This document shows positions 1-64,000 of a stretch of DNA of 64,000 nucleotides, one piece after another. Source of the DNA: Massilia forsythiae (GTDB lineage Bacteria > Pseudomonadota > Gammaproteobacteria > Burkholderiales > Burkholderiaceae_D); the NCBI RefSeq assembly GCF_012849555.1, contig NZ_CP051685.1, forward strand, positions 4,960,001-5,024,000. The letters are read 5' to 3'. The notes under the pieces are model-generated. The model worked only from the letters and a program-made list of their open reading frames with translations, was not told the origin of the DNA and searched no databases. The position numbers and the translations under genes were made by a program. Numbering within the stretch: position 1 is the stretch's first letter; every line of letters begins with the position of its first letter.

Positions 1-265
1 CACCGACAAGTTCGCCGCCTTCGGCCTCACGCCGGAACCGGCCGAGCAGGTCGGCGCACCCGCGATCCGCGAATGCCACGCCCAGTTCGAATGCCGCCTG
101 CACGACGACAGCCTGGTCGACAAGTACAATTTCTTCGTCTGGGAAGTGGTGGCGGCGCGCGCGCTGGCTTCGCCGCGCCATCCGGAAACGCTGCACTACA
201 AGGGGGACGGCACCTTCATGCTGGCCGGCGAGATCGTCCGGCGGCGCCGGCCCGGCCTGAAATGA
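1..265 (+). CDS. Flavin reductase-like protein, 3' end only
   Basis: The reading frame is open from base 2 to the TGA at 263-265 and its start lies before the window. The visible 87 residues include IRECHAQFECRL, then VWEVVAARA and HYKGDGTFMLAGE. This is the C-terminal pattern of flavin-reductase-like (DIM6/NTAB) FMN-binding domain proteins, which bind FMN and use NAD(P)H or act as flavin-dependent oxidoreductases. The substrate cannot be read from this fragment. The gene is followed after 13 bases by the convergent gene at 279-755. The family call is fairly secure; a more specific function is not supported. Confidence 0.72.
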   Translation, partial: TDKFAAFGLTPEPAEQVGAPAIRECHAQFECRLHDDSLVDKYNFFVWEVVAARALASPRHPETLHYKGDGTFMLAGEIVRRRRPGLK

Positions 266-278
266 GGCGGCGCCGCGG

Positions 279-755
279 TCAGCGCGGGTGACGCAGCCGT
301 CCCGGCACGTGCAGGGTGGCGCGCGCGGCGTTCGCGCGCCGGCGCGGCAGGGCGCCGGCAGGGGCGTCGGCCAGCGCCGTCGCGCCGGCCTGGGCGCTGC
401 CCAGGCGGTGCTGGGCCAGCACGTCGAGCAGGGCGCACAGGACCTCGCGCCCGAGAGGCGCATCGCCGCCCTCGACCAGCGGCAGCACCCGGTGCAGCGC
501 GCTCAGCACCACGGCGTTTTCCTCGCCCTGCTCGCGCTGGCGCTCCACGCCGAGCGTGCAGGTCAGGGTTTCCTCGTGGCGGAAGCCGGCCTCGACTTCG
601 GCGACGACGAGCGCGAAGCCGCACGCGAACGCGCCGTCCGGCTGTGCCGCCAGCGCATGCAGGCGCGTGCACAGGCTCTTGCGCGCATGCCGCAACGCCG
701 CGCCCAGCGGGCGCGGACGGCTGGCGATGGTGCGAGCGGGGTGTCGCGGGGGCAT
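279..755 (-). CDS. Hypothetical protein, possibly hemerythrin-like helical bundle
   Basis: This is a 158-residue minus-strand frame. I chose the ATG at 755 because GGAGAA lies 8 bases upstream; a TTG at 776 is also in frame. The middle reads AGFRHEETLTCTLG and then REQGEENAVVLSALHRVLP, two helices with an HxxE motif that recalls the metal-binding helices of hemerythrin-type bundles. The remaining hemerythrin histidines are not all evident, so iron binding is not established. The C-terminal 40 residues are Ala/Arg-rich and look disordered. An FNR/ANR-type box lies in the divergent region with the gene at 909, which would fit an oxygen-related role. The product is otherwise unknown. Confidence 0.6.
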   Translation of the reverse strand: MPPRHPARTIASRPRPLGAALRHARKSLCTRLHALAAQPDGAFACGFALVVAEVEAGFRHEETLTCTLGVERQREQGEENAVVLSALHRVLPLVEGGDAPLGREVLCALLDVLAQHRLGSAQAGATALADAPAGALPRRRANAARATLHVPGRLRHPR

Positions 756-826
756 GGCACGGTTCTCCGTCTGCAAAGCAAATATGCAAACCAGGCAGTC
801 AGTTTCTGTACTACGTCACGGCTGAT

Positions 827-840
827 TTGATCAAGATCAC
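827..840. promoter_or_regulatory. Putative FNR/ANR box between divergent genes
   Basis: The bases TTGATCAAGATCAC match the FNR/ANR consensus TTGAT-N4-ATCAA at 9 of 10 conserved positions. The site lies 70-80 bases from the starts of both flanking genes (755 minus, 909 plus). A second such box is in front of the universal stress gene ending at 2304. The function is inferred. Confidence 0.45.
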
Positions 841-908
841 GAAGGATGTTTTAAACCCGGAGCATACGCTCCATGACGCGGCTTGGCCGCACCGATGAAA
901 GGAATACC

Positions 909-1214
909 ATGACCCGACTCACCGTCATCGCCACCCTGCGCGCGCAGGCGGGACACGAAGATGCCCTCGGCGAACAGCTGCGAGCCCTGGTGGCGCCCAC
1001 CCGGCGCGAGCCCGGTTGCCTGGATTACGACCTGCACCGCAGCAACGACGACCCGGCCGAGTACGTTTTCTATGAAAACTGGATCGGCAAGGACGATCTC
1101 GACAAGCACCTGCAGATGCCGCACATGCGCGCCTTCGCCGAATTGGCGCCAGGGCTGCTGGACGGTCCGGTACGCACCCAGCTGCTGACCATGTTCGGTG
1201 AACCGGCGCGCTAG
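909..1214 (+). CDS. Antibiotic biosynthesis monooxygenase (ABM) family protein
   Basis: The protein has 101 residues, starting at the ATG at 909 behind GAAAGGAA; an in-frame start at 873 has no ribosome site. The sequence MTRLTVIATLRAQAGHEDAL, then PGCLDYDLHRS and FYENW(I) with a final HLQMPHMRAF stretch, is the ferredoxin-like fold of ABM/YgiN-type proteins, and the length is typical for the family. Members are small dimeric cytosolic monooxygenases or quinol-related enzymes; most chromosomal copies have no proven substrate. A hairpin (GGAGCATACGCTCC) and the FNR-type box at 827-840 lie upstream. The family call is strong; the reaction is unknown. Confidence 0.88.
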   Translation: MTRLTVIATLRAQAGHEDALGEQLRALVAPTRREPGCLDYDLHRSNDDPAEYVFYENWIGKDDLDKHLQMPHMRAFAELAPGLLDGPVRTQLLTMFGEPAR

Positions 1215-1256
1215 CACAGCCGCGCCGGCCGCCGCCACGGCAATTCCGATCGCGCT

Positions 1257-1694
1257 TCAGCGCACCACCAGCACCGGTATCGCGCTGTGGGTCAGCACCT
1301 TGGCGGTCTCGCTGCCCAGCAGCCGCGCCGCCATGCCGCGGCGGCCGTGCGAGGCCATCACGATCAGGTCGCAGGCCCGGTCGCGCGCGGCCTGCACGAT
1401 CGCCTCGTGCGGCGAGTCGTGGCGCACCAGCAGCGCCTCGCAGGCGACGCCGGTCTCGCCGGCACGCCGGCGCACGTAGGCCAGGCCGTCCTGCGCCTGC
1501 TGCTCGCGTTCGTGGCGCCAGGCGTCGTCGATCGGCGCCGCCAGTCCCAGTTCCGGCGCCAGCAGGTAGGGCGGCGTGCTGGCATGCATGCCGATCACCA
1601 CGGCGCCGGCCGGCGCCGCCAGGCGCAGCGCCATCTCGATGGCCCGCGCCGACAGTTCGGTGCCGTCGGTCGGCACCAGGATGCGTCGATACAT
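1257..1694 (-). CDS. Universal stress protein (UspA family)
   Basis: The 145-residue protein starts MYRRILVPTDGTELS and ends DLIVMASHGRRGMAARLLGSETAKVLTHSAIPVLVVR. These are the two halves of the Usp ATP-binding fold, including the G-2x-G-9x-G(S/T) pattern seen as SHGRRGMAARLLGS. Single-domain Usp proteins bind ATP and support survival during growth arrest or oxygen shortage. It lies 88 bases downstream of the paralogue at 1783-2304 on the same strand, so the two may be co-transcribed from the upstream promoter with its FNR-type box. Confidence 0.94.
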   Translation of the reverse strand: MYRRILVPTDGTELSARAIEMALRLAAPAGAVVIGMHASTPPYLLAPELGLAAPIDDAWRHEREQQAQDGLAYVRRRAGETGVACEALLVRHDSPHEAIVQAARDRACDLIVMASHGRRGMAARLLGSETAKVLTHSAIPVLVVR

Positions 1695-1782
1695 CGGCTG
1701 CTCCCGTCATCGGTGGAAACGGACCGTGTGCGCGCCGACGAGTCCATGAAGATGCGTCGATAAGAGGCCAGGCCCGCCGCCC

Positions 1783-2304
1783 TCAGCGGTGCACCAGCAC
1801 CGGCACCGTCCCGTGTACCAGCACGCGCTCGGTCTCGCTGCCGAGCAGCAGGCCGTGCAGCCCGCGCCGGCCGTGCGAGGCCATCAGGATCAGGTCGCAG
1901 CCGAGCCGGGCGGCGGCCTCGACGATCGCCTCGTAGGGACGGTCCGCGTTCACCTGCTCCAGCCGGCATGGCACCCCGGCGGCGCGCGCGGCGTTCTCGA
2001 CATCGGCCAGCATGCGGCGCGCGCGCCTGGCGCTGGCGGCGGCGTACTGCTCGGGCGTGTCTTCCAGCATGTCGGGATCGGCGCTGAGTACGCGGAACGA
2101 CGGCACCGCGGTCAGCCCGACGACGTCGGCGCCCAGTTCGCGTGCAAAGGCGACGCCGGCCAGGATCGCGCGTTGCGAGGCGTCGGAACCGTCGGTCGGC
2201 AACAGGATGCGCCGGAATACCGGGCCGGCGGCGGGCGCACCGGCGGCTGCGGCGGCTGCATCCGGCTTGCCGGTGTCGCCGGGCGCAATCTGCGATGCGT
2301 TCAT
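1783..2304 (-). CDS. Universal stress protein (UspA family)
   Basis: The protein has 173 residues, with a 25-residue Ala/Pro-rich N-terminal extension before VFRRILLPTDGSDAS. The C-terminal nucleotide-binding pattern is SHGRRGLHGLLLGSETERVLVHGTVPVLVHR. The start is supported by AAGGAG 5 bases upstream. It is a paralogue of the next gene (1257-1694), and the pair looks like an old tandem duplication. A box TTGAGATATATCAA centred 70 bases before the start codon suggests control by an FNR/ANR-type oxygen sensor, a common arrangement for Usp genes in proteobacteria. Confidence 0.94.
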   Translation of the reverse strand: MNASQIAPGDTGKPDAAAAAAGAPAAGPVFRRILLPTDGSDASQRAILAGVAFARELGADVVGLTAVPSFRVLSADPDMLEDTPEQYAAASARRARRMLADVENAARAAGVPCRLEQVNADRPYEAIVEAAARLGCDLILMASHGRRGLHGLLLGSETERVLVHGTVPVLVHR

Positions 2305-2367
2305 GTGCGCTCCTTCCGGACGGCGGCTGTCGACGGCTTGAGCATGGCGAAACGACGCATGGCTTCT

Positions 2368-2381
2368 TTGAGATATATCAA
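2368..2381 (-). promoter_or_regulatory. FNR/ANR box upstream of the Usp genes
   Basis: Read on the minus strand the site is TTGATATATCTCAA, 9 of 10 conserved positions of TTGAT-N4-ATCAA. It ends 64 bases before the ATG at 2304, a usual activating position for FNR-type regulators. No regulator gene is in the window, so this rests on sequence match alone. Confidence 0.55.
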
Positions 2382-2416
2382 TCTCGTTGGCCGCCTGCCT
2401 GCGTCCGGGACGCGGA

Positions 2417-3319
2417 TTATTCCGGCGCCAGCTGGAAACTGCCCTCGGCCACGGCGCGCCCGCCGCTGTTGACCACGTAGCCGCCGCCGGCCAGGTCGGC
2501 GCCCAGCACCAGTTCGCTCCCCAGCGGCGCCGGCGCGCGGAAACGTCCGGCCAGCGCCACCAGCGGGCGGCCCCCGGCCAGTTCCAGTTCGGCGCACGCG
2601 CGCGCCAGCGTGTGCATGCCGTGGATGATGGGGCGGCGCATCCCCATCAGGTGCGCCGACCAGCTCCACAGGTGGATCGGGTTCCAGTCGCCCGACAAGG
2701 CCGCGTAGGCGCGGCCGCTGTTCCCGGCCAGGCGCCAGGCGGCCAGCGCCGGCAGCGCCGCCGCGGCCGGGCGCGCATGCGGCTGGTTGCCGCGGCGCGC
2801 GCGCTGGCCGCGCACCATCAGGTAGGTGCTGCGGCAGGCGAACACCGTATGGCCGTCCTGCTCGCCGATGGTGTCGAGGGTGGCGTACACGGCGCCGTCC
2901 TCGGCCGGCGGCTGCACCGCCACGCTGGTGGCCAGCAGCAGCGGCGCGTCCGGCCGCGCCGGGGTTTCCACCCGCAGCGCGTTCTCGGTGTGCACCGCGC
3001 CCGGCAGGCGGAACGGGAAGTCCTGGTCGAGCATGGTCGCCACCTGGGCGCGCTGCGCCAGCAGGTAATAGAAGGTGAGCGGGATGCCCTGGCCGGGAAA
3101 GCCGAGCGCGTCGCGGTAGCGGCGCAGCTGGACGGCATCGATGGCGGCCAGGCGGAACACGGTGCGCGGCGTGCGCGCGCCGGACTTGCGGCGCGGGCGC
3201 TTGAACAGGGCGCGCAGCAGGGTGGCGGCGTTCAGCGGCGGCAGCGCACGCGCTGAGGGCGGCGCCGACGGCTTGGGTGACGGACGGGAAGCGAAGCGGG
3301 ACGGTCGGTCGGTGGACAT
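2417..3319 (-). CDS. MaoC-like hot-dog fold dehydratase
   Basis: I use the ATG at 3319 (300 residues, MSTDRPSRF); an ATG at 3370 would add 17 residues. The first 50 residues are Pro/Ser/Arg-rich and probably disordered. The N-terminal hot-dog half includes IPLTFYYLLAQRAQ. The C-terminal half has YAALSGDWNPIHLWSWSAHLMGMRRPIIHGMHT, in which the D-x-N-P-I-H motif holds the catalytic Asp and His of MaoC hydratases. Two hot-dog halves in one chain fit the double-domain hydratase 2 family, which hydrates or dehydrates acyl thioesters. The acyl substrate is unknown and no fatty-acid genes are adjacent. Confidence 0.84.
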   Translation of the reverse strand: MSTDRPSRFASRPSPKPSAPPSARALPPLNAATLLRALFKRPRRKSGARTPRTVFRLAAIDAVQLRRYRDALGFPGQGIPLTFYYLLAQRAQVATMLDQDFPFRLPGAVHTENALRVETPARPDAPLLLATSVAVQPPAEDGAVYATLDTIGEQDGHTVFACRSTYLMVRGQRARRGNQPHARPAAAALPALAAWRLAGNSGRAYAALSGDWNPIHLWSWSAHLMGMRRPIIHGMHTLARACAELELAGGRPLVALAGRFRAPAPLGSELVLGADLAGGGYVVNSGGRAVAEGSFQLAPE

Positions 3320-3449
3320 CGATACGGTTTCGGGTAAAACCTGCATTGTGCCTGAAACCGTATGTTGCACCGCAAACCTTGTTAGTTGAGCGTATCCGCG
3401 TTACCCTATCGTTTTGGCATAAAGAATGTCTTAATCATACGAGGATGGA

Positions 3450-4589
3450 ATGAAGAAGCAGGTGTTGTTGGCGGTTGCGGTGTGTGCAGGTAGTGCAGGG
3501 GCGGGCGCGGCGGCCGCCCAGGAAACGGTGAAGATCGGCCACGTGGCCGCGATGACCGGCCCGGTCGCCCACTTCGGCAAGGACAGCGAAAACGGCGCGC
3601 GCATGGCGATCGATGCCCTCAACGCGCGCGGCGCCACGATCGGCGGGCGCAAGGTCGCCTGGCAACTGGTCGGCGAGGACGACGGCGGCGACCCCAAGCA
3701 GGCCACCGCGGCGGCCCAGAAGCTGGCCGACGCCAGGGTCAACGGCGTGATCGGCCACGAGACCTCGGGCACCACCATTCCGGCCTCGAAGATCTATTAC
3801 GATGCCGGCATCCCGCAGATCTCGGCGTCGGCGACCAATCCGAAATACACGCAGCAGGGTTTCAACACGGCGTTCCGGGTGGTGGCCAACGACATCCAGC
3901 TCGGCCGCGCGCTGGGCCGCTACGCGGTCAAGACCATGGCCGCCAAGCGCGTCGCCGTGATCGACGACCGCACCGCCTACGGCCAGGGCCTGGCGACCGA
4001 GTTCGCCAACGGCTTGCGCCAGCAGGGCGTCAATGTGGTCGCCAAGGAATTCACCAACGATAAGGCGACCGACTTCTCGGCGATCCTGACCCGCATCCGC
4101 GCCAGCAACCCCGACCTGGTGTTCTTCGGCGGCATGAACGCGGTGGCCGGACCCATGCTGCGCCAGATGAAGCAGCTCGGCATGAACGTGCGCATGATGG
4201 GCGGCGACGGCATCTGCTCGGACGAGATGCACAAGCTGTCCGGCGGCACCATGGCCGACGGCCAGGTGGTGTGCGCCGAGGCCGGCGGCGTCGAGGCAGC
4301 CGGCATGCCCGCCATGGACGCCTTCCGCGCCGCCTACCGCAAGCGCTTCGGCATCGACGTCCAGATCATCGCGCCGTACTCCTACGACGCAGTGCTGGCG
4401 ATCGCCGCGGCGATGGACAAGGCCGGCTCGTCCAGCCCGGCGAAATACCTGCCGCAGCTGGCCAGGACCAACTACAAGGGCGTGACCGGCAACATCGCCT
4501 TCGATGCCCATGGCGACATCCGCGACGGCGTCATCACCCTGTACACCTTCAAGGGCGGCCACCGCACCCAGATCGCGGTCACCAGGTAA
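3450..4589 (+). CDS. Branched-chain amino-acid-type ABC transporter periplasmic binding protein
   Basis: The 379-residue protein begins with a signal peptide (MKKQVLLAVAVCAGSAGAGAAAAQ) and then ETVKIGHVAAMTGPVAHFGKDSENGARMAIDALN, the typical start of LivJ/LivK-type type I periplasmic binding proteins. The rest (VIGHETSGTTIPASKIY, FRVVANDIQLGRALGRYA, VAVIDDRTAYGQG, APYSYDAVLAIAAAM) follows the family along its full length. It should capture leucine/isoleucine/valine or a related compound for an ABC importer. No permease or ATPase genes flank it, so it is an orphan binding protein here that may serve a system elsewhere. Confidence 0.94.
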   Translation: MKKQVLLAVAVCAGSAGAGAAAAQETVKIGHVAAMTGPVAHFGKDSENGARMAIDALNARGATIGGRKVAWQLVGEDDGGDPKQATAAAQKLADARVNGVIGHETSGTTIPASKIYYDAGIPQISASATNPKYTQQGFNTAFRVVANDIQLGRALGRYAVKTMAAKRVAVIDDRTAYGQGLATEFANGLRQQGVNVVAKEFTNDKATDFSAILTRIRASNPDLVFFGGMNAVAGPMLRQMKQLGMNVRMMGGDGICSDEMHKLSGGTMADGQVVCAEAGGVEAAGMPAMDAFRAAYRKRFGIDVQIIAPYSYDAVLAIAAAMDKAGSSSPAKYLPQLARTNYKGVTGNIAFDAHGDIRDGVITLYTFKGGHRTQIAVTR

Positions 4590-4643
4590 CAGCCGGCGCG
4601 CGGCGCCATGGGCATGTGCCGCGGCGCCCCTGGCGGCGCGGTC

Positions 4644-5375
4644 TCAGGCGGCCGGCAAGTCGCCCGCCGCCAGCGGGAGCGCCGCCAGCGGCAGCGGATC
4701 GGCGCGGCTGCCGCCGGCAGGGCCGACGGCGATGACGTCCCCGGGCGGATCGCCGGCGCCGGCCGGCGCGCTGTCCGGCTGGGCGGCGGGCGTATCCAGC
4801 ACCAGGTTGCCGATCAGGCGCCGCGCCGAGCGCAGCACCTGTGCCGACAGGGCCGGATCGCCCTTGGCGGCGCCGCGCGCGATCGCCACGCTACCGATCA
4901 TGGCCGATACCGCGACCAGCGCGCGCGCGGTGGCGTCGTCTTCCGGATGGCGTTCGGCGATCTGGTGCTCGAACACCCGCACCAGCATCATATAGCCTTC
5001 GGCGAAGCGGGCGCTGATGGCCTTGTCCTGGCGCCCGATCTCGCTGGCCGACGCCGCGATCGCGCAGCGGTTGCCGTAATCGTCGCGTCCCTCGACAGAG
5101 AAATAGTCGTCCAGGAAGCGCGCCAGGTCGGGCACGCCGTCGACGCTGTCGGCGAACATGCGTTCGTGGGCCTGGTCCAGGCCGTAGGAAAGCGCTTCCA
5201 GCGCCAGTTCTTCCTTGGATTTGAAATGGGCGTACAGCGCCCCGTGGGTGAGGCCGGCTTCCTTGCTGATCTCGGCGACACCGACGCCGTCGATGCCCCG
5301 TGCGCGAAACAGCTTGCTCGCGGCCCTGATCAGTGCGGCCCGGTTCTCGGCGGCCTTTTCCTTGCTGATTCTCAT
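4644..5375 (-). CDS. TetR/AcrR family transcriptional regulator
   Basis: The 243-residue protein has an N-terminal helix-turn-helix at about residues 14-60 (ALIRAASKLFRARGIDGVGVAEISKEAGLTHGALYAHFKSKEEL in the frame), diagnostic of TetR. The ligand-binding part follows, with a TetR_C-like section around AIAASASEIGRQDKAISARF. The last 45 residues are Pro/Ala-rich and probably disordered. The gene is convergent with the binding protein ending at 4589 and divergent from the lipid kinase at 5712; either could be its target, but I see no clear palindromic operator. The ligand is unknown. Confidence 0.93.
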   Translation of the reverse strand: MRISKEKAAENRAALIRAASKLFRARGIDGVGVAEISKEAGLTHGALYAHFKSKEELALEALSYGLDQAHERMFADSVDGVPDLARFLDDYFSVEGRDDYGNRCAIAASASEIGRQDKAISARFAEGYMMLVRVFEHQIAERHPEDDATARALVAVSAMIGSVAIARGAAKGDPALSAQVLRSARRLIGNLVLDTPAAQPDSAPAGAGDPPGDVIAVGPAGGSRADPLPLAALPLAAGDLPAA

Positions 5376-5711
5376 GGCTGTTGCAGTGTGGTTTGATGGC
5401 GGCGATTGCGCCGGGAGCGAGCGGCCTGGGCGCCGAGATGCCGCAGTCCGCTCGAAATGGTGGATTCAGTATAACCCCATGGTATTCGCTTGGCGCGTCG
5501 GAAAATTAGTGACGTGACATCTGCATTTGGGCAAAATCGATGCCTTCCAGACCTGTAAACAGCGAAAAACGCCATATTTGATGGCTGCCGGCAACGGTAA
5601 CGCCCGATCGTGTCAATACTGCTATGCTGAATTGGCGAAAGTGCCGGCCGCAGGCGATGCCGGCGCCACGCCGCCAATCCATCAATCCCGCCGTCTAGAG
5701 GTCCGTCCAGC
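5376..5711. other. Intergenic region between tetR and lipid kinase
   Basis: This 336-base divergent region is less GC-rich than its flanks. It contains TATGCT at 5623-5628, a plausible -10 box for the lipid kinase gene, but no good -35 partner. Frames here look non-coding. No terminator or convincing operator was found. Confidence 0.4.
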
Positions 5712-6704
5712 ATGCAAACGATCGAAGTGCGCCCCGATGCGCCGTTTTACGTGGTGCTCAACGCCGGGTCCGGCCGCGCCGAAACCGAACTGCGCTGCTC
5801 GACCATCCGCGACGTGCTGGAAGCGGCCGGGCGCGCCTGCGAGCTGGAAGTCGTGCACGACGCCAACGAACTCGGCGCGGCCGCCCGCCGCATGGCCGAG
5901 CGCGCCGCACGCGACGGCGCCGTGCTGGTGGCGGCCGGCGGCGACGGCACCCTCAACACGGTGGCGCACGAGGCGGTGCGCAGCGACTGCGTGTTCGGCG
6001 TGCTGCCGCAGGGCACCTTCAATTATTTCGGGCGCACCCACAGCATTCCCGAAGACCTGGGCGAGGCGGTGCGGGCGCTGCTGCGCGCGCGCGTGCGGCC
6101 GGTACAGATCGGCATGGTCAACGAGCGCATCTTCCTGGTCAACGCCAGCGTCGGGCTGTACCCGAAGCTGCTCGAGGAGCGCGAGCACGACAAGCGCCAG
6201 TACGGGCGCTCGCGCGTGGTGGCGCTGTTTTCCGCGCTGAAGACCGCGCTCGGGTCGCACCGCAACCTGCGCATCACGCTGGAACTGGACGGCAGCACGC
6301 GGCGCCTGCGCACGCCCACGCTATTCGTCGGCAACAACCGGCTGCAGATGGAGCAGGTCGGCATGGCGCCGCTCGAACAGGCGCTGGGAGAAGGACGGCT
6401 GGCGGCGATCGCGCCCAAGCCGGTCGGCAAGCTGCGCATGCTGGGCCTGCTGCTGCGCGGCGCGCTGGGACGGCTGGGCGAGGCCGAGGACGTGGTCTCG
6501 TTCGATTTCAAGAACATGACGGTGCGCGCGCCGCTGCTGTCGCCGCGGCGGCGCATGAAGGTCGCCGCCGACGGCGAGGTCTGCAAGATGGCGCTGCCGC
6601 TGCGCTTCCGGGCCATCGAGGGCCGCCTGGCGCTGCTGGTGCCGGAGGATGGCCAAGGCGCCGCGCAGGAGCGCGCCGCCGATCGCGATACCGAGACGGC
6701 CTGA
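5712..6704 (+). CDS. Diacylglycerol/sphingosine kinase-family lipid kinase
   Basis: The 330-residue protein has NAGSG at residues 17-21 and GGDGT at 76-80, the nucleotide-binding motifs of the DAGK catalytic domain, followed by FGVLPQGTFNYFGRTHSIP. The C-terminal half (MTVRAPLLSPRRRMKVAADGEV) matches the YegS/BmrU-like beta-sandwich. Such enzymes phosphorylate diacylglycerol or related lipids at the membrane using ATP. The last 25 residues (QGAAQERAADRDTETA) are charged and probably disordered. It stands alone, with the TetR gene divergent upstream and the sensor gene convergent downstream. Confidence 0.92.
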   Translation: MQTIEVRPDAPFYVVLNAGSGRAETELRCSTIRDVLEAAGRACELEVVHDANELGAAARRMAERAARDGAVLVAAGGDGTLNTVAHEAVRSDCVFGVLPQGTFNYFGRTHSIPEDLGEAVRALLRARVRPVQIGMVNERIFLVNASVGLYPKLLEEREHDKRQYGRSRVVALFSALKTALGSHRNLRITLELDGSTRRLRTPTLFVGNNRLQMEQVGMAPLEQALGEGRLAAIAPKPVGKLRMLGLLLRGALGRLGEAEDVVSFDFKNMTVRAPLLSPRRRMKVAADGEVCKMALPLRFRAIEGRLALLVPEDGQGAAQERAADRDTETA

Positions 6705-6742
6705 GCGCCCGGGGCGCGGTGCGCCGGTCGCCGCGCCGCCGC

Positions 6743-9499
6743 TCACCCCGCGCGCAGCAGCGCGCCGAGCGCGTCCAGCGGGATCGGGCGCGCCAGCAGG
6801 TAGCCCTGCGCCTCGTCGCAGCTGGCGGCGCGCAGGAAGTCCAGCACCTCGGCGGTTTCCACGCCTTCCGCCACCACCTGCATGCGCAGCGCGTGCGCCA
6901 TGTCGACGAAGGCCTTGATGAAGTCGAAGGCGCTGATGCGGCCGTCTTCCTGCATCACGAACGAACGGTCCAGCTTGAGCACGTCGATCGGGAAGCGGCG
7001 CAGGTAGGCCAGCCCGGAATAGCCGGTGCCGAAGTCGTCCACCGCCAGCTTGACGCCCAGGCCCTGCAGCTCGCCCAGCATGGCGGCGGTGCGCTCCATG
7101 TCCTCGATCAGCGCGCTTTCCGTCACTTCCAGTTCCAGGCAATGCGGCGCCAGCCCGCTGCTTTCCAGCACCGTGCGCACCTCGCCGACGAAGCCGGGCT
7201 GCGCCAGCTGGCGCGCCGAGACGTTTACCGACACCCGCAGCGGCCGGCCCAGCTCTTCCACCAGCCGGCGCGTCTGGAGGCAGGCCTCGCGCAGCACCCA
7301 GCCGCCGATCGCGACGATCAGCCCGGTCTCCTCGGCGATGCCGATGAATTCGCCGGGCGGCACCCGGCCCAGCTGCGGATGCTGCCAGCGGATCAGCGCC
7401 TCGAAGCCGACCACCGTCATGCCGTCCAGGTCGATGCGCGGCTGGTAGTGCAGCTCGAATTCCTGGCGCGCCAGCGCCGGCCGCAGCGATACCTCGAGCG
7501 CCATGCGCGCCTGCGCCGCCTGGGTCATGGCCGCCTCGAAGAAGCGGTAGCGGTTGCGCCCGGCATTCTTGGCGCGGTACATGGCGGTGTCGGCGGCCTG
7601 GAACAGCAGCTCGCGGGTGGTGCCGTCCTGCGGGTACAGGCTGATGCCGATCGAGGCGCCGATGATCACGTCCTGGGCGCCGATCCGCACCGGCGCGGTC
7701 AATGTCTGCAGCAGCTTGGCGCCGATGCGGGCGGCGGCCGCGGCGCCGCTGCCGCAGTCGGCGGCCACCACGAATTCGTCGCCGCCCAGGCGCGCCACCA
7801 CGTCGCCGGGCCGCAGCGCGCTGCGCAGGCGCGCCGCCACCTCGCACAGCAGCTCGTCGCCCAGCTCGTGGCCGAAGGAATCGTTGATTTCCTTGAAGCG
7901 GTCGAGGTCGAGGAACATCACCGCCACCGCGGCGTCCGCCGCGCAGCGTCCCAGCATCGCCTGCACGCGCTCGTGCAGCAGCGCGCGGTTGGGCAGGCCG
8001 GTCAGGGTGTCGTGCGTGGCCAGCTCGTGCAGCCGGTGCTCGGCCTGCTTGCGATCGGTGATGTCGGTCATCAGGCCGGTCACGCTTTCCAGCACGCCGT
8101 CGGCGCCGCGGCGCACGCTGCCGTTGAACAGCACGTGCAGCGCATGGCCGTGGGCATGGCGGATCACCGCTTCCACACCCTGCACCCCGGCGTTGCCGGC
8201 GCGCGCCAGGCTGCTCCACGGGAAGGCGACGAACAATTCGTCCAGGCAGCGTCCGACCAGCGCGTCGCGCGCCTGGCCGGCGAGCGCGCACAGGGCCGGA
8301 TTGACGTCCAGGATGCGGCCGGCGGCGCTGGCCAGCACGTAGCCGGACGGCGTCATCTCGATCACCTCGCGGAAGCGTTGCTCGCTCTCGCGCAGCCGGC
8401 GCTCGGCCTGGTCGCGCTCGGTGAGGTCGCGGATGATGGCCTGGAAATAGACCTGGCCGCCTTCCTCGAACAGCGACACGTGCACCTCCGCCGGGAAGGT
8501 GCTGCCGTCGCGGCGGCGCTTGGTGATGCGCAGCAGGTGCGTGTTGCCGGCGCGCAGGCTGTCGAACAGCGCGGCGTCGTAGGTATAGCCGTCGTCGATG
8601 TCGCGCACGCTGCGGCCGACGAATTCGTGTTCGGCATAGCCGAAGTGGGCGCAGGCGCGGCCGTTGGCGGCGACCACGCGCAGTTCGCGGTCGGCGATCA
8701 GGATGCTGTCGCCGGCCTGCTGGAACAGGTTGCGGAAGCGCGCCTCACTTTTCCGGAGCGCGTCGGCGGCGCTGCGTTTCTCGGTGATGTCGTGGAAGTA
8801 CACGGACAGGCCGTCCTCGGTCGGATAGGCGCGCATCTCGATCCAGGCGCCCGGATGCCACTCGACCTCGGCCATGGCGGGCTGGCCGCTCTCCATCGCC
8901 GCGCGGTAGTGCGCCATCAACACCGTGCCTTCGAGCTGCGGCACCACTTCCAGCAAGGGACGGCCGACGCCGCTGCCCGGCTCGACGCCGACGAAGCGCG
9001 CCGCCTTGCGGTTGGCGTACACGATGCGCCAGCCGCGGTCGAGCGACACGAAGGCGTCGCCGATGCTTTCCAGCATGACGTTCATGCGCTCGCGCGACTG
9101 GCGCAGCGCGGCGCTGGCCAGGCGGGGCTCGGTGACGTCGCGCGCGCTGGCGTACATCAAGCCTTCGACTTCGGACCAGCGCCCCGACATCGACAGGTAG
9201 ATCACGCGCCCGTCCTTGCACAGCCAGCGCAGCTCGCGCTCGCGGCAGTCGGCGCCGGCGCGCACCGCCACGCCGAGCTCCTCCAGCGCGCTGCGGTCGT
9301 CCGGGTGCAGGACATCGTAGCAACTGCGTCCGGCCAGTTCCGCCGGCTGGTAGCCGAGGATGTCGCGCACCGCCGGGTTCACCCGCAGAATGATGCCGTG
9401 GCGATCGAGTACCGCCATCAGGTCGAAGGTATTGTCGATATGCGCGTTGCAGTCGTCACACGGTGACGTGAAGGCCAGGGGCAGGGTCATGGGTTCCAT
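6743..9499 (-). CDS. Four-PAS GGDEF-EAL cyclic-di-GMP protein
   Basis: I take the ATG at 9499 (918 residues); an earlier start at 9613 adds only an Arg/Ala-rich stretch. Four PAS domains cover roughly residues 15-480: FDLMAVLDRHGIILRVNPA, AFVSLDRGWRIVYANRK, SILIADRELRVVAANGRA and GYVLASAAGRILDVNPA. The GGDEF domain begins THDTLTGLPNRALLHERV and has an intact GGDEF at 572-576. The EAL domain has FEALIRW near residue 700 and DDFGTGYSGLAYL. Both halves keep their key residues, so the protein could make and break c-di-GMP. No transmembrane segment is seen, so sensing is probably cytosolic. Confidence 0.92.
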   Translation of the reverse strand: MEPMTLPLAFTSPCDDCNAHIDNTFDLMAVLDRHGIILRVNPAVRDILGYQPAELAGRSCYDVLHPDDRSALEELGVAVRAGADCRERELRWLCKDGRVIYLSMSGRWSEVEGLMYASARDVTEPRLASAALRQSRERMNVMLESIGDAFVSLDRGWRIVYANRKAARFVGVEPGSGVGRPLLEVVPQLEGTVLMAHYRAAMESGQPAMAEVEWHPGAWIEMRAYPTEDGLSVYFHDITEKRSAADALRKSEARFRNLFQQAGDSILIADRELRVVAANGRACAHFGYAEHEFVGRSVRDIDDGYTYDAALFDSLRAGNTHLLRITKRRRDGSTFPAEVHVSLFEEGGQVYFQAIIRDLTERDQAERRLRESEQRFREVIEMTPSGYVLASAAGRILDVNPALCALAGQARDALVGRCLDELFVAFPWSSLARAGNAGVQGVEAVIRHAHGHALHVLFNGSVRRGADGVLESVTGLMTDITDRKQAEHRLHELATHDTLTGLPNRALLHERVQAMLGRCAADAAVAVMFLDLDRFKEINDSFGHELGDELLCEVAARLRSALRPGDVVARLGGDEFVVAADCGSGAAAAARIGAKLLQTLTAPVRIGAQDVIIGASIGISLYPQDGTTRELLFQAADTAMYRAKNAGRNRYRFFEAAMTQAAQARMALEVSLRPALARQEFELHYQPRIDLDGMTVVGFEALIRWQHPQLGRVPPGEFIGIAEETGLIVAIGGWVLREACLQTRRLVEELGRPLRVSVNVSARQLAQPGFVGEVRTVLESSGLAPHCLELEVTESALIEDMERTAAMLGELQGLGVKLAVDDFGTGYSGLAYLRRFPIDVLKLDRSFVMQEDGRISAFDFIKAFVDMAHALRMQVVAEGVETAEVLDFLRAASCDEAQGYLLARPIPLDALGALLRAG

Positions 9500-9864
9500 T
9501 CGGCGTGCGGCGCGGCCGCGGCGGATTCCAACAGGGCAGGACTGGTCGCGACCAGCGCCGGCGGTGCGCGCGGCTGGCGCACGTCGGCGGTGCGCCGCGT
9601 CCGATCGGGACATGGCTGCAAGAGAATTTTAACATTCCCTGTGGAAATATTCAGTACGCATCGACACATTCTGCGTACCGAGGCCGAGTGTGACGCAAAT
9701 GTTACGGAACAACTGACATTACGATATGACGCATGCGCCCCTGGCGGGCACCGCGGGCGGAAGCGGGGGCCGGCAAGGGCAGGCGATCCGCCGCAGCGGA
9801 TGCCTGCCGAAGCAGCGCGCACGATCTCGGGAGACGGCCGGCTGCGCGCGCGCGCCGGTGGCGC
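9500..9864. other. Intergenic region
   Basis: The stretch separates the start of the GGDEF-EAL gene from the end of the repeat-protein gene. I see an AT-rich patch at about 9625-9725 that probably carries the GGDEF-EAL promoter on the minus strand, but no clear -35/-10 pair, no operator and no convincing gene. Confidence 0.35.
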
Positions 9865-10350
9865 TCAGCGCCGCGGCGGCTTGTCGGCGTCGAGGTCGTC
9901 CTGCTGCGGGCGGTCCGGCGGCAACTGGCCGCTCTGGCTGGACTGGCTACCGCTCTGGCGGCTCGTGCCCTGGCGCCCGGGATCCTGCTGGCCGCCTTGC
10001 CGACCGATATCCTGCTGGGTACCGCCCTGGCGGCCAGCGCCCTGATCGCGGCCGATATCCTGCTGGCGACCGACATCCTGCTGGCGACCGATATCCTGCT
10101 GGCGGCCGCTATCCTGCTGGCCGCCGCTCTGCCGGCTGACATCCTGGTTGCCTTGCCGTCCGCCCAGCAGGCTGTCGTCCTGCAAGTCGTCGTCGCGCCC
10201 TGCGCCCTGGCCGCGCTGCGCATTGCCCTGCGACGGCGAACTGCCCGACTGGCCCTGGCGCCCGCTCTGCAGGTTACCGCTGCCGGCCTGGTTCGGCGTG
10301 CCCGGATTTCCCTTCATACCCTTGTCCTTGGGATCTTGATTGGTCGGCAT
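9865..10350 (-). CDS. Gln/Gly/Asp-rich repeat protein, probably disordered
   Basis: The 161-residue frame starts at an ATG with AGGAGACC directly upstream, which argues that it is translated. The sequence MPTNQDPKDKGMKGNPGTPNQ is followed by repeats of R-Q-Q-D-(I/V)-G and R-Q-G-x-Q-Q-D over residues 75-125, and the end is PPDRPQQDDLDADKPPRR. It has no hydrophobic segment, no Cys and almost no bulky residues, so it should be soluble and disordered. The start resembles small KGG/stress-type hydrophilic proteins, but I do not recognise the family. It may act as a desiccation or stress protectant; that is a guess from composition. It stands between the sensor gene and the LacI gene. Confidence 0.62.
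   Translation of the reverse strand: MPTNQDPKDKGMKGNPGTPNQAGSGNLQSGRQGQSGSSPSQGNAQRGQGAGRDDDLQDDSLLGGRQGNQDVSRQSGGQQDSGRQQDIGRQQDVGRQQDIGRDQGAGRQGGTQQDIGRQGGQQDPGRQGTSRQSGSQSSQSGQLPPDRPQQDDLDADKPPRR
10054..10125. repeat. Four tandem 18-bp units inside the repeat-protein gene
   Basis: Four head-to-tail 18-base units at 10054, 10072, 10090 and 10108 share ATCCTGCTGG and differ at a few bases. Each unit encodes six residues on the minus strand. Further degenerate units lie on both sides, so copy number may vary between strains. Confidence 0.85.
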
Positions 10351-10549
10351 GATGGTCTCCTGAATAAGTGGATAAGAATCTCATCGTAGGACATCTTAAT
10401 GGACCGGCAATCGGACAATCTGCCAGGCTTGCGTAGGATGTCCCGCACAAAGTCAGCAGTATTTCAGATGAAAAATTGACATGTTGATCAATTCGTGGCG
10501 CAATCGCGGGTCGGCCGCGAGTCGGCCAGTTTCCGGGACGACAACAATA

Positions 10550-11584
10550 ATGAACACGACCAGTGCAGGAAAAGGCAGGGGGAGGGGGACCGGGCGCGCC
10601 ACGCTGGAAGCGGTGGCGGGCCTGGCGGGGGTATCCACGATGACGGCGTCGCGCGCGCTCAGCCAGCCGCGCCTGGTGTCGGACGCCACCCGCGCGCGCG
10701 TCGAGCAGGCGGTGGCCGAACTCGGCTACGTGCCCAACCGCGCCGCGCGCGCGCTGGCCTCGGCCCAGTCGCGCGTGATCGTGGTGCTGGTGCCGTCGCT
10801 GTCGAACGCCGTCTTCACGGCGGTGCTGGACGGCATCCACGACGCGGTCGAGGCCAGCCAGTACCAGCTGCTGATCGGGAATACCCGCTACGCCGCCGCC
10901 GAGGAAGAAAAGCTGCTCAACATCTACCTGCAGTCGAACCCGGACGGGGTGCTGCTGTCCGGCCACGCGGACAGCCCGCACGTGCAGCGCGTGCTCGGCA
11001 ATTCGCGCATCCCGATCGTGTCGATGATGGACCTGGCCGACGGGCCGGACGAGCTGTCGGTCGGCTTTTCCCAGATCGACGCCGGCGGCGCCATGACCGA
11101 TTACCTGCTCGGCAAGGGCTATCGGCGCATCGCCTTCATCGGCGCCCAGCGCGACGAGCGCACGCTGCGCCGGGCCGACGGCTGGCGGCGCGCCATGGCG
11201 GCGGCCGGGCTGGGCGACGAGCGCCTGGAGATCATGGTCGGCGAGCCGTCCACCATCGCGCTGGGGGCGCAGCTGATGCAGCGCGCGCTGCGCGAGGTGC
11301 CCGGCTGCGACGCCGTGTTCTGCTGCAACGACGACCTGGCCCAGGGCGCGATCTACCACTGCCAGCGCCACGGCGTGCGCGTGCCGGACGACGTCGCCGT
11401 GGCCGGCTTCAACGACCTGCCGTCGTCGGCCTGGATGCTGCCCTCGCTGACCACGGTCGACACGCCGCGCTACCGCATCGGCTTCGAGGCAGCGTCGCTG
11501 CTGCTGGACGTGATCGCCGGGCGCGAACCGGCGCAGCGGCGCATCGACCTCGGCTTCACGCTGCGCCCGCGCGAAAGCGCATGA
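10550..11584 (+). CDS. LacI/GalR family repressor (GntR-like)
   Basis: The protein has 344 residues from the ATG at 10550; an in-frame start at 10481 lacks support. A basic N-terminus (KGRGRGTGR) precedes the helix-turn-helix ATLEAVAGLAGVSTMTASRALSQPRLVSDATRARV, with hinge YVPNRAARALAS. The periplasmic-binding-protein-like ligand domain follows (VIVVLVPSLSNAVFTAVLDGIHDAVE, then VAVAGFNDLPSSAWMLPSLTTVDTP). It resembles gluconate-type LacI members, which bind a sugar or sugar acid and release DNA. No sugar genes are adjacent, so it could act at distant operators. The upstream AATTGA-N8-TCAATT at 10474-10493 may be its own site. Confidence 0.9.
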   Translation: MNTTSAGKGRGRGTGRATLEAVAGLAGVSTMTASRALSQPRLVSDATRARVEQAVAELGYVPNRAARALASAQSRVIVVLVPSLSNAVFTAVLDGIHDAVEASQYQLLIGNTRYAAAEEEKLLNIYLQSNPDGVLLSGHADSPHVQRVLGNSRIPIVSMMDLADGPDELSVGFSQIDAGGAMTDYLLGKGYRRIAFIGAQRDERTLRRADGWRRAMAAAGLGDERLEIMVGEPSTIALGAQLMQRALREVPGCDAVFCCNDDLAQGAIYHCQRHGVRVPDDVAVAGFNDLPSSAWMLPSLTTVDTPRYRIGFEAASLLLDVIAGREPAQRRIDLGFTLRPRESA

Positions 11585-11637
11585 GCGTGGCCGATCGCGC
11601 CCGCGCGGCGGCCTTGCAGGCATCTTTTCCTACAGGC

Positions 11638-11659
11638 TACCTGTCTAAATAGACAGGTA
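11638..11659. promoter_or_regulatory. 22-bp palindrome downstream of lacI and upstream of the PDE gene
   Basis: The arms TACCTGTCTA and TAGACAGGTA are perfectly complementary around a 2-base centre. There is no long T-run after it, only TTTG, so it is a poor terminator. It sits 83 bases before the PDE gene start and may be an operator for that gene. TATACT at 11701-11706 is a possible -10 box downstream. Confidence 0.5.
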
Positions 11660-11741
11660 TTTGATGCAATTTTGATGCAGATTTTTTGACGTCCCTTCCC
11701 TATACTGCAATCGGACCCCATTCAAACCTGAAAGGATTTCC

Positions 11742-13838
11742 ATGGCTGTCCAGTTGCATGGCGGGCAGGCGGGCAGCGGCGCCGACGCGTGGTTCCGCCC
11801 GCTGTTCGAGGGGAACGGGCTGGCGATGCTGGCGTGCGACGCCCAGTCCCTGCGCGTCCTCGACCTGAACCAGGCGATGGTCGAGCAGTTCGGCCATGGG
11901 CGTGCGGCGCTGCTCGGCATGCACCTGCCGGAACTGCTGGCGGCGCAGGACGGCGCGGCCGGTCCGTTCGGCCGCGTGCACCGCTTCCTGCATGCCGACG
12001 GCAGCGCGCGCCAGGTGTTGCCGCAGCCGTGGCCGGTCGGCGCGGCCGGGCGCGCCGCCGACACCGATGCCGATGGCGCCCACGGCGGCCTGGTGCTGGT
12101 GGCGCTGCAGGACGTGACCTTCCTGGTGGACGAGCAGGCGCGCCTGATGGACGACCAGGACGAACTGCGGCGCGCCCAGGCGCTCGGCCTGATCGGCAAC
12201 TGGCGCTGGGACGGCGGCCGCGGCGCCGTGCTGGCGGCTTCGCCCGAAGGCTATCGCATCCTCGGCTTCCCGCCCGGCGACCTGCCGGTGGGGCCGCGCG
12301 ACGTGCTGGCGCGCATCCACATCGAAGACCGCGCCGCGGTGCTGGCGGCGCGCCGGCGCGCGCTGGCCGAGCCGGAACGCCACGTCGACCTGCAGTTCCG
12401 CATGGTGCAGCCGGACGGCGAACTGCGCTGGGTGCACGTGGTGGCCGAGGTGCGCCGCGACGGCGCCGGCCCGCCCGCCCTGTCCGGGCTGGTGCAGGAC
12501 ATCACGGCGCGCCGCGGCGTGGAGGAAGACGTGATGCGCCTGGCCTACTACGACACGCTCACCGGGCTGCCCAACCGCAACCTGTTCGAGCGGCATTGCC
12601 GTGCGCGCCTGGCGCAGCTCGGCCGCGACCGGCTGGCCTGCCTGATCGTCGACCTGGTGCACTTCCGCGACGTGAACTATGCGCTGACCCACCTGTACGG
12701 CGACCTGCTGCTGGCGCTGGTGGCCGACCGCCTGGGCGCCCTGATCGACGGCGCCGGCCTGCTGGCGCGGGTCGACGCCCGCTTCACCATCCTGCTGGAA
12801 GACGCCGACGAGGCCCGGGCACGCCACTGGGCGGCGCGCATCCACGAAGTGCTGGAAGCGCCGTTCTCGGTGGTCGGCATCTGGTGCGCGCTCGGTGCGC
12901 GCATCGGCGTGGCGCTGGCGCCGAGCCAGGGCCGCGACTACCACACGCTGCTGCGCAAGGCCGACATCGCGCTGTACCAGGCGGCCCAGGCCGGACGCAA
13001 CACGGCGGTGTACGACGCCGGCATCGATCCGCACACGCCGGGGAGGCTGTCGCTGGTGGGCGACTTCCGCGCCGCCATCGAGGATGGGCAGCTGCGCCTG
13101 TTCTGCCAGCCGAAGGTCGACATCCGCTCGCGCCAGATCGTCGGCGCCGAAGCGCTGGTGCGCTGGTGGCATCCGGAAAAGGGCTGCATCGCGCCGGAGT
13201 CCTTCGTGCCGCTGCTGGAATCGACCGAACTCATCCACCTGCTCACCGGCCACATGCTGGAAGGGGCGGTGGCCCAGTGCGAAGCCTGGCGCAGCGAAGG
13301 CGTGCTGCTGCCGATCGCGGTCAACCTGTCGGCGCGCGACGTCGGCGTGCTGGCCCTGTCGGAACAGCTGCGCGCGCTGCTGGAACGGCACGGCTCGCGC
13401 GCCGGCATGATCGGCCTGGAAGTCACCGAGAGCAGCCTGATGAGCAACCCGACCGCCGGCATCGCCGAACTGCAGCGCCTCAGCGCGATGGGCTTCCGCC
13501 TGTACGTGGACGATTTCGGCACCGGCTATTCCTCGCTGAGCTACCTGAGCCGGCTGCCGGTGGACGTGATCAAGATCGACCACGCCTTCACCATGAAGAT
13601 GATCGACGACCCGCGCGCGGCGGCGATCGTCAAGTCGACCATCCACCTGGCGCACGACCTGGGCATGGAAGTGGTGGCCGAGGGCGTCAGCGAACGGCGC
13701 ATCTGGGACGCGCTGCAGGCGCTCGGCTGCGACGAGGCGCAGGGCTACTACATCGCGCCGCCGCTGCCGGCCGAGGACCTGCTGGCCTGGGCCAGATCGT
13801 CCCCGTACTCCCTGCGCGGAGAACGCGCAACGGCTTGA
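11742..13838 (+). CDS. PAS-(degenerate GGDEF)-EAL phosphodiesterase
   Basis: The 698-residue protein has an N-terminal PAS-like region (about 15-130), a second PAS/PAC region (about 150-270, ending LSGLVQDITARRG), a GGDEF-fold domain starting YYDTLTGLPNRNLFERH and an EAL domain from about residue 440. At the active-site loop of the cyclase domain it reads LLARVDARFTI near residue 343 instead of RxGGDEF, so it should not synthesise c-di-GMP. The EAL part is intact: AEALVRWWHP near 470, NLSARDVG, LEVTESSLM and DDFGTGYSSLSYL. It should therefore hydrolyse c-di-GMP, perhaps with the dead GGDEF domain binding GTP as a regulator. It is cytosolic by sequence. Confidence 0.92.
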   Translation: MAVQLHGGQAGSGADAWFRPLFEGNGLAMLACDAQSLRVLDLNQAMVEQFGHGRAALLGMHLPELLAAQDGAAGPFGRVHRFLHADGSARQVLPQPWPVGAAGRAADTDADGAHGGLVLVALQDVTFLVDEQARLMDDQDELRRAQALGLIGNWRWDGGRGAVLAASPEGYRILGFPPGDLPVGPRDVLARIHIEDRAAVLAARRRALAEPERHVDLQFRMVQPDGELRWVHVVAEVRRDGAGPPALSGLVQDITARRGVEEDVMRLAYYDTLTGLPNRNLFERHCRARLAQLGRDRLACLIVDLVHFRDVNYALTHLYGDLLLALVADRLGALIDGAGLLARVDARFTILLEDADEARARHWAARIHEVLEAPFSVVGIWCALGARIGVALAPSQGRDYHTLLRKADIALYQAAQAGRNTAVYDAGIDPHTPGRLSLVGDFRAAIEDGQLRLFCQPKVDIRSRQIVGAEALVRWWHPEKGCIAPESFVPLLESTELIHLLTGHMLEGAVAQCEAWRSEGVLLPIAVNLSARDVGVLALSEQLRALLERHGSRAGMIGLEVTESSLMSNPTAGIAELQRLSAMGFRLYVDDFGTGYSSLSYLSRLPVDVIKIDHAFTMKMIDDPRAAAIVKSTIHLAHDLGMEVVAEGVSERRIWDALQALGCDEAQGYYIAPPLPAEDLLAWARSSPYSLRGERATA

Positions 13839-13890
13839 GCGCCGCACCGCTTCCTGTGACGCTCCCGGTGGCCACGTGCCGGTAAACGTC

Positions 13891-13910
13891 GTCCCCGCGC
13901 AGGCGGGGAC
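13891..13910. repeat. REP-like palindrome, single copy
   Basis: GTCCCCGC and GCGGGGAC flank a 4-base loop. The same hairpin with the same outer bases (CGTC before, CCAT after) occurs at 41370, 41461 and 59400. It lies between the PDE gene and wrbA. The element belongs to the REP class. Confidence 0.82.
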
Positions 13911-14066
13911 CCATGCACCGCTTCCACAGCCGATCACCGCGCCCACCGCCCGCAACCCGAAAAACCGCGATCCCTACAGCGCCCCGCGCCTGTCGCGCAG
14001 CGAGCGCCGCCCCCGGTCCGCTTGCGCTAGCATGACTTTTCCCATTCAAGCAAAGGAGCACTTCCC

Positions 14067-14666
14067 ATGGCAAAAGTCCTGGTCCTGTACTACTCCACCT
14101 ACGGCCACGTCGAGCAACTGGCCAACGCCGTCGCCGAAGGCGCCCGCGCCGCCGGCGCCACCGTCGACGTCAAGCGCGTCCCGGAAACCGCGCCGGAAGA
14201 CGTCGCCCGCAACAGCCACTTCAAGCTCGACCAGCAGGCCCCGATCGCCACCGTCGACGAGCTGCCCGGCTACGACGCCATCGTCATCGGCGCCCCGACC
14301 CGCTATGGCCGCATGCCGTCGCAGATGGCGGCCTTCCTCGACCAGACCGGCGGCCTGTGGGCCACGGGCGCGCTGCAGGGCAAGGTCGGTGCCGCCTTCA
14401 CCTCGACCGCGAGCCAGCACGGCGGCCAGGAAACCACGCAATTCTCGATCATCACCAACCTGCTGCACTTCGGCATGGTGGTGGTCGGCCTGCCGTACAG
14501 CTTCGCCGGCCTGACCACGCTCGACGAGATCGCCGGCGGCAGTCCATACGGCGCCAGCACCATCGCCGGCGGCAAGGGCGAGCGCCAGCCCAGTGCGATC
14601 GACCTGGACGGCGCGCGTCACCAGGGCGAAGTGGTGGCGAAGACGGCGGCCAAGCTGTTCGGCTGA
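14067..14666 (+). CDS. wrbA: NAD(P)H:quinone oxidoreductase, WrbA type
   Basis: The 199-residue protein starts [31 protein letters not shown], the FMN-phosphate loop of flavodoxin-like WrbA proteins, and continues with [31 protein letters not shown] and [20 protein letters not shown]. Length and motifs match WrbA along the whole chain. WrbA is a tetrameric cytosolic FMN enzyme that reduces quinones by two electrons and limits redox cycling. The start follows AAAGGAG. It is convergent with the antiporter gene at 14685, with 18 bases between the stops. Confidence 0.95.
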
Positions 14667-14684
14667 AGCGCCAGTCCGCGCCGG

Positions 14685-15884
14685 TCAGCTTGCCCTGGTC
14701 ACCAGCTGCATCACCCGGCGCAGTTTCGGCGCCACCATCGGCGTGGTCAGCATGGTGCTGCCGATCGCCATCAGCAGCAGGGCGGTAAAGGTGGCGCTGG
14801 TGATCAGGCCCTTGTCGAGCAGGATGTTGACGAAGATGATCATGATCAGCGCCTTGGTCTGCAGCAGCCAGCCGATGACCGAGGCCTCGCCCGGTCCCCA
14901 ATTCAGGATGCGGCCGGCGATGCGCACGCCGATCAGCTTGCCGGCGACGGAGGCCGCCAGCAGCACCCCTGCGGCCAGGAACACGGCGGCGCCGCCGCCT
15001 TCCCAGCTGGTCTTGAGGCCGGTGCTGAGGAAGTACACCGGCATCAGCGTCAGCAGCAGGTGGTGGCGCAGCAGGTCCATGTTGCGCTGGTCGAACCAGT
15101 GCGCATCCATCACCACGCCGGCCAGGAAGGCGCCTACCATGAAGTGCAGCCCGGCCCAGTCGGCGGCGAGGGCGCAGGCGGCCAGCCAGATCAGCGCCAC
15201 CGGCCAGCGGTCGCGTTCCTCCAGCCTGCCCATCAGCTTGCGGAATCCCCAGGCGGCGGCCACGAAGCCGAACAGGAAGCCGGCCTGGCGGCCGACGCGG
15301 GTCCAGTCCAGCAGGATCACGGCCAGCACGCCCCAGATGGCGACGTCGTCCAGGCTGGCGTAGCGCAGGATGCGCTGGCCGATCGGCTCGCGCAGGATGG
15401 CCAGCTTTTCCATCAGCAGGATCAGGATCGGCAGCGCGGTCACGGCGCAGGCCATGCCGACGCCCATCACGAATTGCCAGTCCGCGGCCCTGGCGCCTTT
15501 CCATCCCACATAGCCCAACATGCCCAGCGCCGCCACGCAGCCGAACAGCAGCGGCGTGCCCAGCGCCAGCGAGGCGGTGATCACGCTTTCGCGCCGGTGC
15601 TCCCAAGCCTTCTTCAAATCCAGCTCGATCCCGGCGATCATCACGAAGATCATCACCGACCACCAGGCGATGCCGGACAGCGCGCCCGTCACCTGCGGAT
15701 TGAACACGAAGCGGTAGTACTCGGGATAGGCGCGTCCCAGGATGCCGGGGCCGAGCAACACGCCGGTGATGATCTGCACGATCACCAGCGGGGCGTAATA
15801 ATCGGTGCCGCCGATGCGCCAGACCAGCCAGGGCAGGGTCAGGATGATCAGCATGGCGAGCAGGAAAATCTCGGTCGTTCCCAT
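14685..15884 (-). CDS. Cation:proton antiporter (CPA2/KefB-like membrane domain)
   Basis: The 399-residue protein consists of about 11-13 hydrophobic segments and lacks the cytosolic TrkA-N domain of full Kef proteins. Typical Na+/H+ exchanger domain stretches are ITGVLLGPGILGR, FVMIAGIELDLKKAWEHR, GMACAVTALPILILLMEKL and FMVGAFLAGVVMDAHW. It should exchange K+ or Na+ for protons in the inner membrane. The gene is single, and its promoter should lie in the shared AT-rich region upstream of the divergent sugar operon at 16097. Ion specificity cannot be read from sequence. Confidence 0.9.
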   Translation of the reverse strand: MGTTEIFLLAMLIILTLPWLVWRIGGTDYYAPLVIVQIITGVLLGPGILGRAYPEYYRFVFNPQVTGALSGIAWWSVMIFVMIAGIELDLKKAWEHRRESVITASLALGTPLLFGCVAALGMLGYVGWKGARAADWQFVMGVGMACAVTALPILILLMEKLAILREPIGQRILRYASLDDVAIWGVLAVILLDWTRVGRQAGFLFGFVAAAWGFRKLMGRLEERDRWPVALIWLAACALAADWAGLHFMVGAFLAGVVMDAHWFDQRNMDLLRHHLLLTLMPVYFLSTGLKTSWEGGGAAVFLAAGVLLAASVAGKLIGVRIAGRILNWGPGEASVIGWLLQTKALIMIIFVNILLDKGLITSATFTALLLMAIGSTMLTTPMVAPKLRRVMQLVTRAS

Positions 15885-16005
15885 CGTGTCTCCAGTGTGG
15901 ACGGTGTTTTATTACCTGGCCGATCGCACCCGGCCTGGGTGGCTTGCCAAAGTTTTTCGCCATTCTGCCCAGTTTTGTAGGAAAATTCACCTATATATTT
16001 TCTAT

Positions 16006-16034
16006 TTGACACTAAAACCGGCGCGGGCTATGCT
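16006..16034 (+). promoter_or_regulatory. Sigma70-type promoter of the sugar ABC operon
   Basis: TTGACA at 16006-16011 and TATGCT at 16029-16034 are separated by 17 bases. The expected start of transcription is near 16041, just in front of the LacI-type operator at 16048. Confidence 0.72.
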
Positions 16035-16047
16035 CCCGAAAAAGTCA

Positions 16048-16061
16048 TGGTAACGTTTCCA
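16048..16061. promoter_or_regulatory. LacI-type operator in front of the sugar ABC operon
   Basis: TGGTAACGTTTCCA is a 14-base near-perfect palindrome with central CG. It lies immediately downstream of the promoter, where repressor binding would block transcription. Related palindromes are at 29581, 44547 and 44770. Confidence 0.72.
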
Positions 16062-16096
16062 ACGCGTGCCGCAGTGACAGCCGGGATGGAGACGAG

Positions 16097-17392
16097 ATGT
16101 TCCGAGCAGGCACGAAGGCGGCCGCCGCGCGGCTGCGCTTGTGGTTGCGTGGCCGGCGCCGCGCAGCGCATGGCCTGGCGCTGATGCTGGCGGCAGCGCC
16201 GGCGCTGGCGGCCGGCGCGCACCAGGCGGCGCCGCGCGCCGAGGTGATCCACTGGTGGACCTCGGGCGGCGAATCGGCCGCGGTGCGCCAGGTGGCGCAG
16301 GCCTACCGCGCCGCCGGCGGCGAGTGGGTCGACACCGCCATCGCCGGCGGCGACCAGGCGCGCGCCGTCACCCTGAACCGCATCATCGGCGGCAATCCGC
16401 CCACCGCGGCCCAGTTCAACACCTCCAAGCAGTTCCTCGACATCATCGAGGAAAACCTACTCAACGACGTCGACGCGGTGGCCCGGCGCGATGGCTGGGA
16501 CCGCTTGCTGCCGGAGCCGATCCTGGGCGTGATCCGGGTCGGCGGCCATTACTACGCGGCGCCGCTGAACATCCACATGCAGACTTGGCTGTGGTATTCG
16601 AAGGCGGCCTTCGCCCGCGCGGGCGTCAAGGCCGAACCGCGCAGCGTGGACGAGCTGTTCGCGGTGCTCGACCGGCTCAAGGCGGCCGGCCTGGTCGCGC
16701 TGGCGCACGGCGGCCAGCCGTGGCAGGAAAACATCCTGTTCTCGATGATCCTGTCCAACCTGGGCGGGCGCGACCTGTACCTGCGCGTGGTGCGCGACCG
16801 CGACCAGGCAGCCATCCGCTCGGGCGACTTCCGGCGCGTGCTGCTGGCGTATAAACGCCTGCGCGACTACGTCGACCCGGCCGCCCCGGGGCGCAACTGG
16901 AACGACGCCACCGCCTTGCTGATCACCGGCCGCGCCGGCATCCAGATCACGGGCGACTGGGCCAAGGGCGAGTTCACCGCCGCCGGCATGCTGCCCGGGC
17001 GCGACTTCGGCTGCCTGCCGGGCCTGTCCGCCGCCAGCCCCTACCTGGTGCAGGGCGACGTGCTGGTCTTTCCCAGGACCGACGATCCGGCGACCGTGCG
17101 CGCCCAGCAGCTGGTGGCGCGCGTGGCCGGCGACCCCGGCGTGCAGCTGGCCTTCAACCGTTTGAAGGGTTCGCTGCCGGCGCGCCTGGATGCCGACGTC
17201 TCCGGCCTGGACGCCTGCGCGCGCGCCGGCATGGCGATCCTGCGCGAACGCGGACGCGCGCTCGGCGTCACCGAGGTGTACCTGACACCGGACCAGAACG
17301 GCGCGCTGCAGGACGTGCTGACCGCCTACTGGAACACCGACATGCCGGTCGAGCGCGCCCAGTCCAGCATCGCCTCGGCGCTGCGCTACTGA
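16097..17392 (+). CDS. Sugar ABC transporter periplasmic binding protein (GtsA-like)
   Basis: The 431-residue protein has a basic N-terminus and an Ala-rich hydrophobic signal (ALMLAAAPALAAGA), then AEVIHWWTSGGESAAVRQVAQAYRAAG, the start typical of glucose/mannose-type binding proteins. Further family stretches are NPPTAAQFNTSKQFLDI, YYAAPLNIHMQTWLWYSKAAFARAG and AGIQITGDWAKGEF. It should bind a monosaccharide or short oligosaccharide in the periplasm and hand it to the permeases encoded next. GGAGACGAG precedes the ATG. It is the first gene of a four-gene operon behind a LacI-type operator. Glucose is the best guess for the ligand, from the family and the nearby beta-glucan genes. Confidence 0.9.
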   Translation: MFRAGTKAAAARLRLWLRGRRRAAHGLALMLAAAPALAAGAHQAAPRAEVIHWWTSGGESAAVRQVAQAYRAAGGEWVDTAIAGGDQARAVTLNRIIGGNPPTAAQFNTSKQFLDIIEENLLNDVDAVARRDGWDRLLPEPILGVIRVGGHYYAAPLNIHMQTWLWYSKAAFARAGVKAEPRSVDELFAVLDRLKAAGLVALAHGGQPWQENILFSMILSNLGGRDLYLRVVRDRDQAAIRSGDFRRVLLAYKRLRDYVDPAAPGRNWNDATALLITGRAGIQITGDWAKGEFTAAGMLPGRDFGCLPGLSAASPYLVQGDVLVFPRTDDPATVRAQQLVARVAGDPGVQLAFNRLKGSLPARLDADVSGLDACARAGMAILRERGRALGVTEVYLTPDQNGALQDVLTAYWNTDMPVERAQSSIASALRY

Positions 17393-17404
17393 ATGAAAGG
17401 CGCC

Positions 17405-18298
17405 ATGGCCACCACCGCCCGCCGCAAGCCCGCATCCGCGCACATCGCGCCGCACATCGCGCCGCACATCGCCTTGCTGCCGATGGCCGCCACCGTGCTG
17501 GCCGGCTACGTCGGCGCCGCCCTGTGGACGGTCTACATCTCGCTGACGGCGTCGCGCACCTTCCCGTCCGGCCGCTTCATCGGCCTGGCCCAGTACCGGC
17601 GCCTGTTCGACAACGAGCGCTGGATGCTGTCGCTGCACAACCTGGCCGCCTATGGCGCCGTGTTCGTGCTGGCCTGCCTGGTCATCGGCTTCCTGCTGGC
17701 GGTGTGCATCGACCGCCAGGTGAGCGGCGAGGGCGTGCTGCGCACCGTGTTCCTGTATCCGTATGCGATGTCCTTCGTGGCCACCGGCCTGGTGTGGCAA
17801 TGGCTGCTGGCCCCTGGCGACGGCATCGACGGCCTGCTCGGAAACATCGGCCTGCACATCGACTGGATCGTGCGCCAGGACCTGGCCATCTACGCGGTCG
17901 CGCTGGCCGGCATCTGGCAAGCCTCCGGGCTGGTGATGGCGCTGCTGCTGGCCGGGCTGCGCGGCGTCGACCCGGACATCTGGAAGGCGGCGCGCCTGGA
18001 CGGCATTCCGGCCTGGCGCGTGTACCTGCAGGTGGTGCTGCCGATGCTGTGGCCGACCGTGGCCACCGTGCTGCTGCTGCTGCTGACCGCAGTGGTCAAG
18101 CTGTACGACGCCGTGGTCGCCATGACCCAGGGCGGACCCGGCACCGCCAGCGAGGTGCCGGCCAAGTTCATCATGGACCACCTGTTCCTGCGCTCCAACG
18201 TCGGCCTGGCCTCGGCCGGCGCGGTGCTGCTGCTGGCCCCGGTTCTGGCGCTGCTGGCGCCGTACGCCTACGCGCGCAGCCGCAGGGAAGCCGCATGA
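17405..18298 (+). CDS. Sugar ABC transporter permease (MalF/GtsB-like)
   Basis: I use the ATG at 17405 (297 residues), which has AAAGG upstream; an ATG at 17393 directly after the previous stop is in frame. Six membrane segments are visible, and the cytosolic EAA loop reads IWKAARLDGIPAWRVYLQVVLPMLWPT. The N-terminus contains HIAP repeated (HIAPHIAPHIA), from a 12-base direct repeat in the DNA. It forms the membrane channel with the next permease. Its stop overlaps the next start (ATGA). Confidence 0.92.
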   Translation: MATTARRKPASAHIAPHIAPHIALLPMAATVLAGYVGAALWTVYISLTASRTFPSGRFIGLAQYRRLFDNERWMLSLHNLAAYGAVFVLACLVIGFLLAVCIDRQVSGEGVLRTVFLYPYAMSFVATGLVWQWLLAPGDGIDGLLGNIGLHIDWIVRQDLAIYAVALAGIWQASGLVMALLLAGLRGVDPDIWKAARLDGIPAWRVYLQVVLPMLWPTVATVLLLLLTAVVKLYDAVVAMTQGGPGTASEVPAKFIMDHLFLRSNVGLASAGAVLLLAPVLALLAPYAYARSRREAA

Positions 18299-19260
18299 AC
18301 CGCCATCCGCCCGTCGCCGCGCCCATGGCGCGCGCCGTGGCCGTGCCGCCGCCGCGCTCCGGCCGCGTCCGCGGCGAAGCCGGCCGCCGCGGTAAACGTC
18401 CGCGCCGTCGCGGCAGCCGCAGCGCACGCATCGGCTTGTACGCCTTCCTGGTCACCGCCGCGCTGTTCTTCCTGCTGCCGCTGTACGTGATGGTGGTGAC
18501 GTCGCTGAAACCGATGGAAGAGATCCGCCAGGGCGGCATCTTCGCGCTGCCGCACGCGCTCACGCTGGCGCCGTGGCGCCAGGCCTGGAGCGGCGTCTGC
18601 ACCGGCGCCGCCTGCGAGGGCGTGCGCACCGGCTTCTGGAATTCGGTGGCGATCGCCGTGCCCAGCACCGTGCTGGCGATCCTGCTGGGCGCGGTGAACG
18701 GCTATGCGCTGTCGTTCTGGCGCCCGCGCGGCGCCGGGGTGCTGTTCGCGGTCCTGCTGGCCGGCGCCTTTTTGCCGGTGCAGGTGATGATCTACCCGCT
18801 GGTGCGGGTGATGGCGCTGGCCGGCCTGTTCGGATCGCTGCCGGCGATCGTGCTGGTGCACCTGGTCTTCGGCATGCCGGTGATGACGCTGCTGTTCCGG
18901 AATTACTATGCCGGCGTGCCGCACGAGTTGTTCCAGGCGGCGCGCATCGACGGCGGCGGCTTCTGGCGCATCTTCTTGCAGGTGATGCTGCCGCTGTCGC
19001 TGCCGGTGATCGTAGTGGCCGCCATCATGCAGGTGACGGGCGTGTGGAACGACTACATCCTCGGCCTGGTGTTCGCCGGGCGCGACAACCTGCCGATGAC
19101 GGTCCAGCTGAACAACGTGATCAACACCACCACCGGCATCCGCCTGTACAACGTCAACATGGCCGCCACCATCCTGACCGCGCTGCTGCCGCTGGCCCTG
19201 TATTTCCTGTCCGGCCGCTGGTTCGTGCGCGGCATCGCCGCCGGCGCCGTGAAAGGCTGA
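18295..19260 (+). CDS. Sugar ABC transporter permease (MalG/GtsC-like)
   Basis: The 321-residue protein starts with a roughly 40-residue Arg/Pro-rich cytosolic extension (PPPRSGRVRGEAGRRGKR), longer than is usual for the family. The MalG fold follows: IGLYAFLVTAALFFLLPLYVMVVTSLK, then the EAA loop HELFQAARIDGGGFWRIFLQVMLPLSLP and the C-terminal GRWFVRGIAAGAVKG. A C-x5-C pair lies in a periplasmic loop (CTGAACEG). The start overlaps the previous stop by 4 bases, so the two permeases are translationally coupled. It pairs with the MalF-like permease and the ATPase at 19271. Confidence 0.92.
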   Translation: MNRHPPVAAPMARAVAVPPPRSGRVRGEAGRRGKRPRRRGSRSARIGLYAFLVTAALFFLLPLYVMVVTSLKPMEEIRQGGIFALPHALTLAPWRQAWSGVCTGAACEGVRTGFWNSVAIAVPSTVLAILLGAVNGYALSFWRPRGAGVLFAVLLAGAFLPVQVMIYPLVRVMALAGLFGSLPAIVLVHLVFGMPVMTLLFRNYYAGVPHELFQAARIDGGGFWRIFLQVMLPLSLPVIVVAAIMQVTGVWNDYILGLVFAGRDNLPMTVQLNNVINTTTGIRLYNVNMAATILTALLPLALYFLSGRWFVRGIAAGAVKG

Positions 19261-19270
19261 GCTCCACCCC

Positions 19271-20377
19271 ATGTCCAACGTCCACCTGCGCGCACTGCGC
19301 GTCACCCTCGGCGGCAAGACCGTCATCCAGGGCCTGGACCTGCGGGTCGAGCCGGGCGAGTTCCTGGTGCTGCTGGGACCCTCCGGCTGCGGCAAGTCGA
19401 CCCTGCTGCACGCCATCGCCGGCCTGGTCGACGTCGACGAGGGCGTGGTCGAGATCGGCGGGCGCGACCTGACCGACGCCGACCCGAGCGAGCGCGGCAT
19501 CGGCATGGTGTTCCAGTCGTACGCGCTGTACCCGACCATGACGGTCGCGGACAACATGGCCTTCGGGCTGCGCGTGGCCGGCATGCCGAAGGACGAGATC
19601 CGCCGCCGCGTGGGCAACATCGCGTCGATGCTGCAGCTGGAGGCGCTGCTCAAGCGCAAGCCGGCGCAGCTGTCCGGCGGCCAGCGCCAGCGCGTCGCCA
19701 TCGGCCGCGCGCTGGTGCGCGAGGCGCGCGTGCTGCTGTTCGACGAACCGCTGTCCAACCTGGACGCCAAGCTGCGCGCCGACCTGCGCCGCGAACTCAA
19801 GTTGCTGCACCAGTCGCTCGGTTCCACCATGATCTACGTGACCCACGACCAGGTCGAGGCGATGACGCTGGCCAGCCGCATCGTGGTGATGCAGGGCGGG
19901 CGAATCCAGCAAATCGGCGCGCCCGCCGACGTGTACGCGCGCCCGGCCAACCGCTTCGTCGCCGGTTTTCTCGGCGCGCCGCCGATGGCCTTCGTCGACG
20001 GCGCCCTGGACGCCGCTGGCGTGTTCCGCGCCGGGCCGCTGGTGCTGGACGGCCTGGCGCAGGCCGAGGAGGCCGGGGCGGCCTTGCCGCCGCGCCCGGT
20101 GGTGCTGGGCGTGCGCCCGGAACACGTGACGCTCGCGGAGGGTGCGCCCGGCGCCGGCATGCTGGCCGGCGAAGTCACGCTGGTCGAACCGATGGGTAAC
20201 CACCAGGTGGTGTGGCTGCGCTGCGGCGGCCATGTGCTTTCGGCGCTGGTGCACGACGCACGCCGCTTCGCGCCGGGGCAGGGCGTGGCATTCCGTATCG
20301 ACGCGGCGCGTGTCTCGCTGTTCGATCCGGACACGGGCGTGCGGCTGGAAACGATGCGCGCGCCCGTGCAAATTTAG
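19271..20377 (+). CDS. Sugar ABC transporter ATP-binding protein (UgpC/MalK/GtsD-like)
   Basis: The 368-residue protein has Walker A GPSGCGKST at residues 36-44, the signature LSGGQRQRVAIGRAL, Walker B VLLFDEPLSNLDAKLR and the H-loop YVTHDQVEAMTLASRI. The C-terminal third (VVLGVRPEHVTLAEGA and on) is the TOBE/OB-type regulatory domain of MalK-like ATPases. It drives import through the two permeases encoded upstream; the gap to the preceding stop is 10 bases. Such ATPases are often shared among several sugar importers. Confidence 0.95.
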   Translation: MSNVHLRALRVTLGGKTVIQGLDLRVEPGEFLVLLGPSGCGKSTLLHAIAGLVDVDEGVVEIGGRDLTDADPSERGIGMVFQSYALYPTMTVADNMAFGLRVAGMPKDEIRRRVGNIASMLQLEALLKRKPAQLSGGQRQRVAIGRALVREARVLLFDEPLSNLDAKLRADLRRELKLLHQSLGSTMIYVTHDQVEAMTLASRIVVMQGGRIQQIGAPADVYARPANRFVAGFLGAPPMAFVDGALDAAGVFRAGPLVLDGLAQAEEAGAALPPRPVVLGVRPEHVTLAEGAPGAGMLAGEVTLVEPMGNHQVVWLRCGGHVLSALVHDARRFAPGQGVAFRIDAARVSLFDPDTGVRLETMRAPVQI

Positions 20378-20414
20378 GCAAAGACCGGCGTGGGGATGGA
20401 TACATGGCGGCGCG

Positions 20415-20455
20415 GATGCGGTATGCTCCGCATCTTGCCAACCTGTTTACTAAAC
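20415..20455. promoter_or_regulatory. Hairpin and palindrome upstream of the second lacI gene
   Basis: GATGCGG-TATGCT-CCGCATC at 20415-20434 is a perfect 7-base stem whose loop is a -10-like TATGCT. At 20445-20455 GTTTACTAAAC is a perfect palindrome around one base. Both lie within 80 bases of the GTG start at 20494. They could be the promoter and autoregulatory operator of this regulator. No good -35 box is seen. Confidence 0.42.
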
Positions 20456-20493
20456 GCGGCGATCAACAACATCAAGCGGACGAGGACCTGCCT

Positions 20494-21531
20494 GTGGCGA
20501 CAATCAAGGACGTAGCGAAGCTGGCCGGCGTCGGCCTGGGAACGGCGTCGCGCGTGGTGAGCGGGCGCGGCTCGGTGTCGCCGGCGACGCTGGAGCGCGT
20601 CAAGAAGGCGATCGACGAACTCGGTTTCCGGCCCTCGCACGCAGCGCGCCAGCTGCTGTCCGGCACCAGCCGCATGGTCGGCGTCTACATCCCGGTCCTG
20701 AGCGGCACCTTCTACACGCCGATCCTGCAGATCATCGACACCCAACTGCGCGCCGCCGGCCTGCACATGGTGCTGGCCTTCGGCGCCGGCCTCGGCGACG
20801 AGCGGCGCCAGGCCATCGAAGGCATCGAATTCCTGGTCGAACGCGGCTGCGACGGCCTGATCGTGATGACCGGCGCCCTGCAGGAAGCCGACGTCGCCGC
20901 GCTCGGCGCCAAGGCGGCACGCCTGGTGGCGCTGAACCACAGCTTCGCCTCGCTGCCCGAGCAATGCTTCACGGTCGACCACAAGCTGGGCGGCCGCGTC
21001 GCGGCGCGCGCGCTGCTCGACCACAAGCACCGCCGGATCGCGCTGGTGGAAGGCCCGCGCCGCCTGGAAGACAACAACGAACGCGTGGCCGGCTTCCTGG
21101 AAGAGCTGGCCGCGCAAGGCATCGACCCGGACGGTGTCTGGCGCGTGGAGAGCGATTTTTCGCCGGCCGGCGGCTGGGCCGCGGCCAAGCAGCTGCTGGA
21201 TTCCGGTTACGCCTGTACCGCGCTGTTCTGCGCCAACGACGAAATGGCGGCGGGTGCGCTGTCGTACTTCCAGGAAGCCGGCGTGCGCGTGCCGCACGAG
21301 CTGTCGGTACTCGGCTACGACGACACGCCCAGCGCCGCCTTTTCGGCGCCGCGCCTGACCACCGTGCACATGCCGTGGCGCGAGATGACCCAGAACGGCA
21401 TCGACGCCTTGCTCAACCTGTGCTACGACATGAAGCGGCCGGTGATGCGCGATTTCCCGGTCAGCCTGACGGTGCGCGCCTCGCTGGCGCCGGCGCCGGC
21501 TGCGCGCGGACGGCGCAAGGCGGCCGCCTGA
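20494..21531 (+). CDS. LacI family repressor, candidate master of the glucan regulon
   Basis: I choose the GTG at 20494 (345 residues): the frame then begins VATIKDVAKLAGVGLGTASRVVSGRGSVSPATLERV, the standard LacI helix-turn-helix, and GAGGAC lies 6 bases upstream. An upstream ATG at 20404 would add 30 unlikely residues. The hinge is FRPSHAARQLLSGTSRMVGVYIPVLSG. The sugar-binding core ends VLGYDDTPSAAFSAPRLTTVHMPW. The gene follows the ABC operon by 116 bases on the same strand, so it is the natural candidate to bind the TGGAAACGTTTCCA-type operators in front of the ABC, GH3, TonB and GH16 genes. That link is inferred. Confidence 0.9.
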   Translation: MATIKDVAKLAGVGLGTASRVVSGRGSVSPATLERVKKAIDELGFRPSHAARQLLSGTSRMVGVYIPVLSGTFYTPILQIIDTQLRAAGLHMVLAFGAGLGDERRQAIEGIEFLVERGCDGLIVMTGALQEADVAALGAKAARLVALNHSFASLPEQCFTVDHKLGGRVAARALLDHKHRRIALVEGPRRLEDNNERVAGFLEELAAQGIDPDGVWRVESDFSPAGGWAAAKQLLDSGYACTALFCANDEMAAGALSYFQEAGVRVPHELSVLGYDDTPSAAFSAPRLTTVHMPWREMTQNGIDALLNLCYDMKRPVMRDFPVSLTVRASLAPAPAARGRRKAAA

Positions 21532-21538
21532 TCGCCTG

Positions 21539-21574
21539 CCGCGCAGCCGGCGGACGCGCGCGCGGCTTTTTTTT
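21539..21574 (+). terminator. Rho-independent terminator of lacI
   Basis: CCGCGC at 21539-21544 can pair with GCGCGG at 21560-21565, and a run of eight T follows from 21567. It lies directly after the stop codon of the LacI gene. Confidence 0.65.
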
Positions 21575-21584
21575 GCGTCCAGTT

Positions 21585-21598
21585 TGGAAAGCTTTCCA
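21585..21598. promoter_or_regulatory. Perfect palindrome related to the LacI operator
   Basis: TGGAAAGCTTTCCA is a perfect 14-base palindrome. It matches the operator consensus except that the central CG is GC. It lies after the lacI terminator and about 275 bases before vgrG, with no obvious promoter next to it. It may be an auxiliary operator or unrelated. Confidence 0.4.
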
Positions 21599-21860
21599 TA
21601 TCGTCGCTGCGTAACCGATCCAGTTCGCCCACCGATAACGACAACGCGGCCGGCGCTACCGCTGGTTCCTCGATCCGCTGTAGTGCCGCGGCGAATGGCA
21701 AAGCGGCTTTGGGTAAATGCGCTGATATTTGACATGTTGATGTTTTAGATCAATGCATCAATTCCACCTCATAAAGTGTTTCCATTTGACATCCAAAAAT
21801 GGTGGAAGGGAGGTCACCATGACCGGGTCCAGGTAAATGGCCGGAGGCCGGGATGTGCAA

Positions 21861-24515
21861 ATGAACTTGAAAGCCTTGATGGAGGCGTTGGCCGGCATGT
21901 CCGAGGCCGACCGCCCCATCCGTTTGCGGTTGTCACATGCGCAGCAGGTATTGGAAGACGTCTTGCTGGTCAAGCGCGTCGTCGGTAGGGAAACGGTCTG
22001 CGGGGGCCTGGATTACCGTCTTTTATGCGTGTCGACGCGCGCCGATCTGGCGTTGAAGGAATTCATCGCCTTGCCGGCCGAACTGCAATTCGTGACGGAT
22101 CGCGGCGAGCTGCGATCAGTGTGCGGCATCGTCGCGCAAGCCGCGGCCGGCCAGAGCGACGGTGGCCTCGCCACGTACGAATTGTTCATCCGCGATGCCT
22201 TGGCGCTGATGGAGCAACGCGTCAATACCCGTGTCTTCCGCAGCCTGAACGAGCTGGACATCACCAGGATCATCCTGGGCGAATGGCGCCGAAGTAATCC
22301 GGTACTCGCAAAAGCCTTCGATATCGATTGGTCGTGCCTTACCGGCACCTATCCGGCCCGTGAATTCACGATGCAGCACAATGAATCCGACGCCGACTTC
22401 CTGCGCCGCCTGTGGAAACGGCGCGGGATCGCCTGGTGCATCCGGCCGGGCCAGCCGGGCGCGTTGCGGACCCGGGAGACCGCGGCACACACGTTGGTGC
22501 TGTTCGACGATGCATTCAAGTTGCCGCGACAGGCTGCAGGCACGATACGCTTCCATCGCGACAGCGCCACCGAAAAGAGCGATGCCATCGTCGCCTGGAG
22601 TCCGGTACGCAAGCTCAAGCCCGGCAACGTCGGTCGGCTGACCTGGGATTATCTGCAGGGCCGCGCGACGACCAGTACGACGGCGTCGTGCATCAACCAG
22701 GGAACGACCGGCAACCGTTTTGCGGCCAGCCTGGACGATTACCTGATCGACGTGCCGCATGCGGGGGCCAATCGCGACGATTACTGCGAACTCGGCGAAC
22801 TGCGCATGAAGCGTCATGAATACGAGTCGAAATGGTTTCATGGAGAAGGCAGCGTGCGCGCGCTCTGTGTCGCGCAGTGGTTCACCCTGACCGGGCATCG
22901 CGACATCGACAAGCATCCGGAAAAGGAACGGGAATTCATCGTCACCTCGCTCGAGGTGGACGCCGAAAACAACCTGCCGAAAACCATCGACGAGCCCATA
23001 CGCCGCCTGTTCGCGGCCAACGGGTGGCACGATGCCTCGTCCGCCGACGCGCTGCGCCAGGCGAGCGTAGAACGCGGCACGCGCTACGCCAACCGTTTTT
23101 CCTGCGTACGGCGCGGCATTCCGATCGTACCCGCTTTCGACCCGCGTACCGACTTGCCGCGCCCGCAACTCCAGAGCGCGATCGTGGTCGGTCCACCGGG
23201 CGAGGAAGTGCATTGCGACGAACACGGACGGGCCAAGGTGCGCTTTCCAGGTACCCGCGTGGAAGACCACAGCCATGCGCACGGCGCCGGTGCCAGCGGC
23301 AGCGACCGGGATTCGGCGTGGGTGCGGGTCGCCAGCAGCTGGGCCGGGAACGGCTACGGATCGATCGCGCTGCCGCGCGTCGGCGACGAGGTGATCGTCG
23401 ATTTCCTCGGAGGCGATCCGGACAAGCCGATCATCGTGGCCCGTGTGTATGGCAACGAAGCGGCGCCGACCTTCAGCCATGCCGGTGCGCTGCCCGCGAA
23501 CCGCTACCTGGCCGGTATCAAGAGCAAGGAAGTGCAGGGCACGCGCTACAACCAGCTGCGATTGGATGACACGCCCGGCCAGATCAATGCGCAATTGTCT
23601 TCACAACACGGTCATAGCGAGCTGAACCTGGGATGGCTCACCCACCCCCGCAGCGAAGGCAGGGGACAGGCGCGCGGCGAAGGGGCGGAGTTGCGCAGCG
23701 ACGGCGCGGTTGCGGTGCGCGGTGCAAAGGGCGTACTCATCAGTGCGAGCGAACGAACCAAGGCCGGCGGCAAGCAGCTGGACCGCACGGAACTGATCGG
23801 CCTGGTGGAGGCACTGCAGGGCGTCCAGCAGCATCTGTCCGAATTGTCGCTGGCGCATTATGCCGACGAGAGCGATGACAAGGAGCTCAAGCAATTGATC
23901 GGCTACCTGCGACAGTGGGAAGCCGGCAGCAATACGGATTCGGACGGTACCGGTGGCGGACAGCCTGTGGTGGCGCTGTCGGCCCCCGCGGGTATTGCCG
24001 TGACGAGCCATTACAACGTGGCCATCGGCGCGCAGACCCATGTCGACATGGTCAGCGTCGGCAATACCCAGCTGTCCGCCGGCAAGAAGCTGCTGGCGCG
24101 GGCAGCGGATAGCATCAGCCTGTTCGCGCATCGGCTCGGCATGAAGCTGGTGGCCGCCAGTGGCAAGCTGGAATTGCAGGCGCATGGCGACGATATCGAA
24201 TTGACGTCGTCCAAGCGCATCGTGCTGACTGCCAACGACGAGATCGTGCTGCAGGCGCCCAAGCTGCGTTTCGTGGCGCAGGGGGCGCAGGTCGATATCG
24301 GCGGCGGCACGATCGCGCAGCAGAGCAGTGGCGACCATGTCATCAAGTCGGCCAAGTTCATTCACGTCGGGCCGGGTGGAGGAACGCCGCCCGGCGTTAC
24401 GCTGCCGACAACCGATGCCACGCACCACCAGCAAGTCATCTTGCGCTGGGTAGGTAGTGATGCGCCGATCAAGAATCATCGGTATCGGATTACGACGGAA
24501 GGCCACCTCGAATAA
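21861..24515 (+). CDS. vgrG: Type VI secretion spike protein VgrG, C-terminus altered by IS insertion
   Basis: From the ATG at 21861 (MNLKALMEALAGM) the protein has 884 residues; an in-frame ATG at 21837 is also possible. The gp27-like part covers about residues 15-430 (TMQHNESDADFLRRLWKRRGIAW), followed by the gp5/OB needle region (FPGTRVEDHSH, RVASSWAGNGYGSIALPRVGDEVIVDFLGGDPDKPIIVARVY), a DUF2345-type beta-helix (LSAGKKLLARAADSISLFAH and on) and the start of a small C-terminal domain (VILRWVGSDAPIKNHRYRITTE). The last four residues, GHLE, and the stop are encoded by the inverted repeat of the IS element. The native 34-residue end survives at 25763-25867. VgrG trimers cap the Hcp tube and carry effectors. 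No structural T6SS genes are in the window. Confidence 0.93.
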   Translation: MNLKALMEALAGMSEADRPIRLRLSHAQQVLEDVLLVKRVVGRETVCGGLDYRLLCVSTRADLALKEFIALPAELQFVTDRGELRSVCGIVAQAAAGQSDGGLATYELFIRDALALMEQRVNTRVFRSLNELDITRIILGEWRRSNPVLAKAFDIDWSCLTGTYPAREFTMQHNESDADFLRRLWKRRGIAWCIRPGQPGALRTRETAAHTLVLFDDAFKLPRQAAGTIRFHRDSATEKSDAIVAWSPVRKLKPGNVGRLTWDYLQGRATTSTTASCINQGTTGNRFAASLDDYLIDVPHAGANRDDYCELGELRMKRHEYESKWFHGEGSVRALCVAQWFTLTGHRDIDKHPEKEREFIVTSLEVDAENNLPKTIDEPIRRLFAANGWHDASSADALRQASVERGTRYANRFSCVRRGIPIVPAFDPRTDLPRPQLQSAIVVGPPGEEVHCDEHGRAKVRFPGTRVEDHSHAHGAGASGSDRDSAWVRVASSWAGNGYGSIALPRVGDEVIVDFLGGDPDKPIIVARVYGNEAAPTFSHAGALPANRYLAGIKSKEVQGTRYNQLRLDDTPGQINAQLSSQHGHSELNLGWLTHPRSEGRGQARGEGAELRSDGAVAVRGAKGVLISASERTKAGGKQLDRTELIGLVEALQGVQQHLSELSLAHYADESDDKELKQLIGYLRQWEAGSNTDSDGTGGGQPVVALSAPAGIAVTSHYNVAIGAQTHVDMVSVGNTQLSAGKKLLARAADSISLFAHRLGMKLVAASGKLELQAHGDDIELTSSKRIVLTANDEIVLQAPKLRFVAQGAQVDIGGGTIAQQSSGDHVIKSAKFIHVGPGGGTPPGVTLPTTDATHHQQVILRWVGSDAPIKNHRYRITTEGHLE

Positions 24516-25758
24516 CCCAGTTTTGAACGTCAGCAGGCAATCTGAACCACGATTTAGCGTGCCGCGACTCTCCGACAACGCGATTTTTGATCGCGACACG
24601 TACATGAACAGGCTGGTTTGGCAGCCGCAGGCTGCCAAACCGTGGGTTTAGAACGGTGCCAGACCGCGTTCTTTCAAGAATACGAGACGCTTGAGGTTGT
24701 AACTGGCAGCCTTCAACTGCAGGACGAAGGTCGTGCGCACGATGCCGAGGCAGCGCACCAGTTTTCCACCCATTTGAGCCAGGGCGCCGAATACATGCTC
24801 GACACGGGCTCGCGGTGTGGCGATCGCGCGGTTGCGCCGTTTCTGCGTCTCGGAAATGCCTTTGGTCGCATGGCCGCGTCGTTGAATATGCACGCGCCAC
24901 CCGGCTTGTTTCAATCTGGCTTCGCGTTCGATACTGGGGTAGCCACGGTCGGCATAGACATCCCGGCTTGTGTTGCTCAGGTCGAGCAATTCCTCGAAGA
25001 CCGTGGTGTCGGCTACGGCAGCATGGGTGATGGCGATCTTGCGGATCAGCTTGCAACGCTTGTCGACGCTGGCGTGCAGCTTGTACCCAAAATGATTCTT
25101 GCCGTGCTTTTTGGTCCACTTGGCATCGACGTCCTTTTGCGCGCGCTTATGCGGTTTCCAGCCTAGCGGCATCGTGCCTTCCTTGACCGTCTCGGCCTCT
25201 TCCCGCTTGTTACGTTGAACCGGGGCTTGGACCAGCGAAGCGTCGACGATCTGGCCGCAGCGGGCAAGATAGCCTTGCGACAGCAGCTGTTGCTGGACTT
25301 GCTCGAATACTTGATTGCCTACGCCTGCCTGGGCCAAACGGTCACGGAACAGCCAGATCGTCTTGGCGTCGGGGATGCTGCTGCTTTCCGTCAGGTCCAG
25401 AAAACGCAGGAAGCTGCGCCGGTCCAGCAACTGATACTCCAGCGCGTCGTCGGCCAGGTTGTAGAGCTGTTGCAGCACCAGGATCTTGATCATCAACACT
25501 GTCGGGTATGGCGGACGGCCGCCCTTGGCACGCGACGGACGCGGCGCGGCGGCATCGATGCTCCCCGCCAGCGCCTCGAAATCCACATGCTCGGCCAGGC
25601 CCACCAGCGGATCGCCCAGCTTCGCGCGCCGGTCCTCGCGCTCCTGCTCGGCAAATAGACTGATCCGGGGTTTCATCACGGCGACACTCACTGGCTTGGT
25701 TCGATCTCAAGATTTTACCCAGCCGGCGTCAGGTCAGCCGAGGTTTTTAGAGGTGGCC
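24501..25758 (-). mobile_element. IS5-family insertion sequence, complete, with 4-bp target duplication
   Basis: The element is 1258 bases. Left end GGCCACCTCGAATAACCC and right end (read inward) GGCCACCTCTAAAAACCT are imperfect inverted repeats. The target duplication is GGAA (24497-24500 and 25759-25762). Removing the element and one GGAA restores an uninterrupted vgrG frame, which confirms the borders. It encodes one transposase on the strand opposite to vgrG. Confidence 0.93.
24648..25691 (-). CDS. IS5-family transposase
   Basis: The 347-residue protein starts MSVAVMKPRISLFAEQEREDRRAKLGDPL, the DUF772-type N-terminus of IS5 transposases (RPPYPTVLMIKILVLQQLYNLADDALEYQLLDR in the frame). 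The DDE catalytic region follows: GQIVDASLVQAP holds the first Asp, VYADRGYPS the second and RARVEHVFGALAQMGGKL the Glu. The full family length is present and the frame is intact, so the element may be active. It lies inside an IS element that interrupts vgrG and is transcribed against it. Confidence 0.95.
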   Translation of the reverse strand: MSVAVMKPRISLFAEQEREDRRAKLGDPLVGLAEHVDFEALAGSIDAAAPRPSRAKGGRPPYPTVLMIKILVLQQLYNLADDALEYQLLDRRSFLRFLDLTESSSIPDAKTIWLFRDRLAQAGVGNQVFEQVQQQLLSQGYLARCGQIVDASLVQAPVQRNKREEAETVKEGTMPLGWKPHKRAQKDVDAKWTKKHGKNHFGYKLHASVDKRCKLIRKIAITHAAVADTTVFEELLDLSNTSRDVYADRGYPSIEREARLKQAGWRVHIQRRGHATKGISETQKRRNRAIATPRARVEHVFGALAQMGGKLVRCLGIVRTTFVLQLKAASYNLKRLVFLKERGLAPF

Positions 25759-25762
25759 GGAA

Positions 25763-25867
25763 GACGGGCGCACGTTCGAGGGTCGAACGGATGAAAAAGG
25801 TATTACCGAACGTTTTAAGAGTGTTATTCCGTTCGGACAATATGTCGTGGAGGCGCTTGACGACTGA
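25763..25867 (+). pseudogene. vgrG: Severed 3' end of vgrG
   Basis: This stretch continues the vgrG frame on the right side of the IS element. It encodes 34 residues that begin DGRTFEGRTDEKGITERF, then KSVIPFGQYVVEALDD and a TGA at 25865-25867. Joined to the left part it gives TTE-DGRTFEGRTDEKG, the usual ending of VgrG and related proteins with a small beta-rich C-terminal domain. It has no start codon of its own. The original gap to the next gene was 42 bases. Confidence 0.9.
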
Positions 25868-25909
25868 AGGGTTCGCTACCTTCACTCTAGGTTTTATCAA
25901 CGAAAGCTT

Positions 25910-27670
25910 ATGATGACTAATTCAGAGCACCGTCTACCTGCTAAACAACATAAGAATGCTGCTCGCAAAGCCGAGGGTTTTGCAACTCCGCAGCAAGACA
26001 AAAAACTACAGTGTGCTCGGATTCTTCCCAAGCGTGTATTACCAATTATCTTTCTGCCCGGTATTATGGGGTCGAATTTGCGCATGAGCCAAAAGCGGCA
26101 GCAGGAACTGAAGCGGAAAGATAATATCTCATGGCGGCCAGATATTTTGGGTGCGGGGAACGTTAGGCAGAACAGCAAGTTTTCCGCCCGAGAACGACAG
26201 TTGCAACTTGATCCCTTGGAAACTACCGTCGACATTTATGATCCTGCAGGGCCTTTCGATATCAGCGGTGACGGGCGACATAGTAATGTAGAGCTGAACA
26301 AGGACTTCCACTCTTCGTTACTCGTGGATGATCAAGTAACTATACAAAATGGACGCACAGCTGTCCAAAAGGCGCGTGCTCGAGGTTGGGGTGAAGTCTA
26401 CTTCAAAAGCTATGGAAAGCTGCTGCAGCACCTCGAATCGCGTCTCGGCTTTACAATTTTCGATGGCAAGGTACGGGATGAATGGCGCGATGTAATTGGT
26501 GTTAATCCGGGGGCGTGGCAGCCACATGCGAGCTTGCCGCAACAAGCAATAACTGAAGAAGAACTGCTGAATGTAGTATCTGGCTGCTGGTTTCCAGTTT
26601 ATGCGTTCGGTTATAACTGGCTGCAGTCCAATGGTAGGAGCGCTGTAGACATCGCAAGTCGTATCAATCGAGTCATGGAGGAATTGAATCAATCTGGTTA
26701 TGAATGCAATCATGTGATCGTTGTTACTCATTCCATGGGCGGATTGGTTGGGCGAGCACTGGTTCATCCTTCCTACGGAAATATGCAAGACAAGATTCTA
26801 GGTGTCATACACGGTGTCATGCCAGCGATCGGAGCGCCAGCGGCTTACAAAAGGATGAAGGCGGGGTTTGAAGATCCTGGTTTGGCATTTGCAGCCGAAG
26901 CAAGCATTGCTGCCAAAGTTTCAGGAAATTATGGTGACGAGGTTACTGCAGTGCTGGCAAATTCGCCAGGCGGGCTGCAGTTGTTACCTACTGGATCATA
27001 TGGAAATGGGTGGCTTCGGATTCGACATAAAGGGCATGACTTGGAGTCTTGGCCAAAAAACGGAGATCCATATGGCGAGATCTATAAAATCAAGAGGAAA
27101 TGGTATGCACTGTTTCGCGAGGATTGGATAAACCCCTCTGGGAACCTTCCAATCCGTGGAGGTGGGACATTTGTACGGACATGTGAATACCTGGATTACG
27201 CACAATCTTTTCACAAACAGATTGCGAACACATTCCATCTTAATAGTTACGCACATTACGGGGCAGATAGACAGCAGGCAAGCTTCGGGCAAGTAATATG
27301 GGAAATTGGAGAGAACTGTGCTGATCCAAGCGGCTGGCAAGAATGGCCTATAATTAGTGATTCGAAACAAGGTAAATTAGAGCTTGTTCGATGGGATATG
27401 CTCGGCCGTAATGCAAAAAATTTTGTTCTTGTAGAAGAAGGTGTGCCTGACTCAATCTACGCAACAATAGCGCCGCCAACGTCAGTCGGCGATCAAACTG
27501 TACCTGCTCAATCCGCTGATTATCAACTTAATAGTGGTGTATTTAAGGCGGTGTTTCGTCAAAGTGGGTACGATCATCAATCTAGCTATAAAAACGCGCG
27601 CGTTATTGCCGCCACCCTTTATAGCATTATCCGTATAGCTCAAAGTGCAAATTGGAGATGTAAAATATGA
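25910..27670 (+). CDS. tle4: T6SS lipase effector, Tle4-like alpha/beta hydrolase
   Basis: The 586-residue protein has FLPGIMGSNL at about residues 48-57 (oxyanion region of PGAP1-like lipases) and the nucleophile elbow VVTHSMGGLVGRA with Ser275; the elbow is T-H-S-M-G rather than G-x-S-x-G. Later GDQTVPAQSADYQ and SGYDHQSSY supply candidate Asp and His of the triad. No signal peptide is present, as expected for a cargo carried by VgrG. Position between vgrG and a Tli4-type immunity gene supports a phospholipase that attacks the membranes of rival cells. The gene is much AT-richer than vgrG, suggesting separate acquisition. The IS now separates it from vgrG and may change its transcription. 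The Tle4 assignment is by context and fold, not alignment. Confidence 0.86.
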   Translation: MMTNSEHRLPAKQHKNAARKAEGFATPQQDKKLQCARILPKRVLPIIFLPGIMGSNLRMSQKRQQELKRKDNISWRPDILGAGNVRQNSKFSARERQLQLDPLETTVDIYDPAGPFDISGDGRHSNVELNKDFHSSLLVDDQVTIQNGRTAVQKARARGWGEVYFKSYGKLLQHLESRLGFTIFDGKVRDEWRDVIGVNPGAWQPHASLPQQAITEEELLNVVSGCWFPVYAFGYNWLQSNGRSAVDIASRINRVMEELNQSGYECNHVIVVTHSMGGLVGRALVHPSYGNMQDKILGVIHGVMPAIGAPAAYKRMKAGFEDPGLAFAAEASIAAKVSGNYGDEVTAVLANSPGGLQLLPTGSYGNGWLRIRHKGHDLESWPKNGDPYGEIYKIKRKWYALFREDWINPSGNLPIRGGGTFVRTCEYLDYAQSFHKQIANTFHLNSYAHYGADRQQASFGQVIWEIGENCADPSGWQEWPIISDSKQGKLELVRWDMLGRNAKNFVLVEEGVPDSIYATIAPPTSVGDQTVPAQSADYQLNSGVFKAVFRQSGYDHQSSYKNARVIAATLYSIIRIAQSANWRCKI

Positions 27671-29157
27671 GCGTGTCAAAACGCAAGAGGAAGTTTCGCT
27701 TTGTTTGTCTAGTTGTGGCTCTGATTTTTTGCGGTTGCGACCATACGCCCAATTCATGGAAAAAACCGAACATGATTTCACTTTCTCCACGTCTGCAAGA
27801 CGTCTTTGCAAAAACGAAGGCTGTATGTTTTGGTAGGTTCGTCGTCGAAGTCCCTGCAGCCGCAACAGTCGTATGGGGCGAAGTGGCACTGCCGCTAGAT
27901 GTAGAGGTATATATCGATGGTGCTAAGCAAGTCGCGGATATGGCTGATAAGTTTATAGCCGATCTGAAAAGCGAAAAAGCAATCAATCAAAAAAATGTGC
28001 CGTTACTCCTTTCGGTTGATCAAACAGGTCATCCTGAAGGCCGACTTGTTACTGGCTACGAAAGTTTCGAGTCGATTAACGGACTTAAAATCAGTGGATT
28101 TTTCAGTTTTAACAAAGATGGTGTGGTAATAAGATCACGTCCAATGCGTGAAGATCAAAATTTGGCGATTGCGGAAATTAAGAGTATTGCTAATAGATTG
28201 CGCCAGCGGTTGCCGAATGAAATTCCTAGTGAGCCGGGAAATTGTTTAGAGAACGGGTTTTTGCTGGATAGGGCTGGCGTCGATGAAAATCGATCCTTTG
28301 AACATGTCCGCATCGGTGTTCGTTTGGATGAAATTCCTGATGCGCATTTCTCGATTTACGTCGCGCCTTCCAACCCGGACGATCCAGAAGGTGACTCATT
28401 GAAGAGACAGTTCGATCGCATTAGGAACGATCCGATGACCCCAGAGGAAGCGAAGGTACTAGCAGCCACCAGATTTTTGCGCGAGAGTACACGCGAAATC
28501 GGTGATTGGAAAACCGGCTACGAAGTGTTAATGCGTTCGCCGGACGAGGATGGCTCACATACGCATCACGATTTCCAGGCAAAATTTTTAGGCGTAGCGC
28601 GTGATCCGTACAAACCTTACGCAGACATCCAGCTTCAAACTGGTGTTTCCGACAATGCTGCGGGCGCAACCAAGGCTAGTCTCACAGACGAGGAAGCCCT
28701 GGCAGTATGGGACAAGATCACCAGTTCGATCCGCGTACGTCCCACCACCGCTTCACCAAACAAGAATGCACACGCCGAGTCCGCCCCACGGTTACCGCTC
28801 GGAGAACTCGCCGCCACTGGCCGTACCTGTCCGCAAACCGGCTGGTGGCAGGCGGATGAAGCCGGACCGGTCGAAGGCGGAGCGCGCCGGTATTTCAAAT
28901 CGGGGGAACGGATGCCGCATGTGATGGCACTCGGTGAGCCGTCGCTATGGCAGAAACTCAAGGGAGAGCGACCATCCTATCGCAGCGGCACCGTATGGAA
29001 GCTGGTCAGCTACGACGACGCGCCTGCCCAGCCGCATGCGGTGGCAGCGGCATCACCTGCGCCGGCTGGCGCCGCCGATCCACACGGTTCCGGTACCGCG
29101 CCCGGCAACCCGGCCGACGGCCAGAACGGCGCCACCCTACCAGACCACAAAGGCTGA
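27667..29157 (+). CDS. tli4: T6SS immunity protein, Tli4 family lipoprotein
   Basis: The ATG overlaps the stop of the effector gene (ATGA), so the two are coupled. The 496-residue protein begins with a basic segment and hydrophobic run ending in LIFCGCDH, a plausible lipoprotein signal, so it should be anchored in the periplasm where it can block the lipase. The middle (ENRSFEHVRIGVRLDEIPDAHFSIYVAP, then MRSPDEDGSHTHHDFQAKFLG) follows Tli4 proteins. The end contains TGRTCPQTGWWQADEAGPVEGGARRYF and a Pro/Ala/Gly-rich tail. Base composition changes inside the gene: the first two thirds are AT-rich like the effector and the last third from about 28,600-28,750 is GC-rich like the host, which looks like a recombination joint. 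Confidence 0.86.
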   Translation: MSVSKRKRKFRFVCLVVALIFCGCDHTPNSWKKPNMISLSPRLQDVFAKTKAVCFGRFVVEVPAAATVVWGEVALPLDVEVYIDGAKQVADMADKFIADLKSEKAINQKNVPLLLSVDQTGHPEGRLVTGYESFESINGLKISGFFSFNKDGVVIRSRPMREDQNLAIAEIKSIANRLRQRLPNEIPSEPGNCLENGFLLDRAGVDENRSFEHVRIGVRLDEIPDAHFSIYVAPSNPDDPEGDSLKRQFDRIRNDPMTPEEAKVLAATRFLRESTREIGDWKTGYEVLMRSPDEDGSHTHHDFQAKFLGVARDPYKPYADIQLQTGVSDNAAGATKASLTDEEALAVWDKITSSIRVRPTTASPNKNAHAESAPRLPLGELAATGRTCPQTGWWQADEAGPVEGGARRYFKSGERMPHVMALGEPSLWQKLKGERPSYRSGTVWKLVSYDDAPAQPHAVAAASPAPAGAADPHGSGTAPGNPADGQNGATLPDHKG

Positions 29158-29160
29158 CCC

Positions 29161-29427
29161 ATGCGCAACGTGATACGTCTCGGCGATCCCACCTCCCACG
29201 GCGGCAAGGTCGAAAGCGTCGGTGCCACCCATTTCACGGTCGACGGCATCGCCGTCGCCCGCGTGGGCGATGTCTGCAGCTGTCCCATCAAGGGGCACGA
29301 CAAATGCACCATCGCCGAAGGCGATCCGCACCATCTCATCGATGGCATCGCAGTCGCGTATGAAGGCCACAAGACCACGTGCGGCGCCACGCTGACCGCC
29401 ACGACGGGACGCTTCAGCCGGGCGTGA
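29161..29427 (+). CDS. PAAR domain protein (T6SS spike tip)
   Basis: The 88-residue protein is a single PAAR domain: MRNVIRLGDPTSHGGKVES, then FTVDGIAVARVGDVCSCPIKGHDKCTIAEGDPHHLIDG and AYEGHKTTCGATLTATTG. The Cys/His residues fit the metal site of PAAR tips. It has no toxin extension. PAAR proteins sharpen the VgrG spike. The gap to the immunity gene is 3 bases, so vgrG, tle4, tli4 and this gene formed one operon before the IS insertion. Confidence 0.93.
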   Translation: MRNVIRLGDPTSHGGKVESVGATHFTVDGIAVARVGDVCSCPIKGHDKCTIAEGDPHHLIDGIAVAYEGHKTTCGATLTATTGRFSRA

Positions 29428-29540
29428 TCGAGGCACGGTGTGCCGGGACTGGGGTGCACCGCATCGTGCGCTCCCCGCGCCTTCGGCACATCGTCGGACA
29501 GGCCGCGTGCGGCGCCCGGGTATCCATCGATACTTCCCGG

Positions 29541-29569
29541 TTGACATCGCAACCGATTCCCTTCACTAT
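29541..29569 (+). promoter_or_regulatory. Sigma70-type promoter of the GH3-glucokinase operon
   Basis: TTGACA at 29541-29546 and CACTAT at 29564-29569 are 17 bases apart. Transcription should begin near 29576, directly before the operator at 29581. Confidence 0.68.
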
Positions 29570-29580
29570 CTGCGCATTGG

Positions 29581-29598
29581 ATTGGAATCGTTTCCAAT
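29581..29598. promoter_or_regulatory. LacI-type operator of the GH3-glucokinase operon
   Basis: ATTGGAATCGTTTCCAAT is an 18-base palindrome with mismatches only next to the central CG. Position just after the -10 box and similarity to the sites at 16048, 44547 and 44770 suggest the same repressor. Confidence 0.72.
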
Positions 29599-29648
29599 CG
29601 GGTGGCCTGGATGCCGCCGACAGCATAACGACAACACGGAGACACCGT

Positions 29649-32330
29649 ATGAGCACCATTTACCGCCGCGGCGCGTTGCGTCCGCGTCCACGCGCGCGCC
29701 TTGCGCTTTCGCTGGCCGTCGCGCTGGCGATCCCGGTCCTGGCCGCCCAGGCGCAGCAGAACCAGCCTGTCATGCAGCCCGCAGCGGCGCCGGCCGCGGC
29801 AAAACGTATCCAGGCCGACTGGCCTCACATCGACAGCGCCATCCGCAAGGACCCGGCGCTGGAAGCGCGCGTCGCCGCCATCGTCGGCAAGATGACGCTG
29901 GCGCAGAAGATCGGCCAGATGACCCAGGCCGAGATCAAGATGGTCACGCCGGACGACGTGCGCACCTACTACCTCGGCTCGGTGCTGAACGGCGGCGGCA
30001 GCTGGCCGCGCGATGACAAGCACGCGTCCGCCGGCGACTGGCTGGCGATGGCCAACGCCTTCCACGACGCGTCGATGGCGACCGACATGGCGGTCAAGGT
30101 GCCTGTGATCTGGGGTACCGATGCGGTCCACGGCCACAACAACCTGTACGGCGCTACCCAGTTCCCGCATAACATCGGCCTGGGTGCGGCGCGCGATCCG
30201 GCGCTGGTCGGCGCGATCGCCGCCGCTACCGGCCGCGCCGTGCGCGCCACCGGCATCGCCTGGGCCTTCGCGCCGACCGTCGCCGTAGTGCGCGACGACC
30301 GCTGGGGGCGCACCTACGAAAGCTTCTCGGAGGATCCGCGCCTGGTGCGCGAGTACGCCGGCGCCTACATCGCGGGCATGCAGGGCGCGTTCAAGGACGA
30401 CGCCAACGTGGTGGCCAGCATCAAGCATTTCATGGGCGACGGCGGTACCGAGAACGGCGTCAACACCGGCGTGACCAGGGTCGGCGAGCAGGAGATGCTC
30501 GCGATCCACGCGCAGGGCTACCTGAGCGGCCTGGCGGCCGGCGCACAGACGGTGATGGTGTCGTTCAATAGCTGGAATGACGTGGTGTCCGGCGTCGACC
30601 ATGGCAAGCTGCACGGCAGCCGCCGCGTGATGACCGAGATCCTGAAGGAGCAGATGGGCTTCGACGGCTTCATCGTCACCGACTACAACGGCATCGGCGA
30701 AGTGAGCGGTTGCCGCAACGACCGCTGCGCCCAGGCGATCAATGCCGGCGTCGACATGGTGATGGTGCCGAACGACTGGAAAGCGTTCATCGCCAACACG
30801 ATGGACGACGTCCGGGCCGGCCGCATTCCGATGGCGCGCATCGACGACGCGGTCACGCGCATCGTGCGCGTCAAGCTGCGCGCCGGATTGTTCGGCAAGC
30901 GCCCGTCCGACAACCGTTATGCCGGCAAGGATGCCGACCTGCAGGCGCGCGAGTTGGCGCGGCGCGCGGTGCGCGAGTCGCTGGTGCTGCTGAAGAACGA
31001 AGGACCGGCGCTGCCGCTCGCGGTCGGGGCGACGGGTGCGGCGGGCAAGGCGAAACGCATCCTGGTGGTCGGCAAGGCGGCGGACACCATGTCCGACCAG
31101 ACCGGCGGCTGGTCGCTGACCTGGCAGGGCACCGCCAATGTCAACGCCGACTTCCCGAATGCCGACACAATCCTGGCCGCCATCCGCGCCGCGGCCGGCG
31201 CCGCCAACGTCAGCTACAGCGCCGACGGCAAGGACGTCGATCCGTCGCGCTTCGATGCGGTGATCGCGGTGGTCGGCGAAGGCCCGTATGCCGAGGGCGA
31301 CGGCGACATCGTCTTGTCCGGCACGCTGCGCCACAGCAGCCGCTATCCCGGCGACCTGGCGCTGCTGCAGGCGGTCAAGGGCAGGGCCAAGGCCACGCCG
31401 GTGGTGACGGTGTTCCTGTCCGGCCGGCCGCTGTGGGTCAACGACTTGCTGAACCTGTCGGACACTTTCATCGCCGCCTGGCTGCCGGGCACCGAAGGCA
31501 AGGGCGTGTCCGACCTGCTGGTGGCGCAGCCGGGCGCGCCGCGCTACGACTTCCGCGGCAAGCTGTCGTTCTCGTGGCCGCGGGGCGTGTGCCAGACGCC
31601 GCTGAACCTCGGCGATCCGGGCTACACCACCACCAATGCGCCGCTGTTCGCCTACGGCTACGGGCTCGCGAACGGCGCCCGCTCGCGCCTGGGCCGGCTG
31701 GACACGCGCTACCCGGCGGGCGGCTGTAGCGCCTCCAACGTGTTCCCGCTGTTCGGCCAGGCCGACCGCGCCAGCTTCCCGATCGTGCTCCGGAGCGGCG
31801 CCGCCAGCCGTGCTCCCGGCAGCGACCTCAACGCGGCCATCGCGCTGCCCGGCATCAGCGCGGCGGTGGCGCAGATCAATACCCAACAGGATGCGCGCCT
31901 GGTGACCTGGGACGGTAGCGCCGGCGCCGACGCGGCGCGTTACGAGGCGCGCGGCGCCGACGCCCTGGCGCTGCCGGCGGCGATCGTGAAAGACGGCGCG
32001 CTGCGCTTCGATACCCGTGTCGAAACGGCGCCGGCCGGCAAGGTGACGCTGGCGATGCTGTGCGGCGATGGCGCTTCCAGCCAGGGAGCGGGCGCCTGCG
32101 GCCGTCCGCTCGACGCCACCGCGCTGTTCGCGCGACTGGCCGGCAAGGGCAAGCAATCGGTCAAGGTGCCGCTGGCCTGCTTCACGGCGCAGGGCGTCGA
32201 GCTGGCGCGCGTGCGCGCGCCGTTCAGCGTGGCCAGCAGCGGCGCCTTCGCGGCCGCCTTCGGCAACGTCGACGTGGTCGGCGGCGCGGCGCGCGACGCC
32301 GACGCGGTGCGCTGCGAGGACCTGCGATGA
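29649..32330 (+). CDS. GH3 beta-glucosidase / glucan beta-glucosidase, exported
   Basis: I use the ATG at 29649 (893 residues; GGAGAC 7 bases upstream). A signal peptide ALSLAVALAIPVLAAQA precedes the GH3 N-terminal barrel: VPVIWGTDAVHGHNNLYGATQFPHNIGLGA, IKHFMGDGGT and GFIVTDYNGIGEVS, with Asp345 in the last motif as probable nucleophile. The second GH3 domain has RESLVLLKNEGPALPL and VIAVVGEGPYAEGDGD. An extra roughly 200-residue C-terminal region (from about residue 690) resembles the extension of bacterial glucan 1,4-beta-glucosidase/ExoP-type enzymes. It should release glucose from beta-glucan oligomers in the periplasm. Its stop overlaps the glucokinase start. Confidence 0.93.
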   Translation: MSTIYRRGALRPRPRARLALSLAVALAIPVLAAQAQQNQPVMQPAAAPAAAKRIQADWPHIDSAIRKDPALEARVAAIVGKMTLAQKIGQMTQAEIKMVTPDDVRTYYLGSVLNGGGSWPRDDKHASAGDWLAMANAFHDASMATDMAVKVPVIWGTDAVHGHNNLYGATQFPHNIGLGAARDPALVGAIAAATGRAVRATGIAWAFAPTVAVVRDDRWGRTYESFSEDPRLVREYAGAYIAGMQGAFKDDANVVASIKHFMGDGGTENGVNTGVTRVGEQEMLAIHAQGYLSGLAAGAQTVMVSFNSWNDVVSGVDHGKLHGSRRVMTEILKEQMGFDGFIVTDYNGIGEVSGCRNDRCAQAINAGVDMVMVPNDWKAFIANTMDDVRAGRIPMARIDDAVTRIVRVKLRAGLFGKRPSDNRYAGKDADLQARELARRAVRESLVLLKNEGPALPLAVGATGAAGKAKRILVVGKAADTMSDQTGGWSLTWQGTANVNADFPNADTILAAIRAAAGAANVSYSADGKDVDPSRFDAVIAVVGEGPYAEGDGDIVLSGTLRHSSRYPGDLALLQAVKGRAKATPVVTVFLSGRPLWVNDLLNLSDTFIAAWLPGTEGKGVSDLLVAQPGAPRYDFRGKLSFSWPRGVCQTPLNLGDPGYTTTNAPLFAYGYGLANGARSRLGRLDTRYPAGGCSASNVFPLFGQADRASFPIVLRSGAASRAPGSDLNAAIALPGISAAVAQINTQQDARLVTWDGSAGADAARYEARGADALALPAAIVKDGALRFDTRVETAPAGKVTLAMLCGDGASSQGAGACGRPLDATALFARLAGKGKQSVKVPLACFTAQGVELARVRAPFSVASSGAFAAAFGNVDVVGGAARDADAVRCEDLR

Positions 32331-33484
32331 ACGCGCCCGCCGGGCCGGGCAGGCGCGCCGCCGCTGGCGCGGACGCCGATGCCGGCGCCGGGCTGCGCCT
32401 GCTGGCCGACATCGGCGGCACCAATGCCCGCTTCGCGCTGCAGGATGCGACGGCGCATGCGCGAGATGGTGGCGCCGGCCTGGCCGCCGCCGCCGGTTTC
32501 GTCGACATCGGGGTGCTGGCCTGCAGCGAACACGCCACCATCGGCGCCGCGCTCGACGCCTACCTGACACGGGCGGCGGCGCGCGGCTTGGCGGTGGACG
32601 GCATCCGCCACGCGGCGCTGGCGATCGCCAATCCGGTCGAGGGCGACGCCGTCTGCATGACCAACCACCACTGGCGCTTTTCGATCGCTGCCCTGCGCGC
32701 CGAGCGCGGGCTCGACACCCTGCTGGTGCTGAACGATTTCCAGGCGCTGGCGATGGCGCTGCCGCACCTGCGCGCCGGCCAGCGCGAAACCGTCGGCGCG
32801 AGCACGGGCACGAGCACCGGCGCCGGTCCGGGTTCAGCCAGCCCGGTGGCGGCGCCGGGCCGGCCGATCGGCCTGGTCGGACCCGGCACCGGCCTGGGCG
32901 TCTCCGCCGTGGTGCCGTGCGGCGGGCGCTGGATCGCGCTGGCGGGCGAGGGCGGCCACGCCAGCTTCGCCGCGGCCACGCGCGCCGAGGCGCGGATCCT
33001 GGATGCGCTGCAGGAGCGCTTCGGCCACGTCTCGGCCGAGCGCCTGTTGTCCGGCACCGGCCTGGAGCTGATCCACGCGGTGACGGCCGCACGGCACCTG
33101 CCTGCGCCCGAGATTACGCGGCGCGCCTTGGCGGATGACGACGCCGCTTGCCGCGCCACCGTCGCGACCTTTTGCGCGGTGCTGGGCAGCGTGGCCGGCA
33201 ACGTCGCGCTGACGCTGGGCGCCACCGGCGGCATGTATATCGGTGGCGGCATCGTGCCGCGCCTCGGGCGGCTGTTCCACGACTCCGCCTTCCGCGCGCG
33301 CTTCGAAGACAAGGGACGCCTGCAGCCCTACCTGGCCCGTATTCCGACCTGGCTGGTCACCGAGCCTTATCCGGCGCTGCACGGCGCGGCGGCGCTGCTG
33401 GCCGAATCCATCGCCGAAGACAGCGCCGAACGCAGCCATGAACGCGGCGCCGGCGCGCGCCGGCCGGCACCCGCACGCCACTGA
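32327..33484 (+). CDS. glk: Glucokinase
   Basis: The ATG at 32327 overlaps the GH3 stop (ATGA), so translation is coupled. The 385-residue protein has LLADIGGTNARFAL at about residues 25-38 (phosphate 1 loop), IANPVEGDAVCMTNHHW, VLNDFQALAMALPHL, GPGTGLGVSAVV and GEGGHASFA, all standard for Glk (ROK-independent glucokinase family). It is longer than the usual 320 residues because of an Ala/Gly-rich N-terminus and a low-complexity insert of about 24 residues near residue 160 (GASTGTSTGAGPG). It phosphorylates the glucose released by the beta-glucosidase. A strong terminator follows. Confidence 0.93.
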   Translation: MNAPAGPGRRAAAGADADAGAGLRLLADIGGTNARFALQDATAHARDGGAGLAAAAGFVDIGVLACSEHATIGAALDAYLTRAAARGLAVDGIRHAALAIANPVEGDAVCMTNHHWRFSIAALRAERGLDTLLVLNDFQALAMALPHLRAGQRETVGASTGTSTGAGPGSASPVAAPGRPIGLVGPGTGLGVSAVVPCGGRWIALAGEGGHASFAAATRAEARILDALQERFGHVSAERLLSGTGLELIHAVTAARHLPAPEITRRALADDDAACRATVATFCAVLGSVAGNVALTLGATGGMYIGGGIVPRLGRLFHDSAFRARFEDKGRLQPYLARIPTWLVTEPYPALHGAAALLAESIAEDSAERSHERGAGARRPAPARH

Positions 33485-33498
33485 TTTCTCCTCCCTTT

Positions 33499-33536
33499 CC
33501 CGGCGTCGGCCGTCAGCGGCCGCGCCGGGTTTTTTG
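33499..33536 (+). terminator. Rho-independent terminator after glucokinase
   Basis: CCCGGCG at 33499-33505 pairs with CGCCGGG at 33523-33529, with a second inner stem, followed by six T. Confidence 0.82.
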
Positions 33537-33573
33537 TTTCAGTTTTGCCGGCGGATCGTGTAAGATGCGCGCA

Positions 33574-33690
33574 TTCCATTGGGGAGTAGCCTGCTTCCGT
33601 CCCCGGAAGTTCCCGTATCAACACACTCGGCGCGCACGTCTCCAGCGCCGTGGTACGGGCAGCCTTTTAGGTTGGCAAGACCTTTGGTAT
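33574..33690 (+). promoter_or_regulatory. Manganese riboswitch (yybP-ykoY type) in the mntP leader
   Basis: The leader has GGGGAGTAGC at 33581-33590, ATCAACACACTCGGC at about 33618-33632 and TTGGCAAGACCTTT at 33672-33685. These match the conserved first loop, the Mn-binding second loop (ACTCGG) and the 3' end of the yybP-ykoY class. A -10-like TAAGAT lies at 33561-33566. The class binds Mn2+ and turns on export genes. The gene behind it is an MntP-type exporter, the expected partner. Confidence 0.85.
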
Positions 33691-33754
33691 GCCTGCGCGC
33701 CGTGACCGGGCCGCGCGGGCGTACCTTTCGTTTGCGCCCGGCCGAAAGCACTAC

Positions 33755-34318
33755 ATGAATTTCCTCGCCACCGCCGCCATCGCCCTGGCCATGTCCACCG
33801 ACGCCTTTGCCGTCGCCATCGGCAAGGGCGCGGCCCTGCAGCGGCCCCAGCTCAGGGAAGCGCTGCGCACCGGCGCCATCTTCGGCGTGATCGAAGGCCT
33901 GACGCCCTTGCTCGGCTGGGCGCTCGGCCACGCCGCCGCCCCCTATGTCGACGCCTGGGACCATTGGATCGCCTTTACCTTGCTGGGCGTGCTGGGACTG
34001 CGCATGATCCGCGAGAGCGTGTCTGCCGACGAGGACGAGGAGGACAAGCCGCAGCGCCACGGCTTCTGGCTGCTGGCGATCACCGGCTTCGCCACCAGCA
34101 TCGACGCGATGGTGGTCGGCGCCGGCCTGGCGCTGGTCGACGCCAACATCTTCACCACCGCCGGCGCGATCGGCCTGGCGACCTTCGTGATGGTGACGCT
34201 GGGCGTGATGCTGGGGCGCGGCCTGGGCCGCATCGTCGGCAAGCGCGCCGAACTGATGGGCGGCCTGGTGCTGATCGGGATCGGCTGCCTGATCCTCTAC
34301 GAGCACATCGGGCGTTGA
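33755..34318 (+). CDS. mntP: Manganese efflux pump MntP
   Basis: The 187-residue protein starts at the ATG at 33755 ([29 protein letters not shown]); a frame start at 33689 lies inside the leader. Six membrane segments are visible, with the repeated motif [14 protein letters not shown] in the first half and [17 protein letters not shown] in the second, the paired Asp-containing motifs of MntP (DUF204). An acidic loop [10 protein letters not shown] lies between the halves. It exports Mn2+ across the inner membrane and is preceded by a Mn riboswitch. It is convergent with the DUF4336 gene, 8 bases away. Confidence 0.95.
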
Positions 34319-34326
34319 CGATGTCT

Positions 34327-35001
34327 TCAGACGCCGAAACGGGCGAAGGCGCGCGTCACCAGCGCATGCGCGTCGCGCTCGATGATGGCGTTGTGCGCCG
34401 TGATCACGCGCGTGAACGGCCAGGCCAGCACGCTGCGCGCGGCGGCCGCCGTGTGTTTTTCACGTGCCACCAGGCGCACCGTGCGCGGCACGTCGACCCG
34501 GCCGCGCACGCCGGTGACGCGCGCATACAGCGCGGCGCGCCAGTCCAATCGGCCGCACCAGCACTGCACCAGGTCGGTCATGACCAGCGTGGCGGAGGCG
34601 CGGTGGAACCACACCGTTTCCTGCACCAGCGGGATCGGAAAACGCACCTGGTCGAGTTCGCCGGCCCACGCCGGTTCGACCCGCTCGCCGAGGGGATGCA
34701 AACCGGTGAGGTCGCTGCGCTTGCGCGCCAGGCCGGGCGGGCCGTACAGCGCGGCGTCCGGGAACTGGCGCCGGCAATGGCCGGCGAACAGGTGATGGGC
34801 CAGGTTCGGGGCGACGATCCAGGCCACCTCGCCGAGCGCAGCCAGCTGCTCGCGCACCTCGGCGCCGAAGCGCACCGGGGAATGGATCCACAGGCGGCCG
34901 TCCCGGAAGCGCACCACCGTCATGCGCGAAGTCACGGGAACGCCCGCGGCCGTCATGCCGCGCTCCATGTGCCACAGGTCCGGTGCGAGCTGCACGAGCA
35001 T
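34327..35001 (-). CDS. DUF4336 family protein
   Basis: The 224-residue protein begins MLVQLAPDLWHMERGMTAAGVPVTSRMTVVRFRDGRLWIHSPV. This resembles the opening beta-strands of DUF4336 proteins, which have a metallo-beta-lactamase-like outline but lack the normal metal motif; here APNLAHHLFAGHCRRQFP is the nearest equivalent. No signal or membrane segment is seen. It lies 23 bases after the acyltransferase gene on the same strand and may be the last gene of the TonB/halogenase operon. The function is unknown. Confidence 0.8.
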   Translation of the reverse strand: MLVQLAPDLWHMERGMTAAGVPVTSRMTVVRFRDGRLWIHSPVRFGAEVREQLAALGEVAWIVAPNLAHHLFAGHCRRQFPDAALYGPPGLARKRSDLTGLHPLGERVEPAWAGELDQVRFPIPLVQETVWFHRASATLVMTDLVQCWCGRLDWRAALYARVTGVRGRVDVPRTVRLVAREKHTAAAARSVLAWPFTRVITAHNAIIERDAHALVTRAFARFGV

Positions 35002-35024
35002 GTCGTTCTCCAGGAAGGGTCGAT

Positions 35025-36230
35025 TCAGCGTTCCGGCGCGCTCGCCTCGTCGGCAGCGCCGGCCGCGGCCGCGGCGGCCTGCACCGGCCGGGCGCCGCTG
35101 CGTCCCTCGACCAGGCGCCGCCCCAGCCAGCGGCGCAGCGGCACGTCATAATAGGTCAGGCACAGCCAGGCCAGCGCCACGCTGGCGCCGAACGCCGCCA
35201 GCGCCACCGGCCAGCCGTCCGCCAACTTGACCTTGCCGTCCACGGCCCAGGCGGTGTAGGTGTACACGATCGGGTAATGCACGATGTACAGCGGATACGA
35301 GATCGCACCGAGGACGCCGCAGACGCGCGCAGGCGCTCCCGCCGCCACCGCGCCGCTGGCGCCCAGCCAGACCACCAGCGGGAACAGCACGATGATACAG
35401 ACCGCTTCATACAGGCCGTTCATCCACAGCGTCGACGCACCGCCGACGCGCGGCATCGCCAAGATCGCCGCCACCAGCAGCGCGCACAGCGGAAAAGAAT
35501 GGGCGATGCGGCTTGGGCGCACCATGCGCGACAGCAGCAGGCCGGCGAAGAACGGGTACATCAGGCGGGTGAAGCCGAGCTGCAGCTGCGCCGGTTCCAG
35601 CGACCAGCCGCCGATGACGTCGCCGTTCGGTCCCCACACCGTGTGCTGCGCCAGCGCGCAGCCGGCCACGAACACGAGGATTGCCAGCGCCGTATTGGAA
35701 AAGCGCCGGATCACCAGCGCGTACAGGAGGTTGGCGACGTACTCGAAGAACAGCGACCAGGCCGGCCCGTTCAGCGCGTGCATCTCGCCCCAGCCGCGCA
35801 CGTCCATCGAGGGCGGCAGCGGCAACAGCGTCATGCCGACCACCAGCGCCAGCAGCACGTCGCCCGCCGTGGCGCCGGCGTATTTCGGGAAGATGCCGCT
35901 GGCCTGGAACGGGAACATCAGGGCGCCGATGAGCATCGCGATCACGATCATCGGATGCAGGCGCACCAGGCGGCGCTTGCAGAAGTCGGCAAATGTCATG
36001 CGCTGCCAGCGGTCGTCGTAGGCGTAGCCGATCACGAAGCCGGACAGCACGAAGAAGAAGTCGACCGCCAGGTAGCCGTGGTTGATCAGCTGCTCGAAGC
36101 GGTTCGGCGCATGTGCCTCGAACAGGTGGAAGGCGACCACCATCAGCGCCGCCACGCCGCGCAGGCCGTCCAGGATCGGGTAGTGGCGCTTGCTGTCGCC
36201 GAAGGCGGCATCGATGCTGGTCGAGTTCAT
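35025..36230 (-). CDS. Membrane acyltransferase (acyltransferase 3 family)
   Basis: From the ATG at 36230 (401 residues) the protein reads RHYPILDGLRGVAALMVVAFHLFEAH, with the conserved Arg and His of acyltransferase-3 proteins, then YLAVDFFFVLSGFVIGYAYDDRW and KRRLVRLHPM. About ten membrane segments follow. The C-terminal 35 residues are Ala-rich and cytosolic. Members O-acylate sugars, glucans or lipids on the membrane surface. The gene follows halogenase 1 by 13 bases and probably belongs to the same operon, so its acceptor may be the glycan handled there. An earlier GTG at 36242 is possible. Confidence 0.88.
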   Translation of the reverse strand: MNSTSIDAAFGDSKRHYPILDGLRGVAALMVVAFHLFEAHAPNRFEQLINHGYLAVDFFFVLSGFVIGYAYDDRWQRMTFADFCKRRLVRLHPMIVIAMLIGALMFPFQASGIFPKYAGATAGDVLLALVVGMTLLPLPPSMDVRGWGEMHALNGPAWSLFFEYVANLLYALVIRRFSNTALAILVFVAGCALAQHTVWGPNGDVIGGWSLEPAQLQLGFTRLMYPFFAGLLLSRMVRPSRIAHSFPLCALLVAAILAMPRVGGASTLWMNGLYEAVCIIVLFPLVVWLGASGAVAAGAPARVCGVLGAISYPLYIVHYPIVYTYTAWAVDGKVKLADGWPVALAAFGASVALAWLCLTYYDVPLRRWLGRRLVEGRSGARPVQAAAAAAGAADEASAPER

Positions 36231-36243
36231 GGATGTGCCCACC

Positions 36244-37743
36244 TCAGGCCTTGGCCGGGCAATAGCGCGCCACGTAGTCGCCGTGTTGCGGCAGCTGCGA
36301 GGCGGTGCGGCGCACGTTGGCGCGGATGCCTTCCAGGAAGCCGGATAGTTCCTCGTCGCCCATCAGGTCGGCGGTGTGGTGGTGGGTGGCCGGCATCATC
36401 CCTTGTCCGAGCATCACCTGCACCCAGGAGTTTTCCGCGAACAGTTCGTTCTGCAGGCGGAACACGCGCCCGGTGTCGCGGAACAGCGCGATGCGGTGGC
36501 GCAGCGATTCCGGCACGTCCATGGTCGCCGCGGCTTCCCAGTACGGCGTGTCGCGCCGGTTGGTGACCTTGTAGTGCAGGATGATGAAGTCGCGGATGGT
36601 GCGGATGTCTTCCGCCGCCTGGGCGTTGTACTCGTCGATGTCGGTCTGGTGGATGCCGTGTGTCGGGAACAGCTGCAGCAGGCGCACGATGGCGCGTTGG
36701 ATCAGGTGGATGCTGGTCGACTCGATCGGTTCCAGGAAGCCGCTGGCCAGGCCCATGCCGATACAGTTGGCGGCCCACACCTGCTTTCTCTGGCCGGGAC
36801 GGAAGCGGATCGTGCGCGGTTCGGTCAGTTTCTTGCCCTGGACATTGGCCAGCAGCGCGGCGCGCGCCGTGTCGTCGTCGACGTGACGGCTGGAGAACAC
36901 GATGCCGTTGCCGACCCGGCCCTGCAGGCCGATGCGCCACTGCCAGCCCCAGTCGTGGGCGATGGCGCGCGTGTACGGCACCACCGGCCCGGTCGACTCG
37001 GTCTGCAGCGCGATGGCGCTGTCGTTGAACAGCCATCGCGACCAGTCCTCGTATTCGACACCCAGCGCCTGGCCCAGCAGCAGCGAGCGGAAACCGGTGC
37101 AATCGATGAACAGGTCGCCCTCCACGCGGCTGCCCGAATCCAGGCGCAGCGCCGCGATGTGGCCGCTGGCCTCGTTCTTTTCCACCGCGGCGATCTTCGC
37201 TTCGATGCGCTCGACGCCGAAGTGTTCCGAGAAGCGGCGCAGGTAGCGCGCGTAGCGGGTGGCGTCCAGGTGGTAGGCGTAGTTCAAGCCATCCTTGGGC
37301 AGGTGGGCGAAGCGGTTTTCCCTGGCCGCCAGCAGTTCCAGGCAATAGTCGCCGTAGTCGTGCGCCAGGCCGCGCTCGCGGCCCTTGTGCCAGAAGTGCT
37401 GGAAACCGGCGCTCCAGTGGTCGGTGCCGGTCAGGCCGAACGAGTGGATGTAGTCTTCGCCGCGCGCGCGCCAGTTCTCGAAGCTGATGCCGAGCTTGAA
37501 GGTGGCCTGCGTCGCAGCCATGAATTCGCGCTCGTCGATGTCGAGCAGGCGGTGGAAGTGCACCAGCGAGGGAATGGTCGCCTCGCCGACGCCGACCGTG
37601 CCGATCTCGTCGGATTCCACCAGCTTGATGTCGAGCACCTTGCCGAGCGTGCGCGAGAGCGCCGCCGCCGCCATCCAGCCGGCGGTGCCGCCGCCGGCGA
37701 TCACCACGCGCCGGATCGGGCCGTTCTGTTTGTCGTGTTCCAT
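36244..37743 (-). CDS. Flavin-dependent tryptophan-halogenase family protein 1
   Basis: The 499-residue protein has the FAD-binding GGGTAGWMAAAAL at residues 17-29, GVGEATIPSL at 51-60, the catalytic-lysine region TFKLGISFENWR with Lys83, FIDCTGFRSLLLG and the motif WQWRIGL in place of WxWxIP. ASGFLEPIESTSIHLI follows. It keeps the halogenase fold and the key lysine but has Gly where the classic motif has Pro. Halogenases of this branch (BrvH-like) sit beside TonB receptors, and free tryptophan is probably not their substrate. It needs reduced FAD from a partner reductase not seen here. It lies 45 bases after the cupin gene. Confidence 0.9.
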   Translation of the reverse strand: MEHDKQNGPIRRVVIAGGGTAGWMAAAALSRTLGKVLDIKLVESDEIGTVGVGEATIPSLVHFHRLLDIDEREFMAATQATFKLGISFENWRARGEDYIHSFGLTGTDHWSAGFQHFWHKGRERGLAHDYGDYCLELLAARENRFAHLPKDGLNYAYHLDATRYARYLRRFSEHFGVERIEAKIAAVEKNEASGHIAALRLDSGSRVEGDLFIDCTGFRSLLLGQALGVEYEDWSRWLFNDSAIALQTESTGPVVPYTRAIAHDWGWQWRIGLQGRVGNGIVFSSRHVDDDTARAALLANVQGKKLTEPRTIRFRPGQRKQVWAANCIGMGLASGFLEPIESTSIHLIQRAIVRLLQLFPTHGIHQTDIDEYNAQAAEDIRTIRDFIILHYKVTNRRDTPYWEAAATMDVPESLRHRIALFRDTGRVFRLQNELFAENSWVQVMLGQGMMPATHHHTADLMGDEELSGFLEGIRANVRRTASQLPQHGDYVARYCPAKA

Positions 37744-37788
37744 GTGGGTCTCCTGGCGCGTCGCCCCTCGTGCGCGCGTCTTTTTGTA

Positions 37789-38886
37789 TTAACGGTTTAT
37801 GCGTTTCAGCAGCTGGCCGCGCAGCGTGCGCGCGCGCTCGTCGTCGAGCGGCGCCAGCGCGTAGCGCGCCTGCGGCGGAATGTGATCGAGCGCCTCGGCG
37901 TCTGGCTCGAAGATATAGTGGCGGAACATCTCTTGCCAGGCGCGCCGCTGCTCGGGCGGCAGTTCGCGCATGGTCAGCAGCGCCAGCATGAGCGCGTTGG
38001 TCGGCGTGTCCATGTAGTCGGGCGACTGGCGCCACCAGTAGTTCACCAGCACGTTGAACGGCGCCAGCGCCTCCACGTGGTGCCACCACATCGACGGGAT
38101 GAAGATGGCGTCGCCGGCGTCCAGTTCGGCCACCTGCGCGTGTTCCAGCGCCTGCCGGAAGCGCGGAAAGCGCGCGAAGTCGGGCGCCGTCACGTCGACC
38201 AGGCTGATCGACTGGCCCGCCGGCGTGAAGTCGATCGGGCCGATGTACAAATTGGCCAGCTGCTCGGGCGGGAACAGCGTGAAGCGGCGGCGTCCGGCCG
38301 CCACCACCGCCAGGTTGTCCGGCAGGTCGTAGTGCGCGGCGATGCGGGTGCGGTTGCCGATCCAGATGCTGGCCAGCGCGTCGCGACCGTGCAGGTCGAC
38401 GTCGTTGTCGGCGCGCAGGCCCGGCAGCGCGGTGTCGATCGTGGTCGAGCCGACGTAGATCGCCGGTTGCGGCTGGCCCGGCGCGGCGGCGTCCCTGTCG
38501 CGGTGGCCGCGCATCTCGTCCAGCACCGCGTCCAGGCGCGCGCGCACGGAAAAGAAATTGAAGCCGCTCAGGGTGTCGTCGTAGAAGAAGCGCCCGCCGA
38601 TCTCGGGCTTGCCCAGCATGGCGTTGACGGTGGCGTCGCGGTAGAAGCGGCGCAGGTAGGCGTCGCCGGCATCGATGGAGTCGCGCGCGGCGCGCACCAG
38701 CGGCCAGCCTGCGGCCAGGCCGCGCACGATGTACGGTCGGGTGGCGCGCAGCAGCTCGTCCGGCAATGCGGGCCGTGCGCCGGGCGCGGCCGGCGCAATG
38801 GCGATCTCGCGCATCGGCGCGGGTGTCGGTGCGGGTATCGGCGCGGACGGCATGGCGCTAAGCATATCGCTAGACCCGGATGGCAT
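37789..38886 (-). CDS. JmjC/cupin-like domain protein
   Basis: The 365-residue protein begins with a Pro/Ala-rich segment, then ELLRATRPYIVRGLAAGWPLVR, the start of cupin_8/JmjC-type proteins. The jelly-roll holds IWIGNRTRIAAHYDLPDN with His185 and Asp187, and AIFIPSMWWHHVEAL with His270, a complete 2-His-1-Asp iron site for 2-oxoglutarate-dependent hydroxylation. RRFTLFPPEQL between them is typical. The frame overlaps the end of sapC by 17 bases; later Met codons could be the true start. It belongs to the TonB/halogenase operon. A protein or glycan hydroxylation role is inferred. Confidence 0.88.
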   Translation of the reverse strand: MPSGSSDMLSAMPSAPIPAPTPAPMREIAIAPAAPGARPALPDELLRATRPYIVRGLAAGWPLVRAARDSIDAGDAYLRRFYRDATVNAMLGKPEIGGRFFYDDTLSGFNFFSVRARLDAVLDEMRGHRDRDAAAPGQPQPAIYVGSTTIDTALPGLRADNDVDLHGRDALASIWIGNRTRIAAHYDLPDNLAVVAAGRRRFTLFPPEQLANLYIGPIDFTPAGQSISLVDVTAPDFARFPRFRQALEHAQVAELDAGDAIFIPSMWWHHVEALAPFNVLVNYWWRQSPDYMDTPTNALMLALLTMRELPPEQRRAWQEMFRHYIFEPDAEALDHIPPQARYALAPLDDERARTLRGQLLKRINR

Positions 38887-39643
38887 CGAAGCCGGCCCGG
38901 GCGCGCTGTGCGTGGCGGTCGCGGTTGGCGCGGTTGCGGCGCTCGATCAGGCCGCGGAACTGCGACAGCGAGGCCACCGCCATGTAGATCGCCTGCAGGT
39001 AGCCGGCGCGGTTGAGGCGCTCCAGGCGCTCGGCCGGCAGGTCGAGCAGCCGTTCTTCGTGGATCGTGTAGAAGCCGGCCAGGCGGTTCTGCGAGCCGTC
39101 GTCCAGTTCGATGTCGAGCGCGAACGATTCCAGCAGCTCGAGTTCCATCAGCGCCGCGACGAAGCCGCGCGAGGCCGTCAAGCCTTCGTGGATGGTGCGC
39201 AGCACCGAGGCGATGCGCTCGAGGTATTCGCTGGTGCCGCCGTAGGTGAGGAACAGCGCCTCGCCGACGCCGGGCGCGGTCGACAGGCGCGGGCTGTCGA
39301 GGTCCACGTGCACCGACAGTTCCTCGGCGCCGCGCCCGATCATGAAGGGCTGGCGCTCGACGGTGAGCGGAATCGCCGGCGCGTCCCAGCGCGCCTGGCC
39401 GGTCTCGTGGTCCTCGACCAGGAACAGGTTCTCGCCTTCCTCGAAGCCGAGCAGCGCGACCGGGTCGAACGACATGCCGTCGGCGGTCCTGGCGAACACG
39501 ATCGGGTAGCTGGCCTGCAGTTCGCGGAACTCGGCCGGGAAGGTCAGGGCCGACATGACGGCATCGCCGTAGGCGGCGCCGCGCGCGGTGATCACGCGCA
39601 GGTCCTTGTGGTCGACGCTGTTGAGCAGTACGTGGTTGGGCAT
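38870..39643 (-). CDS. SapC family protein
   Basis: The 257-residue protein begins MPNHVLLNSVDHKDLRVITARGAAYGDAVMSALTFPAEFRELQASYPIVFAR in its frame, the well-kept start of the SapC family, followed by LLGFEEGENLFL and RQPFMIGRG. SapC is named after a Campylobacter surface-layer protein gene, but members in proteobacteria with TonB receptors and halogenases have no proven role. No signal peptide is evident. It lies between halogenase 2 (41 bases upstream) and the cupin gene (overlapping). Confidence 0.92.
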   Translation of the reverse strand: MPNHVLLNSVDHKDLRVITARGAAYGDAVMSALTFPAEFRELQASYPIVFARTADGMSFDPVALLGFEEGENLFLVEDHETGQARWDAPAIPLTVERQPFMIGRGAEELSVHVDLDSPRLSTAPGVGEALFLTYGGTSEYLERIASVLRTIHEGLTASRGFVAALMELELLESFALDIELDDGSQNRLAGFYTIHEERLLDLPAERLERLNRAGYLQAIYMAVASLSQFRGLIERRNRANRDRHAQRARAGFDAIRV

Positions 39644-39684
39644 CGGTGTGTCTCTCTTCGTTTGTTATTGGTATGTGGTGCGGT

Positions 39685-41247
39685 TCAGGTGCGCGGCAGG
39701 CCGCGCCGCGCCGCGTGCGTCAGCAGTTCGCGGTTGGACGGCAGCGCCGGCAGCATTTTGGCGGCCAGGCGCGCCGCTTCGCGCACGCACTCGTCAGCCA
39801 GCCGCGGCAGGTCGGAGGCGCGCGCCGCGCCGTCCAGCGTAAAACCCATCCCGTACAGGATGTACTGGTAGCTGGCGGCCGGGAACACTTCCTCGATGCG
39901 CGGGAAGTCGCGCCGCGACGGCGGACGCGTGCGCCACAGGTCGAGCAGCTCACGCAGGCGCGCGGGCATGGTGCGTGCCTCGCGGTGCTCGATCCAGAAC
40001 GGGCTGTCGGCGCGTTTCGACAGCACGTAGTGCAGCTTGAGGAATTCGATCACGCGTTCCCAGCGATAGGTAAAGGCCTCGTTGAAGCGCGCCGCCACCG
40101 CGTCGACCTGGGCGCGCGTGGCCGGCATGTCGTCGGCCAGCCAGGCCGCGGCCATCTCGACCAGCGCCAGCGCCGACGCTTCCAGCGGTTCGATGAAGCC
40201 GCTCGACAAGCCGATCGCGACGCAGTTGCGGTGCCAGAAGCGCGCCCGGTAGCCCGGCTCGAAGGCCAGTCTGCGCGCCGCCGGCTGGTCCTGCGGCGCC
40301 GGGCCGCCCGTGGCGGCGACATAGGCGCGCAGGTCGCGTTCGGCATCCTCGTCGCTGCAATGGGCGCTCGAATACACGTGGCCGATGCCGCGCCGGGTCG
40401 GCAGGCCGATGTCCCAGATCCAGCCGCTGCGCTGGGCGGTGGAGGTGGTCTGGGAAGCGATCGGCGCGTCCGGGGTGGCGTACGGCACCTGCAGCGCCAG
40501 CGCGCGGTCGTTGAACAGCACGTCCTTTTTTTCCACCAGCGGCACGCCGTAGTGCCCGCCGAGCAGCAGCGATTGCATGCCGGTGCAGTCGATGAACAGG
40601 TCGCCGGTCAAGCGTTCTTCGCCCGGCGCGCGCTCGCGCAGGCGCAGCGCGGCGATGTCGCCGTTCTCGTGGGATTCGATGGCGTCGACGTGGGCGCGCA
40701 GGTGGCGCACGCCGAGCCGGTCGGTGCAGTGGCGGCGCAGGAACTCGCCGAACTTGCCGGCATCCAGGTGGTAGCCGTAGTTGGCCACCGCGGCGAACTC
40801 CGGCGTGTGCGGCTGCTTGGGTGCGCGCCCGTGCAGGCACAGGTGCGGCTGGAAGCTGACCAGCTCGGCGAACGCGATGTCGTGCTGCGTGTCGCGCTTG
40901 ATGCGCTGCCAGGCAGCGGCCAGGTTGGCGTCGCCGTAGCCCTGGGGCAGGACGAACGGGTGGAAGTAAGTGTCGCGCGCGCTGCCGTCGACCCAGCGGT
41001 CGAAACGGGAGCCTTGCTTGAAGGCGGCGTCGCATTCGCGCAGGAAGTCGGATTCCGACACGCCAATGCGGCGCAGCGTGTCGCGCATCGAAGGCCAGGT
41101 GCCTTCGCCGACGCCGATCGGCGCCACGCCGGGCGATTCGACCAGCGTTACGCGCAGCGACGGATGCTCGGCGGCGAAGACCGCGGCGGCCAGCCAGCCG
41201 GCGGACCCGCCGCCGACCACCACGATGTGTTCGATGGTGTTGCTCAT
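39685..41247 (-). CDS. Flavin-dependent tryptophan-halogenase family protein 2
   Basis: I use the ATG at 41247 (520 residues), with GAAAG 8 bases upstream; an ATG at 41259 is also in frame. The protein has VVGGGSAGWLAAAVF at 10-24, GVGEGTWPSM at 45-54, AAFKQGSRFDRW with Lys77 as the probable catalytic lysine, FIDCTGMQSLLLG and GWIWDIGL in place of WxWxIP. It differs strongly from halogenase 1 (GEGTW against GEATI), so the two are old paralogues with probably different roles. It is the first gene after the TonB receptor, with a REPIN between them. Confidence 0.9.
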   Translation of the reverse strand: MSNTIEHIVVVGGGSAGWLAAAVFAAEHPSLRVTLVESPGVAPIGVGEGTWPSMRDTLRRIGVSESDFLRECDAAFKQGSRFDRWVDGSARDTYFHPFVLPQGYGDANLAAAWQRIKRDTQHDIAFAELVSFQPHLCLHGRAPKQPHTPEFAAVANYGYHLDAGKFGEFLRRHCTDRLGVRHLRAHVDAIESHENGDIAALRLRERAPGEERLTGDLFIDCTGMQSLLLGGHYGVPLVEKKDVLFNDRALALQVPYATPDAPIASQTTSTAQRSGWIWDIGLPTRRGIGHVYSSAHCSDEDAERDLRAYVAATGGPAPQDQPAARRLAFEPGYRARFWHRNCVAIGLSSGFIEPLEASALALVEMAAAWLADDMPATRAQVDAVAARFNEAFTYRWERVIEFLKLHYVLSKRADSPFWIEHREARTMPARLRELLDLWRTRPPSRRDFPRIEEVFPAASYQYILYGMGFTLDGAARASDLPRLADECVREAARLAAKMLPALPSNRELLTHAARRGLPRT

Positions 41248-41364
41248 CACAGCTTTCATGTCGAACCGGACTGCATGAGTCTACCTGAAAAGCTGTCTTT
41301 GGAACAACTTCTAGTTTGTTGAAAAAGTTGGTCGGGCAAGTGTGCCCGTGCGCCGGCCTCAAGG

Positions 41365-41485
41365 CCGTCGTCCCCGCGAAGGCGGGGACCCATACATAGC
41401 AACCGGCATCGGCGTCGTATCAGCGCCTCTCAACGTACCGACTTCGGAAGCTCAGTATGGGTCCCCGCCTGCGCGGGGACGACGT
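41365..41485. repeat. REPIN: two inverted REP palindromes
   Basis: Hairpins GTCCCCGC-GAAG-GCGGGGAC at 41370-41389 and GTCCCCGC-CTGC-GCGGGGAC at 41461-41480 face each other, with CGTC outside and CCATAC/GTATGGG inside. About 70 unique bases lie between them. The unit sits between the TonB receptor and halogenase 2 of one apparent operon, where its RNA hairpins could affect decay or termination. Confidence 0.85.
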
Positions 41486-41517
41486 TTCAGCGCTGACTCG
41501 TCAGGCGAACGCTTTCA

Positions 41518-44500
41518 TCAGAACTTGTACCGCGCCCCCACCATGTAGCGCGGGCCGTTCTGCGTCGCGTACTCCACCATCTGCTTGGTGCGGCCGTGCG
41601 TGCGGGTGATCGAATCGGTCAGGTTCATGCCCTCGAACTGCAGCGTCAGCCGGTCGGTGACGTTGTAGCCGATGTTCACGTCCAGCTGACCGTAGGCTTC
41701 CACGTACACCGGGTTCGGGCCGGCGCTGTCGAAGGTCGAGGCCAGGAATTCGCCGCGCCAGTTCCAGGCGGTGCGCACGCTCCACTTGTCGTTCTCGTAG
41801 ATGCCGACCAGGTTGTACGAGTTCGACAGGCCCGGCAGTGCGAACTGCTCGCCGATCGAGGTGTTGTCGTAGCGCAGGCCCGAGTGCACGTAGGTGTAGT
41901 TGGCCTGCAGGCCGAAGCCCGAGTTGCCGAACATGTGCTGCAGATTGAATTCCAGGCCGTTCAGGCTGGCCTTCTTCTGGTTCGACGAAGTCGTGATGCG
42001 GAAGTTGGCGATCGGGTCGCTCTGCTGGCCGGTGATCGTGCCGGTGGCGTTGCCGTTGGCATCGTCCGCGCCGCGCACCACGCCCGGCGCGCCGGCATGG
42101 TTGCGGAAGATGTAGTTGCGGATGCAGGTGGTGTCGGCATTGCCGCAGCCGCGCGCCAGCGCCTCGTTCCAGAAGGTGCCGCCGACCGGGGTGTGCAGGT
42201 TGAATGGCGTGGCCAGGAACTGCGACTGGCCGGCGAAGTTGTCCAGGTCCTTGTAGAACGCGTTCACCGAGGCGAAGCTCTGCTTGGCGTAGTACCACTC
42301 GAACGACAGGTCGAAGTTCTTCGACTTGACGGGTTTCAGCGCCGGGTTGCCCTGGTGGCCGGTGCCGCCTTCCACGCGCGCCAGCGAATCCAGGATCTGG
42401 CCGCCGGCGATCTGGTCGTAGCGCGGACGGCCGATGGTCTCGCCGTAGCTGGCGCGCACCTTCATGTCGGGGCGCACGTCCATGTCCCAGTCGATGCTCG
42501 GCAACAGGTTGTTGTACTTGCCGCCCAGCGTGGTGAAGGTCGGCGCGCCGAAGTTGACCGAGAATTCGTTCTGCGAACCCCAGCTGATCGAGTTCGCGGC
42601 CGGCACCAGCGCGGTCGAGAGCACGTCGGTCTTTTCGTAGCGCAGGCCGATCGCGGTGTGCATCGGCATTGCCGTGTCCCAGTCGGTATTGAACTGCAGG
42701 TACAGGTACTTCGATTTCTCGGTGGTGCGCTGGTCCTGGTCGAAGGTGGTCTTGGCCGTGTACAGCTGCGGCTTGCCGGTGGCGCTGGCCGCGACCTGGC
42801 GCACCTCGTTGAAGTTGAAGGTGTAGAAATTGTTGAACAGGTTCGGGTTGCCGCTGCCGTCGATCTGGTCGAAGTAGCCGCGCACGGTGGCCGGGTGGAA
42901 CAGGCTGCTCGGGTAGTCCGAGGCCTTGGTGGCGCCGCCCCAGGTGTCGCTCTGGTTGTTCGACAGCGCCGAGCGGTTCTTGACCTCGGTCGCGCCCAGG
43001 CCGAAGTTCAGGTTCGACGATTCCAGCATGCGCAGGCGGCCCTTCACCTGCGCCTGGTCGACTTCGCCCTTCATGTAGCCGTTCTGGAAGTTGGAACCGG
43101 TGACCTGCTGTGGCGCGCGCGCGAAGTCGGCGCCGGCGATCGACAGTACCGGGAAGTCGTGCGAGAAGTCGGCCGAGGTATCGCCGCGGCTGAAGCTGGC
43201 GGTGCCCAGGGTGTTGAAGGAACCCAGCGGGCTGTCGGCTTTCGACTCGGCGGTCGAACGATGCGCGTCGAACTCGAGCTTGAGGTCGGCATTGGCGCGC
43301 CACTGGGCATTGAAGCCGAGCGACTTGTTCTGGGTCTTGGTGGCGAAGTCGCCGCCGCCCATGGCGATGTCGCTGGTGGCCGGCGAGATCTGCTCGGTGT
43401 ACACCAGCGGCGCCGCCACCGGGCCATTGGTCCAGGTCGAGGTCGACGGGCCGAAGTTGAACCAGGCCGAGACGTCGTTGCGCTTGGTCTGGATCTTGTT
43501 TTCCGAGTAGGTGTAGTCGAGGGTGGTGACCAGGTCCTTGACCGGCGCGAACTGCAGGGTCAGCTGGCCGTTGGTGCGCTGGCGCTTGACGCCCGAGAAG
43601 CTGTAGTTCAGGTTCTGCGGCACCTCGTACAGGGTGCTGCCCTGGGGCCGGTTGACGGCGCCGGTGGCCGGGATGGTGCCCCAGTTGTTCTCGTCGCCGC
43701 GGAACGGACCCTTCCAGCCGCTCGACACGGACGCCTGGTTGTAGCCCAGGTTGCGTTCCTGGTAGCTGGCGCTGATGCCCAGGCCCCACTTGCCGTCGGC
43801 GCTGGTGGTGCTGTAGATGCCCGAGAATTCCGGCGTGGTCGACTTGCTGGCCTTGACGTCGCCCGGCAGGTTGTTGTTGGTGGTGTCGTGCACCGCCTTG
43901 ACGCCGATGCTGGACCAGGTGCCCAGCTTGTCCAGCGGCCGTGCGGTGACCACGTTGATGGTGGCGCCGATGCCGCCGGTCGGGGTCTCGGCGCGGCTGG
44001 TCTTGTACACCTGCAGCTGCGAGATCGCTTCCGAGGCCAGGTTGGCGAAGTCGAAGGCGCGGCCGTTCAGGTCGCCCAGGTTCGAGGTCGGCATCTGGCG
44101 GCCGTTGAGCAGCACCATGTTGTAGTCGGGGCCGATGCCGCGCACGGTGACCTTCGATCCTTCGCCGATCGAGCGGTCGATCGACACGCCCGAGATGCGC
44201 TGCAGCGATTCCGCCAGGTTGGTATCGGGGAACTTGCCGATGTCCTCGGCCACGATGCCGTCGACGATACCGTCCGAATTGCGCTTCAGGTTCAGCGACG
44301 AGGCCAGCGACTGGCGCAGGCCGGTGACCTTCACCTGCTGCACCGCACCGGGGGCGGCGCTATCGTAGGGGGTGGCGACCGGCGCCACGCCGTTATCCTG
44401 CACCTGCGCCTGGGCCGGGTTCTGCACCTGGTCTTGCGCGTGGGCGGGGAACACGATCGCCGCGCAGGCGCCGGCCACGGCCAGGCTGATCAGTTTTTGC

Positions 44501-44520
44501 TTCGCCTTGGGATGATTCAT
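41518..44520 (-). CDS. TonB-dependent receptor, probable glycan importer
   Basis: The 1000-residue protein has a signal peptide (LISLAVAGACAAIVFPAHA), a Gln-rich linker, then the TonB box-like region VQQVKVTGLRQSLASSLNLKRNSDGIVDGIVAEDIGKFPDTN and the plug LQRISGVSIDRSIGEGSKVTVRGIGPDYNMVLLNGRQMPTS, diagnostic of the large oligosaccharide-type receptors of Caulobacter, Xanthomonas and Massilia. The barrel ends MVEYATQNGPRYMVGARYKF. It should carry an oligosaccharide across the outer membrane. A promoter and a perfect LacI-type operator lie in its 5' region, and AGGAGACCC precedes the ATG. It leads a probable seven-gene minus-strand operon with the halogenases. Confidence 0.95.
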   Translation of the reverse strand: MNHPKAKQKLISLAVAGACAAIVFPAHAQDQVQNPAQAQVQDNGVAPVATPYDSAAPGAVQQVKVTGLRQSLASSLNLKRNSDGIVDGIVAEDIGKFPDTNLAESLQRISGVSIDRSIGEGSKVTVRGIGPDYNMVLLNGRQMPTSNLGDLNGRAFDFANLASEAISQLQVYKTSRAETPTGGIGATINVVTARPLDKLGTWSSIGVKAVHDTTNNNLPGDVKASKSTTPEFSGIYSTTSADGKWGLGISASYQERNLGYNQASVSSGWKGPFRGDENNWGTIPATGAVNRPQGSTLYEVPQNLNYSFSGVKRQRTNGQLTLQFAPVKDLVTTLDYTYSENKIQTKRNDVSAWFNFGPSTSTWTNGPVAAPLVYTEQISPATSDIAMGGGDFATKTQNKSLGFNAQWRANADLKLEFDAHRSTAESKADSPLGSFNTLGTASFSRGDTSADFSHDFPVLSIAGADFARAPQQVTGSNFQNGYMKGEVDQAQVKGRLRMLESSNLNFGLGATEVKNRSALSNNQSDTWGGATKASDYPSSLFHPATVRGYFDQIDGSGNPNLFNNFYTFNFNEVRQVAASATGKPQLYTAKTTFDQDQRTTEKSKYLYLQFNTDWDTAMPMHTAIGLRYEKTDVLSTALVPAANSISWGSQNEFSVNFGAPTFTTLGGKYNNLLPSIDWDMDVRPDMKVRASYGETIGRPRYDQIAGGQILDSLARVEGGTGHQGNPALKPVKSKNFDLSFEWYYAKQSFASVNAFYKDLDNFAGQSQFLATPFNLHTPVGGTFWNEALARGCGNADTTCIRNYIFRNHAGAPGVVRGADDANGNATGTITGQQSDPIANFRITTSSNQKKASLNGLEFNLQHMFGNSGFGLQANYTYVHSGLRYDNTSIGEQFALPGLSNSYNLVGIYENDKWSVRTAWNWRGEFLASTFDSAGPNPVYVEAYGQLDVNIGYNVTDRLTLQFEGMNLTDSITRTHGRTKQMVEYATQNGPRYMVGARYKF

Positions 44521-44546
44521 TGGGTCTCCTGTTTATTCTTCATTGT

Positions 44547-44562
44547 ATGGAAACGTTTCCAT
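44547..44562. promoter_or_regulatory. LacI-type operator of the TonB receptor gene
   Basis: ATGGAAACGTTTCCAT is a perfect 16-base palindrome, the best copy of the motif. It lies 26 bases before the receptor ATG and just after the -10 box of the minus-strand promoter. Confidence 0.8.
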
Positions 44563-44573
44563 GCAGTGCTGGA

Positions 44574-44602
44574 ATCTTAGGTTTAAGAAAATCAATTGTC
44601 AA
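44574..44602 (-). promoter_or_regulatory. Sigma70-type promoter of the TonB receptor operon
   Basis: On the minus strand TTGACA (44602-44597) and TAAGAT (44579-44574) are 17 bases apart. Transcription would start near 44567, next to the operator. Confidence 0.75.
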
Positions 44603-44729
44603 CGGAATATTGTTCTGTAATACAACCAATTCTTTAAAGCGCGGATTGGGCGCAACACTCGGGGCCGCGCGACATTGGCGCGGAGCTGGCGCGAAGCTGG
44701 CGCCGGTGTGGCGCGCGTCCTGCCAAGGA

Positions 44730-44759
44730 TTTGACACGTGAAATTTTCGGCTGCTATAG
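44730..44759 (+). promoter_or_regulatory. Sigma70-type promoter of the GH16 gene
   Basis: TTGACA at 44730-44735 and TATAGT at 44754-44759 are 18 bases apart. It is divergent from the TonB receptor promoter. Confidence 0.75.
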
Positions 44760-44769
44760 TCGGCGCGCC

Positions 44770-44783
44770 TGGGAAGGTTTCCA
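44770..44783. promoter_or_regulatory. LacI-type operator of the GH16 gene
   Basis: TGGGAAGGTTTCCA differs from the consensus TGGAAACGTTTCCA at two positions. It lies just downstream of the -10 box of the GH16 promoter, the same arrangement as at the three other sites. Confidence 0.58.
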
Positions 44784-44828
44784 GGCGATCGCGGTCACGA
44801 CCGATCAACCAGCACGGCGTGAGGCCGG

Positions 44829-45707
44829 ATGCGTAGCAAGGACATGTTCGACACCAGGAGACGCATGCCGCGCGCAGCCGCATCGGCGGTGCTGGCGCTG
44901 GCCTGCATGGTGGCAGCGGCCATGGCGGTGCGACCGTCCATGGCCGCTGCCAGGGCTGGCACGGTGCCGGCAATGCCGATCCCGCAAGCGCCCGGCTGGA
45001 TACTCGACTGGCACGACGAATTCGACGGCCGCGAACTCGACCGCACCAAATGGGTCGCGGAAACCGGCGACCCGCGCAACGGCAACGACGAACGGCAGTT
45101 CTACACCGCACGGCCGCAAAACCTGCGCGTCGAGGACGGCAAGCTGGTGATCGAGGCGCGCCGCGAACGCTACGAAGGCAAGGACTATACGTCGGCGCGC
45201 ATCAAGACCCAGGGCCTGCAGGAACGCACCTATGGCCGCTACGAGGCAAGGATCCGGATCCCGCGCGGGCAGGGCATCTGGCCGGCGTTCTGGATGCTGG
45301 GCGCCGACATCGGCACCGCCGGCTGGCCGCGTTGCGGCGAGATCGACATCATGGAAAACATCGGCAAGGAACCGGGCCTCGTGCACGGCACCCTGCACGG
45401 CCCCGGCTACTCGGGCGAGAAGGGCGTCGGCAAGCCGTCCGCGCTGGACAAGGGCGCCTACGCCGACGATTTCCACCTGTATGCGGTGGAATGGGAGCCG
45501 GGCGAGATCCGCTGGTTCCGCGACGGCATCCTGTACCACACGGCGCGCCCGGACACGGTCGGCGGCGACTGGGTGTTCGCGCATCAGTTCTTCGTGATCC
45601 TCAACCTGGCCGTGGGCGGCTACTGGCCCGGCTATCCGGATGGGACCACGCCGCTGCCGCAGCACATGCTGGTCGACTACGTGCGCGTCTATCGCCGGGC
45701 GAAATAG
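44829..45707 (+). CDS. GH16 endo-beta-glucanase (laminarinase-like), exported
   Basis: The 292-residue protein starts at 44829 with GAGG 5 bases upstream. A signal peptide (AASAVLALACMVAAAMA) precedes GWILDWHDEFDGRELDRTKWVAETG, the standard start of GH16 glucanases. The catalytic motif is EIDIMENIG with Glu171, Asp173 and Glu176. IWPAFWMLG and YHTARPDT-type strands complete the jelly roll, ending in MLVDYVRVYRRAK. The E-I-D-I-M-E form is usual in endo-1,3-beta-glucanases, so laminarin-type glucan is the likely substrate, cut outside the cell. It is divergent from the TonB receptor and shares its regulatory region. Confidence 0.92.
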   Translation: MRSKDMFDTRRRMPRAAASAVLALACMVAAAMAVRPSMAAARAGTVPAMPIPQAPGWILDWHDEFDGRELDRTKWVAETGDPRNGNDERQFYTARPQNLRVEDGKLVIEARRERYEGKDYTSARIKTQGLQERTYGRYEARIRIPRGQGIWPAFWMLGADIGTAGWPRCGEIDIMENIGKEPGLVHGTLHGPGYSGEKGVGKPSALDKGAYADDFHLYAVEWEPGEIRWFRDGILYHTARPDTVGGDWVFAHQFFVILNLAVGGYWPGYPDGTTPLPQHMLVDYVRVYRRAK

Positions 45708-45714
45708 TCGCCCG
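45696..45714 (+). terminator. Hairpin overlapping the GH16 stop codon
   Basis: CGGGCGA and TCGCCCG pair around AATAG, which contains the stop codon. No T-run follows, so it may protect the mRNA end or terminate only weakly. Confidence 0.4.
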
Positions 45715-46100
45715 TTAGCCCGTTATAGAGTGAAAACTATTCACTACCTGTAAAACGTTATCGCCCAATGAAAGAGAACATTATTTCCCTCAGCGGAAAC
45801 TCTTTTAATGTTGCCAGATGATTGACGACTGCTATCGGCATAGACTGTATAGAAACGCGAAATACACGCGTTTTCAAGGGTCTCTTTACCATTGCGGACC
45901 TCAAGAAAACGTCTTTGAGAGCGTTTGCGGAGGCCGAGTCTTGACAATATACTGTTCGCTTCGGGTATTTACCCATCCTGGGCCAAAAGCAGACGCACGA
46001 TACTGGAGAGATATGGTGGGATACCTTCGACTAGTCCCCGGGCAACCTGCTATGCTGTGTCGAACTGTGTCGAACTGTGGCGATCGGACGAAAGCGGGCG
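45715..46100. other. AT-rich island entry with degenerate repeat copies
   Basis: Base composition drops here after the GH16 gene. Small frames on both strands look accidental. The stretch carries a compact form of the island repeat at about 45950-45996 (CTGTTCGCTTCGGGT ... GGGCCAAAAGCAGACGC) and a second partial copy at 46030-46100 with the core GGCAACCTGCTATGCTG and a duplicated TGTGTCGAAC. TTGACA at 45941-45946 is -35-like. No gene is supported. Confidence 0.5.
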
Positions 46101-46538
46101 ATGAAAGTTTCAATGAAGAGTGATGACAAGCTTGTAGAAAAAATTCTCCAGTCTCTCCTGGATTTGGAGCAACGAGGTGAACTCGTTCTCACGACAAATT
46201 TTGGTGCCGACGCCGCAAGATACATTCTGGGTTCGGCACTGGAACAATTGGTTGCTGATTTTGGCAAATCCGAGAGTCCTATGGAGGTCACGATCCCGTA
46301 TTTGCTAGAAGAAACTATTGAAGAAGTACGGAAAAAATTTGATGTTTCGGAGGCGCGCGCGAGAGAAATTACCGGCGCCTATTATGAACTGCTCCGCAAA
46401 CGTTTGCCACTTGAGAGAATCGCTGAGTTCTATTGGCACGAAACCTCTGGCGAAATGGCCAAGCGTTCTTACTACCGGATTGAGCTTGGGAGAGACGAGG
46501 CCGGCCTCGACTACCTGGACTGGCGCCACAATTATTAA
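46101..46538 (+). CDS. Hypothetical protein, island gene 1
   Basis: The 145-residue frame starts at ATG 46101 (MKVSMKSDDKLVEKILQSLLDLEQRGELVLT); an ATG at 46113 is also possible. It is charged, mainly helical, with no signal peptide or membrane segment, and ends DEAGLDYLDWRHNY. I do not recognise a family. It directly follows a partial copy of the island repeat. By analogy with similar islands it may be an immunity or anti-toxin type protein, but nothing in the sequence proves that. Confidence 0.6.
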   Translation: MKVSMKSDDKLVEKILQSLLDLEQRGELVLTTNFGADAARYILGSALEQLVADFGKSESPMEVTIPYLLEETIEEVRKKFDVSEARAREITGAYYELLRKRLPLERIAEFYWHETSGEMAKRSYYRIELGRDEAGLDYLDWRHNY

Positions 46539-46582
46539 TTCTTTCGATTGCAAACCGTTAGCTTGTACAGAGTCTACTCGAC

Positions 46583-46690
46583 AGTACGCTTTGGGTCGGT
46601 TGCTGAGGGTCGTGACAGTCAGTAAATTTTCTGACCGGGCAACCTGCTATACTATATGGGACGGCCAAGATCGGCCAGAATCGGGCACTT
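46583..46690. repeat. Island repeat R2
   Basis: The copy starts at CGCTTTGGGTCGG, contains GTCGTGACAGTCAGTAAATT and the core GGGCAACCTGCTATACT, and ends GGCCAAGATCGGCCAGAATCGG. The two ends are imperfectly complementary. It precedes the gene at 46748. Confidence 0.75.
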
Positions 46691-46747
46691 GGCGTGGACG
46701 CCATGCACTGACATTAGACCAGAAATTAAAACTAGTGAACGAGATTC

Positions 46748-47158
46748 ATGATGCAAAAAACAATAGGCGCCACGAACAAAACAAAGTGGATGAACATCGT
46801 CGGCGCGGTTTTGTGGGCTTTGACTGGCTTAGCTCTCTTTGCCCAGAAGTTCGGTGCCCAAATATCGTTCAACACCCTTATGGCGATTCTTGTGCTGTAC
46901 AGTTTTATCGTACTTATTCCGGCCGGCACGGCCGTCGCACTTTCCAGTCCCTCTAGGATCGGTCTGCGTAAAGTCATGATCGGCTTGAACGTGTTGTTGA
47001 TCCTGTTAGTAATTCTCGGGTTTGCGGCAGGCATGTATTTAAGAACCTCTGGATTTTTGGGCTATCTTGGATTATTAATATTTTTAGTCCCAGCTGGACT
47101 AAATGTGAAAGCGCTTCAACCGCTGTCGATGCGCTTTCAAAACATGATGGAGCAATGA
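46748..47158 (+). CDS. Small membrane protein, island gene 2
   Basis: The 136-residue protein has four hydrophobic segments: IVGAVLWALTGLALFAQ, LMAILVLYSFIVLIPAGTAVAL, VMIGLNVLLILLVILGFAAGMYL and FLGYLGLLIFLVPAGLNV. Two adjacent ATG codons are available at 46748 and 46751. It has no recognised family or catalytic residue. It should lie in the inner membrane. It sits in the array of unrelated small genes between repeats R2 and R3. Confidence 0.7.
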   Translation: MMQKTIGATNKTKWMNIVGAVLWALTGLALFAQKFGAQISFNTLMAILVLYSFIVLIPAGTAVALSSPSRIGLRKVMIGLNVLLILLVILGFAAGMYLRTSGFLGYLGLLIFLVPAGLNVKALQPLSMRFQNMMEQ

Positions 47159-47204
47159 GCTTACGAGATTATCCGTAATATTTGAGCCGGTTGTCTGTTG
47201 TGTG

Positions 47205-47311
47205 AACGTCTGCAATGGGTCGGTTCCGGTCGGTCGCACCACTTGACGACTTTTCAGCGTATCAACATGCTATGTTGCTTTCGAAGGCCGGGTTCGGCCA
47301 GAAGCAGGCTT
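47205..47311. repeat. Island repeat R3
   Basis: The copy begins AACGTCTGCAATGGGTCGGTTCC-type sequence, has the diverged core CAACATGCTATGTTGC and ends GGTTCGGCCAGAAGCAGGC. The start and end arms are imperfectly complementary (GTCTGC against GCAGGC). Confidence 0.7.
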
Positions 47312-47358
47312 CCGCGTTGCAGTACGTTCAAATTCAATATCGCTCACAGAGGACGGAC

Positions 47359-47628
47359 ATGAGTATGTGGCAGGTAGCCGCTGTAGGCTGGGGTTTTATG
47401 AAGGATGGCGTCGAACACGACTGCGAACTGTCGGGTCTCGTTCGCGCAAAAAATCCCGGTGAGGCGTTTTCCAAAGTCTGCAATATTGCGACAAAGGACC
47501 ATCCAGAACTCCTGCAGGCAGCGGGGCCGTTTCCGCGCCCTGTAATCAATCCCGACGAGATTCAAGAAGTACCTAAAACGCGGTTAGTTGGCGCAGATCA
47601 GGTCGAGCTTTATTGGATTAGAAAATAG
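47359..47628 (+). CDS. Hypothetical protein, island gene 3
   Basis: The frame is open from 47215, but the upstream part is repeat R3 read as protein. The ATG at 47359 has AGAGGACGG in front and gives 89 residues: MSMWQVAAVGWGFMKDGVEHDCELSG, then PGEAFSKVCNIATKDHPELLQA and ending LVGADQVELYWIRK. It is a small soluble alpha/beta-type protein with no signal peptide. No family is recognised. Confidence 0.6.
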   Translation: MSMWQVAAVGWGFMKDGVEHDCELSGLVRAKNPGEAFSKVCNIATKDHPELLQAAGPFPRPVINPDEIQEVPKTRLVGADQVELYWIRK

Positions 47629-47629
47629 A

Positions 47630-47725
47630 TCCGCTCTGGGTCGATAGCAGACGACCAGATAAGTCTGCAAACGGTTAGAAATTTACTTTGACCCTGACGC
47701 GAATCGCCAGAAGTAGGCGTTATAC
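47630..47725. repeat. Island repeat R4, degenerate or double copy
   Basis: A compact hairpin CCGCTCTGGGTCGATAGCAGAC lies at 47632-47652. A second stretch at 47663-47721 (GTCTGCAAACGG ... CGCCAGAAGTAGGC) keeps only the outer arms. It precedes the gene at 47760 and lacks the usual CCTGCTATGCTG core. Confidence 0.5.
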
Positions 47726-47759
47726 TTTTTCGGCGACAAGAAGCTAGCTTTGGAGGGTT

Positions 47760-48179
47760 ATGGGGGGGAATGCCATGTTATCTAGAATAGATTTGTCTAG
47801 CGATGAGGTAAAAGCTGAGCAGTCAGTCAATGTGGCTATTTTCCGTAAACGTCAGCTTCGCGTATGGTTCGGTTTTGGCAGCGTTTTCTTAGGGCCACTA
47901 GTTCTAGACGCCTTTCTTGTTAAGCAAAATGACGCGGTAATTGTCGGTTTTGTGTTTGTAAGCATTATTTTTGTTGTATTCGCTGTACTGCTGTATAAGT
48001 GCCCTAACTGCGCGACTCAGCCATTGAGTGTTTCATGTTCTATCGCCGACGAAGCTAGATACAACAAGGGTGTTCATCCCTTACCTGTGCGATGCATGAC
48101 CTGCGGTTTTTATTTATCAGGAAGGGCTTTGAAAAAGGACATTCAGAGGCAAAAACAAGCAAATTTACACGGTCACTGA
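47760..48179 (+). CDS. Small membrane protein with zinc-ribbon-like cysteines, island gene 4
   Basis: The 139-residue protein starts at ATG 47760 with GGAGG upstream (a second ATG at 47775). Two membrane segments (VWFGFGSVFLGPLVLDAFLV and AVIVGFVFVSIIFVVFAVLLY) are followed by a cytosolic tail with KCPNCATQ and RCMTCGFY, two CxxC pairs about 35 residues apart that could hold a zinc ion. The tail is basic (KKDIQRQKQANLHGH). No family is recognised. Confidence 0.65.
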   Translation: MGGNAMLSRIDLSSDEVKAEQSVNVAIFRKRQLRVWFGFGSVFLGPLVLDAFLVKQNDAVIVGFVFVSIIFVVFAVLLYKCPNCATQPLSVSCSIADEARYNKGVHPLPVRCMTCGFYLSGRALKKDIQRQKQANLHGH

Positions 48180-48290
48180 ACGTCTGCTTCGGGTCGGAAG
48201 CGTCCCCTCGTGGCACTCCGTAATTTTTCATTGTGGAAACCTGCTTTGCTGATCCCGAAAGCCGGATCCGGTCAATAACAGAAGCTGATA
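48178..48290. repeat. Island repeat R5
   Basis: The copy starts GAACGTCTGCTTCGGGTCGG, has a diverged core AAACCTGCTTTGCTG and ends near CCGGTCAATAACAGAAGC. The outer arms GTCTGCTTC and AGAAGC remain partly complementary. It precedes the gene at 48338. Confidence 0.65.
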
Positions 48291-48337
48291 GGTTCAGAGT
48301 CTGAATCCCTTGTCTGGTCAAAAGAATTGAAGTTGTA

Positions 48338-48883
48338 GTGGTGTCTGTTCGCTTGGAGAATGAATTGCATAAAAAGTCCTCGCCACGCTTACCTCTTCAT
48401 ACAGTAGAGCAGCTATTCGAAAAGCTGAAGTATGACGAGTCGCGTCTTGAACAATCGTGGAGTGTCTATGACACGTTTAACTTCGTAGTTACAGCGCATC
48501 ACCTGTACATCGACTGGCTGCAAGGAAAACGAGGAGCTACGGCCGAACAAGCTCACCGGGCACACAACCTTTCAAGTGAAGCCAAAGCTCTTTTTAAGGC
48601 TGTAACAGAAGTATCAAACGGGACAAAACACTGGGAACTTACCGATCCTAAGAAAAAAGAAAGTCAAATTATTGATGAGGTCACGCCTCCATGCATAGAT
48701 GACTATGAGTCATATTGCTTTGGAGAGATGGTGCATTTCCGCTTTAATGACTATTATATTAGTATTTTTGCCGCATCTGCTTTAATTATTGGGTATTTCG
48801 AATGGATGATCTTTGGCAAAGACAAGCCAACTGCAGACGAGCTCGATGATGCCCTTGCCAGTTTTAAGATAGCGCCTACTTAA
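48338..48883 (+). CDS. Hypothetical protein, island gene 5
   Basis: The 181-residue frame probably starts at one of two adjacent GTG codons (48338, 48341), as no in-frame ATG is near the N-terminus. It reads VVSVRLENELHKKSSPRLPLHTVEQLFEKLKYDESRLEQSW, then TAHHLYIDWLQGKRG and AVTEVSNGTKHWELTDPKKKESQ. It is helical, soluble or peripherally bound, with a mildly hydrophobic stretch FAASALIIGYFEWMIFG near residue 150. No family is recognised; the NGTKHW motif might be a fingerprint for a search. Confidence 0.65.
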   Translation: MVSVRLENELHKKSSPRLPLHTVEQLFEKLKYDESRLEQSWSVYDTFNFVVTAHHLYIDWLQGKRGATAEQAHRAHNLSSEAKALFKAVTEVSNGTKHWELTDPKKKESQIIDEVTPPCIDDYESYCFGEMVHFRFNDYYISIFAASALIIGYFEWMIFGKDKPTADELDDALASFKIAPT

Positions 48884-48970
48884 CGTCTCTTTAACCCTGT
48901 CTCTAGCTCGCTTTAGTTCGGTTGCAGGCGTTCAGCAAAGACCGCTTTCGGCCAGGAGCGGTCGTAGCCA
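48880..48970. repeat. Island repeat R6, diverged
   Basis: It starts TTAACGTCTCTTTAACC and ends GACCGCTTTCGGCCAGGAGCGGTC, where GACCGCT and AGCGGTC form a perfect short hairpin. The usual core is missing. It precedes the gene at 49027. Confidence 0.5.
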
Positions 48971-49026
48971 GGGTATTCAATTTATTCTGTCAGGTGCGTT
49001 ACAACGCATTGCTAAGGAAGAGCACA

Positions 49027-49422
49027 GTGGAACTTGAATTCATCGGTGCGCCTCCCGCGATTGAGGGACAGACGTGCGAAGGGTTGATCTGCGAAGGTTT
49101 CGAGTTTGAAGGAGAGCCGATCCAAACGGCAAATGTCACCTATCTGAAGTTCGCTGGTATATGGCACCGTTTGTGTTTCGATCTTGGCACAGTGCACTGG
49201 CGAACATGGCCAACAGATCCAGAACCCTGGTCCATTGGTGAGGAAGGGTGGAACTATCCTCATATTGATGTGGCGCTTTCCGCTGAGCTGGTCGGTGTGC
49301 GCCTCAAGTCTTATAGAACGTTGGCTACCGAACGTGGAGCATGCGTAATATTCGAATTCGAGAACGGCCGCAAAGTGCTTATCAACGATGTTGAAGACTG
49401 TACGAGCTACGAGGTAATTTAA
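49027..49422 (+). CDS. Hypothetical protein, island gene 6
   Basis: I choose the GTG at 49027 (131 residues), with AGGAAGAG 5 bases upstream; the frame further upstream is repeat sequence. The protein reads VELEFIGAPPAIEGQTCEGLICEGFEFEGEPIQTANVTYLKF, then HRLCFDLGTVHWRTWPTDPEPW and ends NGRKVLINDVEDCTSYEVI. It looks like an all-beta soluble protein with six Cys. Such acidic, Trp-rich small proteins are common among immunity proteins, but no family is recognised. Confidence 0.62.
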   Translation: MELEFIGAPPAIEGQTCEGLICEGFEFEGEPIQTANVTYLKFAGIWHRLCFDLGTVHWRTWPTDPEPWSIGEEGWNYPHIDVALSAELVGVRLKSYRTLATERGACVIFEFENGRKVLINDVEDCTSYEVI

Positions 49423-49452
49423 CTATCTGCAGTGCCGGTAAAATCTAAATTT

Positions 49453-49565
49453 CGAACGACTGCTCTGGGTCGATTCCGGCCAGTCGTGACAGTCTGTGAA
49501 TTTTTCGCCGGGCCAACTTGCTATGCTGGACCGAACGGCCGAGATCGGCCAGAAGCGGACATTTG
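49453..49565. repeat. Island repeat R7
   Basis: One of the best copies. It starts GAACGACTGCTCTGGGTCGA, runs through TTCCGGCCAGTCGTGACAGTC and the core CCAACTTGCTATGCTGGACC, and ends GGCCGAGATCGGCCAGAAGC. The two ends pair imperfectly over about 25 bases. It precedes the gene at 49593. Confidence 0.8.
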
Positions 49566-49592
49566 ATGCTCCCCCATGTCAACGATAAATCC

Positions 49593-50126
49593 ATGAAAGT
49601 AGAATTCCTTAGTCCTCGCGATGCCTACCTTGAGTTCGACCAAATCCTCGTTGCCGCTGGTGAGATATCGGACTCCGAGGTCATCGCAAGCGTGGCTGCG
49701 ACCGTTGATAGCGCACCGCTTGCCCGAGTAGACATTCTTGCGAGTGCAGGCGAATCGTGCTTCAGGGACGTACGTGTCAATGACAGCATGATTTACATTG
49801 GCTACGGGCGGTTCGTATTCGTCGTTGACGTTCATCTTGGCTACATGCGCCGCTTCTCACTAAGCGGGTATTTCGGGCATTTATATGACTCGCGTGACCT
49901 GGATCATCTTGATCGTCAGATCTCCATCCTTGCCGCATCCGCATCTGAAGTGCTCGCATTTGACCGTAAAGGCGATCTGATCTGGAAGCAGCAAGACCTT
50001 GGAATTGATGGCGTGGTACTCCACCGTGCGACACCCGGGAGGATTGATGGAGAAGGAGAATGGGATCCACCTGGTGGGTGGCGACCGTTTAGCTTAAGGT
50101 CAGACACTGGTTCGATAATCCGATGA
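49593..50126 (+). CDS. Hypothetical protein, island gene 7
   Basis: The frame is open from 49518, but the first part is repeat R7. ATG codons at 49566 and 49593 are possible; from 49593 the 177-residue protein reads MKVEFLSPRDAYLEFDQILVAAGEISDSE. Later come SCFRDVRVNDSMIYIGYGRFVFVVDVHLGYMRRFSLSGYFGHLYDSRDL and VLAFDRKGDLIWKQQDLGIDGVVL, a regular series of beta-strands like a partial beta-propeller. The end is DPPGGWRPFSLRSDTGSIIR. It is probably cytosolic. An immunity-type role is only a guess from the neighbourhood. Confidence 0.65.
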   Translation: MKVEFLSPRDAYLEFDQILVAAGEISDSEVIASVAATVDSAPLARVDILASAGESCFRDVRVNDSMIYIGYGRFVFVVDVHLGYMRRFSLSGYFGHLYDSRDLDHLDRQISILAASASEVLAFDRKGDLIWKQQDLGIDGVVLHRATPGRIDGEGEWDPPGGWRPFSLRSDTGSIIR

Positions 50127-50230
50127 CCGCTTAGGGTCGAATCCAGCCGGTCGTGACCGTTCGTGACTTTTCCGATCAGGCAACCTGCTATTCTGACCTG
50201 AAGGGTCGAGATCGGCCATAAGCAGACATA
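50122..50230. repeat. Island repeat R8
   Basis: It starts at the stop codon of the previous gene (TGACCGCTTAGGGTCGAATCC), contains GCCGGTCGTGACCGTTCGTGA and the core GGCAACCTGCTATTCTG, and ends GGTCGAGATCGGCCATAAGC. It precedes the gene at 50248. Confidence 0.8.
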
Positions 50231-50247
50231 TCAAGTATTGAAAAATC

Positions 50248-50895
50248 ATGCATTCACACCCTATGCTTGATCTTCCCCCGCCCGATACGCTGAAATGCAT
50301 CATGCAGTCGCTTTCAATGCTGGATGCAATATTGGAAGAGGAATGGGAGTTCCGGTACTTTTCTTTCGATTCCAGCTGGTCGCTTGATACGCAGATGGGC
50401 TCGATGCGTAATGGCCAAGGCGACGATCTGTTTGCTGTCTTTGATCCAACTGGATGTTTTATTCGAGGGTTCGATCACGAAGCTGCAATGTCGCCGTGGG
50501 CTTTGAATCCTCCGAAAATCTGGCCGGGCGTCCTGGAACATGTCCCAAAGCAGTTCTCGTCCTCGTTGACAGAGCCGGCGTTTCACATGGAAGATACGAC
50601 TTTCTGCCTCTGGTTCCTGGCAGATGCTCAGGCTTGGAATCAGGGCCAGATCGCATACCCTTTGGCGAGCGATCCGGATGGCTCGTCATGGATGCTTTCG
50701 TACTATATGGGTGGACCGCAGACCTACCGTGACTTTGCCGAGCATTACTACGAGGTTGATATTCCCGCTGAAGTCATTGCGCGATTCTACAAACATGAGC
50801 CCCTTTCCTCGGCTCTGATTCAAGCGCTGGGATCGAGGCGAAGCTATGATCAACTCGTCGTCGAGGCTGCGACGATCGGCTATCCGACCTTCTGA
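50248..50895 (+). CDS. Hypothetical protein, island gene 8
   Basis: The 215-residue protein reads MHSHPMLDLPPPDTLKCIMQSLSMLDAILEEEWEFRYFSFDSSW, then GSMRNGQGDDLFAVFDPTGCFIRGFDHEAAMSPW, WPGVLEHVPKQFSSSL and TFCLWFLADAQAWNQGQI. The mix of Trp-rich strands and acidic loops recalls the SMI1/KNR4-like and related immunity proteins of polymorphic toxin islands, which I cannot confirm. There is no signal peptide or membrane segment. It has the least unusual codon use of the island genes. Confidence 0.68.
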   Translation: MHSHPMLDLPPPDTLKCIMQSLSMLDAILEEEWEFRYFSFDSSWSLDTQMGSMRNGQGDDLFAVFDPTGCFIRGFDHEAAMSPWALNPPKIWPGVLEHVPKQFSSSLTEPAFHMEDTTFCLWFLADAQAWNQGQIAYPLASDPDGSSWMLSYYMGGPQTYRDFAEHYYEVDIPAEVIARFYKHEPLSSALIQALGSRRSYDQLVVEAATIGYPTF

Positions 50896-50909
50896 CCCAG
50901 GCCCATCTT

Positions 50910-51016
50910 GTGTCCGCTTTGGGTCGAATCCGGCCGGTCGTAATAGTCGGTTAAATTTCCGATCGGGCAACCTGCTATGCTGGGCCGACCGGCCGAGATC
51001 CGCCAACAGCGGCCAC
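50910..51016. repeat. Island repeat R9
   Basis: It starts TGTCCGCTTTGGGTCGAATC, contains CGGCCGGTCGTAATAGTCGG and the core GGGCAACCTGCTATGCTGGG, and ends GGCCGAGATCCGCCAACAGC. The left arm (50911-50940) can pair with the right arm (50985-51013) with few mismatches. It precedes the small frame at 51044. Confidence 0.8.
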
Positions 51017-51043
51017 TGGTACTCTCTGAAGGAGTGCTCGACC

Positions 51044-51235
51044 TTGGAACAATTTGCCCATGTCACTAAGATCAATAACCACTGTATCGTCAGATGGGTG
51101 GGTACTGAAATGGCATTCGCTGGAGGAGCAGCAGATGATGGCATGGTTACATGCACCCATCCAGATGTTCCATATCTCCAGTTCATCAGCCTTGATGTTC
51201 AGTTGGAAAACGGCTTGGTCTATCGCATGTTGTAA
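51044..51235 (+). CDS. Small hypothetical protein, island gene 9
   Basis: The best start is a TTG at 51044 with GAAGGAG about 8-10 bases upstream, giving 63 residues: LEQFAHVTKINNHCIVRWVGTEMAFAGGAADDGM and ending DVQLENGLVYRML. The upstream part of the open frame is repeat R9. It could be a short beta-rich protein or a truncated gene; the next frame starts 40 bases later and may be a continuation or separate gene. Confidence 0.42.
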   Translation: MEQFAHVTKINNHCIVRWVGTEMAFAGGAADDGMVTCTHPDVPYLQFISLDVQLENGLVYRML

Positions 51236-51274
51236 CAGTCTGACGACGGAACAGGCTGTTACGGATTGCATCTG

Positions 51275-51565
51275 ATGTATCGAGAACAAATGGACATGCT
51301 ATCGAGTCTTGAATGCGGCAGTATCTACCGCACTCGAGAGATTATCGAACTTCCGATCGGACAAGCGAATGTTTTAGTTACCGGATGTGATGGGGAGAAC
51401 GCTGATCTTCGGATTGAGATCGAAATTGGTGGGCATATCGTGTCGTGCTGGGCAGCGGAAGTCCATGAGCTCGACAACGGGAGGTTGGAGGTGATTCGAA
51501 AAGATGAGTCGATCCTTATTCAGGTAGATGATATGCGGCCCAGTCAGTGTTTTCAAAAAATTTAA
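51275..51565 (+). CDS. Small hypothetical protein, island gene 10
   Basis: From the ATG at 51275 the 96-residue protein reads MYREQMDMLSSLECGSIYRTREIIELPIGQANVLVTGCDG, then ADLRIEIEIGGHIVSCWAAEVHELDNGRLEVIRKDESIL. A TTG at 51266 is also in frame. It looks like a compact beta-sandwich without signal peptide. The Shine-Dalgarno region is weak. No family is recognised. Confidence 0.5.
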   Translation: MYREQMDMLSSLECGSIYRTREIIELPIGQANVLVTGCDGENADLRIEIEIGGHIVSCWAAEVHELDNGRLEVIRKDESILIQVDDMRPSQCFQKI

Positions 51566-51607
51566 TGCGAATTGGGAAATCTGTACCGATCAGACGATCA
51601 TACTGGC

Positions 51608-51780
51608 GTAACGTCTGCAAGCGACTATGAATGGCTGCTTGTGGTAGATTCCAGCCGGTCGCAGCTAATGATGGATTTGCATCCGGTAGACTTCTATGCG
51701 GATCGCAATGACCCGTTTCGGCCAGTATCGGAAATTTCAACGGTGATGCTTGTCCGCCGTCATGCATTAAAGGAGGTGTA
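51608..51780. other. Partial repeat copy R10 and uncertain short frame
   Basis: GTAACGTCTGCAAGCG ... GCTGCTTGTGGTAGATTCCAGCCGGTCGCAG at 51608-51665 is a diverged left half of the island repeat. A short frame (51572-51784) runs through it and ends in TTGA overlapping the next gene, but its codons over the repeat argue against a real gene. A strong AGGAGG at 51771-51776 belongs to the next gene. Confidence 0.4.
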
Positions 51781-52215
51781 TTGAAGGCCAATTTCGTAAC
51801 TGACACGGCGACGATGTGCGTCTTTGATATCGCTTCCCTCAAGCATCGTCTCGAAGACGATGCTGATTGGTGGTCTATCCCTGACGCTGAACTTGCAGAG
51901 GTAAATCGAGGGAACGTCGCCTTCCTTAACCTCGGTAGTGACGGTAAATACTCGTTCACCTTCGCCGAAGAGGTTCAGTGTCCTCAGGTTGAAGTGAACT
52001 TGCGTGTGCCGTCAGGGCGTCTCTTTGCAGGTGCGGCCGAAGAAGTCACTGCGGAAGCGTTTGAGCCAGAAGCCGCGCGCGGCGGGATGTTCATCGACAT
52101 TCAACCAGGCGAATACACGCTTCGTGTTTCACGCGATGGAAATGAAATTTCGCTCTCGCTACACCTCGCTCATGGCTCGAACCGTAACGAGTTCGACAGC
52201 CTGATCAGGATTTAA
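51781..52215 (+). CDS. Hypothetical protein, island gene 11
   Basis: The start is a TTG at 51781 with AGGAGGTG directly upstream, one of the strongest ribosome sites in the island. The 144-residue protein reads LKANFVTDTATMCVFDIASLKHRLEDDADWWSIPDAELAEVNRG, then GSDGKYSFTFAEEVQ and ends NEISLSLHLAHGSNRNEFDSLIRI. It is acidic and mostly beta, with a look similar to small immunity proteins of contact-dependent systems. The family is not recognised. It is the last gene before composition returns to GC-rich. Confidence 0.66.
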   Translation: MKANFVTDTATMCVFDIASLKHRLEDDADWWSIPDAELAEVNRGNVAFLNLGSDGKYSFTFAEEVQCPQVEVNLRVPSGRLFAGAAEEVTAEAFEPEAARGGMFIDIQPGEYTLRVSRDGNEISLSLHLAHGSNRNEFDSLIRI

Positions 52216-52518
52216 TCGTGCGTCGTGCCAAAAATCCCTCAAATTTACCCGTTACTTTGAACCTGACGGCGCCCAATTCTATATGCAGGACACGTCCGCT
52301 TGGATGCACTGGGACTCGAACCGGGTGGCGATTTCACGGCTTCCCTACGGGCAACTCCGCGTCGATCCTTTTACACATCGACCGCACCTGCTGATCCGCA
52401 CTCGTCGAATCGGGACGGTACGTCGCCACATGGCGATGTTTTTATCCATGCACCGCCCCGGTGACACAGTTGACGTGGCATGATGCCGGCCTCCACGACA
52501 GAAGAGAGACCTTCGAGC
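52216..52518. other. Island exit, intergenic
   Basis: The composition rises again at about 52,270-52,320. A GGGACTCGAACC string at 52311-52322, like the T-arm end of a tRNA on the minus strand, is present without a foldable tRNA. A hairpin CGCC-ACAT-GGCG followed by TTTTTAT lies at about 52428-52448 and could be a weak terminator. TTGACG at 52471-52476 is -35-like for the next gene. No gene is supported. Confidence 0.4.
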
Positions 52519-53721
52519 ATGCATATCACGGCCGCGTCGTCCAACCGCCGCACGAATCAGAGCAGCACGCCGCCGCGCCGGCCGGCGGCCCTGCTGTCCG
52601 CGGCCCTGCTGTGCAGCCTGCTGGCCGGCTGCGCCGCGCCCCAGCGCCCGGCGCGCTCGCTGGCCGACAACGAGATCCAGCGCGTGATGCGGCGCGAGCA
52701 GGTGCAGGGCCTGGCGCTGGCCACCATCGAGGACGGCAAGGTCGGCAAGGTGCGCGTGTTCGGCCAGCGCAACGCCGCGCTGGGCCAGCCGCTGACCGAC
52801 GAGACGGTGCTGTACGGCGCCGCGCTGACCAAGACCGCCTTCGCCTACATGGTGCTGCAGCTGGCCGACGAGGGCAAGCTCGACCTGGACGCGCCGCTGA
52901 ACCGCCTGCTGCCCAAGCCGCTGCCGTACTACCACGAGCGGCCGTTCGACTACGCCGACCTGGCCGACGACCCGCGCTGGAAGAGCATCACTCCGCGCAT
53001 GCTGTTGATGCACGGGGCCGGCTTCGCCAACTTCCGCTGGCTGGAAGACGACGAGCGCCTGCGCATCCACTTCGAGCCGGGCAGCCGCTATGCCCATTCC
53101 AGCGAAGGCTACCAATTGCTGCAGATGATCCTGGAGCAGGTGCTGGGGCTGGACGTCGACTTCGAGATGCAGCGGCGCGTGTTCGACCGCTTCGGCATGC
53201 GCCGCACCGCGATGCGCTGGCGTCCGGGCTTTGCCGACAACGCCGCCGAGGGCTATGCCTTCGACGGCAGCGTGCAGCCGCACGAGCGCCGCTACCGGGT
53301 GCGCGCGGCGGCCTCGATGGACACCACCGTCGCCGACCAGGCGCGGTTGTGGGCCGGCATGATGCGCGGCGACGGCCTTAGTCCGGCCGGGCGCGAGGCC
53401 ATGGTGAAAGCCTGGCTGCCGGTGGCATCGCGGCGCCAGTTCCCGACCTTCGACGCGGCGCGCGCCGACTGGCCGCAGGGGCTGGCCGCCGGCCTCGGCG
53501 TGCTCACCTTCCGCCAGGGCGCAAGTACCGCCTGGTACGTGGCCGGCCATGACGAGTGGAGCGCCAACCTGGCGCTGTGCGTGGAGCAGGGGCGGCGCTG
53601 CGTGGTCATGCTGTCCAACGACGTGCGCGCCGAGCGCCTGTTCCCGGAACTGGCGCGCCTTGCCCTGGGCGACGTCGCCCTGCCGTGGGCCTGGGAATAC
53701 CAGTGGGCCGAGCAGCCGTAG
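52519..53721 (+). CDS. Beta-lactamase-fold (serine hydrolase family) lipoprotein lacking the catalytic serine
   Basis: From the ATG at 52519 (400 residues; starts at 52480/52483 also possible) a lipoprotein signal ends LLAGCAAP. The class C beta-lactamase/DD-peptidase fold follows: VLYGAALTKTAFAYMVLQLADEGKLDLDAPLNRLLP. The SxxK nucleophile motif reads Ala102-Leu-Thr-Lys105; the codon is GCG where TCG (Ser) is expected, so the usual acylation cannot occur. ITPRMLLMHGAGF and YAHSSEGYQLLQMIL (second motif region) are otherwise normal, with WYVAGHDEW near the end. The rest of the chain is intact, so it could be a binding pseudo-enzyme. It is exported and membrane anchored. Confidence 0.85.
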   Translation: MHITAASSNRRTNQSSTPPRRPAALLSAALLCSLLAGCAAPQRPARSLADNEIQRVMRREQVQGLALATIEDGKVGKVRVFGQRNAALGQPLTDETVLYGAALTKTAFAYMVLQLADEGKLDLDAPLNRLLPKPLPYYHERPFDYADLADDPRWKSITPRMLLMHGAGFANFRWLEDDERLRIHFEPGSRYAHSSEGYQLLQMILEQVLGLDVDFEMQRRVFDRFGMRRTAMRWRPGFADNAAEGYAFDGSVQPHERRYRVRAAASMDTTVADQARLWAGMMRGDGLSPAGREAMVKAWLPVASRRQFPTFDAARADWPQGLAAGLGVLTFRQGASTAWYVAGHDEWSANLALCVEQGRRCVVMLSNDVRAERLFPELARLALGDVALPWAWEYQWAEQP

Positions 53722-53789
53722 AGCGCATCCCATCCGCCTTGCCGCACCGGCGATCCCGTTGAAAGCGTCCGCGCGGCCGCAACGGTAGA

Positions 53790-55031
53790 ATGGCTGTTTC
53801 ATCCGACGAGGACTATCCGGTGACTCTTGCGCACGACCGCATGCCGACCTGGCTGATGCTGCTGATCGCCGCCGCCTGCGGCCTGATCGTCGCCAACATC
53901 TATTATGCGCAGCCGCTGGTCGGCCCGATCCGCGCCGCCATCGGCTTGCCGGCCGAGGCGGCCGGGCTGATCGTCACGCTGACCCAGCTCGGCTACGGCG
54001 CCGGCCTGCTGCTGGCGGTGCCGCTGGGCGACCTGGTCGAGAACCGCCGCCTGGTGCTGGGGCTGATGGGCGTGCTCGGGCTGGCGCTGCTGGGCGCGAT
54101 GTTCGCGCGCCAGGCCGCCGCCTTCCTGGCCTGCAGCCTGGCGATCGGCTTCGGCGCGGTGGCGGTGCAGGTGCTGGTGCCGTACGCCTCGCACATGGCG
54201 GCCGAGGAGGAGCGCGGGCGCGTGGTCGGCAACATCGTCAGCGGGCTGATGCTCGGCATCATGCTGGCGCGTCCGGTCGCCAGCTTCCTCGCGCACCTGG
54301 TGTCGTGGCAGGCGGTGTACGGGCTGTCGGTGCTGCTGATGGCCCTGCTGGCACTGGTGCTGCGATTGCTGCTGCCGGCGCGCGTGCCGCCGGCCACGCT
54401 CGGCTATGCCGCGCTGCTCGGTTCGATGGGCGGGATCGTCGCGCGCTTCCCGGTGCTGCGCCGGCGCGCGCTGTACCAGGCCGGCATGTTCGGCGCCTTC
54501 AGCGTGTTCTGGACCGTGACGCCGCTGCTGCTGTCCGGCCCCGCCTTCGGCCTCGACCAGAGCGGCATCGCGCTGTTCGCGCTGGCCGGGGTGGCGGGCG
54601 CGGTGGCGGCGCCGATCGCCGGACGCGTGGCCGACCGCGGCTGGACCCGTCCCGCCACCGCCTTCTGCATCGCCGTCGTGATCGCCGCCTTCGGCGCCAC
54701 GCTGGCTACTGCCCACGACGGCGCCTCGATGCACGCGCGCCTGGCGCTGCTGACGCTGGCGGCGGTGGTGCTGGACTTCGGCGTCTCCGGCAACCTGGTG
54801 CTGGGCCAGCGCGCCATCTACGCGCTCGGCGCCGAGGTGCGCAGCCGCGTCAACGGCATCTACATGGCGACCTTCTTCCTGGGCGGCGCGGCCGGCTCGG
54901 CGCTGGGCGCCTGGGCCTATGCGCGCGCCGGCTGGGGCGGTGCCTGCGCGGTCGGCATGGCGCTGCCGGCGCTGGCGCTGCTGTTGTTCCTGAGCGAACG
55001 GCGCGCAACGGTGGCGGCGCCGGTGGTCTAG
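53790..55031 (+). CDS. MFS transporter
   Basis: The 413-residue protein has twelve predicted membrane segments with the motif A region PLGDLVENRRLVLGLMGVLG after segment 2 (GxLxD-RxGRR-like) and GRVADRGWTR after segment 8. The segment ANIYYAQPLVGPIRAAIGL and GAFSVFWTVTPLLLSGPAFGLDQSGIALFALAG resemble YgaY/EmrD-like efflux proteins. The substrate is unknown. The gene stands 68 bases after the lipoprotein gene and 168 before the large kinase, with no coupled regulator. Confidence 0.92.
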   Translation: MAVSSDEDYPVTLAHDRMPTWLMLLIAAACGLIVANIYYAQPLVGPIRAAIGLPAEAAGLIVTLTQLGYGAGLLLAVPLGDLVENRRLVLGLMGVLGLALLGAMFARQAAAFLACSLAIGFGAVAVQVLVPYASHMAAEEERGRVVGNIVSGLMLGIMLARPVASFLAHLVSWQAVYGLSVLLMALLALVLRLLLPARVPPATLGYAALLGSMGGIVARFPVLRRRALYQAGMFGAFSVFWTVTPLLLSGPAFGLDQSGIALFALAGVAGAVAAPIAGRVADRGWTRPATAFCIAVVIAAFGATLATAHDGASMHARLALLTLAAVVLDFGVSGNLVLGQRAIYALGAEVRSRVNGIYMATFFLGGAAGSALGAWAYARAGWGGACAVGMALPALALLLFLSERRATVAAPVV

Positions 55032-55199
55032 ACAACCCGGGTGGGAAAACCGGCGCAAACGTTTGCGCGTGCTCGCGGGAACCATCGGCGCGCGCTTCTT
55101 CTCCAAACGCGGTATTCATTGCGAGTTTATTTTTCCGTCCCGGCCCAAATAGCGCACGAATCGTCTAGACTGCGGCTTTGTTCATTTGCAAACATTACG

Positions 55200-58100
55200 A
55201 TGTCGGACACCACCGCCACGCCCAGCTCGCAACCCGTCGCACCCGGCGTCGTGCCGAGCACACTGCAGTTCCCGGTGGTCGGCATCGGCGCTTCCGCCGG
55301 CGGCCTGCCGGCGCTGCTGCACCTGTTCGAGAACATGCCGGCGGCCAACGAGATGGCCTTCGTGGTGATCCTGCACCTGTCGCCCAAGCACCCCAGCTCG
55401 GCGGCGGCGATCCTGCAGCGCGCCACCCGCATGCCGGTGGAGCAGGTGACGTCGCCGGTGAAGATCGAGCCGGGTCACGTGTACGTGATCGCGCCGAATT
55501 ACCGCCTGACGATGGTCGACGGCCTGCTGATCGTGGACGAACTGGAGCGTCCGCGCGGCCAGCACGTGGCGATCGATTTGTTCTTCCGCACGCTGGCGGA
55601 CGCGCACCGCGCGCGCGCGATCGCCATCGTGCTGTCCGGCACCGGGGCCGACGGCGCGGTCGGCGTCACCCGCATCAAGGAGCAGGGCGGCGTGACGCTG
55701 GTGCAGGCGCCCGAGGATGCCGAGCACGACGGCATGCCCAAGGCGGCGATCCGCACCGGCGTGGTCGACTTCGTGCTGCCGGTGGTGGACATGCCGCAGA
55801 AGCTGATCGAATTGTGGAACAACGCCAAGTCGATCCGCCTGCCGGCGCCGGCCGACGGCGAGGCGCCGGTGGCGCACGAGTTGGCCGAAGCGCGCATCGA
55901 GGAGGACGCCGCCAGTGCCGAGGATGCGCTGCAGGACATCATCACGCGTCTGCTGCAGTACACCGGCCACGATTTCCGCCACTACAAGCGCGCCACCGTG
56001 CTGCGCCGCATCGAGCGCCGCCTGCTGGTGCGGCAAGTGCATACGCTGCCCGAGTACCGGGCATTGCTGGAAGCCGATCCGGGCGAGAACAAGGCGCTGC
56101 TGGACGACATGCTGATCGGCGTGACCAACTTCTTCCGCGACCGCGAAGCCTTCGAGTCGCTCGAGCGCGACGTGATTCCCGAGCTGTTCAAGGACAAGGT
56201 GCCGGCCGACGAAATCCGCGCCTGGGTCGCCGCCTGCGCCACCGGCGAGGAAGCGTATTCGCTGGCGATGCTGATGGCCGACCAGGCCGCGCTGGTGGAA
56301 CATCCGCCGGCATTCCAGGTGTTCGCCTCCGACATCGACGACCGCGCCATCGATGCCGCGCGTTCGGGCAACTATCCGTCTGCGATCATCACCGACGTGG
56401 TGCCGGCGCGCCTGCGCCAGTACTTCAGCAAGGAAGAGGACCGCTACCGCATCCGCAAGCCGCTGCGCGACCGCATCCTGTTCGCCTCGCACAACCTGCT
56501 GCGCGACCCGCCATTTTCGCGCCTGGACTTGATCTCCTGCCGCAACCTGCTGATCTACCTGAACCGCGACGTGCAGGCGCGCGTGCTGCAGACCTTCCAT
56601 TTCGCCCTCAAGCCCGGCGGCTACCTGTTCCTGGGTAGTTCGGAGTCGGCCGAATCGGTGTCCGAGTACTTCGTGGCGGTGGACAAGAAGAACCGCATCT
56701 ACCGCGCCCGCGGCGGCGGCGGCCGCGCCCTGAGCCACCACAATCCGGGCTCGACCGTGTTCGGCGCGCGCCTGCCCGAGGTGGCGCGCGCCAAGCTGCC
56801 GGGCAAGCCGCAGTTCTCGTACGCCGAGTTGCACCTGCGCGCGCTGGCCGAGGCAGCGCCGCCCTCGGTGGTGACCGACCGCGAAGGCAACATCGTGCAC
56901 ATGTCGCAGCAGGCCGGGCAATACTTGCGCATGGTCGGCGGCGAGCCGTCGCGCAGCCTGCTGGCGCTGGTGCTGCCGGAACTGCGCATGGAACTGCGTT
57001 CGGCCATGTACCAGGCGCTGCAGCACGAGGGCGGTATCGCGTGCCGCCCGGTGGGCCTGCCGGAAAAGCAGGAGCTCGGCACCATCGCCATGACGGTGCG
57101 CATGTTCCGCGAGGAAGAATCGGAGGCCGACTTCCTGCTGGTGGTGTTCGCCCGGGTGGAGCCGGCGCCCGAACGGGTGGCGGCGGCGCGCCAGGACGGC
57201 AGCCACGACGTGGTGCTGGCCCAGCTCGAGTCGGAGCTGCAGCGCAAGCGCGAGCAGCTGCAGGAAACCATCGAGAGTTCGGAAGTCTCGACCGAGGAGC
57301 TGCGCGCGTCCAATGAAGAATTGCAGGCCATCAACGAAGAGCTGCGCTCGGCCACCGAGGAGCTGGAAACCAGCAAGGAAGAGCTGCAGTCGGTCAACGA
57401 GGAGCTGGTTACCGTCAACTACGAGCTGAAGGTCAAGGTCGAGGAAACCGGCAAGGCCAACGACGACCTGAACAACCTGATCGCCTCGACCAACATCGCC
57501 ACCATCTTCGTCGACAGCGGCCTGCGCATCAAGCGCTTCACGCCGCGCGCGACCGACCTGTTCTCGATCATCGCCTCCGACATCGGCCGCTCGCTGCTCG
57601 ACCTGACCCACAAGCTCGACTACGACCAGCTGGCAGGCGACGTCAACGCCACCTTCGAGACGCTGCACCTGGTCGAGCGCGAGGTGCGCAGCAACGACGG
57701 TCGCTGCTACATCGTGCGCCTGCTGCCCTACCGCACCAACGAGGACCGCATCGAAGGCGCGGTGATGACCTTCTTCGACATCACGCTGCGGCGCCAGGCC
57801 GAGGAACAGGCGCGCGCCAGCGAGGCGCGCATGCGCATGGTGGCCGACAGCGCCAACGACTTCGCCATCGTCACGCTCGACGAGGAAGGCCGCGTGACCA
57901 GCTGGAACATCGGCGCCGAGCACCTGTTCGGCTACGCCGCCGAGGACATGCTGGGCCAGCCGCTGGACCGCCTGTTCACGCCGGAAGACCTGGCCGCCGG
58001 CGCGCCGGAAATCGAGCTGCGGCGCGCGCGCCAGGACGGCCGCGCCCAGGACGAGCGCTGGCATGTGCGCAAGGACGGCAGCCGCTTCTTCTGCAGCGGC

Positions 58101-59393
58101 GTCACCACGCCGCTGCGCAACGGCGATTTCTTCGGCTACGCCAAGATCGCGCGCGACGAAACCGCGCGCGAGCGCCAGGGCGAGGCGCGCGAACAGGCGC
58201 TGAACCGCGAGCAGGCCGAGCGCAGCGGCGCCGAGCAGGCCGCGGCGCAGAAGGACGAGTTCCTGTCGGTGATGGCGCACGAACTGCGCCACCCGCTCAA
58301 CATGATCCACATTAACGCCGAGCTCCTGTCGCGCATGCCGGAACTGCGCCAGTCGCCCACCTTCATGCGCGCCGCCTCGGTGATCCGCAGCTCGGTGATG
58401 AGCCAGGCCAAGATCATCGACGACCTGATGGACATGTCGCGCGTGCGCACCGGCAAGCTGTCGCTGACGCTGGCGCCGGTGGTGCCGGACGTGCTGGTGC
58501 GCGGCATCGTCGATGTCGCCCGCAGCGACCCGGCGGCGCGCGACCTGCGCCTCGATGTGAGCGGCGGCGCCGACGGCCTGCCGGTGATGGCGGACGTGGT
58601 GCGCATCGAACAGGTGCTGCTGAACCTGCTCAGCAACGCGATGAAGTTCACGCCGGCGCAGGGCAGCATCGAGGTGCGCCTGGCGCGCGAGGACGGTCAT
58701 GCGCGCATCGACGTGGTCGACGACGGCCAGGGCATCGCGCCCGAGTTCCTGCCGCACGTGTTCGACATGTACGGCCAGAGCGCGGCCAACGGCGCGCGCG
58801 GCAAGGGCGGCCTGGGCATCGGGCTGGCGCTGGTGCGCGAGATCGTCGGCCTGCACGGCGGACGGGTGGAGGCCGCCTCGGAGGGCCTGGGCAAGGGCGC
58901 GCGCTTCAGCATCTGGCTGCCGCTGGTGGACGGCCACGCCGGGCTGGGGTCCGGAAACCAGGACGATGCCGAAGACGGCCTGGCCGGGCTGCGCATCCTG
59001 GTGGTGGACGATGTCGAGGACATCCTGCACGTGTTCAAGGCGCTGCTGGAGATGAGCGGCGCGGCCGTGTTCGACACGCCCAGCGCCGGCGAGGGCCTGG
59101 CGATCCTGGCGCGCGAGCGCGTCGACCTGGTGATCTCGGACATCACCATGCCGGAGATGGACGGTTACGAATTCCTGCGGCGGGCGCGCGCCATCGACGG
59201 CTACGCGGCGCTGCCGGCGATCGCCATCACCGGCATGAGCAGGGAGAGCGACGTCGCGCAGGCCCACGCGGCCGGGTTTTCGGCGCACATCGGCAAACCG
59301 GTGTCGGTGGACAAACTGACCGCGGCGGTGCGCGAGCTGTTGCCGCGGCAGGAAAAGCGGGCTGGCAGTGCTGGGAGCGAAGCGATCGAATAA
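55200..59393 (+). CDS. CheB-CheR-PAS-histidine kinase-receiver hybrid
   Basis: From the ATG at 55200 the protein has 1397 residues. Order: CheB methylesterase (about 20-210; GIGASAGGLPALL with Ser31, LHLSPKHPSS, GTGADGAVGV); CheR methyltransferase (about 240-500; CATGEEAYSLAM); a coiled coil of E-E-L repeats (about 680-760); two PAS domains (LIASTNIATIFVDSGLRIKRFTPRA; FAIVTLDEEGRVTSWNIGAE); HisKA with His1027 in MAHELRHPLN; HATPase (LNLLSNAMKFTP, GLGIGLALVREIVG); and a C-terminal receiver with Asp1314 in VISDITMPEMDG. All key residues are kept. Such fusions join chemoreceptor-type methylation chemistry to phosphorelay signalling. No che genes are adjacent, so its partner is unknown. Confidence 0.95.
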   Translation: MSDTTATPSSQPVAPGVVPSTLQFPVVGIGASAGGLPALLHLFENMPAANEMAFVVILHLSPKHPSSAAAILQRATRMPVEQVTSPVKIEPGHVYVIAPNYRLTMVDGLLIVDELERPRGQHVAIDLFFRTLADAHRARAIAIVLSGTGADGAVGVTRIKEQGGVTLVQAPEDAEHDGMPKAAIRTGVVDFVLPVVDMPQKLIELWNNAKSIRLPAPADGEAPVAHELAEARIEEDAASAEDALQDIITRLLQYTGHDFRHYKRATVLRRIERRLLVRQVHTLPEYRALLEADPGENKALLDDMLIGVTNFFRDREAFESLERDVIPELFKDKVPADEIRAWVAACATGEEAYSLAMLMADQAALVEHPPAFQVFASDIDDRAIDAARSGNYPSAIITDVVPARLRQYFSKEEDRYRIRKPLRDRILFASHNLLRDPPFSRLDLISCRNLLIYLNRDVQARVLQTFHFALKPGGYLFLGSSESAESVSEYFVAVDKKNRIYRARGGGGRALSHHNPGSTVFGARLPEVARAKLPGKPQFSYAELHLRALAEAAPPSVVTDREGNIVHMSQQAGQYLRMVGGEPSRSLLALVLPELRMELRSAMYQALQHEGGIACRPVGLPEKQELGTIAMTVRMFREEESEADFLLVVFARVEPAPERVAAARQDGSHDVVLAQLESELQRKREQLQETIESSEVSTEELRASNEELQAINEELRSATEELETSKEELQSVNEELVTVNYELKVKVEETGKANDDLNNLIASTNIATIFVDSGLRIKRFTPRATDLFSIIASDIGRSLLDLTHKLDYDQLAGDVNATFETLHLVEREVRSNDGRCYIVRLLPYRTNEDRIEGAVMTFFDITLRRQAEEQARASEARMRMVADSANDFAIVTLDEEGRVTSWNIGAEHLFGYAAEDMLGQPLDRLFTPEDLAAGAPEIELRRARQDGRAQDERWHVRKDGSRFFCSGVTTPLRNGDFFGYAKIARDETARERQGEAREQALNREQAERSGAEQAAAQKDEFLSVMAHELRHPLNMIHINAELLSRMPELRQSPTFMRAASVIRSSVMSQAKIIDDLMDMSRVRTGKLSLTLAPVVPDVLVRGIVDVARSDPAARDLRLDVSGGADGLPVMADVVRIEQVLLNLLSNAMKFTPAQGSIEVRLAREDGHARIDVVDDGQGIAPEFLPHVFDMYGQSAANGARGKGGLGIGLALVREIVGLHGGRVEAASEGLGKGARFSIWLPLVDGHAGLGSGNQDDAEDGLAGLRILVVDDVEDILHVFKALLEMSGAAVFDTPSAGEGLAILARERVDLVISDITMPEMDGYEFLRRARAIDGYAALPAIAITGMSRESDVAQAHAAGFSAHIGKPVSVDKLTAAVRELLPRQEKRAGSAGSEAIE

Positions 59394-59396
59394 TCC

Positions 59397-59514
59397 GTCG
59401 TCCCCGCGCAGGCGGGGACCCATAGTGAGCATGCGAAATCGTTACGCAAGCACCTCGACACTGTCAATGTCGGCATGGGTCCCCGCCAAGGGGGCCGCCA
59501 AGGCCGGGGACGAC
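59397..59514. repeat. REPIN: inverted REP pair, one arm with extra bases
   Basis: GTCCCCGC-GCAG-GCGGGGAC at 59400-59419 and a second, inverted palindrome at 59479-59511 (GTCCCCG ... CGGGGAC) are flanked by CGTC outside and CCAT/ATGG inside, the same layout as at 41365-41485. The right arm holds an insert GCCAAGGGGGCCGCCAAGGC, itself a small repeat. It lies between the convergent kinase and merP genes. Confidence 0.83.
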
Positions 59515-59532
59515 GTTGCTAGGCCGCGTGTT

Positions 59533-59838
59533 TCAACGCGCGGTCTTGATCATCGCCGGATACCCCACATCCGCGCTCGCCTTCTTCAGGTCCGCCACGC
59601 TGGCCTGCGCATCGTCGTACACGATCACCGCCTCGCGCTTCTCGTAGCTGACGTTCACCTTGCTCACCCCCGGCACCTTGCTGAGGGCGGCCTTGATGGT
59701 GATCGGGCAGGTGGCGCAATCCATGGTCGGCACGTTCAGCGCCACGGTCTGGGTCTTGGCGAGGGCGGACTGCGGCGCGGCCAGCAGGCCGGCGGCGGCC
59801 ACGGCGGCGAACAGGGACAGGAGCTTGGTCGTTTTCAT
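59533..59838 (-). CDS. merP: Periplasmic mercuric-ion binding protein MerP-like
   Basis: The real start is the ATG at 59838 (101 residues); the longer open frame to 60009 is an extension into MerT. A signal peptide KLLSLFAAVAAAGLLAAPQSALA precedes the heavy-metal-associated domain: VALNVPTMDCATCPITIKAALSKVPGVSKVNVSYEKREAVIVYDD, with the metal pair Cys-x2-Cys in MDCATCP. MerP scavenges Hg2+ in the periplasm for MerT. It follows merT by 61 bases on the same strand. No MerA or MerR is in the window, so it could also handle another soft metal. Confidence 0.9.
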   Translation of the reverse strand: MKTTKLLSLFAAVAAAGLLAAPQSALAKTQTVALNVPTMDCATCPITIKAALSKVPGVSKVNVSYEKREAVIVYDDAQASVADLKKASADVGYPAMIKTAR

Positions 59839-59899
59839 GTCGTGGGATTGGATCGATGGAAATGTTGAGGCCGCGCGCACGCGGCGCACGGGTCGGCGT

Positions 59900-60298
59900 T
59901 CAGTAGAACAGCGGCGCCACCAGCGGAAAGCCCAGCAGCAGCGCGATGAACAGCGCGCAGCCGACGAACACGCGGCGCAGCAGCGGCCGCGTGGTGGCGC
60001 AGCTGCCATCTTCCAGCGAGCACACTTGGGCCCGCCGGAACAGCAGCCAGCCGGCCCAGCCCAGCGCGCCCAGCGTCACCGCGATCGCGTACGGCGTGAC
60101 CGGCTTCATCGACTGCAGCGTGGCCATCCAGGCGCCGGTGATCCCGGCCAGCACCAGCACCAGCGGCAGCACGCAACAGGTGGAGGCCAGCAGCGAGGCC
60201 AGTACGGCCAGCGCCACCAGGCGGCCGGCCTTGCGTTCGGTGGCGGCGGGCGGGTCCGCCGGGGGCGCCGGCGCACGGGAAGAGGTATTCGCGTTCAT
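59900..60298 (-). CDS. merT: Mercuric-ion transporter MerT-like
   Basis: The 132-residue protein has three membrane segments. ALAVLASLLASTCCVLPLVLVLAGITGAW carries the vicinal Cys pair CC in the first segment that binds Hg2+ in MerT, and RRAQVCSLEDGSCATT between segments 2 and 3 holds the cytosolic Cys pair. The last segment is VFVGCALFIALLLGFPLVAPLFY. MerT takes Hg2+ from MerP and moves it into the cytosol, normally for reduction by MerA. Without MerA uptake alone would be harmful, so the reductase may lie elsewhere or the metal is another. Confidence 0.92.
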   Translation of the reverse strand: MNANTSSRAPAPPADPPAATERKAGRLVALAVLASLLASTCCVLPLVLVLAGITGAWMATLQSMKPVTPYAIAVTLGALGWAGWLLFRRAQVCSLEDGSCATTRPLLRRVFVGCALFIALLLGFPLVAPLFY

Positions 60299-60359
60299 GT
60301 CGGCGCCAGCATAGCAGAGCGCCGCCGATCCTGCCGGCGGCGTGCGATGCGGGACAGGC

Positions 60360-61487
60360 TCAGAGCGCGCGCGCGGTGATCACGTACTTGAATGCGTCCG
60401 GGTTCAGCGGGTCGTACGGCTCGCCGCGGTTCTCGGCCTGCGGGTACATCAGGAAGCCGACCTTGCCGATCGCCTTGGAACCCTGCAGCGGCACGTCGTG
60501 GGCGAAGTTGTAACCCATCCAGTTGCCTTCCCAGCCGCCGAACAGTGCCCGCTTGACCGGCGCGACCACCGGATGGTCCGGGTCCTTGATCCATTCCGCG
60601 GTTTCCTGGCGCATCACCTTGGTGACGTCGGCGGGGTCCATCGCAACCCAGCCGTGGCGCTTCAGGTAGACCTCGGCGCGGCAGTGCTGGGCGCCCTGCA
60701 GCGCGGCCGGCTTGCCGCCCAGTTCGCGGTAGCCGAAGGCGCTCGGGGCGATGCGGACGCCGTACACGTCGCGCGCCGGCACGCCCACGGCGCGGCACAG
60801 GCCAACGAACAGGCCGTTCAGGTCGGCGCACTTGCCGCTCAGGTTGGACGTCTCCAGCATGGTCTTGATGTCGCCCAGGCCGCAACCCTTCACCTTCGGC
60901 TCGCGGAAGGTGTTCAGCAGGATCCAGTCGTAGATGCGCTGTACCTTGTCCTCGTCGGTGCGCGCGCCGGCCACGATCTGGTTGGCGGTCTTGAGCACGA
61001 TGCCGTCCAGCGGCATCAGGTCGGTGGGCTTCAGCCACAGGCGCAGGTCCTCGGCGGATGCGCCGCCGTTGCGGGTGCTTTTCCAGTTCTCGCCGCGGTC
61101 GCGGGTCTGCACGCGCGACACCACTTCCAGCACGGGAGGCGCGCTGCCGTCGAACTCGGCCACCAGGTACTTGGCGCCGTAGCGGCTGTCGGACACGGCG
61201 CGCATCGACTTGGCATTGCCGCTCCAGCTGTTGGACAGCGTGCGCTGCCAGTCGGTGTCGACCGCGGGCAGCGGCACCCACACCGTGGACGGGCCCTGGG
61301 CGCGCTGCAGGTCGATGCGCGTGACCACCTCGAAACCCTTCCACTCGCCCGGCTGCGGATCGAAACGGCGCTGTTGCTCCTGCTGCTGCGCCTGCTGGGC
61401 AAACAGGGCGCGCGGCAGCGCGGCGGCGAGCAGCAGGCCGCCGGTCGCTTTCAGGACGAGGCGGCGTTGGAAGTTGGTTTCACGCAT
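60360..61487 (-). CDS. Transglutaminase-like domain protein, exported
   Basis: The 375-residue protein begins MRETNFQRRLVLKATGGLLLAAALPRALFA, a signal resembling a Tat leader (twin Arg before LVLKATGG). The core has VQRIYDWILLNTFRE, SGKCADLNGLFVGLCRAVGVPARDVYGVR, where Cys is the probable nucleophile, HCRAEVYLKRHGWVAMDPADVTKV with His and Asp: a complete Cys-His-Asp triad of transglutaminase-like proteases. The role is probably a peptidase or crosslinking function in the periplasm. It stands just before the TlpA-like gene on the same strand, with 61 bases between them. Confidence 0.9.
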   Translation of the reverse strand: MRETNFQRRLVLKATGGLLLAAALPRALFAQQAQQQEQQRRFDPQPGEWKGFEVVTRIDLQRAQGPSTVWVPLPAVDTDWQRTLSNSWSGNAKSMRAVSDSRYGAKYLVAEFDGSAPPVLEVVSRVQTRDRGENWKSTRNGGASAEDLRLWLKPTDLMPLDGIVLKTANQIVAGARTDEDKVQRIYDWILLNTFREPKVKGCGLGDIKTMLETSNLSGKCADLNGLFVGLCRAVGVPARDVYGVRIAPSAFGYRELGGKPAALQGAQHCRAEVYLKRHGWVAMDPADVTKVMRQETAEWIKDPDHPVVAPVKRALFGGWEGNWMGYNFAHDVPLQGSKAIGKVGFLMYPQAENRGEPYDPLNPDAFKYVITARAL

Positions 61488-61548
61488 GGGTGGTTCCTTT
61501 GTTGTGATTGTTGAATGATGTCGTCGGGCGTGTACGCGCAGGCCGCGC

Positions 61549-62097
61549 TCATTCGGCCAGCAGCGCCTCGATGGCGCGCTGCAGCCGCTCGTCGCCGGCG
61601 GTCAGCTCGCCGGTGCTGCGCCAGCGCGCGCGGCCCTGGCGGTCGACCAGAATCGTGGTCGGCATCACGCCCAGCGTCCAGACCTTGAAGGCCTCGCCCG
61701 AGCGGTCGCGCGCCTGCGCGTACGGGATCGGGTGGGCGGCGCCGAAGGCCTGGATGGCGTCCAGCGATTCCTTGTAGTTCACGCCGACCACCGCGACCCG
61801 GTCGCGCCAGGCCTCGCGCCCGGCCAGCGCGCCCAGCAGCGGCAGCTCGGCCACGCACGGTCCGCACCAGCTGGCCCAGAAGTTCACCACCACGACCTTG
61901 CCGCGCAGGCGCGCCAGGTCCCAGTCGCCGCCGTCCAGGCCGGCCAGCTTGAGCGGCGGGGTCGGCTGCTTCGCCGGCCAGGCCTGCAGCGACGCCACCG
62001 GCGCCGCAGCCGCGCTCGGCGCCAGGACGGGCAGCGTGGCGCCCGCCAGCAGGCACAGGACGGATGCGGCGCGGCGGTGCGGCAGTATGATGGACAT
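61549..62097 (-). CDS. TlpA/ResA-like thiol-disulfide oxidoreductase, exported
   Basis: I use the ATG at 62097 (182 residues, MSIILPHRRAASVLCLLAGATLPVLAPSAAAA); an ATG at 62130 is possible. After the signal peptide comes LKLAGLDGGDWDLARLRGKVVVVNFWASWCGPCVAELPLLGAL with the active-site WCGPC, then VVGVNYKESLDAIQAFG and GVMPTTILVDRQGRARWRSTG with the cis-Pro. It should reduce disulfides in exported proteins, for example in cytochrome c assembly. The neighbouring transglutaminase-like protein might depend on it, since its nucleophile is a cysteine; that link is a guess. Confidence 0.92.
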   Translation of the reverse strand: MSIILPHRRAASVLCLLAGATLPVLAPSAAAAPVASLQAWPAKQPTPPLKLAGLDGGDWDLARLRGKVVVVNFWASWCGPCVAELPLLGALAGREAWRDRVAVVGVNYKESLDAIQAFGAAHPIPYAQARDRSGEAFKVWTLGVMPTTILVDRQGRARWRSTGELTAGDERLQRAIEALLAE

Positions 62098-62332
62098 GTG
62101 ACGGCGGCGGGAGACGAAAACAAGCGCCATGATACCAGAGGGCGTGCAGGGATGCCCGGCGCCGGCCGGCCCCTGCGCCTGCCGGACCGGCGCGCCTTTT
62201 TCGCCACGCCGCGCGTGCGGCGCTTGCGTGCGCGGGTCCCGCATGCGTAGAGTGGTTGTATCGCGTACGTAAGCACGGCGCATTCCATCACAACCATCGC
62301 GCGGCGCCCGCCGCCATGCCGAGGAGGCAAAC

Positions 62333-64000
62333 GTGGAATATCCCCGCCCCCAATTGCGCCGCGCCGCCTGGCGCAGCCTGGACGGCCCGTGGCAGGCCAT
62401 GCTCGACGATCAGGCCGTGCACGTCGACCCGGCCGAGGTCGCGTTCGACCGCAGCATCGTGGTGCCGTTCCCGCCCGAGGCGCGCGCCAGCGGCGTGCAC
62501 GACATGGCGTTCCGGCGCCGCATCTGGTACCGCCGCCGCCTGCGCCTCGACCCCGGCATGATGCCCGGTCCCGAGGAACGCCTGATGCTGCACTTCGGCG
62601 CGGTCAACCACCGCGCCCGCGTGTGGGTCAACGGCCGCTTCGCGGTCGAGCACCGCGGCGGCCACAGCCCGTTCGCCATCGACGTCACGCGCCACCTGGA
62701 CGGGCCGGAACTGGAGGTCGCGGTGCAGGCCGACGACGATCCGCTCGACATGCACAAGGCGCGCGGCAAGATGGATTGGGAGGCCGAGCCGCACAAGATC
62801 TGGTACCCGCGCACCAGCGGCATCTGGCGCACCGTGTGGATCGAGAAGGTGGCGCGCACCCACGTGACGCAGTTGCGCTGGACCGCCGACGTGGCCGTCT
62901 GGCAGGTCCGCCTGGACGCCGACGTCGCCCACGTGCCGGAAGGCGGCATGGCCAACGTCACCCTGCGCCTGGGCGAGCGCCTGCTGGTGGCCGACCGCTG
63001 CCTGCTGACCGGGCCGCGCCTGTCGCGCATCTTCCAGCTGCCCGACCCCGGCATCGACGATGCCCGCGCCCTGTGGATGTGGAGCCCGGAAAGCCCACAG
63101 CTGATCGAGGCCGAGGTCGAACTGCGCGATGCCGCCGGTAACCTGCTGGACGCGGTGCAGAGCTACACCGCGCTGCGCACCGTCGGCGTCGAGGGCGAGC
63201 GCTTCGTGCTCAACAGCCGTCCCTACTACCTGCGCATGGTGCTCGACCAGGGCTACTGGCCGGACAGCCTGATGGTGGCCTCCAGCGAGCAGCTGCGCCA
63301 CGACGTCCTGCTGATCAAGCGGCTCGGCTTCAACGGCGTGCGCAAGCACCAGAAGTCGGAAGACCCGCGCTGGCTGTACTGGTGCGACGTGCTCGGCCTG
63401 TGCGTGTGGGGCGAGATGCCGTCCGCCTACGGCTTTTCCAACGCCACCGTGCACGGCGTGATGGAGGAATGGAAGGAACTGGTCGAGCGCGACGTCTCGC
63501 ACCCGTGCATCGTGGCCTGGGTGCCGACCAACGAGTCCTGGGGCGTGCCGGAACTGATGAACGACCCGCGCCAGGTGGATTTCGTGCGCGCCCTGTACCA
63601 CATGACGCGCGCGCTGGACGGCACCCGCCCGGTGGTCGGCAACGACGGCTGGGAGATGCCCTGCGGCGACTTCGTCAGCGTGCACGACTACGCCCAGGAC
63701 CCGGCCGTGCTGGCCGAGCGCTACGGCACCCGCGAACGCGTCGCCTACACCCTCGAGCACGTGCAGCCGGACCGCCGCCGGCTGGTGATCGACGGCTTCA
63801 GCGGCCAGGGCCGGCCGCTGTTCCTGTCCGAGTTCGGCGGCATCGCCTGCATGACGCCCGTCGCCGCCGGCCAGGAGGCGGACCGGCGCGGCTGGGGCTA
63901 TTCGGTGGCGCGCGACGGCCGCGAACTGCTGGCGCGCTACCAGGAACTGATGGCGGCGGTGCATGCCTGCCGGCCGCTGTCCGGCTTCTGCTACACCCAG
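62333..64000 (+). CDS. GH2 family glycosidase, 5' part
   Basis: The start is a GTG at 62333 with GAGGAGG 5-6 bases upstream; the frame runs to the window end (556 codons seen). It begins VEYPRPQLRRAAWRSLDGPWQAMLDD, the usual start of GH2 enzymes without signal peptide, followed by sugar-binding and Ig-like domains (LMLHFGAVNHRARVWVNGRFAVEHRGGHSPF). The catalytic barrel has WVPTNESWGVPE (acid/base Glu) and FLSEFGGIACM (nucleophile Glu). The substrate could be a beta-galactoside, glucuronide or mannoside; the family is not sharp enough to tell. It may act with the glucan genes but has no LacI-type operator near it. Confidence 0.9.
   Translation, partial: MEYPRPQLRRAAWRSLDGPWQAMLDDQAVHVDPAEVAFDRSIVVPFPPEARASGVHDMAFRRRIWYRRRLRLDPGMMPGPEERLMLHFGAVNHRARVWVNGRFAVEHRGGHSPFAIDVTRHLDGPELEVAVQADDDPLDMHKARGKMDWEAEPHKIWYPRTSGIWRTVWIEKVARTHVTQLRWTADVAVWQVRLDADVAHVPEGGMANVTLRLGERLLVADRCLLTGPRLSRIFQLPDPGIDDARALWMWSPESPQLIEAEVELRDAAGNLLDAVQSYTALRTVGVEGERFVLNSRPYYLRMVLDQGYWPDSLMVASSEQLRHDVLLIKRLGFNGVRKHQKSEDPRWLYWCDVLGLCVWGEMPSAYGFSNATVHGVMEEWKELVERDVSHPCIVAWVPTNESWGVPELMNDPRQVDFVRALYHMTRALDGTRPVVGNDGWEMPCGDFVSVHDYAQDPAVLAERYGTRERVAYTLEHVQPDRRRLVIDGFSGQGRPLFLSEFGGIACMTPVAAGQEADRRGWGYSVARDGRELLARYQELMAAVHACRPLSGFCYTQ

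Follow-up and report, generated by a model that had tools for sequence, protein, structure and literature searches.

To our knowledge, Xcc4156, two further halogenases of Xanthomonas campestris and BrvH are purified and crystallized brominating enzymes with no known natural substrate. Neither Xcc4156 nor BrvH turns over free tryptophan, and both have an open substrate site without a pocket for the tryptophan backbone (PMC7336383, PMC5945002). BrvH acts weakly on indole, which was judged not to be its native activity (PMC5945002). Peptide substrates have been proposed for both enzymes by analogy with MibH, which also has an open site and halogenates tryptophan only inside its peptide substrate (PMC5945002, PMC7336383). 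However, MibH belongs to a lanthipeptide pathway with a precursor peptide, and there is none in the gene cassette described here. Another halogenase-like protein, 2PYX, is a tryptophan halogenase-like product of structural genomics, the structure of which is unpublished. It has been described as an unnamed halogenase (PMC7336383), and no enzymatic activity is on record for it in the literature that we searched. QhpG and LodB, members of the same flavoprotein superfamily, oxygenate tryptophan that is embedded in a protein (PMC7876137).

Here, Xcc4156, the best studied of these enzymes, and 2PYX, which is of the type that we call HalA, are placed in one conserved, sugar-controlled unit together with a TonB-dependent receptor (TBDR), a SapC protein and an FIH-like oxygenase. 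Because the order of this cassette recurs in many distant bacteria under a sugar switch, it provides a first concrete setting in which to seek the real target of the orphan brominating enzymes, and it narrows the question of what is halogenated to a short list of testable answers, with the receptor first.

A conserved cassette within a beta-glucan locus

The window, which is the whole 64,000-nucleotide stretch of Massilia forsythiae DNA that was analyzed, contains the following features.

16048-16061, operator copy at the sugar ABC transporter genes
16097-20377, plus strand, sugar ABC transporter genes (binding protein, permease, ATPase)
20476-21531, plus strand, LacI/GalR-family regulator, likely a repressor
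29583-29596, operator copy about 53 bp upstream of the GH3 gene
29649-32330, plus strand, GH3 exo-beta-glucosidase
32336-33484, plus strand, glucokinase (PF02685, 330 bits)
34327-35001, minus strand, DUF4336 protein (PF14234), a local neighbor
35025-36242, minus strand, acyltransferase_3 membrane protein (PF01757), likely start 36230, 13 bp after HalB
36244-37743, minus strand, HalB, flavin-dependent halogenase of the Xcc4156 ortholog group (PF04820; Lys83; WQWRIG)
37789-38886, minus strand, cupin_8/JmjC-like Fe(II) oxygenase (PF13621, 235 bits; H185-D187-H269)
38870-39643, minus strand, SapC (PF07277, 219 bits against a cut-off of 28.9), probably cytoplasmic
39685-41259, minus strand, HalA, flavin halogenase-family protein of the WxWDIG/EPLEAS clade (PF04820)
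41366-41484, no strand assigned, REP-like inverted repeat between the TBDR and HalA
41518-44520, minus strand, TBDR of 1000 aa, first gene of the cassette (TIGR01782; Pfam plug and barrel)
44548-44561, minus strand, LacI-type operator TGGAAACGTTTCCA, a perfect palindrome just 3' of the -10 box and ahead of the receptor gene
44574-44602, minus strand, sigma-70-like promoter of the receptor operon, TTGACA-17-TAAGAT, a pattern match only (10 of 12 consensus positions)
44829-45707, plus strand, divergent GH16 beta-glucanase (PF00722), kept beside the cassette in most congeners

The receptor, HalA, SapC, cupin and HalB genes make up a five-gene unit on the minus strand. The original prediction, which was made from the DNA sequence alone, had named two halogenases, a cupin, SapC, a TonB receptor and an acyltransferase, and profile matches over the window found all of them intact on the minus strand, with PF04820 scoring 638 bits for HalB and 390 bits for HalA against a cut-off of 21. 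It had also proposed a glycan-import setting, and this is borne out by the GH16, GH3, glucokinase and ABC transporter genes encoded nearby. Together with the LacI-family regulator, these genes identify the locus as a beta-glucan uptake locus, of which the five-gene cassette is the receptor-and-enzymes unit. The locus resembles the TonB-linked sugar-use (CUT) loci in having a receptor, glycosidases, a transporter and a LacI operator, although sugar use as such needs none of the modification enzymes of the cassette.

Control of the receptor operon by sugar, likewise anticipated, is upheld by an exact copy of the operator in front of the receptor gene at each of the 23 orthologous loci of the genus, all of which contain the five-gene cassette. 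Allowing up to two mismatches, the operator is found five times in the window against 0.13 expected, and three of the five exact variants in the whole genome fall within the window. The regulator at 20476-21531, the ortholog of which adjoins GH3 in two other loci (L053 and L073), probably represses the cassette operator. The REP-like element, with arms of 47 nt that are 83% complementary, has more than 200 copies in the whole genome (221 forward matches); it is a local insertion and not part of the conserved cassette. As this repetitive hairpin separates the TBDR from HalA in this strain, the two are likely to be co-transcribed, though this is less than certain.

Among the 80 best HalA loci from named genomes, 56 have the full five-gene order, and these extend from Burkholderiales to Lysobacterales and Alteromonadales. 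An independent search with SapC found a receptor and a halogenase in 10 of 40 sampled SapC loci, six of the 10 also having the cupin. What stays constant beside the enzymes is the TonB receptor, whereas the surrounding sugar genes differ between loci; for example, a maltodextrin-type locus (L005) has the receptor with one halogenase. The link between halogenase and TonB receptor that the original prediction had noted for proteobacteria is borne out as firm by gene order. The conserved five-gene cassette is new here: no paper on it was found in full text, although most subscription journals are outside that coverage and the absence is weak evidence.

The acyltransferase had been regarded as a member of the system, but none of the 23 orthologous loci has a match to it, and it is a local neighbor. 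Its gene also falls outside the range 36230-44562 given in the original prediction. The DUF4336 protein, similarly considered and rejected as a cassette member, is absent from the orthologous loci. Gaps between cassette genes in the orthologous loci mostly do not exceed 70-140 bp and are often below 90 bp, leaving no room for a conserved precursor-peptide gene in most of them, and no small gene is kept in cassette order across these loci. A precursor-peptide (RiPP) pathway of the MibH kind was therefore rejected for the cassette itself, although a remote precursor may exist.

The halogenase-family proteins HalA and HalB

HalB is orthologous to Xcc4156 (6Y1W), with which it shares 69% identity (756 bits) and which falls inside the HalB clade of cassette enzymes in the tree. 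Orthologs of Xcc4156 in Xanthomonas (88-90% identical to 6Y1W) come last in TBDR-SapC-cupin-HalB rows, which differ from the full cassette in having no HalA. Xcc4156 also differs from HalB in carrying WMWRIP rather than WQWRIG, and Asn rather than Ser at the second halide-site position. BrvH (6FRL) belongs to the same broad branch, has an open substrate site and, like HalB, adjoins a second halogenase gene (PMC5945002), but its identity to cassette HalBs is about 45-48% and the tree places it outside their group. HalB is a putative halogenase, the activity being carried over from a single relative, Xcc4156. The expectation that the substrate is not free tryptophan agrees with this relative, which brominates indoles but does not turn over the free amino acid (PMC7336383).

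The nearest solved structures to HalA are 2PYX, 9LTB and 9LU2; a literature search found no paper behind the solved halogenases 9LTB and 9LU2. In the tree, 2PYX lies inside the HalA clade, and it shares 63% identity with HalA from the complete cassette at L080 and carries both WDIG and EPLEAS. The best NCBIfam match of HalA is QhpG at 40.5 of 240 bits, followed by LodB at 28.2 of 400. Both scores are far below cut-off and, in contrast to these two proteins, HalA keeps the halogenase lysine.

The FAD-binding GxGxxG motif is present as GGGSAG in HalA and GGGTAG in HalB. As predicted, both catalytic lysines are intact. HalB has Lys83 and the Glu of EPIEST, the lysine being present in 110 of 111 HalB relatives. 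The HalA residue, previously numbered Lys77 from an internal Met, is Lys81 when counted from the first ATG and is found in 112 of 112 relatives, with the Glu of EPLEAS also invariant. Both enzymes do contain WxWxIG where WxWxIP is expected, as originally noted, but the motif does not stand as a joint hallmark of a shared reaction. For HalA (WIWDIG), IG is the clade norm, and the Pro is missing from all 37 HalA-clade proteins of a set gathered independently of the motif search. For HalB (WQWRIG) it is a strain-specific change, since 107 of 111 relatives have IP. In HalB-type enzymes, WxWxIG arose at least twice, once in the HalB of the window, alone among its nearest relatives, and once in a clade of maltodextrin-locus enzymes.

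SapC and the cupin

The complete 2-His-1-Asp cupin that had been described is present, its triad (H185/D187/H269) being kept in 100 of 100 relatives. Its nearest solved structure is FIH, followed by other JmjC protein and RNA hydroxylases. The cupin shares the HxD...H triad with these enzymes and differs from FIH at the 2-oxoglutarate position, where the alignment places a 100% conserved Arg200 opposite Lys214. The AlphaFold model of SapC has a pLDDT of 97, and Foldseek returned no PDB match to this fold at E<=0.001. At other loci SapC adjoins genes for further exported surface proteins: RTX proteins accompanied by HlyD of type I secretion, two-partner systems of the ShlB kind, and TonB receptors of other types. 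A widespread family without a PDB fold match thereby gains a shared theme, as partner of large exported surface proteins.

Candidate targets of the cassette enzymes

We propose that a LacI-family repressor would occupy the operator, and that sugars from beta-glucan breakdown would lead to joint production of the receptor and of four proteins located in the cytoplasm. HalA, SapC, the cupin_8 oxygenase and HalB may then act as a modification set for an aromatic or polar residue embedded in a protein or peptide. HalB, and probably HalA too, would halogenate, with bromide preferred, the cupin would hydroxylate, and SapC would hold or present the polypeptide, the most likely target of which would be the co-made receptor chain before its export. 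We favor this sugar-induced set with the receptor as leading target tentatively, and it could well be wrong. In its boldest form, in which a cell brominates or chlorinates and hydroxylates its own TonB sugar receptors by such a cytoplasmic set, with SapC as handler, and this is the native job of the Xcc4156 and 2PYX enzymes, the proposal is speculative and rather unlikely. In favor of the tentative reading we counted the cassette order, the steady receptor, operator conservation, Xcc4156 orthology, the open sites of Xcc4156 and BrvH with their failure to turn over free tryptophan and the peptide substrates proposed for them, and the missing precursor gene, as well as the FIH and JmjC relatives of the cupin, QhpG as best (sub-cut-off) match of HalA, and SapC beside exported proteins. 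We know of no halogenated or hydroxylated TonB receptor; if the receptor is the target, proteins of the bacterial outer membrane would be subject to a new type of modification.

Alternatively, the enzymes might modify or dispose of a small aromatic compound, such as an indole or a phenolic, that arrives with the glycan or is made during its use, the receptor being its importer or merely co-regulated. The activity of Xcc4156 and BrvH on free indole and derivatives (PMC7336383, PMC5945002) and the tight tie of the receptor to the enzymes across many sugar settings make this a serious contender, although a doubtful one: BrvH converts indole poorly, as noted above (PMC5945002), no gene for biosynthesis, breakdown of aromatics or export repeatedly accompanies the cassette in the loci compared, and two halogenases, an FIH-like hydroxylase and SapC are much for one simple arene. 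That these are conventional free-tryptophan halogenases of the PrnA/RebH type, serving secondary metabolism and located beside the receptor by chance, is hardly credible and is largely refuted by the conservation of the cassette; only the name of the PF04820 family speaks for it, whereas the gene order is kept across bacterial orders, the sugar operator is shared and the characterized relative of HalB does not turn over free tryptophan.

The reaction of HalA is a further point. It could be a monooxygenase, with only HalB halogenating (or neither in this strain), if the missing Pro together with EAS for EST represents a switch to hydroxylation. WxWxIP has been suggested to block monooxygenase activity (PMC5945002), the Pro is lacking in 37 of 37 HalA-clade proteins, halogenases have EPLEST in place of EPLEAS, and HalA shows weak kinship to QhpG and LodB. 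Nevertheless, what the Pro does has been suggested and not proven, and the Lys (112 of 112) and Glu of HalA, both needed for halogenation, are invariant. We consider a monooxygenase decidedly unlikely.

For the favored reading, with the receptor chain as target, the receptor itself was compared across loci. It scores 643 bits to TIGR01782 (cut-off 310), has PF07715 and PF00593, and its model has a pLDDT of 86.5. No receptor aromatic residues track HalA, as almost all are retained where the cassette has no HalA, and there is no convincing signal for receptor residues whose presence follows that of HalA, HalB or the cupin. The five loci of the HalB-less class have lost Trp527, but four of the five form one clade and the loss counts about once. 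Cassette-specific Trp residues lie at predicted outer loops or strand ends, a modeled placement that would fit plain sugar stacking equally well. We counted the lack of HalA-tracking aromatics, this placement and the residues of a second receptor (L196) against modification of the receptor. The L196 receptor, which is of the same genome and clade and has no halogenases nearby, keeps the signature residues; it could be modified in trans.

Genomic setting and control of the cassette

The window (G000:C1:4960001-5024000) belongs to a 6.37-Mb genome whose closest named relatives are Massilia, Duganella and their kin. On its minus strand, genes for the TonB-dependent receptor, HalA, SapC, cupin_8 and HalB are followed by those for an acyltransferase and a DUF4336 protein. 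A GH16 glucanase gene is divergent from the receptor gene. The upstream part of the window also encodes a sugar ABC transporter, a LacI-family regulator, a GH3 exo-beta-glucosidase and a glucokinase. Judged by these enzymes, the locus serves beta-glucan use, putatively of the laminarin/lichenan type.

Features of the window discussed here
41518-44520 (minus): TonB-dependent receptor
39685-41259 (minus): HalA, flavin-halogenase family
38870-39643 (minus): SapC
37789-38886 (minus): cupin_8, JmjC-like
36244-37743 (minus): HalB, flavin-halogenase family
44602-44574: predicted sigma-70-like promoter, TTGACA-17-TAAGAT, upstream of the receptor gene
44561-44548: 14-bp perfect palindrome, TGGAAACGTTTCCA, directly after the promoter
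24648-25691: DDE transposase, between the LacI and GH3 genes
25910-27670: putative lipase-type protein, between the same genes
27667-29157: Tli4-type immunity protein, between the same genes

Variants of the palindrome lie at 29583, ahead of GH3, and at 16048, ahead of the gene encoding the sugar-binding protein. Allowing up to two mismatches, the operator pattern has five matches in the window against 0.13 expected; without mismatch, the pattern TGGWAWCGTTWCCA occurs at five sites in the whole genome, three of them inside the window, and in 23/23 orthologous loci of the genus a mismatch-free 14-mer lies close to where the receptor gene begins. The LacI protein (20476-21531), whose orthologous gene adjoins GH3 in two related loci (L053 and L073), is likely the repressor of this operator, to which we infer that it binds. 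A REP-like inverted repeat (41366-41484), with more than 200 genome copies of its 29-mer core, is inserted between receptor and HalA, and could attenuate or stabilize the operon mRNA.

The LacI and GH3 genes adjoin each other in relative L053; in the window the glucan locus is split between them by a type VI effector-immunity island (21837-29157), which also holds a VgrG gene. A low-GC run (about 50-55%) of small proteins at 45818-52215, four of which gave no Pfam match when tested, may represent an island or a region of orphan immunity genes.

Conservation of the gene order

The cassette is real and conserved. HalA orthologues, 68-78% identical, were found in 23 of 36 congeners searched, and the order receptor-HalA-SapC-cupin-HalB is present at all 23 loci, counting two SapC genes missed by the first gene-picking pass and recovered in a later check. 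The acyltransferase, originally predicted to be part of the system, and the DUF4336 protein were matched at 0/23 of these loci and are dropped as members. Among the best 80 HalA loci in named genomes, a sample biased to close HalA relatives because the search was seeded by short HalA peptide patterns, 56 carry the unbroken order on one strand, and many of the others end at contig edges. The full order occurs in Burkholderiales (Massilia, Duganella, Paucibacter, Roseateles), Lysobacterales (Pseudoxanthomonas, Luteimonas, Stenotrophomonas), Steroidobacter and relatives, Colwellia, Thalassomonas and others. A separate SapC-seeded sample over the phylum gave receptor and halogenase at 10 of 40 loci, six of them with the cupin too. 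Variant cassettes lack HalA (L073, L087, L108, Xanthomonas), HalB (L166, L170, L176, L187) or the cupin (L140, L149). We found no description of the cassette in the full-text literature open to search.

One congener has a second cassette (L069; G031:C25:15467-15716) with HalA broken into two short fragments and receptor, SapC, cupin and HalB intact. Loci of other congeners (L064, L065, L066, L067) show numerous receptor-halogenase pairs, often a single HalB-type enzyme per receptor without SapC or cupin, with up to 14 halogenase-like matches per genome.

The enzymes and their known relatives

Both halogenases keep the halogenase-site Lys and Glu, in agreement with the predicted intact catalytic lysine, and the cupin's metal triad is complete as claimed, with H185, D187 and H269 invariant; its closest solved relatives are FIH and JMJD5. 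WxWxIG had been noted in both halogenases. For HalA it is typical, the entire clade having WxWDIG (or IA, ID) together with EPLEAS, and the Pro being absent from 37/37 clade proteins obtained independently of the motif search; in the window HalB it departs from what the closest relatives show, WxWxIP being present in 107 of 111 HalB-type enzymes. IG also marks a clade of maltodextrin-locus halogenases (L005, L035, L230, L243, L248), one from the window genome. Pro has changed to Gly at least twice among HalB-type enzymes, in the window HalB alone (36900-36950) and in the maltodextrin-locus clade, and this genome has both cases (the second at L005 8969-10480). A fourth halogenase of the genome (L006 8901-10577; G000:C1 4871568), with WTWRIP, has no adjoining receptor and lies near a GH9-like glycanase.

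The closest solved match of HalB is Xcc4156 (PDB 6Y1W; 756 bits, 69% identity). A tree of 226 halogenases places Xcc4156 among cassette HalBs, beside those of Lysobacterales relatives, and 2PYX in the HalA clade, adjoining HalA of a full cassette. Orthologues of 6Y1W (88-90% matches) close a receptor-SapC-cupin-HalB row in three Lysobacteraceae genomes (L223, L226, L227), of a genus we take to be Xanthomonas. In one of these, a second halogenase (53%) ends another row of receptor, SapC, cupin and halogenase (L224), and at L225 a third (51%) comes after large genes that lie behind a LacI.

The SapC model is confident (pLDDT 97), and no similar fold turned up in the PDB at E<=0.001; H12, E38, N72, P92, P99, F131 and S225 are invariant. 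Outside the cassette, SapC neighbors RTX proteins with HlyD and other secretion parts, ShlB-type two-partner systems and other TonB receptors. What these settings share is the export of a large protein across the envelope, and SapC may be a handler of such chains. Inspection of N-termini revealed no evident signal peptide in HalA, SapC, cupin or HalB, which suggests that all four work in the cytoplasm.

Candidate substrates

According to published work, no native substrate is known for Xcc4156, for the other two X. campestris halogenases or for BrvH; Xcc4156 and BrvH accept indoles and not free Trp, and a peptide substrate has been raised as possible (PMC7336383; PMC5945002). We tentatively propose, at somewhat less than even odds, that the cassette modifies protein, with the receptor as first candidate. 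The receptor is the enzymes' constant partner across differing sugar settings, is probably made from the same operon and would cross the cytoplasm as an unfolded chain; modifiers of proteins and peptides are among the closest analogues of the enzymes. However, nearly all conserved aromatic residues are kept in receptors of cassettes without HalA, and also in a same-clade receptor without nearby halogenases. Moreover, the order of strands in the receptor model (pLDDT 86.5) puts the cassette-specific Trp269, Trp353 and Trp527 in outer loops or at the ends of strands, where sugar-stacking residues would be expected.

That the enzymes instead act on a small molecule seems somewhat less likely to us. 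Less probable still is that HalA is an oxygenase, a reading that overlaps both protein modification and a small-molecule substrate; it draws on the suggestion that the WxWxIP Pro, missing in the HalA clade, prevents monooxygenase activity (PMC5945002).

For receptor modification in trans, a natural control is available in the window genome: at L211 7688-16395 (G000:C1 3483972) a ROK-like regulator lies upstream of a cassette-clade receptor without halogenases, and after the receptor come an apparent ShlB-type transporter and an apparent large exoprotein.
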